In this document: piece after piece, positions 1 through 64,000 of the stretch
Layout of the letters: the number at the start of each line of letters is the position of its first letter
How positions within the stretch are numbered: the first letter of the stretch is position 1
From: Isoetes taiwanensis
Lineage: Eukaryota > Streptophyta > Lycopodiopsida > Isoetales > Isoetaceae
Assembly: GCA_021234155.1 (NCBI GenBank)
Contig: JAJEKV010000060.1
Location: 434,001-498,000, forward strand
DNA: 64,000 nucleotides
Reading direction: 5' to 3'
Program-made: the position numbers and the translations under genes
Notes under the pieces: generated by a model
Told to the model about the DNA's origin: nothing
The model's database searches: none
What the model saw: only the letters and a program-made list of their open reading frames with translations

Positions 1-21
1 AACCCCGCGAATTGCAGATAG

Positions 22-1013
22 AGTGGTGTCCGAACTCCAACTGATCCCTCCTTCGCCCGGGAGGTGAGTGCTTTGCAGGCCGACAGGGACGAGTTCCACT
101 CAGAGGTAGGGGGCAGGTCAGAATCAGGCTCCACTCATGAGACATGTCCGCTGTCGGCCGATCTCTATATGGCCACCCCTCCTTCCATAGGGCGCTTGCG
201 CAGTGACAGGGCTGACCCGCCGAGGGGCCGCCAGGTCTTTGATGACATAGTGAGGACGGCAATGGCAGGCACGGGCATGGCACACACCTTGACCTCACCA
301 TTTCTGCCTGATCGCAATGTCGAGGGAGCTGAGGCATGGATGAGAGACCGAGCACGCGGTTTCTTCATGTACCACCTTGGAGAGTTTGACAGGCACACCA
401 TCTGGAGCTACCTGGTGTGTGTACCCATTCGAGGATGGTCCCAGCCCCACAGACGGTCGGCACAATTCCCTGAGCACTTGCAGATCCTGGCCAGGTTACA
501 GCTTCAGTCCCTCTTCTGGGAGGAGGTTAGGGTGTTCACCCACTTTTACGGCCAGCAGATCACCGAATACCTTGCTATGGTCGCGAGCAGGGCGTCGGAT
601 AGTGTGGCCACTTGGATATTGCAGGAGGGTGCCGGGCCAGCATGCGGCGTACAACTCACACCTGACCTCATCGACGCGTGCACACCCGATGGACAGTGGG
701 AGGAGGGACACATTCGAGTGCTGATGAGGTACGTGTCGGATTTAGTTTGTATGGATCGTCCTCGGTTTACTTTGTGTGTATCGTCGTCCACATCTAACCA
801 CTGGACGTCCATGCATGTAGCGCCTTGCGGCAGATGCTTGGAGAAGCGGAGTGTCACGAGCTATTGATGATGGACCCCCGTGTCTATCACGACTATGTTC
901 AGTCAGAGTCACACAACGTCCCTTCTGAGGAGTGCGTCTCCCACCTTCTTCCCGCTGAGCATCCTGACTGGGGTACACTCCGTCTGGTCCTATGGCCCAT
1001 CGTCACAAAGTAA
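22..1013 (+). CDS. Unrecognised two-exon gene, 3' part only
   Basis: Two open stretches join across a good intron. The first runs in frame 1 from about base 22 (preceded by an AG and a stop, so probably entered by splicing) to 728. A donor AG|GTACGTG follows, the intron is 729-820, and the acceptor ..TGTAG leads into 821. The second exon reads on in phase to a TAA at 1013. The joined protein tail is about 305 residues, with no signal peptide or membrane segment. The middle is rich in aromatic and acidic residues (e.g. LQSLFWEEVRVFTHFYGQQ). I recognise no domain. The upstream exons lie outside the window. It could be a host gene or a domesticated or unfamiliar transposon protein. The GC content is clearly higher than the AT-rich DNA that follows. 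Confidence 0.45.
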
Positions 1014-1107
1014 GTACACAGTTCTTTGCTTCAGTTTCAATTCCAGAGGTCATCTCCGGCTTGAACGAGCTGAAAGGCATCATGTGTGTAACATTAAATA
1101 AAGAAGG

Positions 1108-1323
1108 TTACTGGGAGGGCGGTGACCTGGTAGCATAACCTGGCAGCGGGGGGGCTAGGAAGCAGTCGATGGTAGTCTCACACTGCTCACAAGCCCATTC
1201 GAACTTGTAGAAGGCTTGCTCGTACCCGGCTCTCAAGTCAGCCACCTCATCTTTGCTTGCTCCTGGAGGTAAGTTTCGCAGCTTAGCTCGAAGCTCGGCC
1301 ATGGTTGCAATGCTATCCCTCAT
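1108..1323 (-). CDS. Small ORF, 71 residues, unknown
   Basis: An ATG-started frame on the minus strand encodes a helical, charged N-terminal half (MAELRAKLRNLPPGASKDEV) with a CEQCE motif. Its composition looks protein-like rather than random, and its GC content matches the gene just upstream. No family is recognised. It may be an exon of a minus-strand gene or a fragment of a transposon protein. The sequence just beyond its start is AT-rich and non-coding. Confidence 0.25.
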   Translation of the reverse strand: MRDSIATMAELRAKLRNLPPGASKDEVADLRAGYEQAFYKFEWACEQCETTIDCFLAPPLPGYATRSPPSQ

Positions 1324-1469
1324 GGAATAATTTAAGGGCTAAACTTAGCTATTTGGCGATTTTTCAGCGCACTTACAAAAAAAATTGGCTAAAGTAAATG
1401 GAAAAAATTGGGAAAAAAATAATAATTTTAGCTTAACTTTTTTCGGGACTGCACCAACCCTGGAGCTCT

Positions 1470-1913
1470 TTAGCCAAATGCCAGAAAGTAAGAGAGTGAA
1501 ATTTTGTATTGTTTAGCTAAACCATAGAAACTTTTAGAATGAATTTCAGGCTAGTTTAGCTAACATCATTCTAGTTTATAAAAAATATATGATTAATAGT
1601 TTAGTTTCTAGCATTATGGATTAATTTATCCTAGACTTTGCTAGTTAGCATTAGTTTAGAATGTTTTCACAAAGAAAATGACTAAAATAAATAGAAACAA
1701 TTGAAAAAAGCTATAGCAATTTGGCTTAATATTTATTGTTGGCCACACCATAGAAATTTTTGGGATGATGTTTGGGTTAGTTTAGCTAAATGCTAGAAAG
1801 TATGAGAGGAAAAATGTGTAGAGTTTAGCTAAACTACAGAAAGTTTTGGGATTAATATCGAGCAAGTTTAGCTAAAGTCATCCTGGCTAATAAGAAATAT
1901 GCGATTAGTAATT
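1470..1913. repeat. Diverged duplicated AT-rich block around TTTAGCTAAA
   Basis: The block at 1470-1600 (AGCCAAATGCCAGAAAGTA, then TTTAGCTAAACCATAGAAA) returns at 1781-1912 as a diverged copy with the same order of motifs. A partial third copy lies at 1740-1790. The palindromic decamer TTTAGCTAAA recurs throughout. No open frame of substance is present from 1324 to 2430. Confidence 0.6.
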
Positions 1914-1919
1914 TATTCC

Positions 1920-2900
1920 CTGCTATCCCTTAGGGCATCGACTGTGCGCCAGCCCTCTGCTTCGCAGGAGCAACCGTCTGCCGCCTTATGGTTGAAATCA
2001 TACATGTAAGCACTGTTTCATTATTTATGGACTTTCCCTGAGTCCATACGTCTCCGAAATTGAGTCAAATTTCTAAAATATGATCGTTTTTTAAATAGAA
2101 GGATGGAATTTTTCGGGAAACGTGCTGGTAGGTGATATGGCAGAAGCTTTTTCTATTAAGCCAAGGACAAGCCCGCCCAACTCGCGGTCAAGGAAAAGCG
2201 CGTCCTGTGTGTGAGGTGTTGCTAGTGAGGCTTTGTTTTGCAAATGCGGCAAAGATAGATTCATAACGGCAAAGGAGAATGGTTGAAACGAGGCTATGGA
2301 TTCACAATGACCAAATGCGCCCCATATCGCTGAGCGATCTTAGCCCACGCGAATCAATTCGCGTGTTGAGGTGCGTAATGAGATAAATCGAGATGGAAGA
2401 AACGAAAAGGCGGTCATGAAGCTTCTCCGGGGGATGGGTTGTTAAAGGACAACAATTATCAACTCACTAGGGTGGAGTTGGAAGCTTCCCCGATATCATT
2501 GAAACGACTTGTCTCATGTGGGAGAGGCCCCGAAGAGGCTACTCAAATTAGAGGATGTTTGGCTGCACAACTCATTCGCATCCATTATTTAAGAAGCTTT
2601 ATAAAAGGAGAAAAGGCAGCGTGAAGATTTGGTAACCAAGCTCATTGTCAACACTCCTCACTCGATCCTTGAATTGGATGAATGGCTGGACTCAGATAGC
2701 GTAAATTACATTGATGAGTTCGATCGGTGATCTTATTCAAGTCGAACTAGCCATTGATTGAAAAACCGCACCCGATATTTTCTACTTTGTATTCGCTTTT
2801 GTCGAACTACCTATGTCGAGGCATGTTGTTTTATTTGGTTTTATAATATGTGTATGACATCTATGTAATGCATTTCTTAATGAATGGAACCGGTTCTATC
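1920..2900. other. Stretch without a recognisable gene
   Basis: I see no supported gene. A 61-residue open frame at 2439-2624 has no recognisable motif. A small perfect inverted repeat CGCGAAT/ATTCGCG sits near 2350. The left boundary of the decayed element described next probably lies in or near this stretch, but I could not find its terminal repeat. Confidence 0.4.
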
Positions 2901-2953
2901 TATTTTTATGATGGAGCATAGGCCACAATCCCTAGACACCAATTTGTTTTAGG

Positions 2954-4250
2954 AAATTGGGCTCACCAATTTGCCCTCATAGTCGCCTCCAACAAAGTTT
3001 AATACTAGCCTCCAAAGGAAATAGGGCGGCACCAATTTCAAGTAGACTTGGCGAGAAAATACAAATACAGATCGGCCACAAATATAATTAATCCAACTTG
3101 AAAACTATGCACCAAGTGTGGAACCTATAACAGTCATTTCGTATATAAATTCTTATGAACTTATGAAATACATCTCATAGATTGTAATTATTGGTGATTT
3201 TGTCAATCTCATAAGCGCCGCTCGAACCCAAACAATATGGATAGTAACATGGTACTTTCCCGGGAGTCTTTCTGGCCGACCAAGAGCTATACCATGCGGC
3301 CGTGTATCAAAAGTGATCCCTTTGATAATGCATGCATGAAGGTCGCCGAAAGTCATGAGGCAAGTGAGGGTGTCCAAATGCTCGAGGTGGAGGCAATTGG
3401 GACCTCCAAGAACTCTAGCAGGGCGGCGAGACATTGCAAAGGGTCGGCTATGCAATCGAATGCGGCAATACTTATAGCCAAGTAATTATTGATGAAGCTA
3501 ATCGAAGTAACATTATTGGGCGCATATACGATCGGTATATCCAATAATTATTGTGTATAATACCAACAATAATTTTGGTTGGTATAAATATATATCAACC
3601 AATGTTGGCCAACAAATTTGGCCTTAGTCTAACCATGTGGTCTCCTCGTTGGTCCCGAAAGCGTGATTCCATTACGTGCAAGATGAATCACGAAAACTTC
3701 AAGCAAAGGCCGCGAGCGAAATAGCCATGGAAGATTGGATGACCACCGTGAGTCTCAATCCTCGCCATTATCCCGATCCCTTCGATGTTATCATCCATCC
3801 GATATGGAATAGAGAGCATCAAATGTACATGATAGAAAAGATCTCCGGGTGGTCACTTGAAATGACTCGGGGAAGAGTCCCCTAGATCGACATTGTTGTA
3901 ATGTGATAGTCATGTTGTTGTAATCGATTGTCGTAATACTCTTGCTTTTGTAATTTGTAAGGCGCCCACTTGACTTCATGTTCAATCGCCGCATGACCGA
4001 TAGCCTTAAGGTTCAAATTGGGCCTACCAATTTCTATGAGGGAACTCTTCTAGTGCAGGGAAATTTTCGACATGTATTTATTTTCTTGGTCAATGTACAT
4101 AAGTTTTTTTCACTCAATTTCATTATAAAACCTATATAGTGAGTAATTGAAGTAGGCGAAATTGGGCCACCCAATTTGCATCCCCTGCTTCACTCTAAAC
4201 ACATATACACAGAGTGTCAGAGATGCGAAATTGGGCGCCCGCCCAATTTG
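2954..4250. repeat. Isolated copies of the AAATTGGGC..GCCCAATTT inverted repeat
   Basis: Single copies lie at about 2954, 4014, 4158 and 4228. The last is the cleanest, with arms AAATTGGGC and GCCCAATTT around a short GC spacer. A fifth, variant copy (GAATTGGGT/ACCCAATTC) is at 6182, next to a 22-bp direct repeat ending CATCTTTTAGCT. They share the core of the three tandem arrays further right. Between them, at 2980-3900, are only short degraded open frames on either strand that I could not assign. Confidence 0.6.
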
Positions 4251-4431
4251 CACCCCTGTGCTAGCAAAACATACTCCTTGTGCTCAAGGGTCCACCCCTT
4301 CAGCTGACGTTGTTGTGTGAGCAGCTTCGCTTTCTTCTCCCCGCCTGTGCTTGCTTGCTTAAGGAGTTCCATCCGAGTGGAATTCTTCGCTGGTTAGCGT
4401 GAAGGCCGAGCATCCTTCTCAATTTCCATTT

Positions 4432-4535
4432 CAACATCATCCTCCTTCTCATTTTCCTCGTCCTCCTTCTCAACTTCCTCGTCCTCCTTCTCAACTTCCC
4501 TCGTCCTCCTTCTCAACTTCCTTCTCCTTTTTCGA
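4432..4535. repeat. 21-22 bp tandem repeat (CTCGTCCTCCTTCTCAACTT)
   Basis: Three to four near-identical copies of a pyrimidine-rich unit lie side by side. On the minus strand they encode repeated E-V-E-K-E-D-E, consistent with an acidic C-terminal tail of the minus-strand gene. The downstream gene at 46 kb also ends in an acidic tail. Confidence 0.65.
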
Positions 4536-6439
4536 CATCCTTTTTTTGCTCCGATGGTAGCTGGTCCACAGTTTGAGCTTCTTGTGTCTCAAGACAACGA
4601 AGGTTCTCCATCCTTGAGGAGTAGGCTAGCATAAACTTCGAGCTACCCTCGATCACATCTTGGGTGCACACTAATGTAGTGCCTTAAAGCATTAATGTTA
4701 TCCTTCTTCTTTCTAAAGAAAGACATGTCATTTGCTCCAAAACCCCAGAACCTTTCTCAAATGGTCTCGTGAGAGAATCTTTTAGACAACCTGGAGAGTG
4801 GATTGCAACTCTTGCAACCGCTTTGTGCGGGAATGGACAAGGAGGTGGAGGAAGTGGACACTACAAAGACTTGCCTTGAGCCGCTTTTTTTTTTACCCTC
4901 TATATTTTTGCAATGCACGGGCTCTCGATTTCTTCTCATCCAAAGATTACTTGAGTTGATCAAAAATCCGAGTAAGTTTAAGCCGCATATTCTCATCACT
5001 CTCAAAGGCGGTGGCTTTATACCCTTCGCACATAGTGCGACGGGCTAAAGGATCCTCCGGAGAAGAAATCAAGGACACCGCATCCCTCAAACATAAATTT
5101 CCGGACAAGGTATGTGCATGTCCTAGAATCTAATTGATGTGGCAAAGGGCACCCGCCCTCGCCACACTCTTGTCACCCCAAGGCCGATACAACTAGTATC
5201 TTTGAAGCAAAGTACAACCGTTATAAGTGGCATTGAAAAAGAAATAGACGCCACCCCGGGTTTAAATCATGTTACCTCGGGCCACAAGACTCATGATCGG
5301 GAGGTTCTTCTATGTCCTCCACTTCTTTCAAGTCTTTGAACTTCAATACTCTTTGAGGATGGTCCGTGACGTTGAAGCATAGATTCAGTCATTCATTGCA
5401 GGGCAAATGCTTGGTCTCTCGCCACATACATTACAAGAACGAGTCTCGCAGCTCATGGCGAACACGGTGAGGAAGGGTTTCTTTTAGGATCATTGTACGC
5501 CCCACCCATACACGACTACCCCCGCGTATAGTCTTCATGGCGACAAGCATTCACTCAAACGATCCGATCGATAAAGATCGTGGATCCAATATAATTGCTG
5601 GTCCGTAGTTAATCGATCCGGTCCAAGAACTTCGGTAATCCTCCATGCTCCATTTCTTGATATTTCTCAAATCACATCCAACAAAACCGAAAGCAGAGGT
5701 ATTGACCACATCAACCGATATTCCTGAGGATCGACTACGCGGTAGCATTTGAATGATTTTGATCCCTCTTCCACCGTCCACGCAGATACTCATTAACCTT
5801 CGTGATAAGAGCCTTTGAAGGTTAAGCTTTTCTCAAGCCTCATGCTATCAACCCAATCACCTACACCGTTGGCAACATCAACATCAAATTCTCCGTGAAT
5901 ATAGGATGAATTTTCCTCAAATCGGTCATGTTGTCAACATGAAGCTTTTTCACATCTTTGAGATATTTAAGGAGTGCACGCTCGACAGTGCCAATCTTCT
6001 TCACCGTTTGACGAATTTTCATGACACGCCTTCCAAGATAATTTTTGGTGGTCTTTATGTACGTGGTGGTCATCATAATCTCTCGTCAAAAGTCTTTGCA
6101 TCCATTGGATGCATGGACTTTAAAGGTCGGCACTTGTTATTCGTGAACATTCTCAGGCGGTCACCCAAAGACTCTGCAGATGAATTGGGTCACCCAATTC
6201 ATCTTTTAGCTAAAGTCTCACCCAATTCATCTTTTAGCTGGTCTTCATAGAATAACTGAGCCACTTGTAGGCACATATTCCAAGTTTCGTCATCCAGGTA
6301 CACGAAGTAATCGTAGTCTCGCATGCTAAGCTTCTTCAATGTCTGCTTCGCTATAGCGAGCCAATCCTGCACAGCATCGTAAACTTAGCACATTTGAAAT
6401 ATACAGTCTCAAAATTTAGCAATGCACAAGCTAACATGC

Positions 6440-6955
6440 AATGCACATGAGGGCCTTGCCAAAATTGGGCCCAATTTCATAGACAAGGAGATGCAATTTA
6501 ACATGCTATATTCACATGGGGCCAACCTAAATTGGGCGCCACTATTTCATAGACAAGGAGATGCAATTTGACATGCTATATTCACATGGGGCCAACCCAA
6601 ATTGGGCCCGCCCAATTTCATAGACAAGGAGATGCAATTTGACATGCTATATTCACATAGGTTAACCCAAATTGGGCAATTACTTCATAGCCAAGGAGAT
6701 GCAATTTAACATGCTATATTCACATGGGGCCAACCCAAATTGGGCGCACCAATTTCATACCCAAGCGGATGCAATTTAACATGCTATATTCACATGGGGC
6801 CACCCAAATTGGGCGCCTACCAATTTCATACCCAAGCGGATGCAATTTAACATGTGTCATGTAGTATCCCCGGCATCCGAAATTGGGCGCCCAATTTCAT
6901 AGCCAAGACGTCAAGAAGAACATGGAGGCCTCCCAAATTGGCCATCCCTGCAATT
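6440..6955. repeat. Tandem array 1, about 70-bp unit with AAATTGGGC palindrome
   Basis: The motif AAATTGGGC starts at 6462, 6529, 6599, 6669, 6737, 6806, 6880 and 6935, a period of 67-74 bp that shortens at the end. Each unit continues with GCCCAATTTCATAG, then ACAAGGAGATGCAATTT and CATGCTATATTCACATGGGG. In several units the two halves form an inverted repeat. The array sits between coding traces of the minus-strand ParB-like remnant, so it is probably intronic. Confidence 0.85.
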
Positions 6956-8639
6956 TGATGGCCAAGGGATTTATGAAAAAAATGACCGCGCATCCACAAT
7001 TAGAAATGACTTAATCAATATGCGCTATCTTGGGATAGTCCACGCTTTTCTTCTTTCCATAGAATGCCCATTGATTCCTAAGCGTCAGATTTGTTCGGCA
7101 GACATCCCGATGGATAGTATTCTTGGTGATATTGTTGCTCTCCCGTCACCTTCACATATTCGTGGAGTGAGGTTCCCACCAAAGACACCCACATTTTCTT
7201 TTGGCGAGAAGAAAAGATAAGATCTTTCGATGAGCCCTTTCACGGCCATTCCAACGCCTGGGTTGACAAGAATTTGGGCAACCGCAGTGTGATTTCTGCC
7301 ATTTACAATCCGTAATTTGTGATTGTCCAAAATCGCTGGCCTTCTTCCACTTCGCACGCCCAAAGGATCGGATCAAAGGGTACAACATCCGCACAAGGTG
7401 GATGCATCATCGACATTAATAAATGATTCATAGAGTGTATCAACATGTTCGACCGATGATCCCGCAGTCATATTTGCGTGTGCTTGATGCATTTTGAAGA
7501 TATCCACCTCTATTTCAATTCAACACCAAGAGGATAGATCCTTTCCCCTGCGGCTTAATGTTGATCAATGCAGCTTGGGACAGCTCACGCTTGCTTTCTT
7601 GAGTCAACGCCCGCCAGATGTCGAGCACTTCACAATTTGCCTGCTGCCTTCCCAGAGCGTCGACCGGGCCCCACTCCCCACCGGATGCACCCGATGTTGA
7701 TGGTGGAGTAGGGTCTCTTTTTTCTTAGACGAGGAAGCTATTGCCTCGCGTCGACTTCGCTTTGTTCCTTGCTTTTCCTGGTGGGACCGCCGATACCTCC
7801 TCGCGATCTAATGCTAACGCCCCGGGCACGGATGTTCTTCCCATACCACCAAGAATCGGGTTTTGAGTTGATGTTTCGATCTTTTCTTCTTAGGAACCTT
7901 TTTCGATGACACCGGCCGCTGGTTTTCTCTGTCCCCTTCGGGTCCGGCCACCCTTCTTAGGAACTCCATAACGTGATCTCAACCACGCCGTGTCATAGAC
8001 CTTTGGTTGGCTCTTCCCATGATACTGTAAAGGGCCTTTGATCGATTTTGTTTGTGATCGGTATGCACCGCCTAAATCAGATTAAATCCATCTATAATAT
8101 CTCCCGCTTGGTGAGTCCAGATCTCTCAAGGCTTTCGTAAGAAGACAGGACCCAGCCCTTGGCCTGACACGAATGTGAAGCCTCGGTGATGCTTGCATGC
8201 ATTAGCTGAGGATTGTAAGTCCCAAAGGGTAACCTGTATCCTTGAAATGACTTATCAAGCACGTCCTCTACGACAACCTCTAACTCGTTGGCAAACCTGC
8301 TCACATATGTCGATTGCTATACCGTGATTTCAGGTCCTCCCGAGTCCCGGCTCAGAAAAGCACAGCAATGTATCCTTGAGGTGATTCGTATAGACCCGGG
8401 TGGATATTGCCTACCTCTATGCACCAAAGTAAATTTATTCGCCACTCCCGCATCATTAGTTCCGGACGACTTCAATACCATTGAACTGAAATTCGCCTCT
8501 TTTTGTCGCGGCAAATGCCCGTGCTAACGGAGGGCGGATCCTCGGTGCACATGCGCTTGTTTAGTTCTTGCCATGGGTGCTGCATAACATCATTCATGAA
8601 TCCCATTAATGGTGTGTGTCAAAGAATTAAAAGAGCAAT

Positions 8640-9060
8640 TTGCCAGAGCAGAGGAGATTACAAGACTAACCAAAGATTGCAAGAGGTCCCAAATTGGGCG
8701 CCCGCCCAATTTGCAGAGCAGAGGAGATTACAAGAAGAGAGAAGCCTGAGGGTCCAAAATTGGGCGCCCAATTTTGCCGTGAAAGCGTAGGAGGTTACAA
8801 GAAGAGAGAGGCCAGAGGGTCCCAAATTGGGCGCCCGCCCAATTTCTTGCAGAGCAGGAGATTACAAGAAGAGAGAAGCCTGAGGGTCCAAAATTGGGCG
8901 CCCACCTAATTTGCAGAGCTGCAGGAGGTTACAAGAAGAGAGAGGCGAGGGGTCCCAAATTGGGCCCTACCAATTTACATGACATGAGGTTACCTAGAAG
9001 AGAGACCTCCAAATGACTTACTTTAGCAAGAGCAGACAAATGGGCCTCTTCCAATTTGCC
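8640..9060. repeat. Tandem array 2, 66-67 bp unit with AAATTGGGC palindrome
   Basis: AAATTGGGC begins at 8691, 8757, 8824, 8891 and 8957, a very regular 66-67 bp period. A decayed copy lies near 9038. The rest of the unit (GCAGAGGAGATTACAAGAAG, AGAGAAGCCTGAGGGTCC) differs from arrays 1 and 3, so only the palindrome core is shared. Several units carry the full form AAATTGGGCGCCC-GCCCAATTT. Confidence 0.85.
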
Positions 9061-10682
9061 CCTTTTGGGAGGTTAGAAAGCAAGAAGAAGGTTTAGAGCT
9101 TTGATAGATTTGGCCTCACCATTTGCTGGATCCAAGGGACTTATGAAGCCAAGAGGAGACAAATTGGGCGCCTTCGTGTGGTAATTAGAATGATCCAACG
9201 GGCCAAAGGGTTATTGGGGTGCAGAGGAGACAACTTCGAGGTACAAAGTGACAACCAAGGTAGAGAGGTGCGCCGCCATATGATTGGGTGGACTCCTTAA
9301 GGCCAAGGCTTATCTCCCCGCACTAATGTAAAGAACCTGGGTTGAAGAAAAGAGCAAGACCTTTTCCTCCCTTCACGGGTCGACTTTCCATGAAAGCAAA
9401 GGGCACCGGAAGCTAGCAACAAATTGCTTTGAAGAAATCACTTTGAACACGACAAAGCGCCGGTAGCCTCGGGTTAGCGCTTGAAGAAATCAATTTGAAA
9501 ACGATAGGCGCTGGATGCTTGGAGTAAGCGCTTTGAAAGAAATCGGGCAGAACACGATAGGCGCTCGGATGCCTGTGGTCGTCAAGAAATCGATATGAAC
9601 AGTGCTCAAAGAATGCCTGGAATGCTAAAAGGAATGGGCGGTTAGGTTTAACCGATGAGTGACAAGTGGCGCTATGCAAAAAGAAGACCCTAAAAATAGA
9701 CGCTTTTAAGTAAATATGGACCAAAGGACGTAACAATAAAAATAGATGTACTTTGCAATAAATGTGCCCTCCTAAAAGTAAATGCGCTTTTTAAATTTTT
9801 TTTTGAAGAACGGTTAGAATATATTAAAAGAATGGTAATGTTACAAAGCAAGTGAGGAGGAAGGAGAATCGCCAAAGAGACAAAGTGATACCTCGACACT
9901 CCACAACAACCGCAACTCTATCATTGCATAAACCGCCATCACCATCTACCACACCCAAGAAGTCCCGCCAAATGGAAAACTTCCGGACTAATCCCCGAAC
10001 ACCAAAAAGCTTTGAAATAGCTTGTACCGAGTCTAGGAATCGAGGCCGCAGTCAAATCCCCGAAGATCCACAACCGCCTCCAAATCAACCACACCAACCA
10101 AGCCACGCACAGATGCAAGGTTTGCCATTGCATTTGCGTGACCAAAATTGACATACACGTATTGAAATTTAAATTTTAAATTTTGAATTCTCACGACGCC
10201 TAATTTCAAATTTATAGTACGGTCCGCCGGTACATTTTCAATTTCAAATTAGGGCCCCACCAATATTTGATTTACGCCCCTACCGCGATTTGAATTTGAA
10301 TTTGAATATATATTGAACTATGGTGGGAGAATTGATTTTTTGAAATACTCGAGGGAAGCGAGCGCTTAAGCCATTTCGTTCTCTCACATTCTTGGGCAGC
10401 AACTTCTTCAAATGATGGCGTCGCGATTCACCAAAAGGTAGGTTTCTTTTAGATATAATGCTCATTCTTTGCCCGGATTGGTATAGAACATTATTGATGA
10501 TAAGATTCGATGTATAAAAGATAATTTTGAGAGATGTATGTTGGTCCCCCATATATTCTATCTCGGGGTAGCATGGAAGCAGGGCCAAATGGGTGCCAAA
10601 TGGGCGGATAGACCTCCCCAATATGTATCATTCCCCGGTGCCTCGCCTTTAGAAAGAGTGGCTATGTTTCATTTATGTATAG
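9061..10682. other. Non-coding spacer with a 50-bp tandem repeat at 9,431-9,610
   Basis: No supported gene is visible. At 9431, 9483, 9537 and 9583 a unit starting GAAGAAATC and containing GATAGGCGCT repeats with 47-55 bp spacing. Around 10,150-10,310 the DNA is a simple TTTGAATTT-like tract. Short open frames here on both strands lack recognisable motifs. Confidence 0.5.
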
Positions 10683-11330
10683 CACCTCAAGATTACTAGA
10701 CCGTGGAGCCAATTTTAGCAGTTAAGAAGACCGCAATGTAGGAGGAAATTGGGCGGGTGTTCAATTTCAACTCCTCAAAGTTACTAGACTGTGGAGCAAA
10801 TTGGGCCGCCAATTTCAGCAGCCTAAGAACATCACGAGGAGGAAATTGGGCACGCCCACCCCAACTCCTCAAAGTTACTATACCGAGGGGAGCAAATTAA
10901 GGCCACCAATTTCAGCAGCCTAAGAAATGAAGAATGGTGGAAATAGGGCGGGTGCCCAATTTCAACTCCCTCAAAGTTACTTATATCAGGAGCAAATTGG
11001 CCACACCCCCAGCAGAAGAAACATCACCATGAGGGGGTGGAAATTGGCTGCTGCCCAATTTCAACTTCTCAAAGTTACTAGACCGGGAGCAAATTGGCCT
11101 CCAATTTGACCAAATGAGAAACATCACAGAAGGGGAGGGAATTGGACGGTCGCCCAATTTCAACTCCTCGGGTTACTAGACCAGGAGCAAATTGGGCCGC
11201 CCAATTTGAGCAGCTAAGAAACACTTGCAGAATAGGAGGAAATAGGGCGGTGCCCAATTTCACCTTTCCAATTTACGTAACAATCAGGAGAAAATTGGGC
11301 CACCCCAATTTCACCATCTAAGGAGCATGT
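10683..11330. repeat. Tandem array 3, about 99-bp unit with two palindromes per unit
   Basis: The marker GGAAAT(T/A)GGGC recurs at about 10745, 10843, 10941, 11041, 11139 and 11240, spaced 98-101 bp. Each unit contains two AAATTGGGC-type inverted repeats, separated by CAACTCCTCAAAGTTACTAG on one side and CAGCCTAAGAAACATCAC on the other. The array lies just upstream of the plus-strand transposase remnant. This is the position the TATAAATTTATA cluster takes in the complete element at 45-54 kb. Confidence 0.85.
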
Positions 11331-12099
11331 GTTTGTAACTTTGCTCTTGAACTGATTCATTTTTTGGTGCAGAGGTGTACCTATTCAAAGATGGTCAAAG
11401 CTTGGCAAAGGGACCATGGGAGCTAGAGAGATGCCACTTTAAAGACATCCCGTGATGGACTTGTGAGTGTGGGTGTTCTAGCGGTTTGAGGGGCATCATG
11501 TTCTCTCTTGGCCTACTCCGCAAGCAAGTACCTTAGGTGAGGCATTGGGTTCCTTCATTCTCCGGAGGGAAAAGTGATGTTCATGACTCGATGTCGTGAC
11601 GTCTTGCCGGCATCAAAAAGACAAATGAGGGGAAGCAACAGACACCATGTCGCTAACCAGGGTACACACTACCGGAGACCGATCATAAATTTATCACTCT
11701 TGTGCCGCCATCCCCGTAGGGGCGAAGGATTTATATCCTTCAATCGGTCCGCATCGATGCGGTATGTGACCAGTTCTTGGATATGAAGACCGTGAGGGGT
11801 GTCTGCATCGGCGGCTTTCCCCCGGCCAGAGGTGAACTTCCTGTCCTAAGATGTTTGACAATACCTAAAGCGGGCATGCTTTTGAGGTGGAAATAATGAT
11901 CTAGTTAGGGTTTGTGGGGTGAAGGTGTCGGAAATTTTGGCGCCAGCGAGAACAACATGATAATGACCGCCGAGCCGTGGCAGCTCGAGATTCGTAAGCA
12001 TCCGCAGACGAGAAGCGTAAATACACCTTCCATTCTCGTCGGCCAAAGAAAGCATCAAAAGCCTCCAAAGATAGATCAAGCAAACAACCAATGAAGCCA

Positions 12100-14290
12100 T
12101 CTTGAGGTATAGGAAGACCATGTGTTGCAAACAGAGATGTTGTGAGAAATTCAAGAGGGATCAAGCTATAAACATGCGAAAAGGATTTTTTGCCATGAAA
12201 TCGAAAGTGACAGTGACCACTTTTTGTATGACATGTTAGGCAACAATATGAAGGGTAGAAGGGTTCATCGACTAGTCTTGCAAGGCATCGATGTCTGTGA
12301 GAGGGCTTGGTACCTTGGTCTTGGGATTTCAAAGCTCGGGTATCCGAAGTGGAAGGCAGAATTCCGCCGCTGGTGCTCGGGAAGGCCGAGCATGGCAATT
12401 CAGGCACTATGAAAGCACGCGGCCACCTTGGCCTCGTGAGGCTGTTTTTTCCATGTTTGTGAAGGAAAATTGTGAGTCTTTACCTCACCGTGAAAGGTGG
12501 GAAATGATGATGGGATTCGAGAAAACGGAGGAAGTTGCCTGCTATGTTTACTAAGACATGCATTCTCGAAGAGGTCAACGCCAAGTGATGGCTCTCACAG
12601 GCAAGAAGGTATCTCCGATGATTTCATAGGACGGGAGACGAGCTTCAAGGACGCCAAGATTGCTAAGAAGAATGCATTCTCCAAGTGTGACACTTGGCGA
12701 GGTTATCCGCACGAAGCCGCCAAGACCAAGGATGAGGCCGAGAGGAGAATATTGCATGATCGAGAAGGGCACATAGACTAGAGCAAAGAATCATGTCGCA
12801 CTCCAAGATCGGGTCATGGAGATCAAGTATCCCACAGTGCATCCTCGGACTTTGTATGTATCATTCACGACAAAATGGATCAGGCAAAGACTATGATTCC
12901 AAAGTTGTTCGATTCCGTGAAGTCCCTTTGGAGACTAGATAAGCTAAAGACTTCATTGACAGTGCACTTACCCACCATGGCCATGGAGAGGGTGCTATGG
13001 AAATTTTGCTTTTGATCCGTGGGTCGACGACTCCAACTTCCATGTAGGTTCTTTTGAATAGTATTTTGAAAAGGTTGGAGCTGCCTAATGAGTTTGCAGA
13101 GGGCCATCTTGCACTCGCCTCCCGATCCATCAGTCCCCCATTGGGCTGTGGCCTTACGTGACACCATCACCGCGCTAGCGCCCGTTGTCGCCGCCGGAAG
13201 AGCATCCCCGCTACCATCCCTCAACCCGAGGGACCTCATTGAAGCCTCCTCGCAAATTGTGTTGCAACTAGACAATGCATCCTGACAAAACAAAATAGGT
13301 ATGTATTCTCGATCTTTCATACCTTGTATATCCGGTGTTTTTCAGGAGATTGAGTTAGGGTTTATGATGCCCGCCATACACATGACGATATAGATGCTAT
13401 GTTTGGAAATTTTTCATCTACCTTGAAGAAAGCCAAGTGCTAACCATGCCCGAAAGTATGAATTTCATACGCAATCTCAACACGCCATATATGTTGTTCA
13501 TAAGGTTCCGCATTGGAAAGGTTTCATAGAAGGGTATATCCCCGATGGGAAGATAGATTGACAGTCACACCGAGCCTCCGACCTTTTGTTTGCTATGAAT
13601 GGTGACTGGCCCTGCCATGTACCATAAGGCTCGCCCCACGCTCGTGGGATTGGCTACCTGCCGGTGGAATAAGAATGTGGAAAGAAAGAGAGGATGGAAA
13701 CCCCTAATGCCATCCGAAATCCAAGATGCTAGCACCTAAGAGCTCCTGAAAGACATTGGTCAGTTCAAACAAGATCCATAAGCATATCCTCCATTGGGTC
13801 GCATGCTCGACGAACAAGAAGGGCACACCGTGAGACTCGGCCAAATATACGAAAAGACAATTTACTACGACAATTGAATATTGATGGGACTCTTTGGAGC
13901 ATCCGAGTAACATCACCAACGTGGAAGGTCCTTACGAGGACTTTTGGCGCAAGACTAGGCAAGATAGACTTGACGCATTCGATGTGTGGTGGCTGGGTGG
14001 AGCCAATTGCAACCATCACTCCCCGCTATGTTGGTCCATTGAAGGATAACCCCACGTAATTCAATCCTTTCAAGGATTTGAAGAAGGGCATGTTTGTATT
14101 ACGCCCGATGATGTCTTGTGCCCAACATGGCTAGGGTATGCTACAGAAGAACCCCAAATGGATGATAAGAAAGACAACTTCGAGACTATCCAGGTCACTT
14201 GGTGGGAGCCTGTCCCTGTTAGGAACCAGGTGTTCCCAGCCAACTATGTCAATTGTTGGAAGAAGAGATGGAGGCCGACCACCTAGTGAC
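12100..14290 (+). pseudogene. DUF7869-type transposase remnant
   Basis: Successive plus-strand frames give the expected order of motifs of this transposase-like family. First comes a cysteine-rich start MCCKQRCCEKF near 12,120, then MLGNNMKGRRVHRLVLQGID and CERAWYLGLGISKLG at 12,230-12,340. HDKMDQAKTMIPKLFDSV follows at about 12,867, then VLQLDNAS at 13,258, RHTHDDIDAMFGNFSS at about 13,380, and a C-terminal CPTWLGYA with QVTWWEPVPV at 14,120-14,215. The conserved Asp positions match IDGMD, LQLDN and GHTHDQID of the 51.9-kb copy. Each block is in a different frame and stops are frequent, so it is dead. The family role as a DDE-type nuclease is from general knowledge and is not proven here. 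Confidence 0.65.
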
Positions 14291-14689
14291 CGCATTGAGA
14301 TAGAGAGTATCGACTACGCTTGGAGTCCTTCGAATAAGAAGAAGCTACCAAACACCGCCAAGATTCCCACACTTGTTGCGAATATTACATATGGACTTGC
14401 TTCGGGATGTATGTTAGTGTTATCGCCGCCTCTTTATAAAAAGTCCACAATTCAAGGTATTGTCCATATTTAATGAAACTGCGTTTTATGTCCAACCATT
14501 TCATGCATGCTTTCTCAAAGATCGCTTCGGGTCAAGGAGAGCGCTCGGTGATCCCCTCGCGATCATCTTCACGCTATGAAGGCGCCCCCATCTTCCATTG
14601 CCGTATCAATATAAACGCCGGGCTAGTTGCGCAGACGCAAAAACATGAAATAGAGTGAACCTTATTACAACCCACTAATCCCAGCTATG

Positions 14690-17600
14690 AGTGATAGCCC
14701 ATCGCCTTTTAGTGGTGGCCTCTCACTGCGCGCTGAGGTCGGGTGGTTGGTCCTCGCTACGGTGGCCCTCGCACGCCACCGTGGACTCCACCGCTGGCAT
14801 GTTCTGCCGCCCGTCAGACTCCGCCATGGAAGATGTGAACCGGGGCCGGCCGCGCCTCTATAGAATCGGATCTACCACAACCTTGATATCATTTTCACGA
14901 CATCTCCCGGTCAAGAGCAAGAGCATTCGCATGGTGGCTTGCACAGTCCGTGTTCGCCATGAGCAACGATCCCATTGTTGTAGCAGCGCATCGACATCGA
15001 CGCCGCTTCACGGGCGAGCGGGGGCGTCGGGAGGCATGGGCGAAATGAATTGTCGGTTGGGATATAGCTCATTGTACAACGCGGGTGGTCTGCTGGTAAG
15101 GAAATAGTCTCCGCTATGAGATGGTCGCATAAAGATGAGGGCATGGGCAATCGCGAATATCGCGATTCTCATATGCCGAGTGTATCTCAATCCTTCCGCT
15201 GATCTGGCTAGCCATAGATAACCCCGACGTCCGCGAAAGATCTTCCACCTGGATGGCGTTGGGGGTTATCGTGTAACGATTGATAATGGAGTGAGCACCG
15301 CATGTCTCTTTGGATATGAGCGCAAAGCTATAGCGCCCAAACTCTACCGGATAGAAAAGAGCGGTTAGGGGGCAAGAATCGTCCAAAAAGCAAAAACATG
15401 AAAGAGTTAGACCCGGGTGTACTTACCAAGACTCCATCTTTCTTCGCGACTCCAAATGGCATGGTCCCATCCGGAAAGCCAATGAGATGAGACACTAGCG
15501 CACATCCTTATATTAACTTTGCAATCGCAAGGTTTGGGTCTTCAAAACTTTCCAAAGGCGATTCCACGTAGTTTGTTGTGTCGATGTTAGCATGGTTGAA
15601 CATCCGCTTGTGTCTTTGCCATTTACCATCCCACGCCCCATTCAGCCGGTTGTGATTCAAGTACCTAAATCGCTTCAACACTTTGTTTGTCCCAGTCGTC
15701 GATGAAACAACTAATCTTCGCAGTGCACTCACCCTTGTATGATGTGGTTTTGTCCGTAGAGAAGTTGAAATTGTGCCAACCGGAGATTGTACACGCATTA
15801 GGGCTCCGCTCATCAACTTTGGATACCGCAGCCACGTCTCTCTTTAGCACCTCCCGGCCAGGTGGGTAATAGATATTTTGCCACACACGCTTCTCATGGA
15901 ACCAACATGCAAGAACATTGCACGCAACTTTGTTTGCAAAACCACGAAGCGTGGTTTTTTCCATCTAGTGATACAATCAATGCACGCCATCATACCGCTC
16001 GCCGCCTTCCCAACAATGTGGGTCTTCGACACGACCTCGGTGATAGCCCGGCTCTCACACCCGCCCATGTCAATGGTGATTGACTGGGCCGATTGTGCCC
16101 ATTCGCCAAAGACAAGGCGTAGTGCTATCTTCGTGGCATGTCGTTGGTGCCCCTCGGCCGGCCTCTACGCCTGCAGAGCATGTAAAACACTGGGAACCCC
16201 ACACCCCCGGCAATCGGTACAATGGCTCCGTACAACGGAAACTTCCACAGATTTGTGCAAAAGGTTGAATCCATGGCCCAACCACCACCGCTGCTCCACC
16301 TTACAGCAGCCTCCAACATCTTGTCATCTTGGATGACTAGGATCCATGGCCGGGCCAACGGGTCTTCAGCATTAGGATTCCAGGGCTGGTGGAAAATCAC
16401 CTTCCCCGGGCTTTCCAATCGCTCTATCCCGCCTCAAGGCTTTCCCATACCCAAACTCCAAACCTCCCCACGAGGTGCAATGTGGTGAGATTGAATGATA
16501 AAATATTTACGATGACAAGATCATTGAAACAATAGTTTGGACCAAGGGTAACCATATCCAGAATGACAAAGTTGAGTGAGAACTCTAAGTTAATTATTGT
16601 TCCAATAACTAAGCATTATGTGGAGTCTACGACAACATCACTGCTCCATGGTAAAAGAATTTTCAGGGGAACTTACCGAGTATTCTCTGCCGGTAGGCCA
16701 GTTGCCACACATCCTCCTGCGCCATCGTGAAGCGGTATGTGACTCATTCAACTGGCATCTACATAATGTGATTTGTGGTTCCCGTGCTCTTGCGACGTCC
16801 CACGCAGCACGGGTCATTCCAATACTTCTAAGCTCATGTGCGACAGCCGCAAGCAGTTCAGGATGCAGGGGCATGGACCAATCCTCCGCATTAGTGAAAG
16901 GGTCATGGCCAGTGTGTTCTGTGCTCATGTATATTCGTGCACTGCTCGATGTAGCACCATTTCCATCTACTTTCACTGTCCGCAAGCGAAACAAGCATCC
17001 TCTGCGGTGGGACCGTCTGATTTGCCTATCCCCCCGGGTCCCTCTCCTGCATGATGCCCATGGACCAAACGGACACGATAAGTGGTTTGAAGCTCAATCA
17101 CCCTTTGCTCGAGGCGGTCCATGGTGGTCTCCTCAGAGTAGTTGAAGTCGCTGTCCTTCATGGTGCGACCACTTTTGCACGTGCACACTTCCATGGGGTG
17201 CCACCTGGATGCTTTGGACACTTTCTGCCAATTCACTGACATGAGAGTTAACTTGGCCAAGACAAGGGTGCTGCTGGTCCCATCATCCCGGCACCCACGC
17301 CTTCCCTCATTCACTTACCCGAAGGTGTAGTGGAGGTGGCTCACTTATAAGTATTTGGGCATTGAGTTTTCTACTACCACACACCGGGATGCATCCATCG
17401 GGTTACGGGTCATCGCAGTCGGAAAGCCCTCAGATGCAATGCAAAACAACAAATACAAGGTAGAATCAGATGCATGGGGTCACCAGCACACTTGTTCGTG
17501 GGCCTTGGTTGAACCGGGTCCTCCTCTATATGGGGCGAAGTGTGGGGGCCGATATCCCTCACCACTTGAAACGATCTAGAGCAGTACAAGGCCTTCTTGG

Positions 17601-18894
17601 CCCGCACCGGGTGAAATCCATGGTCCCATATCAGATCTTGCTCCAGGAGACAAGGCTTCCTTCAATTCTGGAGAGGGCTGCTACCGAACGTCACATTATT
17701 TACTTCCGTAAGGTGGTGGCTATGGATGAAGCCCTACCGCCCAACCTTGCTTTGGCAAAGGGTGATGGGCCCGGCGCGACTCAAAGCCCCTGGGAAAGAC
17801 AAGCAAGCCCAGTGGTTCTCGCTATGGAATGTGCAGCACACGATGTGGACCCGGTGCATACACCGGCGGAACGCAGCCTGCCTTGAAGCAGTACTTGGAT
17901 GCTTGCTTCATGGCCAAGCTTTGGGATGCAGGGCCTGTCACATGTCAAGGTGGCAAATTATCGGCAAAGGGTTAATCCCATGCTCACGGGGGCCCACACC
18001 ACTACACTGGCGCACCCATCTACCCATGAAAAAAGCGGGGTGATTGCTTCCATTCATACAGTGCACACCACCTCCGCATTGATCTGAGGAGATGGATTCG
18101 AGCCGCGTGAGGGAGAGTCCGCCGCCGCCAACAGGCGCCATTGAGGATGAAAAGTCACGCCCTCGAGTGCTCATCCCGCATCACGAGCATATCCGGCCTC
18201 GGTATGCTTTCGGTTAGTTGTGCCCCATCGTGGCCTTGCATGAGCTACCGAGCACGGCCTCTGTAGGCTTGTTGGGATCGTACCTCAGGAGGTAATGGAT
18301 ACGCGGACTTCGTTATGCCCCCCGTCCGGCATTAACCTCACCACTTGTGATTATGTATATAAGTTATGCAGTTATGTCAAAGATCCTTATTGCTACTAAG
18401 GTTTTTCCCGAAAACCCTTCTAAGGGTTTTTAATCCCGGTAATACGCCGCTTTGCTCTCTCTTTGTACTTGGGTCCCATAGGCCAGTTGGTCTCCGTGGA
18501 CGATAAAATCATATTCTATTCTATTCTATTCCATGCATGCAGTTATGTATTCTTGTGGGACGCCATGGTGCCGTAGACCGATTTCCCATTCCTCTAAAAT
18601 CTTTTGAAACGTGGCAGTGGGGGATCGATGGGTGCTTCCATTTAGGTGGCCCATGGCAACTAGCTGGCTCCAAAACTCCACGTAAGGGACTAACTTATGA
18701 GGCCCGGTTACGCGCCGGTACAACCAACCGTTGGAGTCATCGTCAACTGCAAGCTCCTCACAATATGCAGCCCATCGGTACATCACCTGGACATGGTGCT
18801 CGATGGGTGGCCTCCCGCTTCTCTGCGAGACCAGGAGCGGGGATCGGCAGCACTTATTTCGGACGGGTGGGGAACATAGTGTTGTTGTAGGCAC
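14690..18894 (-). pseudogene. Mutator-like (MULE) transposase remnant, interrupted by a LINE
   Basis: Reading down the minus strand: EELAVDDDSNGWLYRRVTG and WEIGLRHHGVPQEYITACME (18.9-18.5 kb), then the inserted LINE. The gene resumes at VCTCKSGRTMKDSDFNY (17.2 kb), and then RPWILVIQDDKMLEAAVRW and WAMDSTFCTNLWKFPLYGAI (16.2-16.3 kb), a MULE transposase block with its first catalytic Asp. WHNFNFSTDKTTSYKG and HANIDTTNYVESPLESF (15.6-15.8 kb) match the conserved TTN-x-hE-S segment. CPCPHLYATIS near 15.1 kb resembles a SWIM zinc finger. Many frameshifts show it is inactive. No terminal inverted repeats were recognised. Confidence 0.65.
17196..18530 (+). mobile_element. 5'-truncated LINE (copy A) inside the MULE remnant
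   Basis: Sequence from the end of the reverse transcriptase onward (LDALDTFCQFTDMRVNLAKT) through the C-terminal part matches the LINE copies at 28-30 kb and 54-56 kb. It ends in a (TATTC)n tail. A 5-bp target duplication CCATG flanks it (17191-17195 and 18531-18535). Removing the insert restores the MULE frame reading ..ITACMEVCTCKS. The insert is degraded by stops and frameshifts. Its 5' truncation is typical of incomplete target-primed reverse transcription. Confidence 0.8.
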
Positions 18895-19009
18895 AACCTC
18901 ATCAACCCATACACAGACTCAGGCCGAAATGAATCTATCAATTACAAGGAACTTATAAATGAACCATTCATTTTTGTGTCAAGTAAATGACACTACATGT
19001 GCCTTCTAA

Positions 19010-19440
19010 AGCTTCACAAATGGCAAAATAATTCTCGTGCCATATGAAGAGCAAAATTACAATAAGACAAATTCATGCCATATGGGACTATGGACTTCAC
19101 CCCCAGTGCTTGTACCAAGAAAGTTTTCTGCACCTGCTCCAAGTCATTCCAGGTAGCAAGGAAGGACACTACTGGGCCCCATGCTTCAACTCCGTATAAA
19201 AGGACAGGCTCCACTAAGACCTTGAACAGGTGCGAGTGATGGGCCCAATCATACAGCTCCACTCTGTGAATATTGTTCTACATTGTATATACAACCTTCC
19301 AATCTGCCGTCACTCGTAGCCGTATGGATGTGTCCCAGTGCATAGTAGAAGGAAACTCCACTCCTAAATATTTTATGTGGGTGCAGCTTCCATATTTTGC
19401 CCTCGGTAACTGAATGAGGGGATCCAGGATAAATCTCAAA
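19010..19440 (-). mobile_element. Diverged LINE fragment
   Basis: The minus-strand frame contains VLVEPVLLYGVEAWGP and TWNDLEQVQKTFLVQALGVK. This matches the segment just after the reverse transcriptase in the other LINE copies of the window (TWNDLEQVQKAFLTQALGVK near 55.15 kb). Both ends are lost and no tail is seen. It is more diverged than copies B and C. Confidence 0.7.
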
Positions 19441-19449
19441 ATATCAAGG

Positions 19450-19945
19450 TTGTAATCACTTTAGTTGAACCTTTAAAGTTAATGTAACATAAGGGCAATT
19501 GTCTTGATGTGGTCTAGGACCAATGCTATTTATTATTTATTGACAAAACTATAAATTAAACCAATTGTTTTAACAAATTACTATGCTATCCATTGATGAT
19601 TAATATTAGGCATAATAGATGACTCGTCATTTCAAATGATTTTAACAAGCCATTACTGGTTGTGAGAAACTACCTAGAGATCACAACTAGTATTTACAAA
19701 CCATTATACCAGTGATAATTAGCATTGAAACACTACCAGTTTTGACAAACCACTAGTATATGTGATTTTCTTTTGTCAAATTAATTCATGTATAAAAAAC
19801 CATATAATTCATGGTTCTTATATGTTTTAATATTGGTTAGATATAGTAGTTCTTTTTTGGGCTCCTTGTGAAATAGCCACGGAATATACACGATGTATAT
19901 CCCATGCCAACGTGGTTAAGACGACCTGGATGGGTCCTTCAATGG
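19450..19945. other. AT-rich spacer, nothing recognised
   Basis: Short direct and inverted repeats of ACAAACCA.. and CACTAGT type occur, but there is no gene, tail or clear terminal repeat. Confidence 0.4.
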
Positions 19946-19949
19946 TGGC

Positions 19950-20412
19950 GATTCCATTCAGTGGATTCACAGTATGGTGATTTTCCCGGGAGGAATTACA
20001 TTGAGGTAATTCCGCCGGGCGGAATTATTGTATGGTGATTCCACCGGGAGGAATTACATTGAGGTGATTCCGCCGAGCGGAATTATATTTTGGTGATTTC
20101 GCGGGGCGGAATATATTGTGGTGATTCCGGCCGGCGGAATTATATTGTGGTGATTCCACCCGGAGGAATTAAATTGTGGTGATTCCGCCAGATGGAATTC
20201 TATTGTGGCGATTCCGCTGGGCATAATAAAATTGTGGTGATTCCGCCGGGTGGAAGTGCACCATAGTGATTCCGTCTGGTGGAATTGCATATCGGTGATT
20301 CCATCTGGACGAATAGTTCACGTGGTGATTCCACCTGGCGGGATATCGTCGACAGTATTCCGTCCCGTAGAATCTGCCAGTGATGATTCCGCGGGGAGGT
20401 ATAAAATGGACG
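19950..20412. repeat. 29-bp tandem array with ATTCCGCCGGGCGGAAT palindrome core
   Basis: The string TGATTCC (with small changes) starts at about 20007, 20036, 20065, 20093, 20122, 20151, 20180 and so on to 20384, a strict 29-bp period over about 15 copies. The core of the best unit is a perfect palindrome around a central G. The remainder of the unit is ATATTGTG-like. Identity drops toward both ends. The array stands alone, with no gene immediately beside it. Confidence 0.85.
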
Positions 20413-21900
20413 GCCAGGATGCACCCTGCAGACGGACGGCTACGATCCATCAGAGAGTACGCTTGATTGTCAGGTACGGATAACGGGGCCTTCGGAACGG
20501 ATCCCGTTCCCGGAGGGTCTGTGATTCCACGGGAGAGTATTCACTGCGATGGAATCACCAAAACTAGGATAAAACTATTTTCATCCAAGCTCGTTTAGAA
20601 GACTTGGGCGAGGGGACTAAAAGCTGTCAATTGAAAAATGTTGATGGAAAAGTATACTAGGTTATAAAGTCCTGCTAGATTTCTGTAGGTACTTATAAAA
20701 GCTAAGATTGAGGAATTGAAGTTTGATGTCTGGGATTTGACACCAGATCAGACAACACAATAATAAGAATGAAAGCAGCATTAGGCTTTGCAAAGGAGCA
20801 TCTGATAACAAACAATTAATCGGGTTGGGATTGGGATTGGCATTCTGTTTAAATTTTTGAGATTAGCCCTTTATATATGTAATCAAAGCCAGATAGGCTA
20901 ACATGTCACCATTGGTGAAATTTGATGGTAAATTTTTAACTTTATCAACAAAATATCATCTAGAAAACAAAAGGTATCAACATATGACCATGTGTACATA
21001 GACATCGTCTAACAAGATTCACATGGCAAGATGGGAGCCTACAAGGCACCTACTTTAGCCACAACATGCTTTTATATCCTCATTCACAGCCCCAGTTGGA
21101 TTTGTCGGATTTGCAGACCCTAAACAGTTCATCCCTTAGATTTTTTAAATTTGCTACAAAAAGACAATTTGACGACACATGGCACATTACATTAACAAAC
21201 ATATTAAAGACCTTTCAGCTTTCTTAAACGTTATTAAAACTTACTTAAACTTGAAACCTTTTAGGTTCCATTTCAAAAACATGATATGATGAAAGTGGGT
21301 CCAGTGACATGGTAGTTCTGTTTTCATCATCAATAGACATGATTCAATTTTTCACTCCAAAGTCGAGATATATCAGAAGGATACTAACCTTGGAACAATA
21401 ATGCAAGGCTATTTAGTGCAAATTCAAAATATAGGGAAGCCGCGAAAGAGAAATGTTCGGCCGCCGCGATAAATTTCTTGTAGTCCTTATTGTTACCATA
21501 GAATTTCAAAGTGTTATTTCTATTTAGCCAAACATTGTTTTTTTTTTTTTTTTTTTTTTTTTTGTTGTAACCCTTTAGGGTAGGGGTCTTTCATCCTAAC
21601 TAGTAGTGCACTTAGTGCATCAATCATATTGACCTTGGAGACCTTTGGCCTCCATGGACATTAAAAATAAAAAAAATTCAAATCAAATTTTTATTCCTAA
21701 TTTGGTTTCTCTTTTGCCAAATTGTTTGATTTGTAGGTAATTGTAAAAAATTATTGTCCTTAACTCAACACCGATTGTTTCAAATATTTATTGTCTACCC
21801 ATAATTGCTTGGTAGACTTCGTGAAAAAATCTAAAAGAATTTTAGCGTGGTCCTTTATAGACATCGTGTATATCGGACTTGGTGACTCCATATTATATTC
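20413..21900. other. Intergenic DNA downstream of the pectinesterase
   Basis: No coding region is supported. A run of 26 T lies at 21538-21563 and may be the poly(A) end of an old minus-strand retroposon, but no target duplication was identified. The rest is AT-rich unique-looking sequence. Confidence 0.5.
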
Positions 21901-21923
21901 CCTTGAACATTTGCATATTTATG

Positions 21924-23562
21924 TCATGCCAAGCCTGCATTATAACTAATCCCCGTTGAAGGTAACCATTGGTTGCCTCCAATGAATGTTCCAACAGTAA
22001 ATTGTGATGCTTCATCGGTAGTAAGTGCCTTACTCCAATTAACACGATTCGACATACTTGCTCCTCCACCAGTGTTCTGATATTCTCCATAATATACAGT
22101 TTCGGATCTATTAGGTGCACCATCCCATGCAAGCCAACCGGCTGGGTTGATAGCACTACTAAGTTGAGTTTGCATAAACACCGTTCTAGAATAGTCTTTC
22201 CATGGTCGACCCAAATAGGTATCAGAGATGGCCCCATCAACTTGGCATTGGTGAATTGATATTCCTGTATTCTGATTAACATCCTGGCGTCCTTGTGCAG
22301 TAATGGTATTCTTTTGGCCACTAAGAGGCGTCTTCGCATAGATTGAACATCCTTGAAAAACAACTGCAGAATTTCCAAATATGAAGTCTACAGTACCTTG
22401 CACTTGGCAGTCTCTATAAAATTGGCGATTAGCATAAGTATAGAGAGTATCTTGATATGCAAGTATAGAGCAATTATAAAAAACAACTTTGTCAGAAGTG
22501 ACCAACAATGCCACGGCTTGGTGATTCTCAGGGCCTGCTGTATTCTGTATGGTCATATATTTACCAATAAATCCACTTGCTTTGATGGCTGCGAAAACAC
22601 ACACAAATGAGGCATTGAGTAAATAATATACAAACTAGAACATAAAAAGAAGAAAAGTGAGGTGGAGAAACACTTGAAAAGAGGGTCCACTAAAAGCAAA
22701 TTATCTTACCAACTGTTGCGGTCCTATAGGTGGTCCCGACTTGAGCATAGTACTTGTTATATGTAATAATGGTTTGGTCAATACCATCACCCATTATAGT
22801 GAGATTGGCCTTCGAGCTTGAGACCTCAATAGACTCATTATATGTTCCCTTCTTAATATATATAACATAACCAGCTTTGGAGGCATTAATAGCAGCTTGA
22901 ATAGTGCTAAAATCCCCACTGCCATCTTGGGCCACTACTAAATTGGCAGAAACACTTTGGAGAAGGAAACGTCGGCGCTCAGGAGGCAACCATGTCGGCA
23001 GACCATCATTGATTTCATAAGGCATATTTGTGGATAGGAGTTTTCTCGACTGCACAGAATTGAGGGCACGCTTTCTCATATTCACAAAGAGAGCAAGCGA
23101 ATTACTCATATCCCCTTGTAAACCCAATGTATTATTTAGCACCCCTTGAAGAAATGATGAGCCAAGAGTTTGTATTTCATCAGCACACATTGTTTGCCCT
23201 GTCAACATGGTGCTAGTCCATGTCCATATATCATCACTACTTCCATCTATAAGGGACCTATGCGAGTAATTTGGGGCCTTACTTACTGCAGCATTTAGAT
23301 ATTTCATTGAACCACCTAGAAATTCTTGACAATCTTCCAACACTGCCCTTGCTCTCCCCACACTTTGGGAATTAGAAAGTGCATTTTGTATGATGTTGAG
23401 TATGTTTTGAATCTTTGGTGTTGTGCCCCTCATCCTTGCCTCGTAAGCCTGTGAGGCATTTTGCATGGGAGTGAGACCTTCTACAGATGCTATAATCAAA
23501 TAAATACTGAAAGCAAGAAGAACATAAAATTTTGACATGTTTTTGGAGTATGAAGTGGCCAT
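21924..23562 (-). CDS. Pectinesterase (pectin methylesterase) with PMEI pro-domain
   Basis: Two exons, 23562-22710 and 22588-21924. The donor is G|GTAAGATA and the acceptor TTTTCGCAG|CC, rebuilding the family's conserved TATVA. The product is about 505 residues. An ATG at 23562 gives a signal peptide (FYVLLAFSIYLIIASVEG). Residues 31-170 are the cysteine-containing pectinesterase-inhibitor domain. RKLL (173) and RRFLL (197) look like processing sites. The catalytic domain follows from about 205, with Q308 (NHQAVAL), Q330-D331 (YQDTLY), D352 (TVDFIFGN) and R412 (LGRPW) all in place. Such enzymes de-esterify homogalacturonan in the cell wall. This is the only clearly intact host gene in the window. 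The neighbours are transposons, so no operon-like context applies. Confidence 0.95.
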
Positions 23563-23928
23563 GGAATGGTCGAATGCAATTATATGAGAAGTGTAGCAAT
23601 TACCCCGAAGATGCAGAATTGATTGAAGGCTAGGATTTTGTATGCACATCTTAGGGTAGTTGGCATTTCATTTTCCCTATGAGAACAGGGATAAATTGCA
23701 TCCAAAACTCATTATACATCTTGGGCTCCACTTTATTCGTCTGGCTTGGAAATCTCTTACGAAATTTTACCTTCCCCACTAGACAACTATTGCTTCTTAA
23801 GAGTTCCACCTTCCTTGCTGGACAACTCATGGCTAAAACTTTGACTTCCTTTAATAAGCAACGACAATAAGCTGGCAACTTTATAATGTCAAAACTTTCA
23901 TGCGACTACATTTTGAATAAGGGAAAGA

Positions 23929-23977
23929 CCCTTTACCTTGCATTCCTGACTAGAAACTAGAAATGCAAGGTAAAGGG
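23929..23977. repeat. 16-bp perfect hairpin upstream of the pectinesterase
   Basis: CCCTTTACCTTGCATT at 23929-23944 is exactly inverted at 23962-23977, with a 17-base loop. After one mismatch the stem extends by a further CTTT/AAAG. It lies about 370 bp before the pectinesterase start. It could be a small MITE, a regulatory hairpin or a small-RNA precursor. Nothing else supports a choice. Confidence 0.6.
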
Positions 23978-23984
23978 CCTTTGT

Positions 23985-26900
23985 CATAGAAAGAAGAGGC
24001 AAAAACAAACGACTTGAAATGAATTTGTGCCACATGGCGAGATATGATTAGCAAATCATGCTGGAACTAGAGTAGGCAGTTTTTACGTCTTGAACTACAT
24101 AAGATGTTGTATGTTCGTTCTTGCAATGGATAGTCAATGTGATAATGATGACAACCACAAGCCTTTCTTCTTAGAGATACGTCACACAAATTTAAACAAC
24201 ATACAGCTTCCTTGTTAGGTGAATCATGGGTGCTCGTAAACTATGACGGGCTTTGACCCTACTCTATTCTTTAAAGAGTACATATTTAAGCATGTAGGGT
24301 CATATAATTTTTCATAGCTACTATTAATCGAACATAAATATCACATAGTTGCATATCTAGAAGTTCTCATGTTTATTTGCGCCCATATCGAATCTACATT
24401 TAGAAAATACATTCCAACTTTTTTCGGTGACCTTATGTACCAATGACAATATCATAACTGGGTCGTTGGAATTTTCGGTGGTGTAATCTCCTTTGACCAT
24501 GTCACCCATGCCTATTTCAGGGAATGCTAATCCTGATATTGTTCTACGTTACATCATAGCAAGTCAAGGATCCTTGCAAGCTAATAAGAATGACTTGCTC
24601 CCCTAGTTATGATATTGTTAGGGGAAGCTGCCCCAATATTCCCTGCTTGTTCCAGTGAGCTGCTCCCTACTGTTGCCAGTCACAGCGTCCACCAGACAAG
24701 CAGGGAATGCTGTCCCAGGCATACCTTAATACAACAGATTGTATTTCAAATTAGAATGCAATCTCTCGGTCCACGTTTTTAAAAAAACTATGATTTTGAT
24801 TGGTCAAATTGTCCTCTTCTTACAATATGATTTCCCTCCATAAATGACCTTCTCATTAAAAATACATCTATCCATCTTATCTTATCTTATCTTATCTTAT
24901 CTTATCTTATTAAAAATATTATACATCTATCCATCTATTATAAAGTGGAGTCAAATATAGCATGTGTTCATGTAGGTTGTGTGAGCGATGACTTTGACGA
25001 AATGAACATAACTTCTTTTGCTCAACAACAATTTCTTTTGTAATAAAAAAGTGCAAAACAAAAAATGTAATAGTGCACGAATGTCCCTATCACCGACGCA
25101 TTTGCAAAGATGATCGCGTAGGTTGTACTCACTCATTGACCTTATACACATTAAATAATGTATTGGATTTTGTTTCTCTCTTACATAGTATTTTGAATTG
25201 ATTTTATCATCTAAATCGGCCATGTACAAGATGGTTGTGGAGGGCATAATAGCTAAAGTGCATAATACCTACCGTTGGTCGAGAGCATTTCATAAGGTAT
25301 GCTTAAAACTCCAGCATTCTCACCACAAGCCTAGAAAACCTATTTCTAAAATACCAAACATACAAATATACTATGCAAATCTAAATCAAATGGTCAAATA
25401 CATCATGGTCGATTTTTCACTAGTGTATATATGGGGTTGCATCAAAATGATTTCGTAACAATGCTGGATATGGATTGAAGGTTGTTGATTTGTTAACCAC
25501 ATGGTTGCAAATTATGTGAAAAAGTTTTGATCATAATCAAATCGTTAGTTTCTCAACAATGTACAAAGAATTTCACATTGTTAACAAATCGATGTTTAAA
25601 ACTTCCAAGATAACATTGCTTCAAAGCATTACTCTCTAATCGGATTTATATTTACTCACCCTTTAGAAATTGAACCTGGATTAGACCATTGGGTGCAACT
25701 TACCTGAGGGTCCACGCTATTGCTTGAATTAGACGTCACGCTTAATACATGTAAATAACACATATGAAAATAAAGATAAAGATATGTAAAGCAGTTCAAA
25801 TTATTTACTTTCCAAAATCGAGGTCTTCATATGGCATCATCACAATGGTAGTGTTGGTGTCATCACTTCACCAACACTAAGATATAACATATAAAATTAA
25901 AAACAAGGAAGATGGTGTAGCATCACCCTCCCACCATCTCTATAGCACAATGCAATGCAAAATTGCCTTCCTAAGGCACCCACCAAAATCTATAGCACAG
26001 AAGCAACATAACAAATTACCACAAGCCAACAATCGAACACTCAACGTAAGTGGCCATTCATATGGTTCCTTTAGAGGATGTCGTGTCTTTGTTGGTGCGT
26101 TGTCAAACGGGCCCTGAGCTTGCTCATTGCTGCCCTAGTGGTGATTGCTTGGCTAGTGGATGGTCTTCGATTACCATGATCCATAATAGTGGGCCACAAA
26201 TCAGCACAAAATAATGTTCTCAAACACCTCAGCGAGATGTGACGCATCAGCCTTTATAATTCTAACATTTAAAAATTTATCAGCCTTTATAAATCTAACA
26301 TCAGGCTCATTAGTAATAATGTGAGGAGATAAGTCTGGATTCACGTTCAAAGAATAAAAACTCTCATTAACAGAGGCAAAGCTAACATCAGATGAATGAG
26401 AAGGGACTGAAGGCCTAACAATCTTCTCGTTCTACTACACCTCCTAGTCAAAGGCACTAAAAGATGCATAATCTCTTATATGCTACATCGAAACTCATCT
26501 GCATCAATATGCACAAAAAATAGAAAAAAAAGTATCAATAAGGCAGGCTTGGGACAAAGGATTGGGCAGATCAGATGAGAAGAGTGATGGGAAAGAAGCA
26601 AGGCAAACAAAAATAACAAGCTGCACACATAGGAAGAATAACATCTAAAAATATGTTTGAGAAGATGCAAGTGGGGATGGGATGTAAGACGTGGAACGTG
26701 CCATGCTGTGCATGCTATATTCAAATAAGATAGGAATATCTTCCTCTCTTGATATGTTTTAGCTAGAGGGGATAAGAAAGCCAATGCACTTAGAAAGAAA
26801 GAGGCACTTTTTGTTTCCCCTACCAAATTATACATCATGACATTGAAATGTCACTAGCTAATTAATTTCTAATATCAATTTGGGAAGAGATGCAAGTGGT

Positions 26901-27475
26901 TACATGACAAGGTAACAAAGTAAGTGCATTTTGCAAGGATGGGTCGAAATAGAGCATAATCTGCAATGCACTAGGAAGGTAACTAAAATCCTATGTGATT
27001 TTGATGCAAACTTTAAAAGTTTCAACTCAAACAAAAGAATGCGTGTTTATGTCACACCTTCCATTTTTGCTAAATATAACATGTGAAAGAGAATATATGA
27101 GTCCACAACAATAAATTGAAACTGGAGAAAATACTGAAAAAAAATGCATCGCAAAAAAGCGTTTCATGAATACTTAACATGGCAATTGCAAATTAAAAGG
27201 TCAAACGCTCTTCAAGTAACATAATTAACATGGCAATTGCAAATCAAAAGGTCAAACGCTCTTCAACTAACATGGTAACAAGACCTGAGATTATGCTATA
27301 AATCTTAGCGAACAAAAATCTTGTAATACCATAGGAGTGTTTAGATGCATGCAACTGTTTAGTTGTTATAGTGCAATGGAAAATCAAAAGATGTTATAAC
27401 GATGGTGGTTATAGTGCAATGAAAAGTCAAAATATATTAAAAAGGTGCTCGCAGATTGAGTTGAAAATTGCATTG
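23985..27475. other. AT-rich intergenic region without recognised genes
   Basis: No coding region is supported on either strand. A (CTTAT)n microsatellite lies at about 24868-24909. A 13-bp inverted repeat ATTCCCTGCTTGT is at 24638-24650 and 24696-24708. A 43-bp block (ACATGGCAATTGCAAATTAA, then GGTCAAACGCTCTTCAA) is directly repeated at 27178 and 27230. The rest looks unique and non-coding. Confidence 0.5.
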
Positions 27476-27479
27476 CAAC

Positions 27480-28180
27480 CTCATATTATCAAATAGTTTA
27501 ATGCTTCAAGGGCATTCCCATTTTCAACATATCCTGCAATTAGCATAGTCCAAGATCCAACATCTCTAACTGGCAGCTTGTCAAAGAGTTTTTTTGCTTC
27601 CACCATCGAGCCACATATTGCATCCATGTCAAGTAAAGAATTACAAATAAAAAGATCTCTCTCAAATTCCTGCTGTGAAATTGCAGTATGTATTTCTCGA
27701 CCCTTCTCTTTGCTCCCATGTTACCACAAGTTTACAAGTTAAGAACAAGGGTGTCAACCTCTGGAGACACGCCCTCCAGTTGCATATGTCTCAAAATTTA
27801 ATCATTTGTGGACCAATCCCATATTCCAAGCGTCCAACAATAATTCCAGTCCGAGACACAACATCTCAAACTGGTAGGTTCTCAAAGACTTCCCACGCTT
27901 CTCCAAGGAAGCTGCAAGCATTGTATTCATGTATCCAAAAGGCCCACACAACTACAAGCAATAAGTATAATAACGAATGGCATTTCATCCGGTTTTAACC
28001 CTTGTTGTTCTGTACTCTCAAGATACTGCGCTGCAAGTTAAAACTCCATGTACTGCGCATGCCCTACAATCATTGCATTCCAGCCAGAACACAAGCATAA
28101 CTTGTGAAATAGTTCAAGTGCGTCCTTGAAACAACCATACCTTGCATATATATTAACAATGATACTTGTGCAATAATAGC
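27480..28180 (-). pseudogene. Pentatricopeptide-repeat (PPR) gene remnant
   Basis: Minus-strand frames show repeated 35-residue helical-hairpin signatures of plant PPR proteins. Examples are MVEAKKLFDKLPVRDVGSWT, MLIAGYVENGNALEALNY, GEAWEVFENLPV with DVVS, and IYARYGCFKDALELFHKLC with WNAMIVGHA. PPR proteins normally bind organelle RNA. Here frames shift between repeats and stops occur, and the LINE at 28.24 kb lies at its upstream side, so it is a fragment. Only about five repeats remain. Confidence 0.75.
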
Positions 28181-28236
28181 ATAGGTTGAAGATTGTTTCA
28201 CATCAGTTGAAGATTGTTTCCCTGAATGTGACCACG

Positions 28237-30417
28237 AATAGAATAGAATAGAATACGTTTTTTAGCATCCACGGAGACCGATTGGCCTATGGGACCCAAA
28301 CAAAAAGAGAGCAGCAAGCGTATTACTGACATGATTAAAAAGCCCCACCCCGAAGGGTTTTCGAGGGAAAAACCTTAGCAGTAATAAGTATGCTGGCACG
28401 CTGTATAATTGTATAGGACAGTTCAATACCGTCCCGGAGGACACAACTGAGTCCGTGCATCCATAACCTCCTGGAGGTATGGCCCCAACAAACCCACTGA
28501 CGCCGTATTCAATAACTCATGCAACAGTTGGCCAGGCACTAGTAACCGAACATACTGCTCTCGGATATGGGCAAACGCTAGGCAGATCTGGAGGGCATGA
28601 CATTCATTCTCAATGGCGCCCTGGTGACAACACTGACAAAGCCTTTGCTCTCGTGCTTCCCGAGCCCAACGTCCTGTCTCAATGCAGAGGCGATGTGCAC
28701 CCGTGCGAATGGAAGCTATAAGTCTGCGCTTCTTCATGGGCAACCTGGGTGTACAAAATCTTGGTGTGGGCCTCTCGTGAGCCTAGGATTGACTTCTTTG
28801 TTGATAGTGTGCCCGGCTTAACGTCGTCGAGCATGCATCGCAGAGCTTCTGGAAGGAAAGTAGCATATAGGTACAACTTAAGGGCCTTGTGATCTTTCTT
28901 TGTCCTTACATGTATGCGCATCTGTTTGCTGTACACCCCAAAGATCGAACTCTTGAGCTTGCTTGTCCTTCCAAAGAGCTTTTCGTGTTGTTGGGGACCC
29001 ATTGCCATGGCCAAAGCGATGTTGGGCTAATGTGTATCACCCATAGCGACCACCTTCTGGAAGTAAATGATATGGCGTTCCAATGCAGCCCGTTGAAGGG
29101 GTAGAAAACCTGTCTCCTGGAGTAGGATCTAGTATGGAACTGTGGACTTTACCCCAAGGGCTCGTGCCAAGAAGGCTTTCTGCACCTGCTCGAGGTCATT
29201 CTAGGTGTTGAGGGATGTCACTGGATCCCACTCTTCTGCCCCATACAAAAGGACCGGCTCGACCAAGCCCAAAACAAGTGTGATTGGTGGCCCCAGGCAT
29301 ACAACTCTGCCTTGTGGCTGTTGTTCTGCATGGCATATAGTGCTTTCCAACCGGCCGTGACCCGGAACCTGATGGCAACATCCCAATGGGTGGTAGTAGA
29401 GAACTCGATCCCCAAGTACTTGTAGGTGGGAGCCACCTCTACATCTTGTCCCTGGTAAGTGAATGAGGGAAGCCTTGGCTGACGGGATGATGAAACTAGC
29501 AGCACCCTAGTTTTGGCCAAGTTAACTCGCATGCCAATGAATCGGCAAAAAGTGTCAAGAGCATCCGGTGGCGTTGCATGTCCTCACGGAGTATAGGCGA
29601 GAGGTTGACATCATCAACATATATGAGTTGCGGATTGTGTGATGCATGAGATGGGCGCACCTCCATGCTCGAGAGAGCCAATCTTCCGGTTGGTCAATGT
29701 ATAGGCCAAAGAGTGTGGGGAGAGGGGGGCAAACTGGCCGCTCAATACTCACGATTACCGGCTGTCCCCGACGATGTGATACGGCACGAGCATGCCTCGT
29801 TATACCTATATCTTGCATTCTGCAAGTCAAGGGGGGTCCCCGGTACCCTTGATGCTGTCCCATAACTTTGTCAGGAGCCTTTGTGTCAAAAAGCTTTTCG
29901 CGAAATCCACGAAATAGCGATGCAGGTTTTGTCGGTGATTCCTGCTATCCTCAATCAACATGCGCAGAGTGAAGATATGGTCAATGGTGGAATGCTTGGG
30001 CCGAAAACCTGCCTGTGTGAGAGCTCGCACATCTACCTACTTTGCCCATATTGTCGACCCTTTGCTCAAGGATGCCGATAACAGGTTTTGCAAAGAGAGA
30101 GCTGACCATAATAGTACGATAGTTGGTCGGGCAGTGAGGGTCCCCTGCGTTGTATATGGGCACAACTCTACTAGTGGTCCACTGCGGAGGGAAGCCTTCT
30201 TGCAATGCTTTATTGAATAATGCCGTGAGGACAGGCACCAGTGGAGGCCAAGCCCATTTCAGAAGTTCCGCCTGCATGCCATCCAAATCTGCTGCCTTCC
30301 CATTAGCTAGACGTTGTAGGCCCATGACGACATCCCCCTCTGTGATGACCAGAGCCATGCCTATCTGTGGAGGGACTGTTGTCCGACCCCCGAGCGGGTC
30401 ATAAAGCTGTTGCAAGT
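28237..30417 (-). mobile_element. LINE copy B, 3' portion (reverse transcriptase to tail)
   Basis: Read on the minus strand, it contains GLQRLANGKAADLDGMQAEL, WTTSRVVPIYNAGDP, FRPKHSTIDHIFTLRMLIED and the NLAKTRVLLVSSSRQ block. The terminal zinc-finger-like segment is LCQCCHQGAIENECHALQI. It finishes in a (TATTC)n tail at 28237. It is the continuation of the fragment at 37.1-37.7 kb, separated by the Helentron-like insert. The frame is broken by several stops, including around the YADDV catalytic site. Because the tail abuts the PPR remnant, it inserted into or beside that gene. Confidence 0.8.
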
Positions 30418-31475
30418 ATTCCTAGGATGGGTCCTATGAGACAACTAAGTGAAGTGGTGTTCTCATTGAGCTTTGTAAAACATTGAGTACAAATGGATCC
30501 CTCACTAGGGATAGATAAATTTGGAAATATGAACTTTTAATGCTCCGAAACTAGACAATCATCGAGAGCATGATGAAACTGAAGAACATAAAAGATGGTT
30601 TTATTCGCCACTTGGTGGATGCAAAGGTGAGAAGACTCGGTGACTGCTCCTCATCGGGAAGACGAACCATGCCTTCTTAGGTTTTGGAGGACACCCAAGC
30701 AAATAGTTGAAGCACGACCCCACGCACTATGGCAACCACAAGACCTTAGACAATCCTGCAGAATCAAGGCCGAAAGAGAAAATAACCCGTCAATGAGTTA
30801 GATGCCATAGGCAAGAAACCTCGGAGGCTCGGGGCCGCAGAGAAAGAAACAACAGACCGACCAATGTACCGGTCCGCGGAATGACCATCAGCGGAAAAAA
30901 ACAACCGATTAGTGCTTTCCGGAGGCTACAAATCTGGCGCCCGCAGAGAGAAAACATGAAATAATAAATATCGACTTCGAGAGGCTACAATGCCGCACCA
31001 AGAGAAAATATGAATGAAATGATAAGTCTCGGAGGCTACAGTGCCACGCCGAGAAAAATTGAAAAATAAAACGTATGCAAATTGCCACGCTGAGAGAAAA
31101 TGAACAAGAAAACATGTCTCGAAGGCCACAACCACGACGAGAACGAATGAAAAGATAAGAAAGTCTCGGAGGCTACAAATTGCTGCTGTAGAAAAAATGA
31201 AAAATTAAGAATATATGCACTACCAAAGAAGATAGAAAGAAAGCATGGAAGATATCAGGGGCTATAAGATGACGAAATGAATCACAAGCTCAAATATAAC
31301 AGAGGGAGAGGAGGGGCGGGAAACTGGTGGAGCAAAAAATGAGCAGAATAGAAAGGAGCTCAAGAGAACGCCGATGGCTGGAAATGAGGAAGGAGGCGGT
31401 ATAAATAGGAGAGCAAGGTAGGGCGTCCCCATCCAAGGAATGGCGATTCTATTGCTATTGCAATAGAATCGTGGC
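30418..31475 (+). mobile_element. Helentron-like element, short unit
   Basis: It starts ATTCCTAGGATGGG and ends with the hairpin GATTCTATTG/CAATAGAATC followed by GTGGC. An inverted, imperfect copy of the start (CCATCCAAGGAAT) lies just inside the 3' hairpin. No target duplication is seen: joining 30417 to 37117 restores the LINE sequence GCAAGT|ACTGTACCC. A terminal motif at one end with its inverted partner subterminal at the other, plus a 3' hairpin, is the known layout of Helentrons (Helitron2) and their non-autonomous forms. The interior has 50-60 bp degenerate repeats (CTCGGAGGCTACA, 30,810-31,215). No protein is encoded. Confidence 0.55.
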
Positions 31476-34400
31476 ATTCCTAGGATGGGTCCTATGAGAC
31501 AACTAGTTGGCCGATAGAAGAGGAATCAACCTCAAAAAGAATGGATCAAACCAAGATGACAAGGAAAAATCTGTCCACAAATGAAACGAAGGAAGAAATT
31601 GGCAGAAAAGACGATTGAAAAAGATCAGGCAAAGGAGGTAAACAAATAAACTGCGAAGCAAGGCTGATAGAGTAACTGGAATAATCAACGTAGAAGGCAC
31701 AAAGATGATATATGGATGCCAACAGAGAAAGAAAAGTAAAAACAAACCAAGAGGAGACATGGTAAAGGTTGAAATATATAGTCCAGAGGACTAGCATAAT
31801 ACAATGGTGCAAGTAAGCCCAAAGATAAACGAAGCAACGGGGGTAAATACGCACAAACATAATGGACTGGGAACAAAAGGAGTCGATGGGATGAGGGAAG
31901 TAAGGAAAACAAGTGGAAAAAAGAGGCCAATCAAAATAAGGCAAAAAAGGCACTACACAAAGGAGATAAGGGGATCAAAGAGAATATCGGACAAGGGAAG
32001 AGACCGAACAATGACATATTCAGTCAAAGAAAAGGACTGACGGGGAGAAAATGGACAACAGAGAAAAGAAAGAGAAGGAAACATTGTTAAAAAGGACAAA
32101 ATAGATCGAAAGAAATGGGACGAAAAAATGTGGCACACTAGAATATGTGGGACAACTCTCGAGGAATGAAGAAAACACCAAGCAGACCAAATCAACAAAC
32201 ATGACAATAACAAGGGATACATGAGACAACAACATTATGCGTAAGAGAAATTCCAGGACAAAAAGAGACGGCATAATAAAACTGGTGGCAAAGGCAAAAC
32301 AAGAGAAATAATGAGAGGAAATGAAATAAGGCAAAGGTAAATGGTCCAAAGACGCAAATTAGACAGAAGGAGTGAGTAAACCATGATTAAAGGAGTCCAA
32401 ATAGAAGAAAGCGATCTAAAGAACAAATATAACTACAGACGCGGATGAGAAAAAGATGAAGGAAATAATAGACTCAAATAAAGAAAGCAAGAGAAATAAA
32501 TAAAACTGTGACTGGAAAATGAAGGAGAAAATGAGTCAAGAAAGGGGCCAATAGAATAAAAAAGGAGCCAATCCGAGAACATGGACTAAAACCGGAATAA
32601 TTGAATGGGAGACAATTAACACTAAACTAATAGGAGGTATGCATGTGGAACGGGACCAACGGAATAAACAACTCACAGAGAACAAAGACCTACGATGCAA
32701 CATGGCCAAGTAGAGCAAATTGAAAAAAGGGAACAAGCAACAAATGGGATAATATGATCTAAGGTTTCCGCAACACCAAGAATCGACAAAGTCAATGGGG
32801 CAACCAAAAAGGAGACTAATGAAACAACGTGAACAAAGGCATAATAGAACTATCAAAGGAGCCAATGGGACCTAACCAAATAGCTACAGCAAATGGAGCA
32901 TGTAGGAAACAATAGAAAAACTGATACTCATGGAAACATATAACCCAAAAAGAGGTACAATGACACAGCGGAGCTATGAAAACAATCGCAACCAAAACAT
33001 AAAAAGTGGAACAACCTAGAGTAATGTGTACATAGAACTATACCCATAGAAAAAAATAAAGCATTAGGACCACGTGAAAATACAAGGGCATGGAATAGGA
33101 GTCGACATGTAAGATATATGCAATGCTCCAACGTAAAGCCAAGTACAAAAAACAACTCCAAATGCTCAAAACCAACCATATAAAGCATACAACTACAATA
33201 GAGCTATGAAAATGCAAAATCCAAGAGATGAGTCAACATTGTAAGGTATGCGCAGTGTAAGCCCAAGATAACGCCAAGTACACAAAAACAACTCCAGTCC
33301 CACAAACAACCATAAAAGCAGCCACAACTACAAAAGCGGGGCCATGAAATGTGAAACCCAAAAAGAACGGTTAACTAAGCGGGGAGAATGATTACGAATA
33401 TGAAGAATGATCAATCCCTAAAGAAAGATGAGCAAAGAAGGAGACAAGACCACCGATCGCTAGACGAAATAAATCAAGTAAATGCATACATCTATAACCA
33501 AACGCACCACCCAATAAATGAATTAATCTAAAAAGCTGAACACAAAGAAAAAACAGAAAGAATATGAAACATGATTCGACATGCCAAAACAACGAGAGCA
33601 TACTATCAGTAAGAAACAACGTAGACCAAAGTTAACAAGTCTGCAATGAATGAAAAGGATAAAAAACTGGTCGGAGAGAATGGAACGAGAGAAATTCGAT
33701 GAAAGAGCAAAGTTATGATAGACATCCAACTCGGACATATTATTACATCGAGAAAGCAGAACTCATCCACCCAAACGCACATAAGTAAAGAGCGAATACC
33801 AAACTGAACCATGAGTAAAAGAAATGAAACAAATGTGTGTTTTGAAGACTGAAGATCTAAGATGCAAAGGATGCGAGCATGGAGAATGCAAAGATCAAAT
33901 TGCATAGAATTGATAAGCAATAATCGAGGCATCAAACTGAAGTTACGAAATGCTCAAAAGGATGCTCCTACTAAAAAATGGAACTTTTAGAGCAAAAAAA
34001 CTCATATGCAAAGAGAAACTTACCAAGAGAATGCAAAGATCAACGAGCAAGCAACCGGGTACATAGAAAACCAAGGGGATTCAAGCGGTTAAAGAACTAA
34101 AAAGGAGCTTGATGAAACTAGGAGCAAAAGGGAGGTAAAAAGGATGAACAAAAAATGAACCCTCCTTTCAGGCAAACAAGTCGAACTAGAAAGAATGGCA
34201 ATGTGAATATAGAAACGGAGACCATGGACAATGAAGATAAGACCGCATGCAAAAAGTCTTATAGGCCCTTAAGGTAGCCATGAAAAAACTAAGAAAAGAG
34301 TGTACAAAGGCCCTCAAAGACATCCATGAGAAAGAATTGAGGATTATGGGAATGGATCATGCACCTATCTAGAGAATACATAATAACTTGACACCATAAG

Positions 34401-37116
34401 CGGAAAAGCGATTTGCACAATCATAGAACAAATGAGCCAAAAGAACCTAGAAAACAATAAAAAAAACTACGATCATGATGTACGTCTAATCTAAGCAATC
34501 GATGAACCCCAAATGACTAGAATGTCAAAGCACATAAAGCCTATGAAGACAAGCGTAAGCCCTAAGGAGATTACAAGGACCACGAGCGTCCGGCGACTAG
34601 CACTAAAAAAGCAAAAACATGGGCATGAGCACGAAATCAGAACCACAAAATAATATTGAAACTCATAGACATGACAAAAGCGAGAAAAAAAGCGAGAACC
34701 ACCAAAAACTAGACAATGTAAGCACAAGGACAACATCGAGGAACAAAACAAGTATGGAGTAAGGGACATACCAACCCTAGCCACAGTTATACAAGCACAT
34801 ATGGTACTCGAATATGATCCAGCAAGTCAAGGGAGCATGGAGATAACCAAAGGCGAAAATGAAAGTATTAAAAATGAAAAAATAAGCGCATGGGACCAAA
34901 AAACCAAGCCATGGTGAAGATACACCTCCAAAGGAAGAAGAGATTGGGCGCAACCAACTCATATAGCTGTGCAACATATAACCAAGAGATACAAAAAAAA
35001 ACCCCAATGAGCAAACGAATAGGTCCAAACATTGCGAGACAAACTCAACGAACAAACAAGGGCAAAGTGAACCTGAACATACCTGCACAATGATCCCTAT
35101 TCTCGGAGCCAGAGGGTGCAACCATGATAAATGTACATGGCAAAAAAATATGTTCAAGTCCCCATGATAGGGAGTACAAAGCCAGAGAGACATCAATCTA
35201 GTGTTTGAGGGGGGCAGGGACCTTGATTATGTGCGACTCACATCGTCACAAAGAAAACCATGCAACTTGAGTTAGAAGGAACCAAAAGCGATAAAGTTCC
35301 ATTCAATCCGTACGATATCAAATGTGAAATACAATACCCCATGATTACAACAAGATGAAATGCCTATGCAATGTCAATTGTACACATGCTACAAACCATA
35401 CAACGCTATTGCGAAGAGGACAACAAAGGCATGTAAGAGGCATATACGCTTAAAATATCGATTCAAGAGAATAAGAAAAGTATAGCCTGTCAACATCAAG
35501 AGAAATGAACAAGGAGGACCACTAAAACAAAGCTTCCAGATGCATTATGAATAGCAAGCCCTATATGCAAACTTACTCTCATGCCACTTGTACAACAGAG
35601 CATGTCACAAGCCATCTTACCGGAATAGATCATGTACATCTTATTACGAAATATGTTAACTGTTTGCTATGTAACCCTTGCACATGTATGTGATCAACGC
35701 CACCATTGATTTCCTCACATAATCCGCCATGATGAGCAACCTTGAGATGTTGGTTAATATGGGGCACTGATAGAAGTGTATATGCAAGAGTATCACATGC
35801 AACAACTTATATGTTCACATAGCGTTAGATGTAACATAGAAAATGAAAAGCTCAAAAAGAAATTAACGAGCAAGCATAACATATAATGAATAACACGAGA
35901 TCCCACAAATGCAAGAGTAAAATACAATGAACAGGGGACATAAGATCGACAAATGCAAGAGTAAAATACAATGAACAAGAACACGATAAACACAAAACAC
36001 CCCTACTTACCAAACTCATAGAGCAAGCACATTACAATTTTAAGAAGGAAAAAGAATGCGCTCGGTAACCTTAGAGAAAAGGGGCAAGGGAAACTGATAC
36101 ATCTGGTATCCCTGCCCAAGAAAGCAACTTCGTCACAGGAAGCGGTGGCAGATCGGCCATGGGTGTCGGATCTGGGCGGTTTGAGATCCCGATGCAGGTG
36201 TGGATGCCGCAATCTCCAAAACCAACACATCAAGCGACTAAGGAAAGGAAAAAATGAGCATAGAGGCACCAGACGAACTCAGACATGGGCTGTTGCAAAC
36301 CTCGGATTAGTTTGAAAGAAGATTCTGAAACGAACAGAAAGGGGCATCGATCCATGGTAAGATGCACGATGAGGAAGATGCATCCCGGCACCAACCCATC
36401 ATGTAAACACGGCCCGAATCAAGCAAAAAGGTAATCAAAGCGGGTTTGGGTAGGATCGAGAGTAAACCGAGGGAAGCGGAAAAAAAAGGTAGGAAACCAA
36501 AACCTCAAGATTTCGAGAAAAATATGAAAACTGGAATGCAAGCTGGAACTTCCCAACCAAACAAACTGAAAATCGAGACATGGGAAAGAGGGAAGCAAAC
36601 AATCCACCAAGGGCGGGCCGAGCCTTGAGATCGATGGCAAAGGAGAGACCCAAACAAAAGAGGCTATCATCGGAAGAACTTGAAGTAAAGGATCCAGCAA
36701 AATCACTTTCGAAACCCACATGCTTAGCCAGCAGATCAAACCAAAACCACTTTCGATCAAACTAGCTTGTAACCCGCAGACAAACACGGTGAAAAAGAAC
36801 AAACCAATCCATCGAATCAAACTCACCTTTGAAAAGCCAAAGAACCAGAGTGAAGACAACAGCACCTCGAAAGCAATCACACAAAGCTATCCCGTTGAGA
36901 AGAAAGAAGCAGAAATAATTTGACGCTTATCTCTTATCTGGTAGGAGAATAGATAGGATGAAAACTGGTGGAGCAAAAAATGAGCAGAATAGAAAGGAGC
37001 TCAAGAGAACGCCGATGGCTGGAAATGAGGAAGGAGGCGGTATAAATAGGAGAGCAAGGTAGGGCGTCCCCATCCAAGGAATGGCGATTCTATTGCTATT
37101 GCAATAGAATCGTGGC
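31476..37116 (+). mobile_element. Helentron-like element, long purine-rich unit
   Basis: Its first 30 bp equal the start of the unit before it, and its last 155 bp (36962-37116) are identical to 31321-31475. The two units sit head to tail with no spacer. Inside, 31.5-35.2 kb has a strong A+G excess on the plus strand and no credible gene. The many long minus-strand frames rich in F, L, S and C only mirror this bias. At about 36.1-36.2 kb a GC-richer patch reads MADLPPLPVTKLLSWAGIP on the minus strand, which may be a captured exon fragment. No Rep/helicase is present, so it would be non-autonomous. Confidence 0.55.
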
Positions 37117-37659
37117 ACTGTACCCATTGCTTCGAGGTGATGTTCCCTGTGGGCTGTGCAGTCTTGCTCAAGACCCTTCTCCAGAATGTCTTGGGGTGCC
37201 GATCCAGGAGATCAAACATCTGTTGCTGATGCTCTGCGAGGTATCTGGCTTTCTTGTTCTTGAGGAAGGAGCGGTATTGACTGATGGCCTGTGGGTGGGA
37301 GGTGGGATCAGTGACTTGCCGGAGTGTGCGTTTGAGCTCCCGACACTCATCATCGAACCATCTGTTGCGGGGGAAGGTGGTAGCACCCGAGGTTCGCCAT
37401 GAGCGGCCTCTTCCAAAGCATCTCTCGGCCACCGTCGAAGCGTGAGGGTCCGGTGGCATTGCTTTGTTGAAGTGTGGGGAGTTGTAGCAGTCCTGCCAGA
37501 TGTCATTCTCAAGCAACCGGGCATAGGTCCCCGCGATTAAGTAGTCCAGCGCACCGGGGCACCCGGGGGTGTTGAGGCAGTAGATATACGAGGAGCTTGC
37601 CAAAGGAGATGCACGAATAGGGGCTGGTGGTCCGAGTCTACTTCCTCGTCCCGAGTATC
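37117..37659 (-). mobile_element. LINE copy B, 5' portion (endonuclease end to linker)
   Basis: The minus-strand frame reads RDEEVDSD-like sequence at the endonuclease end, then RCFGRGRSWRTSGATTFPRN, RWFDDECRELKRTLRQVTD and TFWRRVLSKTAQPTGNITS. This matches LINE copy C at 44.6-45.1 kb. Similarity stops at about 37,659, so the copy is 5'-truncated within the endonuclease. It joins seamlessly to 30,417 once the Helentron-like pair is removed. Confidence 0.8.
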
Positions 37660-37878
37660 AACATCATCTAGATTCCTATAGACTTTAAGGCACTTGAAAA
37701 CCTGACTTCATTTGGTTCCACACCATCCCCTGTTGCATGTTCCCAAAGCAATCAAAAGCAAGCTCGCCTTGCCATGCAGGGCATATGTTGTAATCACTGT
37801 ATCCCTTAGGTCCATCCTTGAGAAAAATACCTAGATAATATAATCAAGCTATTCAATTATTCAATTTAGTGTCTAATG

Positions 37879-39874
37879 CTTTTTTTTTTTTGAAGGACGT
37901 CAGACTTTATTAATAACACTCCATCATAATACACAATACAATGCAGAGACATGAATAAAAAACCCAGTGGATAATTAGATTCAACTGAGCAGGGCCACCC
38001 ATCTAAGCATGACAATATAATGCAATTCACACTATTTTCCTCTCCTACAAAGAGAAGAATAATATATAATCATACTTTAAAAAAAAATTACTTTAACCAG
38101 GTCGAACTTCCACATCCATAGAATCATTAACAGCAACTTGATCTGCTTCCTGGTGTCTCAATGCACTGAATCAAAGATATCCACTGCAACAATCGTAGCA
38201 CATATTGGAGCTACTGAGTGAACTAATGCAGATTGAGGAGCCGCGCTATTTTTGTGATGTGCAAGCTTCTTCAGGCGTGGAGGAGACCATCCTTCTTCCA
38301 ATAATTCTTGCTTGTGAGTGATGTCCTAAAGACACGAGTGTTGATCCTCGTTAAGAGGGTCTACTAAAATAGAAAGAAGGCGATGGTACAGAAATAGCTT
38401 GAGAAGAAGGCACAAGGGCTGGTAATACTGGCGGATTAATCAGTGCAGAGGCAGATGAGGAAGAAGATGATACAACATGACATTAAAGTGAAGTGGATGC
38501 TATGTGATATGGGATAGAAGCAGTTGGGAAGATAGAGACAAAAGTATGCCTAGACCTGTAAGTAGCGAAAGTCTCAACATTGGAAAACATCTTGGCAAGC
38601 TCAGGTCTGTTAAGCAGACGTAGTTTGTACTTGAAAAAAAGGGGGCCACTTTTGACCACTACTGACTGAGGAATAGAAACACAAGTAGAAAGAGATACAC
38701 AAATTCGAGGACCATTAACAATAGAATGGGCAAGATGCAAACCCAATCCAATGGCAATAGCAATCATAAAATCAGATACTTGCAATTCTAGTGGAAAATC
38801 CTCTAAGGCAAGCCAGCAAGGCATGCGCAATGCACCAGACTTACTTGGCAAGAATCCAGAAGAATAAATCTGATATAGAAGATAATGTCCCCAAAGAGGA
38901 TCAACATCACGCTCCACAAGCCTGTCAACTACAAGTGAAGAGTCAAACATAACTAGGAAGAAAATATTATCTTTATCCAAAACTTTTAGAGACGTGTAAT
39001 GAGGGAGGCCCAGTCTTTGAAGGTGATGTTTTAGCCAGAATTCAACTCTACTGAGATCCAAAAATTGTCCAATGAAATGGCAAACAACTGCATGAGACAC
39101 AAGGTTCTGAACACGCTGCAAATGAGCATTATGATCAATTTCGACAACTGGTAGGCCAGCCCGTGTAAAAGCATTTGAACACTGCTATGCCTCATAGAAT
39201 ACACCCTCAGGAGGCAATTGAACATCCATACGGTCATCTTATGCTTGTAACTCATTTAGATACGAGCTCAGTTCTTTCTTGTTATTCGATAACATAATAT
39301 TCAATGCAGCAGAGACGCGAGCAGATTGCACACTGTATGTCAAATCACGTTTGATCCAACCGCTAAATCATGTAGAAGATGCTCTAGCCACAGCATCAGA
39401 AGAATCCCAAGGAGTAGACACACGCCCAGCAGAAGTAGACAAAAAAGAAGCAGAAGCAACAGTAGAAGTATTTACAATGGCCTCTACTTGAGAAGTACAC
39501 AAGGGTGCAGATTCCGAAAGAGGGAAAATGTTGCAAGCTTGTACTCATATTAACAAGAGGAGGGTCAAAAGCAAGAGGATTGTGGCGAGAAAAGAAGCAG
39601 AAGCACCACCTACCACTTTCTTGACTGACGAACGTGTTTCGGAAGCTGGCAAACTAGGGTTTGCCATGGTAGCCGAAATCTGTATAACTCCAAATCTGGC
39701 CCAGATAGACACAATAAAACTATATGATTATACATCGATGGAAAGCTCACATCTCTAGCTTTCCAAGGCACTAAAAACCACCTGAATCTGACACTCGAGC
39801 TAGAAGTTATGAAGAAAACCGCGTCGAGATCCTACATGGCGGCCATCACAACGCCATGTCTGATTACCTTATCT
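37879..39874 (-). mobile_element. Half-LINE: ORF1-like gene plus poly(A), no ORF2
   Basis: A 16-bp near-perfect target duplication (AATTTAGTGTCTAATG at 37863 and AATTTAGTGTGTAATG at 39875) and a 12-base A tail (plus-strand T at 37880-37891) define a minus-strand retroposon. The coding part starts MANPSLPASETRSSVKKVVG near 39,668. A long open frame at 39,121-38,483 resembles the DUF4283 domain found in L1-type ORF1/gag proteins (PCWLALEDFPLELQVSDFMI, GLGLHLAHSIVNGPRICVS). No endonuclease or reverse transcriptase follows. A few frameshifts separate the N-terminus from the main frame. It resembles the HAL1 type of element, which depends on a full LINE. Confidence 0.7.
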
Positions 39875-40326
39875 AATTTAGTGTGTAATGTGCAACGAAG
39901 CTAGTAAAAACAATTATATTATCATTCAACCTTCATGCTCTGACGAAGAAGTATACATTTCAAGCTAACATTAGTAACATAGTATCTGGCTTCACACTTT
40001 GCAATCATAATTAATGAAAGCCACCATGCTAGAGCTTGCATCGTCTAACATTTTTGTAGCGTTTTGCAGACCTAAGAAACACCAAAAACTAGTGTCGAAA
40101 GGAACTAAAATTATTGCTGCAGATGTGGCAAATCTATTTTTTCTTCTCACCTTCTTGGCAACCAAAGCAATAATTTGTTGTCTTTGTACAACTTAGACTC
40201 CACAGTAGTGAACATAAAATCTGGACCTAGTTTGGTAATGCTACATCATAGAAAAGACTACCAAATGCAGTATGTGAAACCCTTTTAATGACAGTTCTTG
40301 CATGTGCCACATAATTGTTTGCCAAG

Positions 40327-41598
40327 GAAATGAAGCATGCAAAGCAGGTTCTTGGCGCAGGCGGCAGCGGCTAGGGCGGTGACGTGAGACAGGCGCTGCC
40401 CCCCTTCTCTCCACTGGAACTGCTGCTAAATTCGTATCGTCCTAACTCTGGTTTCCCTTGCTAGAAGAAGGGAAACTCTGATCTCTGTTTGTGGAGTTGA
40501 AAGATTTATAGCAAAAAGATTTTCTGTAGCAGCACCAGGGCGGTTTGCTAATGATTCCGGGTAAGCCACTAACGTGGTTAATTCTGTTCTTCTACTTCCT
40601 ATGAAGCATTATGATCTGGTTCTAAGAGATAAAAATAGAGGTACTTTATTTCTTGAAAGATCTTTTTTTTTCTTCCTGAAGGATCTTTCTTTCTATTTTA
40701 TGGCTGTTCCTATCTTATTGAGCAAAAGACACACCGAAAAGACGTAGATGTCTATAAGGTGGAGCAGGTTTTGGAATGTTAGCTTATGGTGGCAGTTTTC
40801 AGATTTCGGCAATGCTATCTTTCTTCAAGTCTTCTTTACAGTAGAAATTTTCCTCTTCCTTCCACTCTTTCTTCCTAGCAGAAAGATCTGGATTATATAT
40901 TTGGATGATAGTAAAGGCTCACACTGATTAGTAAAATTATGTGGATTACTTCGGATTTGTTGGTAAATGGTCAGAAATTACAGAGATAACTGGAAGCACG
41001 ACAGCATGGTGAGATGATCCTAAATACTCGGTTCTTGCTCAGGTACTGCTATGCCTGAGCGGATCTTTCAAGTGCTGAAGCTTGATTGATTCTGGTACTG
41101 CTATGCCAAGAATTCTATGTTTATTTAGCACTCGGTTATTGCTTAGGTACTGTTATGCATGAGCGATCCTTTCAAGTGCTGATGCTTGATTGGTTTTGGT
41201 ACTACTATGCCAAGAACCTCTTTCCATTTTGCTAGTGCTATACAGATATACAAGCTTTCTTGCTTTTTCTCAATACTTCAGGAGAATCTATGTGGTTCTA
41301 TTACTTGGTTTGAGAATTTAGGGGGCCTTAATGGCTTATCTCAGGTATCATCATTACAACATGTGGCTACTTGGTGGACGGATTATGGTGCTTCATACAT
41401 ATCAGGCTTTCAGAGCTGTTAATAAGTTTCTGCACAAGAAAGATGAAGATGTTGAGTTACTCCTGTAGTAATCTTTCTAGTGTGATGAAACATTCTAGTT
41501 GTTGTGCTTAATTATGATTTGATCCATGTGGGATCCTTTTTGATGTAATACTTCCTATATGATTAATATAAAACTTCGTTCCTTCAAAAAAAAAAAAA
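40327..41598 (+). mobile_element. Non-coding retroposon with poly(A) and 14-bp target duplication
   Basis: AATTGTTTGCCAAG occurs at 40313-40326 and again at 41599-41612, just after an A tail from 41586. This is the signature of LINE-driven retrotransposition. The 5' end is GC-rich (GGCGCAGGCGGCAGCGG) and the 3' end, GATTAATATAAAACTTCGTT before the tail, is mRNA-like. Internally 41,028-41,120 is duplicated at 41,132-41,222 (CAAGTGCTGAAGCTTGATTG). I see no convincing protein. It could be a processed copy of a transcript or a non-autonomous LINE partner. Its end resembles the half-LINE end (ATTAATA.., CCTTCAAAA). Confidence 0.7.
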
Positions 41599-41612
41599 AA
41601 TTGTTTGCCAAG

Positions 41613-42330
41613 CATTTCTAGAGAAGCCGAAATCCACTTATGCCATGACTCTCTTCCAAATAAGCGAGACCAAACCGCTTACTAAAATAAACCTCCAACT
41701 TTCATTTTTGCTTGATCTGTCTTTGCAGGACCAGAAAAATGCTTGATGGAATAGAGTTCAATAAAACATATGCTTTGCGCATCACTGGTCAGGTTGTATG
41801 AAGCGAAAGCAATACAAAATTGAACCTCTAGATCTTGCCTGGCATGTCATTGAGTGAATCAATAGATTTTCAACCTGATAATATGCAATGTACATGCTTC
41901 TGTTAGATACAACGAATTGTATCTAATGAAAGAATAGATGCTAACTAATTTTAGAAGCGAAGCATATCTTAGCTAGGAATGATCAGCAATTCCAGTCAGG
42001 GACTATAAAACAAACAATAAACATTATATTCTTTGCTAAAATACTTCTGAATTATTAAACACAAATAAAGTGAGTCAAGCTTCGCAACTGCAACTCTAAT
42101 TTGATTAGATTGCCTCCTTAACTTTGTCTTCATTGAAGTATCTCTGTTACCCTGCATCTCTGCTTCTTAGCTTGTCTTTGTTTGTAGCTTAGTCATGTAC
42201 TGTACTCCAATTTCAATTCCAAGTTCTTTGATTGTTTTTGTGTTTAGGGTTTTCTAGTATGTCATGCTATGTTTCATATGGTGGATTCTGTGTTATAATT
42301 CCTATTATCTTAATCTTCAATTGTATTCAT
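41613..42330. other. Intergenic DNA, nothing recognised
   Basis: AT-rich sequence without a supported gene, repeat or tail. Confidence 0.5.
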
Positions 42331-42332
42331 CT

Positions 42333-42365
42333 AAGACAGGGAAGTGTGTTACGCTTCCCTGTCTT
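42333..42365. repeat. 12-bp perfect hairpin
   Basis: AAGACAGGGAAG at 42333-42344 is exactly inverted at 42354-42365, with a 9-base loop. It may mark one end of a small foldback element together with the next hairpin. Confidence 0.7.
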
Positions 42366-42442
42366 ATGATTTTCTTTTTTTATGAAGCACTCTCTTTAAT
42401 GTTTCTATATTAAGCCTTCTGTGGAGTGCCCTCAGTCTATGA

Positions 42443-42535
42443 ACTTCTCGCGCTTGGCTTAGCGCGAGAAGTCCAGATTCCATCACTCTTAGTATCATAA
42501 GTGTAGGGTTGTACGACAGTGCACGAATGAGTTGG
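42443..42535. repeat. Hairpin plus arm shared with the 56.3-kb foldback element
   Basis: ACTTCTCGCGC (42443-42453) is exactly inverted at 42462-42472. The following 60 bp, with CTCTTAGTATCATAAGTGTA and AGGGTTG then GCACGAATGAG, resemble the right arm of the foldback at 56,356-56,403. Both are probably members of one small non-autonomous family. Confidence 0.5.
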
Positions 42536-42544
42536 CCAAGCAGC

Positions 42545-42998
42545 TGTAACGTTCCTAACCGACATGCCCTTAACCAACTGGGCAAAACCGTCTAGACATT
42601 TATGAGTAGTCGCTTCTACCCATTTATGCCGGTGTCTCGGGAATGCCCCACAGGCACATTCAAGGTTCGAATACTCGAGCGGTCTACCATGGGTCCGTTA
42701 CAGTCTCTCCCACTAGAACTATGCTCGTCCTTGAGCATCCAAGGCTATACCATGTCTATGTCATACCATGTCACAATGATTACCAAGTCTTTGCAAATCA
42801 CCCATGGAGACTCGAACTCGAGACCTGCTCTGATACCAACTGTGGCATTCCTAACCGACATGCCCTTAACCAACTGGGCAAAACCATCTAGACATTTATT
42901 AGTAGTCGCTTCTACCCATTTATGCCGGTGTCTCGGGAACGCCCCACAGGCACATTCAAGGATCGAATACTCGAGCGGTCTACCATGGGTCCGTTACA
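42545..42998 (-). mobile_element. TRIM (terminal-repeat retrotransposon in miniature)
   Basis: Two 158-bp direct repeats, 42545-42702 and 42841-42998, differ at about seven sites. On the minus strand they start TGTAACGG and end ..CA, as LTRs do. Next to the upper repeat the minus strand reads TGGTATCAGAGC (42838-42827), the usual primer-binding site for initiator Met-tRNA. Next to the lower repeat is a purine tract AGTGGGAGAGAC. The internal part is only 138 bp and non-coding. Flanks GCAGC and GTAGC look like a 5-bp target duplication with one change. It sits at the 5' edge of LINE copy C. It must rely on enzymes of another LTR retrotransposon. Confidence 0.88.
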
Positions 42999-43003
42999 GT
43001 AGC

Positions 43004-45319
43004 AGAGATTTCAACAAGAGCTAGGCTCCCGACTCCAGGCAGCAGAGGCCGCAACACGGGGCTAGACAAGCCCACATGTCCCACAACCCACAAGTCGCCA
43101 AACAGGCAGACAGACACCGCCTGCTCCATCTCACACACCACACCGCCCTTGCTGTGAACAGCCCACACACTCCAGACAATAGGCATCACCTGCTGGGACA
43201 GCTATTGTTGCCCCGCAATTCAGTGAGCAGCAAGAGCAGGGCCGCCGACGTCATAATGTGGTGGTGCGTGGACTTCAGAGGAGGCAGGAGAGGATCTCAC
43301 CAAGCGCATCCAGGATCAGATCCTATCTCGCATGGCATTTCAGATTACAGTCCACATTGTTCGAGCAAGCCGCCTTGGGGCTCAACGCACAGATCGCCCG
43401 CGCGTTGTCACCTTCACGGTGGCAGACATGCGAGTGCGTGAGGCAATTTTGCATCAGAGTAGACAATTGAAGGGGACTACCGTGTATGTCAACCAGAAAC
43501 TTACTCCGATGCAATAGGAGTCCTGCCGGCAGCAGCTGGCTCAAGTCAGGAACGTCCGCCGTCGAGGGGGCGCTACAGGCCTGGTCCGAGGCAAGCTTCG
43601 CATTTTTAGGCCGGCACCTGCTGAGGTCACCGATGCAATGCATCAAGCTGCTGCCACTCCTGCTACTGCCACCAGTGCCTCTACTGCACCTCCTGCTCCC
43701 GCTGCTCCAACCGCTCTTGCAACTCCTGCTCAGGCGTTGCACACTGCTCCCCCTGCAACCGGAACAGCTACATCAAATGCCAACAAATAGGAATTGTGCC
43801 TCCGGATGGTATTTTGGAACTGTCGGGGCTTCCCTTGGTAGAAAGGGGAGAATCTCAACTCTATTGCACCAGATATGAATCTCATTTTCCTCATGGAAAC
43901 ATGGGAACATGCAGGGCACAGGCTGCCGAACCTCCCAGGCTATCTGCATTTTTCGGTGTTCAGTGCACACGCAAGCGAGGGCATGGCGGGGTTGCCTGCT
44001 ACTATTGTGCAATCTTGGAGCACTCAGTCTCACTGCACAAAACGGACAGGTACAATCGCTACTTGTGGGTGCGCGTGCAGCATAACAGTGGCAACATCCT
44101 CTTCATAGCAGCATGCTACTTTCCACATGCCGAGAGCAACTTTTATAATACTCATTCGGGTGTGGATAGATTGGAGCCATATGCTGATCTATATGATGAC
44201 ATACAGCAGCACAAACAGTTGGGCAAGATTATGTTGCTTGGTGACTTTAATGCACGCACAGGAGCCGAGCAGGTCCCAAAATTTGAGCCTCTGGCAGAGG
44301 ACGTTTTGCCGTTGAACCCCCAGAGGTGGCTTGGTCAAGGATATCAAACGACAACCATATTTTGCGCTATGGCAGGCAGTTGTTATTGCTGGGTGGTATC
44401 TTTGACCTGGTTATTTGTAATGGGTTGGCACAATGGCCATCTTCCAGCTGTTGCACTTGTAGACAGGAGAACCAAGGGGGCGGCTTTAGTGTAGTGGATT
44501 ATCTACTGGTTGAGGAACATGATCTGCACCTGGTTACCCATTTTTCCATTGGTACAGACACTCGGGACGAGGAAGTGGACTCAGACCACCAACCCCTGTT
44601 CATGCATCTCCATTGGCAAGCTCCCCGTGCATCTACTGCCTCAACACCCCAGGTACCCCAGCTGTGCCTGGACTACGACCGTGCAGGGACCTATCCCAGC
44701 TGCTTGAGCATGACCTGGGGGGATTGCTGCAACTCCCCACACTTCAACAGCAATCTGTTCAGCTGACTCACCTGCTTCTGACAGCTGCTGAGAGATGCTT
44801 TGGGAGAGGCCACTCATGGCGAACCTCGAGCGCTGCCACCTTCCCCCGCAACAGATGGTTCGATGATGAGTGTCGGGTGCTCAAACGTGAACTCCGGCGA
44901 GTCACTGATCCCACCTCCCGCCCACAGGCCATCATCAATACCGCTCCTTCCTCAAGAACAAGAAAGCCAGATACCTCGCAGAGCATCAGCGACAGATGTT
45001 TGGTCTCCTAGATCGGCACCCCAAGACATTCTGGAGAAGGGTCTTGAGCAAGACTGCACAGCCCACAGGGAACATCACCTCGGAGCAATGGGTACAGTAC
45101 TTGCAACAGCTTTATGACCCGCTCGGGGGCCGGACACCAGTCCCTCCACAATAGGCATGGCTCTGGTCATCACAAAGGGGGATGTCATCATGGGCCTACA
45201 ATGCCTAGCTAATGGGAAGGCAGCAGATTTGGACGGCATGCAGGCGGAACTTCTGAAATGGGCTGGGCCTCCCCTGGTTCCTGTCCTCACGGCATTATAC
45301 AATAAAGCATTGCAAGAAG
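43004..45319 (+). mobile_element. LINE copy C, 5' part: ORF1 and endonuclease
   Basis: ORF1 traces at 43,330-43,790 read RPRVVTFTVADMRVREAILH and LKGTTVYVNQKL, like the nucleic-acid-binding ORF1 of L1-type LINEs, then an A/P-rich tail. ORF2 starts near 43,790 with an apurinic-type endonuclease: NLIFLMETWEHAGHRLPN, IMLLGDFNARTG (44,230-44,270), SVVDYLLVEE and SDHQPLFMHLHW. The linker to the reverse transcriptase ends at 45,315 in ALYNKAL. Frames shift several times, so it is inactive. It is cut at 45,319 by the 8.8-kb transposon and continues at 54,157. The 4 bases GAAG (45316-45319) are the left copy of that target duplication. Confidence 0.85.
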
Positions 45320-45349
45320 AACAAGGTTTAAAATGAAACGCACTTATTT
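45320..45349 (+). repeat. Left terminal inverted repeat of the 8.8-kb transposon
   Basis: It begins AACAAGGTTTAAA and ends GCACTTATTT, matching the right end at 27 of 30 positions. It overlaps a perfect 10-bp hairpin, AAACGCACTT/AAGTGCGTTT (to about 45,362). At the right end the corresponding AAACACACTT is instead repeated directly. Confidence 0.88.
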
Positions 45350-46582
45350 AAGAAGTGCGTTTGAAAGATTCCTTTAAAAAAATTGAAAACTTGAAAAAAC
45401 AGACAAAATAGGGAGCAAAATAGATTGTTGAGCACCTAGCGTTCGGAATACCACGGAAAAAGTAACATTTTTAAAGCTATTTCATTTTAAAAAGAAAGCA
45501 GGGAAAAAAATGCTTGTTTTGAGGAGGAAAACACTAGTTTTGGAAACTGAACATGTTCTTATTGATGAAAATAGAAGCAAATACAGTTTGTCTTTTTGCA
45601 CACTTAATGTAAGTACGACCAAAATCAAACTTAAAGAAGACAAAGAGTTTGAAATCATGGAGCAAGAAAGAGTTGTTCTAATTAAACATTGTTGAAGACA
45701 CAAAGCTTTCAGTTTAAAAATTTTCATGAATATGTATTACAATTCTTAGTTAGTACATAGTTTAAAATAAAACAAGAGAGGCACTCAAACAACCATGCAA
45801 TGGTATGTTGACATTTCAATCTGTCTGTATAAATTCATACGGGAGGTGGCTCTTTCCAGTCCACAGGACTCTCGTCCCCCTTTGGATCTATCTCTTATGA
45901 GGCCACAAAGCCAGAGACGCCTGCTTCTGATTCTAATGCTATTGGAACAGGCGGTTTGGCGGGCTCTAGCTCCACAGGCTCCAGGTCCACGAACTCCACC
46001 TCCTCATCTTTTCTTCCCGTAATTGGAGGCTGGATTTCTGTGTAAGTGCCTTTAACATCCCCAGCACCATTTTTTGCTCCCAGTTCCTCATTTTCATCAG
46101 GAAACGATTCACATGAGCTTATCCTGGTCCTCATGAAACTTATTTTGTCTGGGTCTATATCAACTGAAACAACATTACGCCCCTGCTTAAGGGCGCAAAC
46201 TGCTGTGGTGCCTGTTCCCGAGAATGCGTCCAAAATCCAGTCGCCCGGGCGAGAAAACCACTGTATCAAATTGTTAATGAGCCTTTGGGGCTTCTGGTAA
46301 TGGGACATCACAACGCCTTGTCTCTGTGGGTCTCTCAACTTTTGCAAGACAACAGGGAACTGGAAAGCATTGCATGGAGGCGTCTTCTCATTCTACGTAT
46401 TGAAATGTACCATGGTTTTTTTGGTGTCTGCGCTGTAATAACCTATATGGAAATGCTCGAAGCAGCTCATTAAGCGCGGACCACCATGTCTTTTGACGTT
46501 CGTCTTCAGCCTGCCAATCAACACAGTAATTCTAAATTAGCAGAAAGAAAACAATGAAAATAAGTAATCTTAGTAGTGTAGC

Positions 46583-46683
46583 AGTATAAATTTATACCAC
46601 GGTTGCCTTGCTGTATAAATTTATACCACGGTTGCCATGCTATATAAATTTATACCAGCTCCAGCCGTATAAATTTATACAGC
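46583..46683. repeat. Four TATAAATTTATA palindromes in a methylase-gene intron
   Basis: Four sites follow one another at about 28-bp spacing (46584, 46612, 46640, 46668) with CACGGTTGCC-type spacers. They lie wholly inside the intron between 46,511 and 46,755. Confidence 0.9.
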
Positions 46684-47760
46684 AAGGCAACTGTGGAAAG
46701 AATTATACCGTGGAGTTACAGTAAAAAGAAAAGCTTTAACGTATGAAAAGCTTACCAAATACAGTTCTCGAAGCCGGCGTTGCAGACTGTTCCTATAGGT
46801 TTGAGCACGGACATGGTCTGCAGGTCGGAATGAAAAATAATTACCCTTCAATTTGCAGATAGCGTGACTTCCTTTAGGCCGTCCAAAAAAGCACGAACTT
46901 GCAAATGAGTGAAAGTCTCATCATCAAAGGCGCTATCTTTAATTCTGAAGCCATAAGGAATATCGGCTCTGCACAATGTGAAGTTTTGCTTGTCCACAAC
47001 TGTCCCCAGCCTGGTGCAATCACCCTGTACAACTCTATACAAGCAGTCCTGGCCAAACGTTGTGAATCTTTCGTAGCTAGTGTCAAAACTGCTAGAGCCG
47101 ACTTCTTTTCCCTGTTCAATGGCCTTTAGTCTCTGCCTTTCCTCTTTGGCCCTACGAACCAGGTTCAAAAATCCTGCTGGCAGCCCTTTCTTCTTGTTCT
47201 GTAAGAGAAAAGTGAGACAAAAGACTGGAAGACAAAACATGTTTTCTGCAAAACTCACCCGACCGGGTTAACCGCTTGCTCTCGATTGTCTTTATCATGC
47301 ATTACAAGTTGGGTAAAGAAGCTTGCACTCCTCCCAGTTTTCTAGGTTCAGTTGCTTCATCAACTCAGACTGGCAGGTGACAATGTCCTTCTGACTGAAA
47401 GAAGAAAAAGATTGTAATTCTAAGTGAAGAAAAAAGTACACGACAAAGCAAATGAGGCTTATGTCTTAGCCTCCTTAGCCATTTCATCTAGAGTGAATCC
47501 TTTGGCCACAACTTTTTCTAAAATGCGCACAATAATTTCCTTGCTCTTAAGACCCTGTAGTTGCGTCCACGGCACAATGCTCATGTTTTTTTTTGCTTTG
47601 CCTCACTACTTTTTTTCGGTTTTTTTCCAATGGAGCTAGTTTGCTCTTTAAGTTCACCATCCTCGAACATGCAGAAAATTCTTTCTTGAAGATCCCACAC
47701 CTGTTGAAGGTCAAAGTCAAGTACTTTAGTGTTGAAGAGTGTACCAGAGTTTTATGTCAC

Positions 47761-48019
47761 GGTATAAATTTATACCAACCAAGGAAGGGTGCCACTGTAT
47801 AAATTTATCACAGTGCCGGCTTCGGTATAAATTTATCTGAAGCCACGGGCCGGTATAAATTTATCTGGAGCCCGCGACGGTATAAATTTATACCAAGCCC
47901 TGGACCGGTATAAATTTATACCGTGCCTTGGCTCGGTATACCGGTCCAAGGCTCAGTATAAATTTATACCGAGCCAGGGCACGGTATAAATTTATACAGT
48001 GGCACCCTTCCTTGGTTGG
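47761..48019. repeat. Eight palindromes nested in a 245-bp hairpin, intronic
   Basis: Eight copies of (G)GTATAAATTTATACC or close variants lie in the intron between 47,700 and 48,106. The whole block folds back on itself: the 34 bases at 47775-47808 are the exact reverse complement of 47986-48019. Shorter palindromes nest inside. Some sites have flanks that extend the symmetry (CTTCGG..). Confidence 0.9.
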
Positions 48020-49732
48020 TTAGAACTTCTACAGCTCAATGCTTCTACACAGTTTAAACCACGCTAAACATACTATTGAAAGACTCATTTAAAAGTTGCA
48101 CTTACTTGACCATCTCTGAAAGCAAGCTGGAAGTAGTTGTCGTACTGCTTCACAGCCATTATGGGCTTCTTATCCGAATCATAACATAGGCAACACTCTG
48201 TCACACAGGCTTCCCGAAGTTCTTGGAGCTTGTTCTTTTGTTTTTTAAAGTCCTCTCCATGCATTTGTTTGAACTCCACATACTCTCGGTGCATGAATCG
48301 GATTTTGTCAATGAGGCTCATCTTTAATCTGAAATCATTGTCGAGATTATGGCTCATGGCAATGACCTTAGCCTCTTCGTCTGTTAGCCCCACATAAATG
48401 TGCGCTTCAACGCTCTTCCAGACCTCGTTTCGGCTTTCTTCTTTTGATAGTTCTTTCCTTGCTTTATAACTATGTGTGCCACAAAGAACATAATACGTAT
48501 AATCCTCGAAGTCAGCCTTCCTGTAATCTTTTAGTTGGTTGACCTGACTTCTGTCTACCATGACAACGAGTGGCGACACATGTGCATGTGGATTCCTTCT
48601 CATTCTTTGCTTTAAGATAGCCACATGTGCCGCGTATAACTTTCTCACCTGAAGCACTCTGACCCCATCTTCATTCTTTGGTGGCCTCTTAATTGTGCTC
48701 AGTGTCAAAGAAATAGTTTGCTTTAGCAGCTTGGTCTCATTAACCCTTTTCAAAATTGCACTCGACTTGTCTGAGGGCCGCAATACAATATCTGCCCCAG
48801 AGGCCTTTTGAAGCGCTTCTGCTGACTCCTCTATAGTCAAGGCCTTTGTGGTTCTTGACTTTTTTTTTGGGCTGTGTATCTACTACCAAGGCTTGCCTCT
48901 TACCCTTTCCTCTCGTCACCACCTCTTCCTCCTCTTCCTCTTCTTGTTCCTCTTCCGGTTCGCTATCTTTCTCCACCTCATCCTTAGAACGTGGGTACCA
49001 CAGACCTTTGGTCATAACCTTCTCGTCACAGAGTGTCACTGATGAAAGGATGTCCACTATGTCCTGTAGTGCAGGTTAAATTAGGAAGCTGACGGTATAA
49101 ATTTATACGGTAAAGCCACAGAGAACAACTTACATAGCCGAGCTTGTAATTATCCGCAATATAATCATGAACATCTTTAGGCTTGCACATGCTGATACGA
49201 AGCATTCTCCTGTTCAGAATGTAAACAACGTCCCCGTTGTCGTTCACACAGTTCATATGAAGCTCATCTTCATTTTCTGTGGCAGCTAAACTTGTCATCT
49301 CGCCGGCTGGGTAGTAATCATCTGCCTTAAACTTCCCCCTCCCTGTCTGACCACATAAGTACAGGTACGCGTCAGTGGGGTAGCGCTCTCTCGCTCCCCT
49401 GTGGACGTACCATGTCACATCTTTCAGCTCATATGTTTGCATCTTCGACGTTTGTGTCTTCGATGGTTGTCCCTTACTTTTGATAACAAGCTTGGGGCTG
49501 AAAAGGCGCAAAAAACCCCTTTTTTCATCAGAAAAACAGTTTTTTACCACAATTTTAGACACTTTAGCTCTAAGAAAAGTCGCTTAAAGAACCTTAAATT
49601 CTCGCTATTTTACCCCTTTTTCTCTGGAAATAGACCTTAAAACACAACACTAGTGTTCAAATAGTATGGTTCCGGACCTTTCTTTAGACATTCGGCACCT
49701 ATTTTACATTTAAACCACGGAAGTGGTATCCC

Positions 49733-50562
49733 CGTATAAATTTATACCGCAAGTGTTTACGAATTGTTCCTTTGAGCGGTTTGTGGGAGCTTTACGTATA
49801 ATTTTATATCTTTAGGGGGACTTTCTACTGTGGTATAAATTTATACCCCTTGTGCTCAGATGGTATAAATTTATATCGTTGCAGAACACTCGCGGTATAA
49901 ATTTATACCGAGAGAGTTCTGGAACGGTATAAATTTATACGCTCCGAGCATGAGCGGTATAAATTTATACCGAGAGAGTTCTGCAATGGTATAAATTTAT
50001 ATCGCTGCGAGCACGAAGGTATAAATTTATCTTAGAGAGAGTTCTGCAATGGTATAAATTTATCTGCTCGAGCACGCGCGGTATAAATTTATCTGGATTC
50101 GCGAGCCCTCGGTATAAATTTATACCGGTCGGTATAAATTTATACCATAGACCCAAGACAAAACATAAACAAGAAGATTAAAAGAGATGCGGAACTAGAA
50201 TGGTACGGATTAGAGACTTACGTGGCCATGGCCAGTATGGATTAAACATAGGCTGTTAGGAGGAGCAAATTGGGGTCAAGATATAAAAAGCGCCTTGTAT
50301 GCTTAGCGACTCCGGCGTGATATATAGAAAATAGGATGGCCCGCCGCCGGGCTAAAAAGTACCTACGTTACGTGCCTTTCCGCATAGCGTTTCTCCATAA
50401 CGTCTCCTATACGAATATCTGTAAGTTTTTCGTATAAATTTATCTGGTTTACGTTTAACCTTACACCTTCTCGTATAAATTTATACCATCTATAAATTTA
50501 TACCATCTAAATTTATCTGCCGGATTAAACTACGTTCACCTTACGTTGGTATAAATTTATCT
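49733..50562. repeat. Main cluster of GGTATAAATTTATACC palindromes between the divergent genes
   Basis: About twelve sites at 49,733-50,146 and five more at 50,431-50,562 occupy the spacer between the two genes, with one outlier at 49,093 in the first intron. Spacing is 20-45 bp, with recurrent linkers such as GAGAGAGTTCTGCAAT. The position between two divergent starts suggests a shared control or protein-binding region. Confidence 0.9.
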
Positions 50563-50605
50563 GCCGTCAGGCGCTACTAGCGACTATGGTGGAGATAAAA
50601 AGAGC

Positions 50606-53600
50606 TTGAGCCTCTGTCACGCTCGGGCTCCCTCCTCGACCCGGTTTTCACACACTCAGGAGCTTCACGGTGGTAGCCCGCGAAACTTACGTCTCCGTAT
50701 TCAAAGCCCGACCACGAAGTTTGTACCGTCGGCTTCCACCACCGTTCGATTTACTCCACCACAGCCTGCTCCTGAACGTCGTTTGCCCCCACCAATGTGT
50801 TTTACTCCACCACAGCCCACAGAACAACGAAACTTTCCTCCACCCATTCATTTCACTCCAGCAAGGGAGGACGACCTCAGACTCCCTCCTCCAGTTCGTT
50901 TTAGTCCTTCTCCCCTAGTCCAGCGTAGACAGCCTCCCCGGAGGCAAATCACACCAACTCCATCCATCTCGCTACTTGATACTACACTAAGTGGGAGCAG
51001 TCAGCGCCACGCAACTCCTGTATTCTATGACACTTCAGGAGCTGCTCAACTACGTCACCAACCTCGACTACTTTTTCCCAGAGAGAGGGAAAGCAGCTCC
51101 CTCCAAGACCTGCCCACACCAAACCTCTCAGCATCTACTAGTACACCATCTGTTACTCCCGTGTCAGATGAAGAAACTCCTCATGTTGATCTCTCAGACG
51201 AGGACATAGCAAAGCCACAAGACTCTATGTTCGAATTCAAAGCTCTGCCCAGAAAACCGTAAAGCGAAACTTACACAAGAAAGCATGTACATCGCAAAGA
51301 AGAAAGAAACTTATGGACGAGGCTCACTTGAGGGCAACACATACAAAGCACTGTTATTTTCAACGTTGTTTGATTAAGATTGGACTAAAGGAATTGAGGT
51401 TGATTCGTGATAATTACAGTTCAATGACTCTGCTCGACCAAAGGGGCTACTTAGCCTTCAATATTAGGCCAGATTATGGTGAAAAGTTTACTTACACTGG
51501 GTGGCCACAACGATACGTCAAAATGACCTTTAAATTGATTCACGCTTTAGGCGTGAGGCGACTTCACCGCTGAAGAAAAAGGCGACAAGAATCCGGGCAT
51601 TAATGACTTTGCCATTCGGGGAAGTATATCCGAAATTCATGCCCTTCAATGTGTTTCTGGATGGAAGGTTTCTTTAAGGAGTCATGCGAGAAACTCCCTA
51701 ACAGCCCTATGTACCACTTGAGTGACAACTTCACGAAACGTGGAGTCTACAATAATTATAAGGACACGTGTGTTGAGGCTGGAGAATGCCATGTATGCTA
51801 CTCTTACTTCACTGTGCTCTGGAAAAAAGAGTTTTCCCGCGTGTTTATTCCTAGAAAGCACCCGGATGTGCATTTTGTGCTTTCGTGCTCACGAATTAAA
51901 AGCTCAGAGACAAAATGCAAGGACATTTCACACTAAAAGTAAGCTTTCACAACGTGCTCTTGCCTAGTTCTACTCAATGGTAGGTTTTTGTCCTGAACAT
52001 ATTTTCATTTCAGATGCATTGAAAGAGAAACTGAACAAGCACAGAGAACAACAATCTTTGGAAAGGAGAAAATTGACAAAACACAGGAAGAAGGCATTGG
52101 AACAACCACTCAACTACATATCGGTTGTTATTGATGGAATGGACCAGAAGAAGACCACCCTACCACATTTTGTCCATGTGCCTAAGGATGCTCCTGAAGA
52201 AGATTTCATACACCTGCATGTTGTTGGTGCTATGGTATTTAATGGGAAACTATCTTGCAAGGCATTTTTGAACTATCCAAACATTCATGCTGATCCAAAT
52301 CTCACTATCACAATATTGAATAAGCTTCTTTCCAATCCAGAACATATACCACCGGTTCTATATCTTCAGCTGGACAATACGACAAGAGAAAATAAGAATC
52401 AGGCATTGTTTGCTTACGGTGCCATGCTAGTTGAGAAACAAATCTTCAAGAAGGTGAAGATTGGTTTCTTGCTTGTTGGTCATACACACGATCAAATTGA
52501 TCAGATGTTCAGTAGGTTTTCTAAATGTCTTGCTCGAAAAAAAGCTCTCAGCCTGCCAGCAATGATTGAGGTTATCCAAGATTCCTACAATCCTCGTCCA
52601 GACATCGAGTTATTGGAAGAAACTTATGATTTCAAGGAATGGATTTTTCGGAGAGATCAATTGGGTCGCTGTGCAATTGAGCCCTTGAGAAACATTACAT
52701 TTCAGCATTAGATCAAATTCTCACTTGTAGATGGCAAGGCCATCTTACAAGGAAAGAAATATGCCACATCCTTGCAGTGGCAGCCAGCAGCTGGTATTCA
52801 AATATTCATTCGCACCATCCCCGATACTACTTCTATGCTCTCTGCAGAGCAAATGCCTCTAAAAAGCTTGAAAGAAATCACAAAGAGTAAAAAGGAGGGA
52901 AGAGCATTTGACTCAAACAAATCATTGGATTATATTGAAACAAGTATTCAGTCATGCTCTAACCACTTTGGGGAGGCAGATGCTTTATGGTGGCCTCAGT
53001 TTTTTTCTCGGCAACGTGACATGTCAAGCTTCATTACAAGGTCAAAGACCAATTACATTCAACTGGCCATCTAGGCAAACTCTCCCTATGCAAGTTGAGA
53101 ATCAAGAAGAACATGTAGAGATAATGGCTAGCTCAGATGAAGATGACAGAGTCATGTACACTGTCCCTAGACGCACGGCACAACAAGTTGCTCGGGTATC
53201 TGGTTCAGTCTCAGAGATTCAGAAAGGAATGCTCATAGCCGTCCCAGCTGATAATGATGAATCTGGGAAGCCATTCTGGCTAGCTAAAGTCTAGAGGTAA
53301 CAAGAGAGGATGGAATTCCCACTCAATTAAAAGTGCACTGGATGAGAACAAGTGCTGCCAATGCTTTCAGTGGGAGTTATAGTTTGGAGATGGTAAAAAC
53401 AGGAGTGAAAAGGAGAGCAAAGTCCAAAGCAAACACTGCTGTCATAGATCTAACTGAAGTAAAGGTTCTTGCATATGACTTTGTTCTGACTGCTGCTAAT
53501 AAGTTACGTGCAGTCACTCAAACGTTAATAAGGTCAGCATGTGGATTAGACAAACAACCTAGAAAGGTGGCCAAAAAAGATGATGATGAAGACTCACTTG

Positions 53601-53743
53601 TAGACAGTGAGAAGGAAGATCGTTCGAGTACATCCAGTTTTGAGAGTGAAGGTGAGGATGAAGGCTCTACTGATCAGGGACTAAATGAGTTTGAGGATGA
53701 CATGCATCCTGATATTGCTGCAAAATGTAAGTTTGTCCGATGA
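50606..53743 (+). pseudogene. DUF7869-type transposase of the 8.8-kb element
   Basis: The N-terminal 50,606-51,262 frame is proline-rich with repeated RFTPPQP/PPIHFTP units, and no ATG decides its start. Next come KHCYFQRC and DQRGYLAFNIRPDYGEKF (51.3-51.5 kb), then HLSDNFTKRGVYNNYKDTC (51.7 kb). The core from 51,977 holds SVVIDGMDQKKTTLPHF, LYLQLDNTTRENKNQ and FLLVGHTHDQIDQMFSRFS. The likely acidic triad is D53, D133 and D172 or D175 of this open frame. An in-frame TAG at 52,709 precedes 120 more residues in the same frame. The C-terminus (KPFWLAKV, then TREDGIPTQLKVHWM, and an acidic tail) is reached after further frame changes. It is probably the element's own transposase, now inactive unless these breaks are sequence errors. 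The function is inferred from family resemblance and position. Confidence 0.72.
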
Positions 53744-54126
53744 CTCGAACATGTAAAGAACAAAAAGTGCAGGTGATGAGGGTTTGTCAAAATGTCCTAT
53801 ATTTTTGACAATTTTGTTCATAATTTTGTAAAATTTTCACAAGCTTTGAATATATTATTTGTTTATCACTCTACTACCCTTGCTGTTTTTTTTATTGCCC
53901 CTTTTTGGCTACACTTCATATAAGTAGCTATTTTTTGTTCCAAATTAGGAAGATGAAAATAGCTATTAAATATTTTTGCATACAGGCTATGTTCAATCAA
54001 CCCCTCAAAAAAGGTACCTAAATTAGCTAAATTGTCACACTTGTCACGAACAAACCTTCAAAATGGACTTTTTTTAGGGAATTTTAGGGAATATTTCAAA
54101 GATTCCCTTTGAAGTGTGTTTGGAGC

Positions 54127-54156
54127 AAATAAGTGTGTTTCAATTTAAACTTTGTT
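54127..54156 (-). repeat. Right terminal inverted repeat of the 8.8-kb transposon
   Basis: The reverse complement starts AACAAAGTTTAAA and continues to ACACTTATTT. It is followed at 54157-54160 by the target duplication GAAG and then resumed LINE sequence GCTTCCCTCTGCAG. Confidence 0.88.
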
Positions 54157-56091
54157 GAAGGCTTCCCTCTGCAGTGGACCACTAGTAGAGTTGTGCCCAT
54201 ATACAAGGCAGGGGACCCTCAATGCCCAGCTAACTATCGTACTATTATGGTCAGCTCTCTCTTTGCAAAACTGTTGGCTGGCATCCTTGAGCAGCGGCTG
54301 ACGGCAGATATGCGACCTCTCACACAAGTAGGCTTTCGGCCCAGGCATTCCACCATTGATCATATCTTCACTCTGCGCGCATTGATTGAGGATAGCAGGA
54401 ATCACCGACAAAACCTGTACTGTTGTTTCGTGGATTTCGCAAAAGCTTTTGACACAGTGCCCCAGGACAACTTATGGGACAGACTGCGGCAGCTGGGGAA
54501 TCCCCTTGACTTGCAGAATGCAGTGTATAGGCTATACGAGGCATGCTCAGGCCGTATCACATCGTTAGGACAGCCGGTAATCAGTAGTATTGGAGTGCGT
54601 CAGGGTTGCCCCCTCTCCCCCACACTCTTTGGCCTATACATTGACCAGCTGGAAGATTGGCTCTCTAAGCACGGAGGTGCGGGCGCCCATCTCATGCATC
54701 ACACAATTCGGCAACTCATATATGCTGACGATGTCAACCTCCTGGCCTATACTCCAGAGGACGTGCAACGTCACCTGGATGCTCTTGACACTTTTTGCCG
54801 ATTCACTGGCATGCGAGTTAACTTGGCCAAAAATAGGGTGCTGCTAGTTCCATCATCCCGTCAGCCAAGGCTTCCCTCATTCACTTACCAGGTACAAGAT
54901 GTCGAGGTGGCTCCGACCTACAAGTACTTGGGGATCGAGTTCTCTGCTACCACCCACTGAGATGCTGCCATCAGGTTGCGGGTCACGGCGGGTTGGAAAG
55001 CGCTATATGCCATGCAGAACAACAGCCATAAGGTAGAGTTGTATGCCTAGGGCCACCAGTCACACTTCGGGCCTTGGTCGAGCCGGTCCTCTTGTATGGG
55101 GAAGAAGTGTGGAGCCCGGTGATATCCCTCAATACCTGGAATGACCTCGAGCAGGTGCAAAAAGCCTTCTTGACACAAGCCCTTGGGGTAAAGTCCACAG
55201 TTCCATACCAGATCCTACTCCAGAAGACAGGTTTTCTACCCCTTCAACGGGCTGCATTGGAACGCTATATCATTTACTTCTAGAAGTTGGTCGCTATGAG
55301 TGATACACGTTTACCCAACGTTGCTTTGGCCATGGCGATGGGTCTCCAACGCCTCAAAGCCTGATGGAAGGACAAGCAAGCTTAGTGGTTCTCACGCTGG
55401 GATGTACAGGCAAACAAATGCATGCATGTAAGGACAAAGAAAGATCACAAGGCACTTAAGCAGTACCTAGATGCTACTTTCCTTCGCAAGCTCTGGGATG
55501 CAGATGCTCTGACGCACGTTAAGCTGACAAACTATCAGCAGCAAGTCAATCCTAGGCTCACCAGAGGCCCACACCGGTACTTGTACACCCAATTGCCCAT
55601 GAAGAAGCGCAAACTTATAGCTTCCATTCGCACGGGTGCACATCGTCTCCGCATTGAGACAGGACGTTGGGCTCGGGAAGCACGGGAGCAAAGGCTTTGC
55701 CAGTGTTGCCACTAGGGCGCCATTGAGGATGAATGTCATGCCCTCCAGATCTGCCCAGCGTTTGCCCATATCCGAGAGCAGTATGTTCGATTACTAGTGC
55801 CTGGTCAACCGTTGCATGAGTTATTGAATACCTCGTCAATGGGTTTGTTGGGGTCATACCTCCAGGAGGTTATGGATGCACGGACTCAGTTGTGTCCTCT
55901 GGGACGGTATTGAACTGTTCTATACAATTGTACAGCGTGCCAGCATACTTATTACTGCTAAGGTTTTTCCCTCGAAAACCCTTCGGGGCGGGGGGTTTTT
56001 TAATCCTGTTGCTGCTCTCTTTTTGTTTGGGTCCCATAGGCCAATCGGTCTTCGTGGACGCTAAAAAATCTATTCTATTCTATTCTATTCC
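54157..56091 (+). mobile_element. LINE copy C, 3' part: reverse transcriptase to tail
   Basis: This is the best preserved reverse transcriptase in the window, open from 54,157 to 54,957. It has WTTSRVVPIYKAGDPQC, FRPRHSTIDHIFTLRALIED, CFVDFAKAFDTVPQDNLW, GVRQGCPLSPTLFGLYIDQ and the catalytic IYADDVNLLA. Stops follow. The C-terminal segment has KAFLTQALGVK and a cysteine-histidine cluster (LCQCCH.., DECHALQICP). The copy ends with (TATTC)n at about 56,091. It belongs to an endonuclease-bearing, L1-like LINE family also present as copies A and B. Confidence 0.88.
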
Positions 56092-56273
56092 TTTTATTCG
56101 CGCTACGCTCGAATCAGGATAGATTGCAGGGCTAATAAATATACATAGACCATTTAAATGTATTATATGGTTCAACTTTAGTATAATAAGCTATATATGC
56201 TTCTAATGTATATTCATATGAGATATGGAAGTGTCCAATGTCTTTCTGTGTAGTATTATGTTACTCTGGTTAA

Positions 56274-56403
56274 GATTCACTCGTAGCGCGAGTCGAAGGA
56301 CGACCCTACGCCAGGATACTAAGAGAGATGGAATCTGGAAGCGCGAAGTCACATTCTCTTAGTATCTTGAGCATAGGGTTGATCTTCGACTCACGCACGA
56401 ATC
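56274..56403. mobile_element. Foldback (MITE-like) element
   Basis: The arms 56274-56325 and 56356-56403 are imperfect inverted repeats. Both outer ends read GATTC.. inward to GCG(C/T)GAGTCGAAG, CAACCCTA or GACCCTA, and GATACTAAGAG. The 30-bp centre is GAGATGGAATCTGG-like. A further inverted trace of the arm (CGCGCTACGCTCGAATC) lies at 56,097-56,113. A related arm is at 42.47-42.54 kb. No target duplication is obvious. Confidence 0.55.
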
Positions 56404-56501
56404 CAGAAAAATTGCCCTCACAATAGGTCTTTATAGACTTGTCGCGCCAAGTGCGAGACGACATCGCACATTGCTTACTTAACACAGAAATCCTTCAACA
56501 A

Positions 56502-58560
56502 TGGCTAACTTGGATATTTGTTTTACAGCTTCCAATAGATCACTAGTTACATCAACTACTGGACCCTCAAAGAAACCCAAGAAGAACCCCAAGATAGTAC
56601 AAGAAGAAACTGTGGAGATACTCGAACTCTTGGCATCAAGCTAATTGACGACGATATAGTCATAACATACGAATTAAGTCAAGACTTGCCAGAGATAGTT
56701 CTCCCTAGGGGGTCTGAATGGTATGTTACTGTGAGCAAGGCAGGCTCAAAGTATGATGTGGTCCTGCATTCGAGGGAGAACAAAGATGCGACATTCAAAA
56801 AAGTAGGGTTGGTCCTTTCATGCGAGGAGCTTGATGACCAGATCTTGTCTTCATAATAGAGAAGACCGTAAAGAAGAATCTCAACATTTCCAAATACAAT
56901 GCAGGTATAGACGGATTTAGGCCAGATAAGACAGCAGACGGTGTTACAAAGTATGGCTGGCCTCTTCAAGGCTCACACCATATAGTTCGTTTTGTATGTG
57001 AAGGTGTATCCGCAGTCCAAAGAAGTTTGTAGAAGAAACCATCTCAAGTTTCTATATATCTGGTTTTGGTGATAGTGGGGGTGCACTTGAGTCAGAAACT
57101 TTGGCCCTAATATCTTTGCCAAAGCCAGTGAAGGAAACGGATAGTGAAAAGAAATCAAGGGTTGATGTTGTAGACAAGCTTCTAAAGTTCAAGCAATGGT
57201 ATCCACTTAGTTTGGACGTAACAAAAAGGATAGCCATTGACAAGCTCATAAGATCTCCTAGAGCATCTTTCATATCTAGGATCTTTGATCCCAAACATGC
57301 CCTGAGGATACAGAAATCCATGGTTGAATTTCCCACCACAGTACCAAATCCAACTGATGTTCTACCATGGGGCTCAGTCAATGACAAGCCATACCCATGG
57401 AAGACATGGGATGACCTAAGAAAAGCGACACGGTGCGTTGGCATTGTCATTGATGGACAACATTCAGTTGAGGCAGCGAAGACACTTATAGAGAAAATGG
57501 ATAAAATAGATGCCAAGGAGTACAGGGAGCACTTCAGTTACAGGCAATGTCAAATCCTTAGTCATTATACACCTCAACTTGCACTGACTACAATAAGTGC
57601 AGACTTGAACACAATTGCAAGGGTGGTACAATACAACTCGTAAGTGACTTTGTTTCTTATTCTGCAATAATCAACTTCATTCTGGCCTTCGAGACAATGA
57701 ACCAATCTTGGTGCTTGCGGTCTACGCGCATAAGCGTGAGTAAGTTTTTGTTATCTTACTTGACATACTTTCATGGCTGGCGCAAAATGCACATCTACAT
57801 GGTACTAACTTATGATTTTATATTCTTATTTCAGACCATATCCCATGCAGTTGAGGCAACCTAGAAATCAATGGATTGAGTTTGGTCGTCCAATTTCAAA
57901 AAGAAATAAGCAGGGGGAGAAGGACAACTCCTACGAGGAAATGATAAAGATGATCAGCAAGGTCATCATACAAAAAAAAGAAGGATGTTGCAGTGGAGGA
58001 AGGGAAAACTGGCACCAAGAAGAAGAAGTCCAAGGAAGGACCCTCTGATTCCTACCACATAGTGTTCAGTCCTGATCATGTGTGGGACAAATGGAATGAG
58101 GTGTTGAACAAGTGGACAGCAGGGGAGCTTGTAGGAAAAGCAGGGAGGCCTGAGAAAGGATCCCTTGAAGATTTTACAGATAGACTTGAAGAGTGCACAG
58201 GGGTTAAGGGAAGAAGAAATTCTCAAGGTGCTCTAGTCTGTTATAGATGGACAGGTCTTTGTGAAAAAGGTCTCAAAATTCAAAGGTGTACCATCTTTTC
58301 CAGAGGCCTGTAAGTTCATGAAAGACCTCCGTGTCATGAGGCTATCTCGAAGGTAATTGTGGGATTATTCGTTGACCATAACATGGAGCAAAGAATATCT
58401 TAATCAAGAATATACATGAGACCTTGGAGATGATAGAAGGATTTCAAGAAGAATATATATGTTTGTTGGACGATGACCCCATCAAGTGTTGCTTGAACGT
58501 AGACAACATCATAAATCCTCCGACATGGCACCCAAATAATGTAAATGGAAGATAATTGGA
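56502..58560 (+). pseudogene. Second ParB/DGQHR-like gene remnant
   Basis: An ATG at 56502 opens MANLDICFTASNRSLVTSTT. A frame change leads into DIVITYELSQDLPEIVLPRG and ENKDATFKKVGLVLSCEELD, then FRPDKTADGVTKYGWPLQG. The open frame from about 57,101 holds DPKHALRIQKSMVEF and, at 57,437-57,486, VGIVIDGQHSVEAAKTL. This matches the DGQHR/ParB pattern with Ser in place of Arg. Next come QILSHYTPQLALTTISADLN and PRNQWIEFGRPISK. After an 8-A run (57,970) the frame slips to SDSYHIVFSPDHVWDKW, and later VIDGQVFVKKVSKFKGVPSF. Coding traces end near 58,560. The order of motifs parallels the ParB-like part of the 48.5-kb gene. No methylase or transposase is attached. Confidence 0.55.
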
Positions 58561-58969
58561 TGTCAGTAGAAACACTATAGATGTTTGACTCTCTGATGAA
58601 AGCCCTTATAGTGCCTGCTTTCCTAAGTAGTAGACCAGATTTGCAAGGAAAAGCGAACTTTACAGACTATGATCTGGTCGTAAAACATTACTGTCAATGA
58701 AAATGTACTCATATGTGTAATATATCTTGTACATGTACATAACTTATATGAACATGCATGTTTTTTGATGCAAAACTAGTTTGGACTTGGCTCTTTCCAG
58801 TCCACACTCTACTTTTTGCCTTGGTTTCGTTGTCACCAATTTCTAGTGTGCAATATTGCCACCAATTCAAATAAAAAAAAACAGGATGCAATTTCTTGCT
58901 CAAAACATAGGGAAAAAACCCGAGGTAAAAAAAATGAATAGTAGAATAATTTCAAAATAACGAAATCAT

Positions 58970-61205
58970 GGTTTACATCTGGTTTTTGGCTCAACCAAAG
59001 CTCTTCTGGTACTGTTCCTAGATTAACCTTTGTGGGGAGTCTGTTCAAGGCTGAACAGGCTGTATGTACAACCTCTGCCCAAAACATGGGATCTAAGCTC
59101 CTTCTATGGATCATGGCCCTGACACATTTAAGCAGCATTCTATTGTTTCATTCATAACACCGTTCTGTTGATGCTCATATGCCACTGATTTTTTATGATG
59201 GATGCCCTGTTCCTGCAAAAATGCACTGAAATGGCGATTGAGGAACTCTTTATCTTGATCTTTCTTATAGTTTTGACTTGTCTTTGCATCTGTTTTCCAC
59301 CCTACAACTTCCATTTTGCAAATTCTTCAAATGTATTAGACTTATGTTTGAGGAAAATATACCTATTTTTTTCTACTATAATCATCAATGATGAGCAGGA
59401 AATACTTGGATCCTCCAAGTGATCTGGTGCTAGCTGGTCCCCATAGATCCATGTGAAGCAACTTCAACTGTTTGGTTGCTCTTTGAACTGCTTCTTTTTT
59501 ATAGGGTTTCCTTCGTAATTTGCCCAGGATGCATCCCTCACACATTGTCTTTGGCTTGCAAATCTTCGTGAACCCTGTAACCAGCCTTTGCACATGCATT
59601 ATATTAAGCAAAGAGCAGTTTGCATGCCCCAATCTCTCTGCCATGTACTGGCAGTTTGACTTTCTATGACAGCATATGCTTTGAATGTGTTTGAGGACCA
59701 ACTAAGTTTGTATATGTTGCTCGATCTCTCTACTTTGGCAAAACCATTGCTCACTGTCCTTAACTATACATCTGCCATTTCCGAAAGTCACAAACATTTT
59801 TTGCATCATCCATTTCTTTGAGACTAAGAGAAGGTTTGCCTCTAACCCTCAAGCATGCAAGACATTTTTCAAATATAGCTACCCCTGCTGCAACAGGTTT
59901 AGTTTCACTGAGCCAATGCTAGCTATGTTGAGCTTACCTTTCCCAATTCTAACTTTCCTTCTTGAATTGGTGGGATGATAACTCGTGAATACTTCCTTGA
60001 CACTGGTCATGTGGTCACTTGCACTAGAGTCAAGATACCACAATTCTTGAATGATATCAGAAGCAATAAGACAAGATGCAGTTGCATCAGCATACCTCCT
60101 CTTGAAAAATTCAATGCAATTAAAGATCAACCAGAATATCCATTGAACTACATGTAGTACTTTTGCAATAAGTTTACCACTCTGGTTGTCAGTGGTACAA
60201 GCAAAGAATGCCCTGCTGGTTGACACAATAGAGTCAGTCTCAGTCTCGGATCCCGTGTCTTTTTCTGTACTGTTATCACTTTTGCTTGCTTTGTGAGCTC
60301 TGGAGCTTCTTTCTGTTTTTTTGATTGCTCTTTTGCCTTCTCCTTTCCTTCATCTATGCCTTACTTTGGTTTTCTTTTATCAGGTTTAGGGCAGTCCTTA
60401 CATATGTGGCCATATTTGTTGCAATTGAAGCATTTTCGATTCTCCTCTCTATTCCCAACAAATGCCTGAGCATCTTTGGCAGTGAGATGCTTTTGTCCTC
60501 CCTTGTTCCTCGCCCCAAGAGGAGTTGCTGGCATGCCCATTCAAGCTCAACTTTTTCTTGAGATCCAACAATATTTTTGACATTGCTATAGCTTGCAGGA
60601 AGACCAATAAGCAGAGCTCCTACTATGACATCGTCATCAAGTGCTCTTTTTACATCCTATAACTGCTTGGATGCTTGCTTGATAATTCCAATGTATTCTT
60701 CTACTGATGAACAGTCTTTGAGTTTTGTGTTGGACGCTATACTGTACAAGTTTGCCTGAGTAGAGAAGTGTCTCTTTTTGTAGGTGTGCTCCAGCTGCTC
60801 CCATGCTTCCTTATTAGTTCTTGCCGCTGCTATTTGAGGCACAAGAGTATCGTCTAGGTACTTCAAAATGCACTTCCTAGCCATCCAGTCCTTTTGCAAC
60901 CATTTTGCAAGCATCTGCTTCTCAATTTCTGAGAGTTTCATTGCATCCTCACTTGATGTAGCCTCTCCCTTGACAACCTATGCTGCAATATAGGCATTGC
61001 AGCAGTTGTTTTCCCTTTTTGAACCACTGGCATGGCTTCTTCTTTAGAGATTATTCCCCATAAACCTTTCTCTCCAAGCTTGGTTTGCACCTTGATAAAC
61101 GAATTCTAGGCATTCAAATGATTCAGTGGGTCGATCTTCATATCTTCGAGTTTGACGGGTGGTACACTCAACTTGACTTAGCTCAAGGTCATTCCCGCTC
61201 TGAAA
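58970..61205 (-). mobile_element. Copia-type LTR retrotransposon remnant (gag, protease, integrase)
   Basis: Minus-strand gag starts at ATG 61141 (MKIDPLNHLNA) and includes KQMLAKWLQKDWMARKCILK and NKEAWEQLEHTYKKRH. A CCHC knuckle CFNCNKYGHICKDC lies near 60.4 kb. The protease traces read LWYLDSSASDHMTS (60.05 kb). The pre-integrase and integrase segments give RLGHANCSLLNIM, CEGCILGKLRRKPY, LLHMDLWGPASTRSLGGSKY and LIIDDYSR, then EQGIHHKKSVAYEHQQNGV and DPMFWAEVVHTACSALNRLP. Sequence stops at KPDVNHDFV, so reverse transcriptase, RNase H and the 3' LTR are absent. A weak primer-binding site (TTTCAGAGC) lies near 61.2 kb. Stops and frame changes occur throughout. Confidence 0.82.
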
Positions 61206-62558
61206 TTATAAAGAAAAACAAGAAGCTTTGATTTGATTTAGAAAGAATACAATGCATGCACAACATGAAATATATATAGGGCACATCCATAGTTTGTGGA
61301 AGCTGCAACGCATTCCACCAACAGATGTCTCCATAGTCGAAGTTGTCCCCAAAATCCTGGACGTGATTTCAGTCTTTCTAAAAGAACAAACAAAAACAGT
61401 CTTCAAGTTTCGTTGTCTATCTGTCTTTGTTACAAGATGGACATATATGTCCAATAGATGCTATGGTTTGTGGAGCTTACATGCTTCTGGTCCGCTGGAT
61501 AAAATATACTTCCTTAGCACACCAAAGAATAAGTCCCTCAAATTCTCCATCATTCTGTTTATTCCTTCTACGTTGTAGTAACTCCATCATGCATATTCAA
61601 TTTCATTTTTTTGCCAAATCCTATAGCTTGTTATGTGTATTCGAAGTTGGTGCCAGAGTCTGTTCTTCTACTTCACCTATGGCCAGGTAGCTCATGCAGA
61701 TTTCAGATGGACATTGCAAATCCACTACATACTCACGTTCGTTGCATGTTAAAGTTTGACATCAAGGAAATCCCCTTCCATCAATCAAATTTGTCTGCCT
61801 GCACTCTCATCTACTGGATTAAGGAACTAGGCTCAATCAAGTTCGTCTGTTCTTCAATCAAATTCGTCTGCCTATACTCTCTTCTACTAGATTAAGGAAT
61901 TAGGCTCAATCAAATTCGTCGGGCTACATGCTCAAAAGCATTGCAGGTAGGTTGAACATTACATTTCCATGTTTCATGGAGTTATCTAGGGTTCAAATCC
62001 CTAGGGAGATGCAATGGAAAACTATTCAACGAGAAACTAATTCTCTTTGGACATTTGGAAGCGTAAAATTAGATTGTAAGCTAGGGTTCAAATCCCTAGG
62101 GAGATGCAATGGGAAACTATTTAACGAGAAACTAATTATCTTTGGACATTTGGAAGCGTAAAATTAGATTGTAAGCTGATAATAATCTATTATGTGATGT
62201 AATTAAACATGTATTTGCATCCTCAAAAGCTTAAGATAAAGTTTTTAAGACGACAATCAATTATGTGATGTATGTGAATATGTATTTGCATCCTCCAAGA
62301 CATCCTTCACATTAGGGCATCATTACATTTACTAACTTTTTCACGTAGATAGTTGAGGTTGTTGCATCATGCAGTGCACTTGTACTTGTATCATGTAATG
62401 CATCTACAAATTACTTATTTACTCATCCTCATGCCATTTGGCCATGTAAACTATTACAACCCATTCAACTATATCATTATAGATGTTTTCTATCAATCCC
62501 TACACCATCACCAAGGCCCAAAGGGTCCAAATTTTTTTATATGTCCAACACTTTTAAA
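61206..62558. repeat. AT-rich stretch with two tandem duplications
   Basis: A 66-73 bp unit (AATCAAATTCGTCTGCCT, then TAAGGAACTAGGCTCAATCA) is repeated at 61,783-61,850 and 61,853-61,918. A 95-bp unit (CTAGGGTTCAAATCCCTAGG, then TTGGACATTTGGAAGCG) is repeated at 61,988-62,082 and 62,083-62,178. The first has a 16-bp palindrome-like start. Part of this stretch may be the old 5' LTR of the Copia remnant. No gene is supported. Confidence 0.6.
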
Positions 62559-62562
62559 TTAA

Positions 62563-62730
62563 AACCCCCCTGAAACCTCCTTTGGTTTGGGTACATATTA
62601 ACACAAGGGGTACCGTTATCTATGGTCTAGATCAAGGAATAAAGGGTAAATATGCCTCCAACAACTCTCGATGCCCGGAGTCATCCCCATATGAAAATGC
62701 ACCCAAACCAAAGGGGGTTTCAGGGGGATC
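62563..62730. mobile_element. 168-bp MITE flanked by TTAA
   Basis: Terminal inverted repeats begin AACCCCCCTGAAACC on the left and GATCCCCCTGAAACC on the right. They stay similar for about 35 bp, sharing CCTTTGGTTTGGGT. TTAA lies directly outside both ends (62559-62562, 62731-62734). TTAA duplication is typical of piggyBac-like elements, while a TAA/TTA reading would fit Harbinger/Tourist types. It has no coding capacity. Confidence 0.8.
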
Positions 62731-64000
62731 TTAATTATGTTCTGCTATACTATCAACGATTCCAACAATATAAGGTTCATGCAATGTATAAGTTAAAACC
62801 CACAATATCTTTATGAATAGCTACCCTTAATACTATTAATAATCCCTGCAGTATGGAAATTATGTGCTGCTATATTGTCAACGATTCCAACAGCATAAGA
62901 TTGAATAATCCTACTAAGATTACTTTTAAATGCATAATCGAGTGCAATTAGCAAGCTTTAGAATAGACCTAGTCCACCTTGTAGCAGCAATGTTAATCAA
63001 ATTAATATATTACATCCAGGTTGCAACTATATTACACATATAGTATGTTCGGAATTAGAATAGTGCCGTAGCAAAAACCTACAATGCCTTTATGAAAGGC
63101 AGCCCTTCAAACTACTAACAATTCCTGCAGTATAGAAATTTTTAATGCTCTGCTTATTGCATATCAAATAGATCTACCTTAGAATCGCTCCACTAGTTGT
63201 TATGCCATGCTAGCGTGCTCCCAAAGTTATTGGGAGAAACAGGCTATAGCATTGGGCATACAAATTATTTGAGGATTTCAAAGACCGAGCGTCTAGAGTA
63301 AGAAAGTGGCCAGAGCATTTGACATACAATTATTTGCAGAGAATACAGTATATGGCATAATGCAAATTTTGGAGACCGACGGTTGAGAGATTAATCATCA
63401 TTCGCGCACTTAATTTGCTTATATTCAACTTTGAGTGACCTTTGTCCCTAACAAACTAAAGGAAAACAAACACAAGGGTAGGCAGTTATAACAGTTGTAC
63501 ATAAAACATTCACTTGTCCTAGCTACCTCCTGCAATGTTTTGTGCTGGCACAAAAGTGTCATTTCTGAATTTCAAGGCACATTTTCAACTGGAAAAAAGT
63601 AAACACATCATAACTGATATCAAATTTAACTCATTTCTGGACAAATATCCAAACTTGAGAAAGAAAATGACAGTAACTTCAGTAAATTGAAAAGCATGTC
63701 GGTGGATTGCAAAAATCCTTCTGCGAGTGTTACAGGAGGTTGTTATTCATGCCCTCGTGGAGCCAATTCTGTTCTTTCTGCTGAATATTTTTTCTCGTAG
63801 ATTGTACAGTAGAATGCTTCTGAGTTGTACATCCAGGCTTGACCGACCTTAAATTAACAAGCACAAGTAAAGTCCTACCCACTGCTGCCCCGCACTCAAG
63901 CCACCCCACGCCATCCCAGCCACCACCACCACCCCGGCCTGAGGCCCGGCCCTCGCCCACCTTTGACCCGCAGTAGGTAGAACTCCAAGGCGCTTGCGAA
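62731..64000. other. AT-rich DNA with a diverged duplication, right edge of window
   Basis: A unit containing CTTTATGAATAGCTACCCTT and TCCCTGCAGTATGGAAATT (from 62,793) recurs, diverged, from 63,071. The phrase TCAACGATTCCAACA appears at 62,752 and 62,878. No gene is supported. The last 120 bp turn GC-rich (CCACCACCACC) and could be the start of a transcription unit beyond the window. Confidence 0.45.

Follow-up and report, generated by a model that had tools for sequence, protein, structure and literature searches.

A land-plant DNA transposon with a ParB-like and methyltransferase gene and arrays of a palindrome in its introns and divergent promoter

We analyzed a 64,000-nucleotide stretch of contig JAJEKV010000060.1 of Isoetes taiwanensis (the window), which contains a whole DNA transposon nested in a LINE; an unbroken copy of the LINE lies at 29981–30421. 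The element carries a transposase-like gene and, head-to-head with it, a ParB-methyltransferase gene that runs on the minus strand from 49442 to 45835 in six exons. Coordinates are collected in Table 1.

Table 1. Features of the transposon in the window.
Feature	Position	Strand	Remarks
Whole DNA transposon, 8,837 bp	45320–54156		Split LINE halves flanking; related copies aligned at ends
Left target site duplication, GAAG	45316–45319
Right target site duplication, GAAG	54157–54160
Left terminal inverted repeat (TIR)	45320–45349	+	27/30 bases equal to right end
Right TIR	54127–54156	-	Pairs with left TIR, 27/30
Transposase-like gene: N-terminal proline-rich ORF, DUF7869 core (51968–52711), C-terminal ORFs	50610–53743	+	PF25273; start and exons approximate
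Exon 1: N-terminal region, 103 aa, no known family	49134–49442	-
Exon 2: acidic/basic linker and ParB-like region	48106–49063	-	Frameshift at T9 run 48860–48868 (window copy)
Exon 3: start of possible helix-turn-helix (by eye only)	47463–47700	-	Frameshift at T9 run 47586–47594
Exon 4: remainder of possible helix-turn-helix (by eye)	47259–47394	-
Exon 5: methyltransferase motif IV ADIPYGF	46756–47198	-	One in-frame stop (window copy)
Exon 6: motifs X and I of the methyltransferase, then a C-terminal tail	45835–46510	-	In-frame stops (window copy)
Intron first bases	49133, 48105, 47462, 47258, 46755	-	Window copy
Next-exon first bases	49063, 47700, 47394, 47198, 46510	-	Window copy
Intron-5 palindrome array, 4 sites	46584–46680
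Intron-2 palindrome array, 8 sites	47762–47997
Intron-1 palindrome, single	49095–49110
Palindrome array of 17 sites between the divergent genes (promoter)	49734–50562		High CpG o/e

Perfect 4-bp target duplications flanked five of the six elements read at both ends (the window copy, L006, L010, L013 and L015); L008 was the sole exception. When up to 5 edits were allowed, a TIR copy was present in 25 of 30 methyltransferase-bearing loci, the window copy counted, and stood at the expected distance in 23; the TIR-bearing loci were spread over many contigs. The last exon gave 150 scored genome matches (window copy counted) at 70–100% identity, many with open frames of 180–290 aa that were stop-free inside. 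Three 2.2-kb derivatives each retained the TIRs and 9 palindrome sites and had no frame longer than 121 aa. Duplications of 4 bp fit Sola elements (PMC10741241); with TIRs present and such duplications in five of six elements, the element is best read as a land-plant DNA transposon that moves by cut and paste and resembles Sola. A DIRS-type identity was rejected because neither a reverse transcriptase nor a tyrosine recombinase was found among nine element ORFs (Pfam, E up to 1) and the borders consist of TIRs and a 4-bp duplication. The first-pass annotation had proposed that the methyltransferase is transposon cargo, resident in a eukaryotic genome and not contamination. The former was borne out by the TIRs, the target duplication, the LINE nesting and the many copies, and the latter by these together with the introns.

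The transposase-like gene matched PF25273 (DUF7869) with an E-value of 1.4e-50 (Pfam). The dN/dS of this core was 0.15 against L007 and 0.47 against L009, and that of the region preceding it was 0.45–0.49 against L005, L007 and L009. The predicted structure of the core reached a pLDDT of 33.5, too low for a structure search. Silent divergence (pS) between the window copy and L007 was 0.55 in the ParB exon and only 0.16 in the transposase core; the far higher value in the former suggests module exchange.

Four of the five introns of the window copy start with GT, the third starts with AT, and all five end with AG; the eukaryotic type of the introns agrees with the first-pass annotation. At the exon 5/6 junction, phase is kept and the reading frame is continuous, and 22 of 30 copies, the window copy (L020) included, had an intron recognizable there by a GTRAG donor and by the start of exon 6, for which as many as 4 mismatches were allowed. 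The family reading frame extends to approximately 45837, past the gene end at 45895 given by the first-pass annotation. Exon-1-like stretches of 30–39% identity occur in L008, L013 and L014, and the possible helix-turn-helix of exons 3–4 had no HMM support. The window copy has in-frame stops, two T9 frameshifts (47586 and 48860), a frame change in exon 4 and one altered splice donor, and is therefore unable to make an intact enzyme; these defects belong to this copy and not to the family as a whole. The ParB-like stretch (YYVLCGTHSYKARKEL...VGLTDEEAKVIAMSHN) lies upstream of the methyltransferase on the same strand and in the same exon series, as had been claimed, and the two parts would be joined in a single transcript.

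Exon 6 alone matched PF01555 (N6_N4_Mtase) with an E-value of 2.8e-14 and 54.1 bits, above the gathering cut-off of 26.7, and a typed query of exons 5 and 6 gave 4.8e-15 and 56.5 bits. The top-scoring solved structures were the methylases MboIIA, CcrM and RsrI. In beta-class amino-methyltransferases, motif IV stands ahead of motif I. The same order is seen here, with motif IV (ADIPYGF) in exon 5 preceding motif X and motif I (the latter DAFSGTGTT) in exon 6; both the order and the family match agree with the first-pass annotation. Motif IV reads DIPY, in which the first proline of the usual (D/N/S)PP(Y/F/W) is replaced, and DIPY was kept in all 24 copies in which the segment was found (it was not found in 6 of 30). 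These matches confirmed the predicted product as containing a beta-class N6/N4 DNA methyltransferase domain of bacterial type. Two other assignments were weaker than PF01555 and were rejected: a D12 methyltransferase for exon 6 (24.7 bits against a cut-off of 22) and PF24077 for exon 2 (5.8e-4, under its cut-off). The full-length protein query (region 1–830) returned no relative at E 1e-3 among 7,993 scored candidates, and the methyltransferase part had one protein-database relative (P0001, 23% identity, E 3.7e-5).

The region encoded by exon 2 had detectable similarity, read here as probable homology, to proteins annotated as ParB. Profile comparison (hhalign) with phage ParB proteins covered the G.H...A signature and gave P 6.4e-5 (0 of 200 shuffles), a value flattered because the phage set was itself chosen from the weak phage matches given next; four other window ORFs compared with that set gave P 0.03–0.87. 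Eleven of the 15 listed weak phage matches (21 records in total) were annotated ParB-like, at E 2–8 in the listed rows. A match to PHROG 1033 ParB (3.8e-4) was gone with a longer hybrid query, and Pfam ParB models gave no match to exon 2 up to E 1 or to the joined ParB query up to E 10. AlphaFold prediction of the ParB exon from four aligned copies had a mean pLDDT of 40, likewise too low for a structure search. Of the ParB/DGQHR family proposed at first pass, the ParB-like character was supported by hhalign; the Pfam models did not match, and the motif reads GTHSYKA instead of DGQHR. A separate open frame outside the element, at 57002–57643, bears a DGQHS motif.

Purifying selection acts on both the ParB and the methyltransferase exons. 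In the methyltransferase exon, the median dN/dS was 0.087 at a median pS of 0.46 (30 copies, 362 of 435 pairs usable), and in the ParB exon dN/dS ranged over 0.03–0.17 (4 copies, 6 pairs). A stop was present in the last exon of 6 of 30 copies.

The element contains arrays of an approximately 16-bp palindrome exemplified by GGTATAAATTTATACC. Of its 30 TAAATTTA cores, 13 lie in introns and the others in the divergent promoter, with none in the six exons; 2 bare cores occur elsewhere in the window. The pattern GTATAAATTTAT had 46 two-strand matches in the window, all within 46584–50560, compared with 0.02 expected. Genome-wide, the exact 16-mer occurred 7,218 times and its reversed control 0 times. 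All of the 10 places sampled from these 7,218 sites fell within relatives of the element, short derivatives included; on this sample, arrays of a family-specific motif occupy introns and upstream regions, as in VANC-type systems. The 22 recognized copies of intron 5 contained 79 ATAAATTTAT cores in 5,560 bp, compared with 11 in the stretch between exon 6 and the element end, approximately 21.2 kb in total over 18 copies. Spacing in the arrays is approximately 31 bp, a distance of three helical turns; among the 86 spacings shorter than 60 bp, 56 fall in the range 27–34 bp. Either strand of the core gives TATAAAT, and the commonest arm reaches CC/GG beyond the TATA core, with ACC in 174 of 266 arms. 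In the derivatives, motif columns were 89% identical, compared with 72% for adjacent columns and 85% for the remainder; because the motif columns were selected for their resemblance to the motif, their identity is favored.

We used CpG o/e as a proxy for 5mC loss. At the intergenic array it was 1.46 (1.17 with the motif masked) and reached its peak there; the two genes had values of 0.60 and 0.54. Masked intron-5 arrays had 0.66 versus 0.58, with higher values in 14 of 22 copies; because the intron-5 retention was mostly lost on masking, the CpG signal, clear at the promoter array and weak at the intron arrays, is mainly that of the promoter. Recurrent arm variants were considered as Nanopore footprints of a modified base. 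In 11 copies, TATC replaced TATAC in 15 of 133 right arms and 3 of 133 left arms; only 5 of 382 arms had such variants at 29 further loci, which cover mainly the intron-5 array, and this explanation was provisionally dropped.

ParB-plus-methyltransferase genes have reportedly been found in green and red algae, the cited cases including Petroll et al. 2025, and Walker et al. are said to have described N4-cytosine methylation in the land plant Marchantia. The novelty for plants asserted at first pass does not hold as worded, for the gene type is already known from algal transposons; what is new here is a land-plant ParB-methyltransferase transposon together with its palindrome arrays. In a brown-algal Sola1 transposon (Sola1-1 of Ectocarpus), a ParB-plus-methyltransferase gene is described opposite the transposase, and such proteins are proposed to bind and modify their own transposons, apparently with no target named in that account (PMC10741241). 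By their descriptions, both are DNA transposons in which one gene combines a ParB-like part with an N4/N6 methyltransferase and runs opposite to the transposase; however, the algal element measures 21.5 kb versus 8.8 kb here, the host here is a vascular land plant, and the description of the algal element is not known to mention palindrome arrays. For VANC of Arabidopsis VANDAL elements, binding and hypomethylation have been demonstrated with the motif YAGTATTAY (PMC5735166), whereas here both are predicted. Both systems have a short, element-specific and family-enriched motif arrayed upstream and within the introns of an accessory gene; YAGTATTAY is not palindromic, unlike the motif here, and the VANC account apparently mentions neither a ParB nor a methyltransferase (PMC5735166). 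Single proteins that join a ParB-like region to an amino-methyltransferase also occur in bacteria (Bce_0392; PMC5512222) and phages. The phage phi1_186018 protein (428 aa) has the ParB-like region first and N6_N4_Mtase second, a domain order identical to that here, but these fusions lack introns, are shorter and lie outside eukaryotic transposons. DIRS-type retrotransposons with a Dam-like methyltransferase, and others with a DNMT, are likewise described as eukaryotic mobile elements bearing a DNA methyltransferase; they are retrotransposons with other methyltransferase classes, whereas the present element is a TIR DNA transposon (PMC5890265).

The element borders, the two genes, their domain content, the non-coding motif arrays in the element and its relatives and the purifying selection on the ParB and methyltransferase exons were established by the analysis. 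Beyond these, we hypothesized a self-targeting, VANC-like model, which we hold tentatively and regard as plausible, a little short of evenly balanced. The ParB-like part, perhaps with the helix-turn-helix of exons 3–4, would bind GGTATAAATTTATACC, and the palindromes, placed as they are in introns of the same gene and in the promoter between the two genes, would concentrate the methyltransferase on the transposon's DNA. The mark, or occupancy itself, may shield the promoter from host silencing and may let the transposase find or recognize kin, as with VANC of VANDAL elements. We infer the palindrome as the ParB target, the occurrence of DNA methylation, the base that would receive it and the anti-silencing outcome. 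A dimeric ParB is expected to bind a palindromic site. What would tie the palindrome to this protein, as opposed to the transposase or a host factor, is confined to location, palindromic form and joint retention. The arrays, absent from the first-pass annotation of this gene, lend circumstantial backing to self-methylation. A more specific version is rather doubtful: a ParB/parS-like pair turned to self-recognition would load on the intron and promoter palindromes, write 4mC or 6mA as a non-host mark and shield the element from 5mC silencing, with non-autonomous kin free-riding through their palindromes.

Other explanations of the palindromes were weighed against this model. They might be bidirectional TATA-like promoter or enhancer elements for host factors, with the ParB-methyltransferase acting elsewhere, e.g., as a general modification enzyme. 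The reading of TATAAAT on both strands and the position of the largest array between two divergent genes agree with such a role; however, the sites inside the methyltransferase-gene introns, the extension of the commonest arm past the TATA core, the repeated spacing and the retention of palindromes in derivatives without long reading frames make it unlikely. Subterminal repeats are needed for transposition in CACTA elements, and methylation gates transposition in the Dam/IS10 case. By analogy, the palindromes could be sites for the transposase or a partner, required in transposition and tuned through methylation by the methyltransferase; non-autonomous derivatives do retain both TIRs and arrays, but the arrays are internal instead of subterminal (in the window copy, 1.27 kb separates the left end from the first palindrome, and 3.6 kb the right end), and we consider this improbable.

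The protein itself might have been captured passively and serve no purpose for the transposon. The decay of the window copy and the last-exon stops in some copies would fit this, but the many stop-free frames among the scored matches, the low dN/dS at a median pS of 0.46 and the invariance of motif IV wherever it was found render it very unlikely. Bacterial contamination or an assembly chimera, to which the prokaryotic-type domains might point, is scarcely credible given the spliceosomal introns, the nesting in a LINE with other copies in the window and the TIRs near most copies across many contigs.

Returning to the self-targeting model, a single candidate target, present in thousands of copies and retained in derivatives and together with genes under strong purifying selection, makes the self-binding and self-modification proposed for the algal elements directly testable. 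If the model is true, VANC-like anti-silencing would have arisen by a second and unrelated route, and the element would be a source of sequence-guided 4mC/6mA writers functional in plant nuclei.

The LINE was broken off at position 45319 and continued from 54157, and the 8,837-bp element occupied the gap. The element ended in inverted repeats (27 of 30 bases matching) and carried a 4-bp duplication, GAAG, on both flanks. Perfect 4-bp duplications (GAAG, ATAG, TTGA, AAAT and ACCC) were present in five of the six elements in which both ends were read, namely the window copy and those of the related loci L006, L008, L010, L013 and L015; the sole exception was L008. The duplication agrees with that described for Sola transposons in the consulted portion of the source (PMC10741241), a likeness of duplication length. 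The plus-strand gene of the element contained a DUF7869 core (E = 1.4e-50). Further copies of the LINE family, recognized by eye from translations, are listed in the table with the other features.

Features of the window, palindrome cores by place, and short derivatives in related loci
Feature	Position	Strand	Remarks
Methyltransferase gene	49442 to about 45835	minus	six exons
Its junctions (first intron base/first base of next exon)	49133/49063, 48105/47700, 47462/47394, 47258/47198, 46755/46510	minus	
Palindrome cores, intron 1			one
Palindrome cores, intron 2			eight
Palindrome cores, intron 5			four
Palindrome cores, divergent intergenic region			seventeen
LINE copy	42600-45319 and 54157-55960		transposon nested in it
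LINE, uninterrupted copy	29981-30421	minus	
LINE copy	37001-37657		
Open frame with DGQHS motif	57002-57643		outside element
Decayed coding region around that frame	about 56.5-58.6 kb		
Tail-like stretch	58760-58830	minus	
Pectinesterase-like gene	21924-23667	minus	two exons, N-terminal inhibitor domain (by eye); ordinary plant gene
Short derivative	L006:3087-5254		terminal repeats and palindromes kept
Short derivative	L008:3488-5687		terminal repeats and palindromes kept
Short derivative	L013:3356-5558		terminal repeats and palindromes kept

The first-pass annotation had proposed that a spliced gene with canonical introns fuses a ParB/DGQHR-like region to a beta-class amino-DNA methyltransferase. 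In this class, motif IV stands ahead of motifs X and I; the same order was confirmed here, with motif IV (ADIPYGF) followed by X (QKP) and I (DAFSGTGTT). The N6_N4_Mtase HMM matched the last exon (2.8e-14) and exons 5 and 6 together as a typed query (4.8e-15); the junction of these two exons was phase compatible, and the best solved-structure matches were MboIIA, CcrM and RsrI. The introns were canonical at all five AG ends and at four of the five GT starts, but the third starts with AT in the window copy. A short minus-strand stretch that translates as SVDWKEPSPN, followed by a stop, is similar to the C-terminal tail of the methyltransferase (ESPVDWKEP) and by eye adjoins Copia-like sequence; it is perhaps the remnant of a second such element.

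The ParB-like region resembled phage proteins, and none of the Pfam ParB models matched it. Exon 2 matched the PHROG 'ParB-like partition protein' family at 3.8e-4, a match absent with a longer, slightly different query. When profiles of four plant copies and four phage proteins were compared, they aligned over a G.H...A signature at P = 6.4e-5, a value somewhat flattered because a weak match to this very region had served to choose the phage set. The best of 200 column shuffles reached only 0.028, and four other window ORFs gave P values of 0.03 to 0.87. A tblastn search against phages returned 21 records (E up to 10); among the 15 listed, the annotation was ParB-like in 11 and DNA methyltransferase in one. 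The latter protein, from phage phi1_186018, begins with a ParB-like region and ends in an N6_N4_Mtase domain (4.8e-19), a domain order identical to that of the plant gene. By eye, a helix-turn-helix-like stretch, to which no Pfam model matched, appears to span exons 3 and 4; the AlphaFold model of the ParB-like region was unusable (pLDDT 40). A DGQHS motif (CVGIVIDGQHSVEAAKTLI), similar to ParB/DGQHR proteins, lies in a separate open frame outside the element; this frame had no Pfam match and matched phage ParB locally but weakly (P = 0.034).

The window copy is broken, whereas the family is not. The copy contains in-frame stops, two frameshifts at nine-T runs, an altered splice donor and, in exon 4, another change of frame. 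When the genome was searched with the last exon, all 150 scored candidates (drawn from 2,790 first-look candidates and including the window's own) matched, with identities of 70-100% and in many cases a long open frame. Among 30 loci, the window's own included, a terminal repeat lay inside the fetched stretch in 25, and at the expected distance in 23. Median dN/dS of the last exon was 0.087 over 362 of 435 pairs from 30 copies (median pS 0.46), 73 pairs with dS of 0.02 or less, or undefined, being dropped; stops occurred in six of the 30. The motif IV segment was located in 24 of the 30 copies, all of which kept DIPY. The ParB exon gave 0.03-0.17 (four copies, six pairs). Comparison values were 0.11-0.22 for exon 1 and, for the transposase, 0.15 against L007 and 0.47 against L009 in its core and 0.45-0.49 before it. 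The low dN/dS and retained DIPY indicate that the methyltransferase gene has stayed functional through extensive diversification of the element, and a passive passenger is therefore unlikely. Compared with L007 and L015, DNA identity was 74% in the left (methyltransferase) half and 88% in the right (transposase) half, which suggests that lineages of the element have exchanged modules.

Of the 30 TAAATTTA cores in the element, nearly all fall inside GTATAAATTTAT and none lies in the six exons of the methyltransferase gene; the rest of the window has two more, both without arms. All 46 two-strand matches to GTATAAATTTAT in the window fell within the element (0.02 expected). The exact 16-mer palindrome occurred 7,218 times genome-wide (1.658 Gb, 1,110 contigs) and its reversed control not once; all ten places among the matches listed (nine clusters, one single site) carried element sequence besides the motif. 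Intron 5, recognized in 22 of 30 copies, had 79 ATAAATTTAT cores in 5,560 bp. Between exon 6 and the element end there were 11 in about 21.2 kb (18 copies; the script total of 20,332 bp includes -850 from L028, a locus with a misplaced end), and flanking DNA had four in 24,957 bp, all from L028 owing to that end. Among intervals shorter than 60 bp (86 in seven copies), the median spacing was 31 bp, and 56 measured 27-34 bp. TATCTG or TATCTT replaced TATACC in 12 of 133 right arms and 2 of 133 left arms in the window copy and 10 others, and in none of 29 other loci, where mainly the intron-5 array was covered. Three non-autonomous 2.2-kb derivatives (89-91% mutual identity, no frame over 121 aa) retained the terminal repeats and nine palindrome sites each; column identity was 72% adjacent to the motif, 85% in the rest and 89% in the motif, the last to be taken with caution as these columns were selected by likeness to it.

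ParB proteins act as dimers on palindromic sites. From the observed gene, element, arrays and constraint, we infer palindrome binding, methylation, the identity of the base and the outcome: the ParB-like part would tether the methyltransferase to its own element via the arrays, where methylation or occupancy would maintain the element readable. The full chain is a tentative reading, plausible but falling a little short of probable. In the portion of PMC5735166 consulted, VANC, the anti-silencing protein of Arabidopsis VANDAL elements, protects its transposon via arrays of a motif that lie in introns and upstream of genes; here, palindrome arrays lie in introns and the divergent promoter. The main rivals take the palindromes for promoter elements to which host factors bind, or invoke gating of transposition. 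The intergenic array had a CpG o/e of 1.46, or 1.17 once the motif was masked; the methyltransferase exons (bounds approximate, without exon 4) had 0.60, the transposase gene 0.54 and sequence outside the element 0.64. TG+CA showed the opposite trend. Arrays of L005, L006, L008, L013, L015 and L016 gave 1.13-1.61 (masked, 0.79-1.17). These intergenic values fit a promoter region escaping germ-line cytosine methylation. Masked intron 5 reached only 0.66 against 0.58 in the exon, which it exceeded in 14 of 22 copies; most of the CpG signal may therefore stem from the position at the promoter.

Walker et al. reportedly found 4mC in Marchantia sperm. By title, no land-plant ParB-methyltransferase transposon appeared among the open-access papers listed. 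Novelty as first stated was not supported: according to the portion of PMC12477816 consulted, the 21.5-kb Ectocarpus transposon Sola1-1_Ec32 has a gene of the same kind, on the strand opposite the transposase, encoding a 1104-aa protein with ParB-like and 4mC/6mA methyltransferase domains. The gene type is thus already known; what is new is its occurrence in a land plant, together with an array of candidate target sites.
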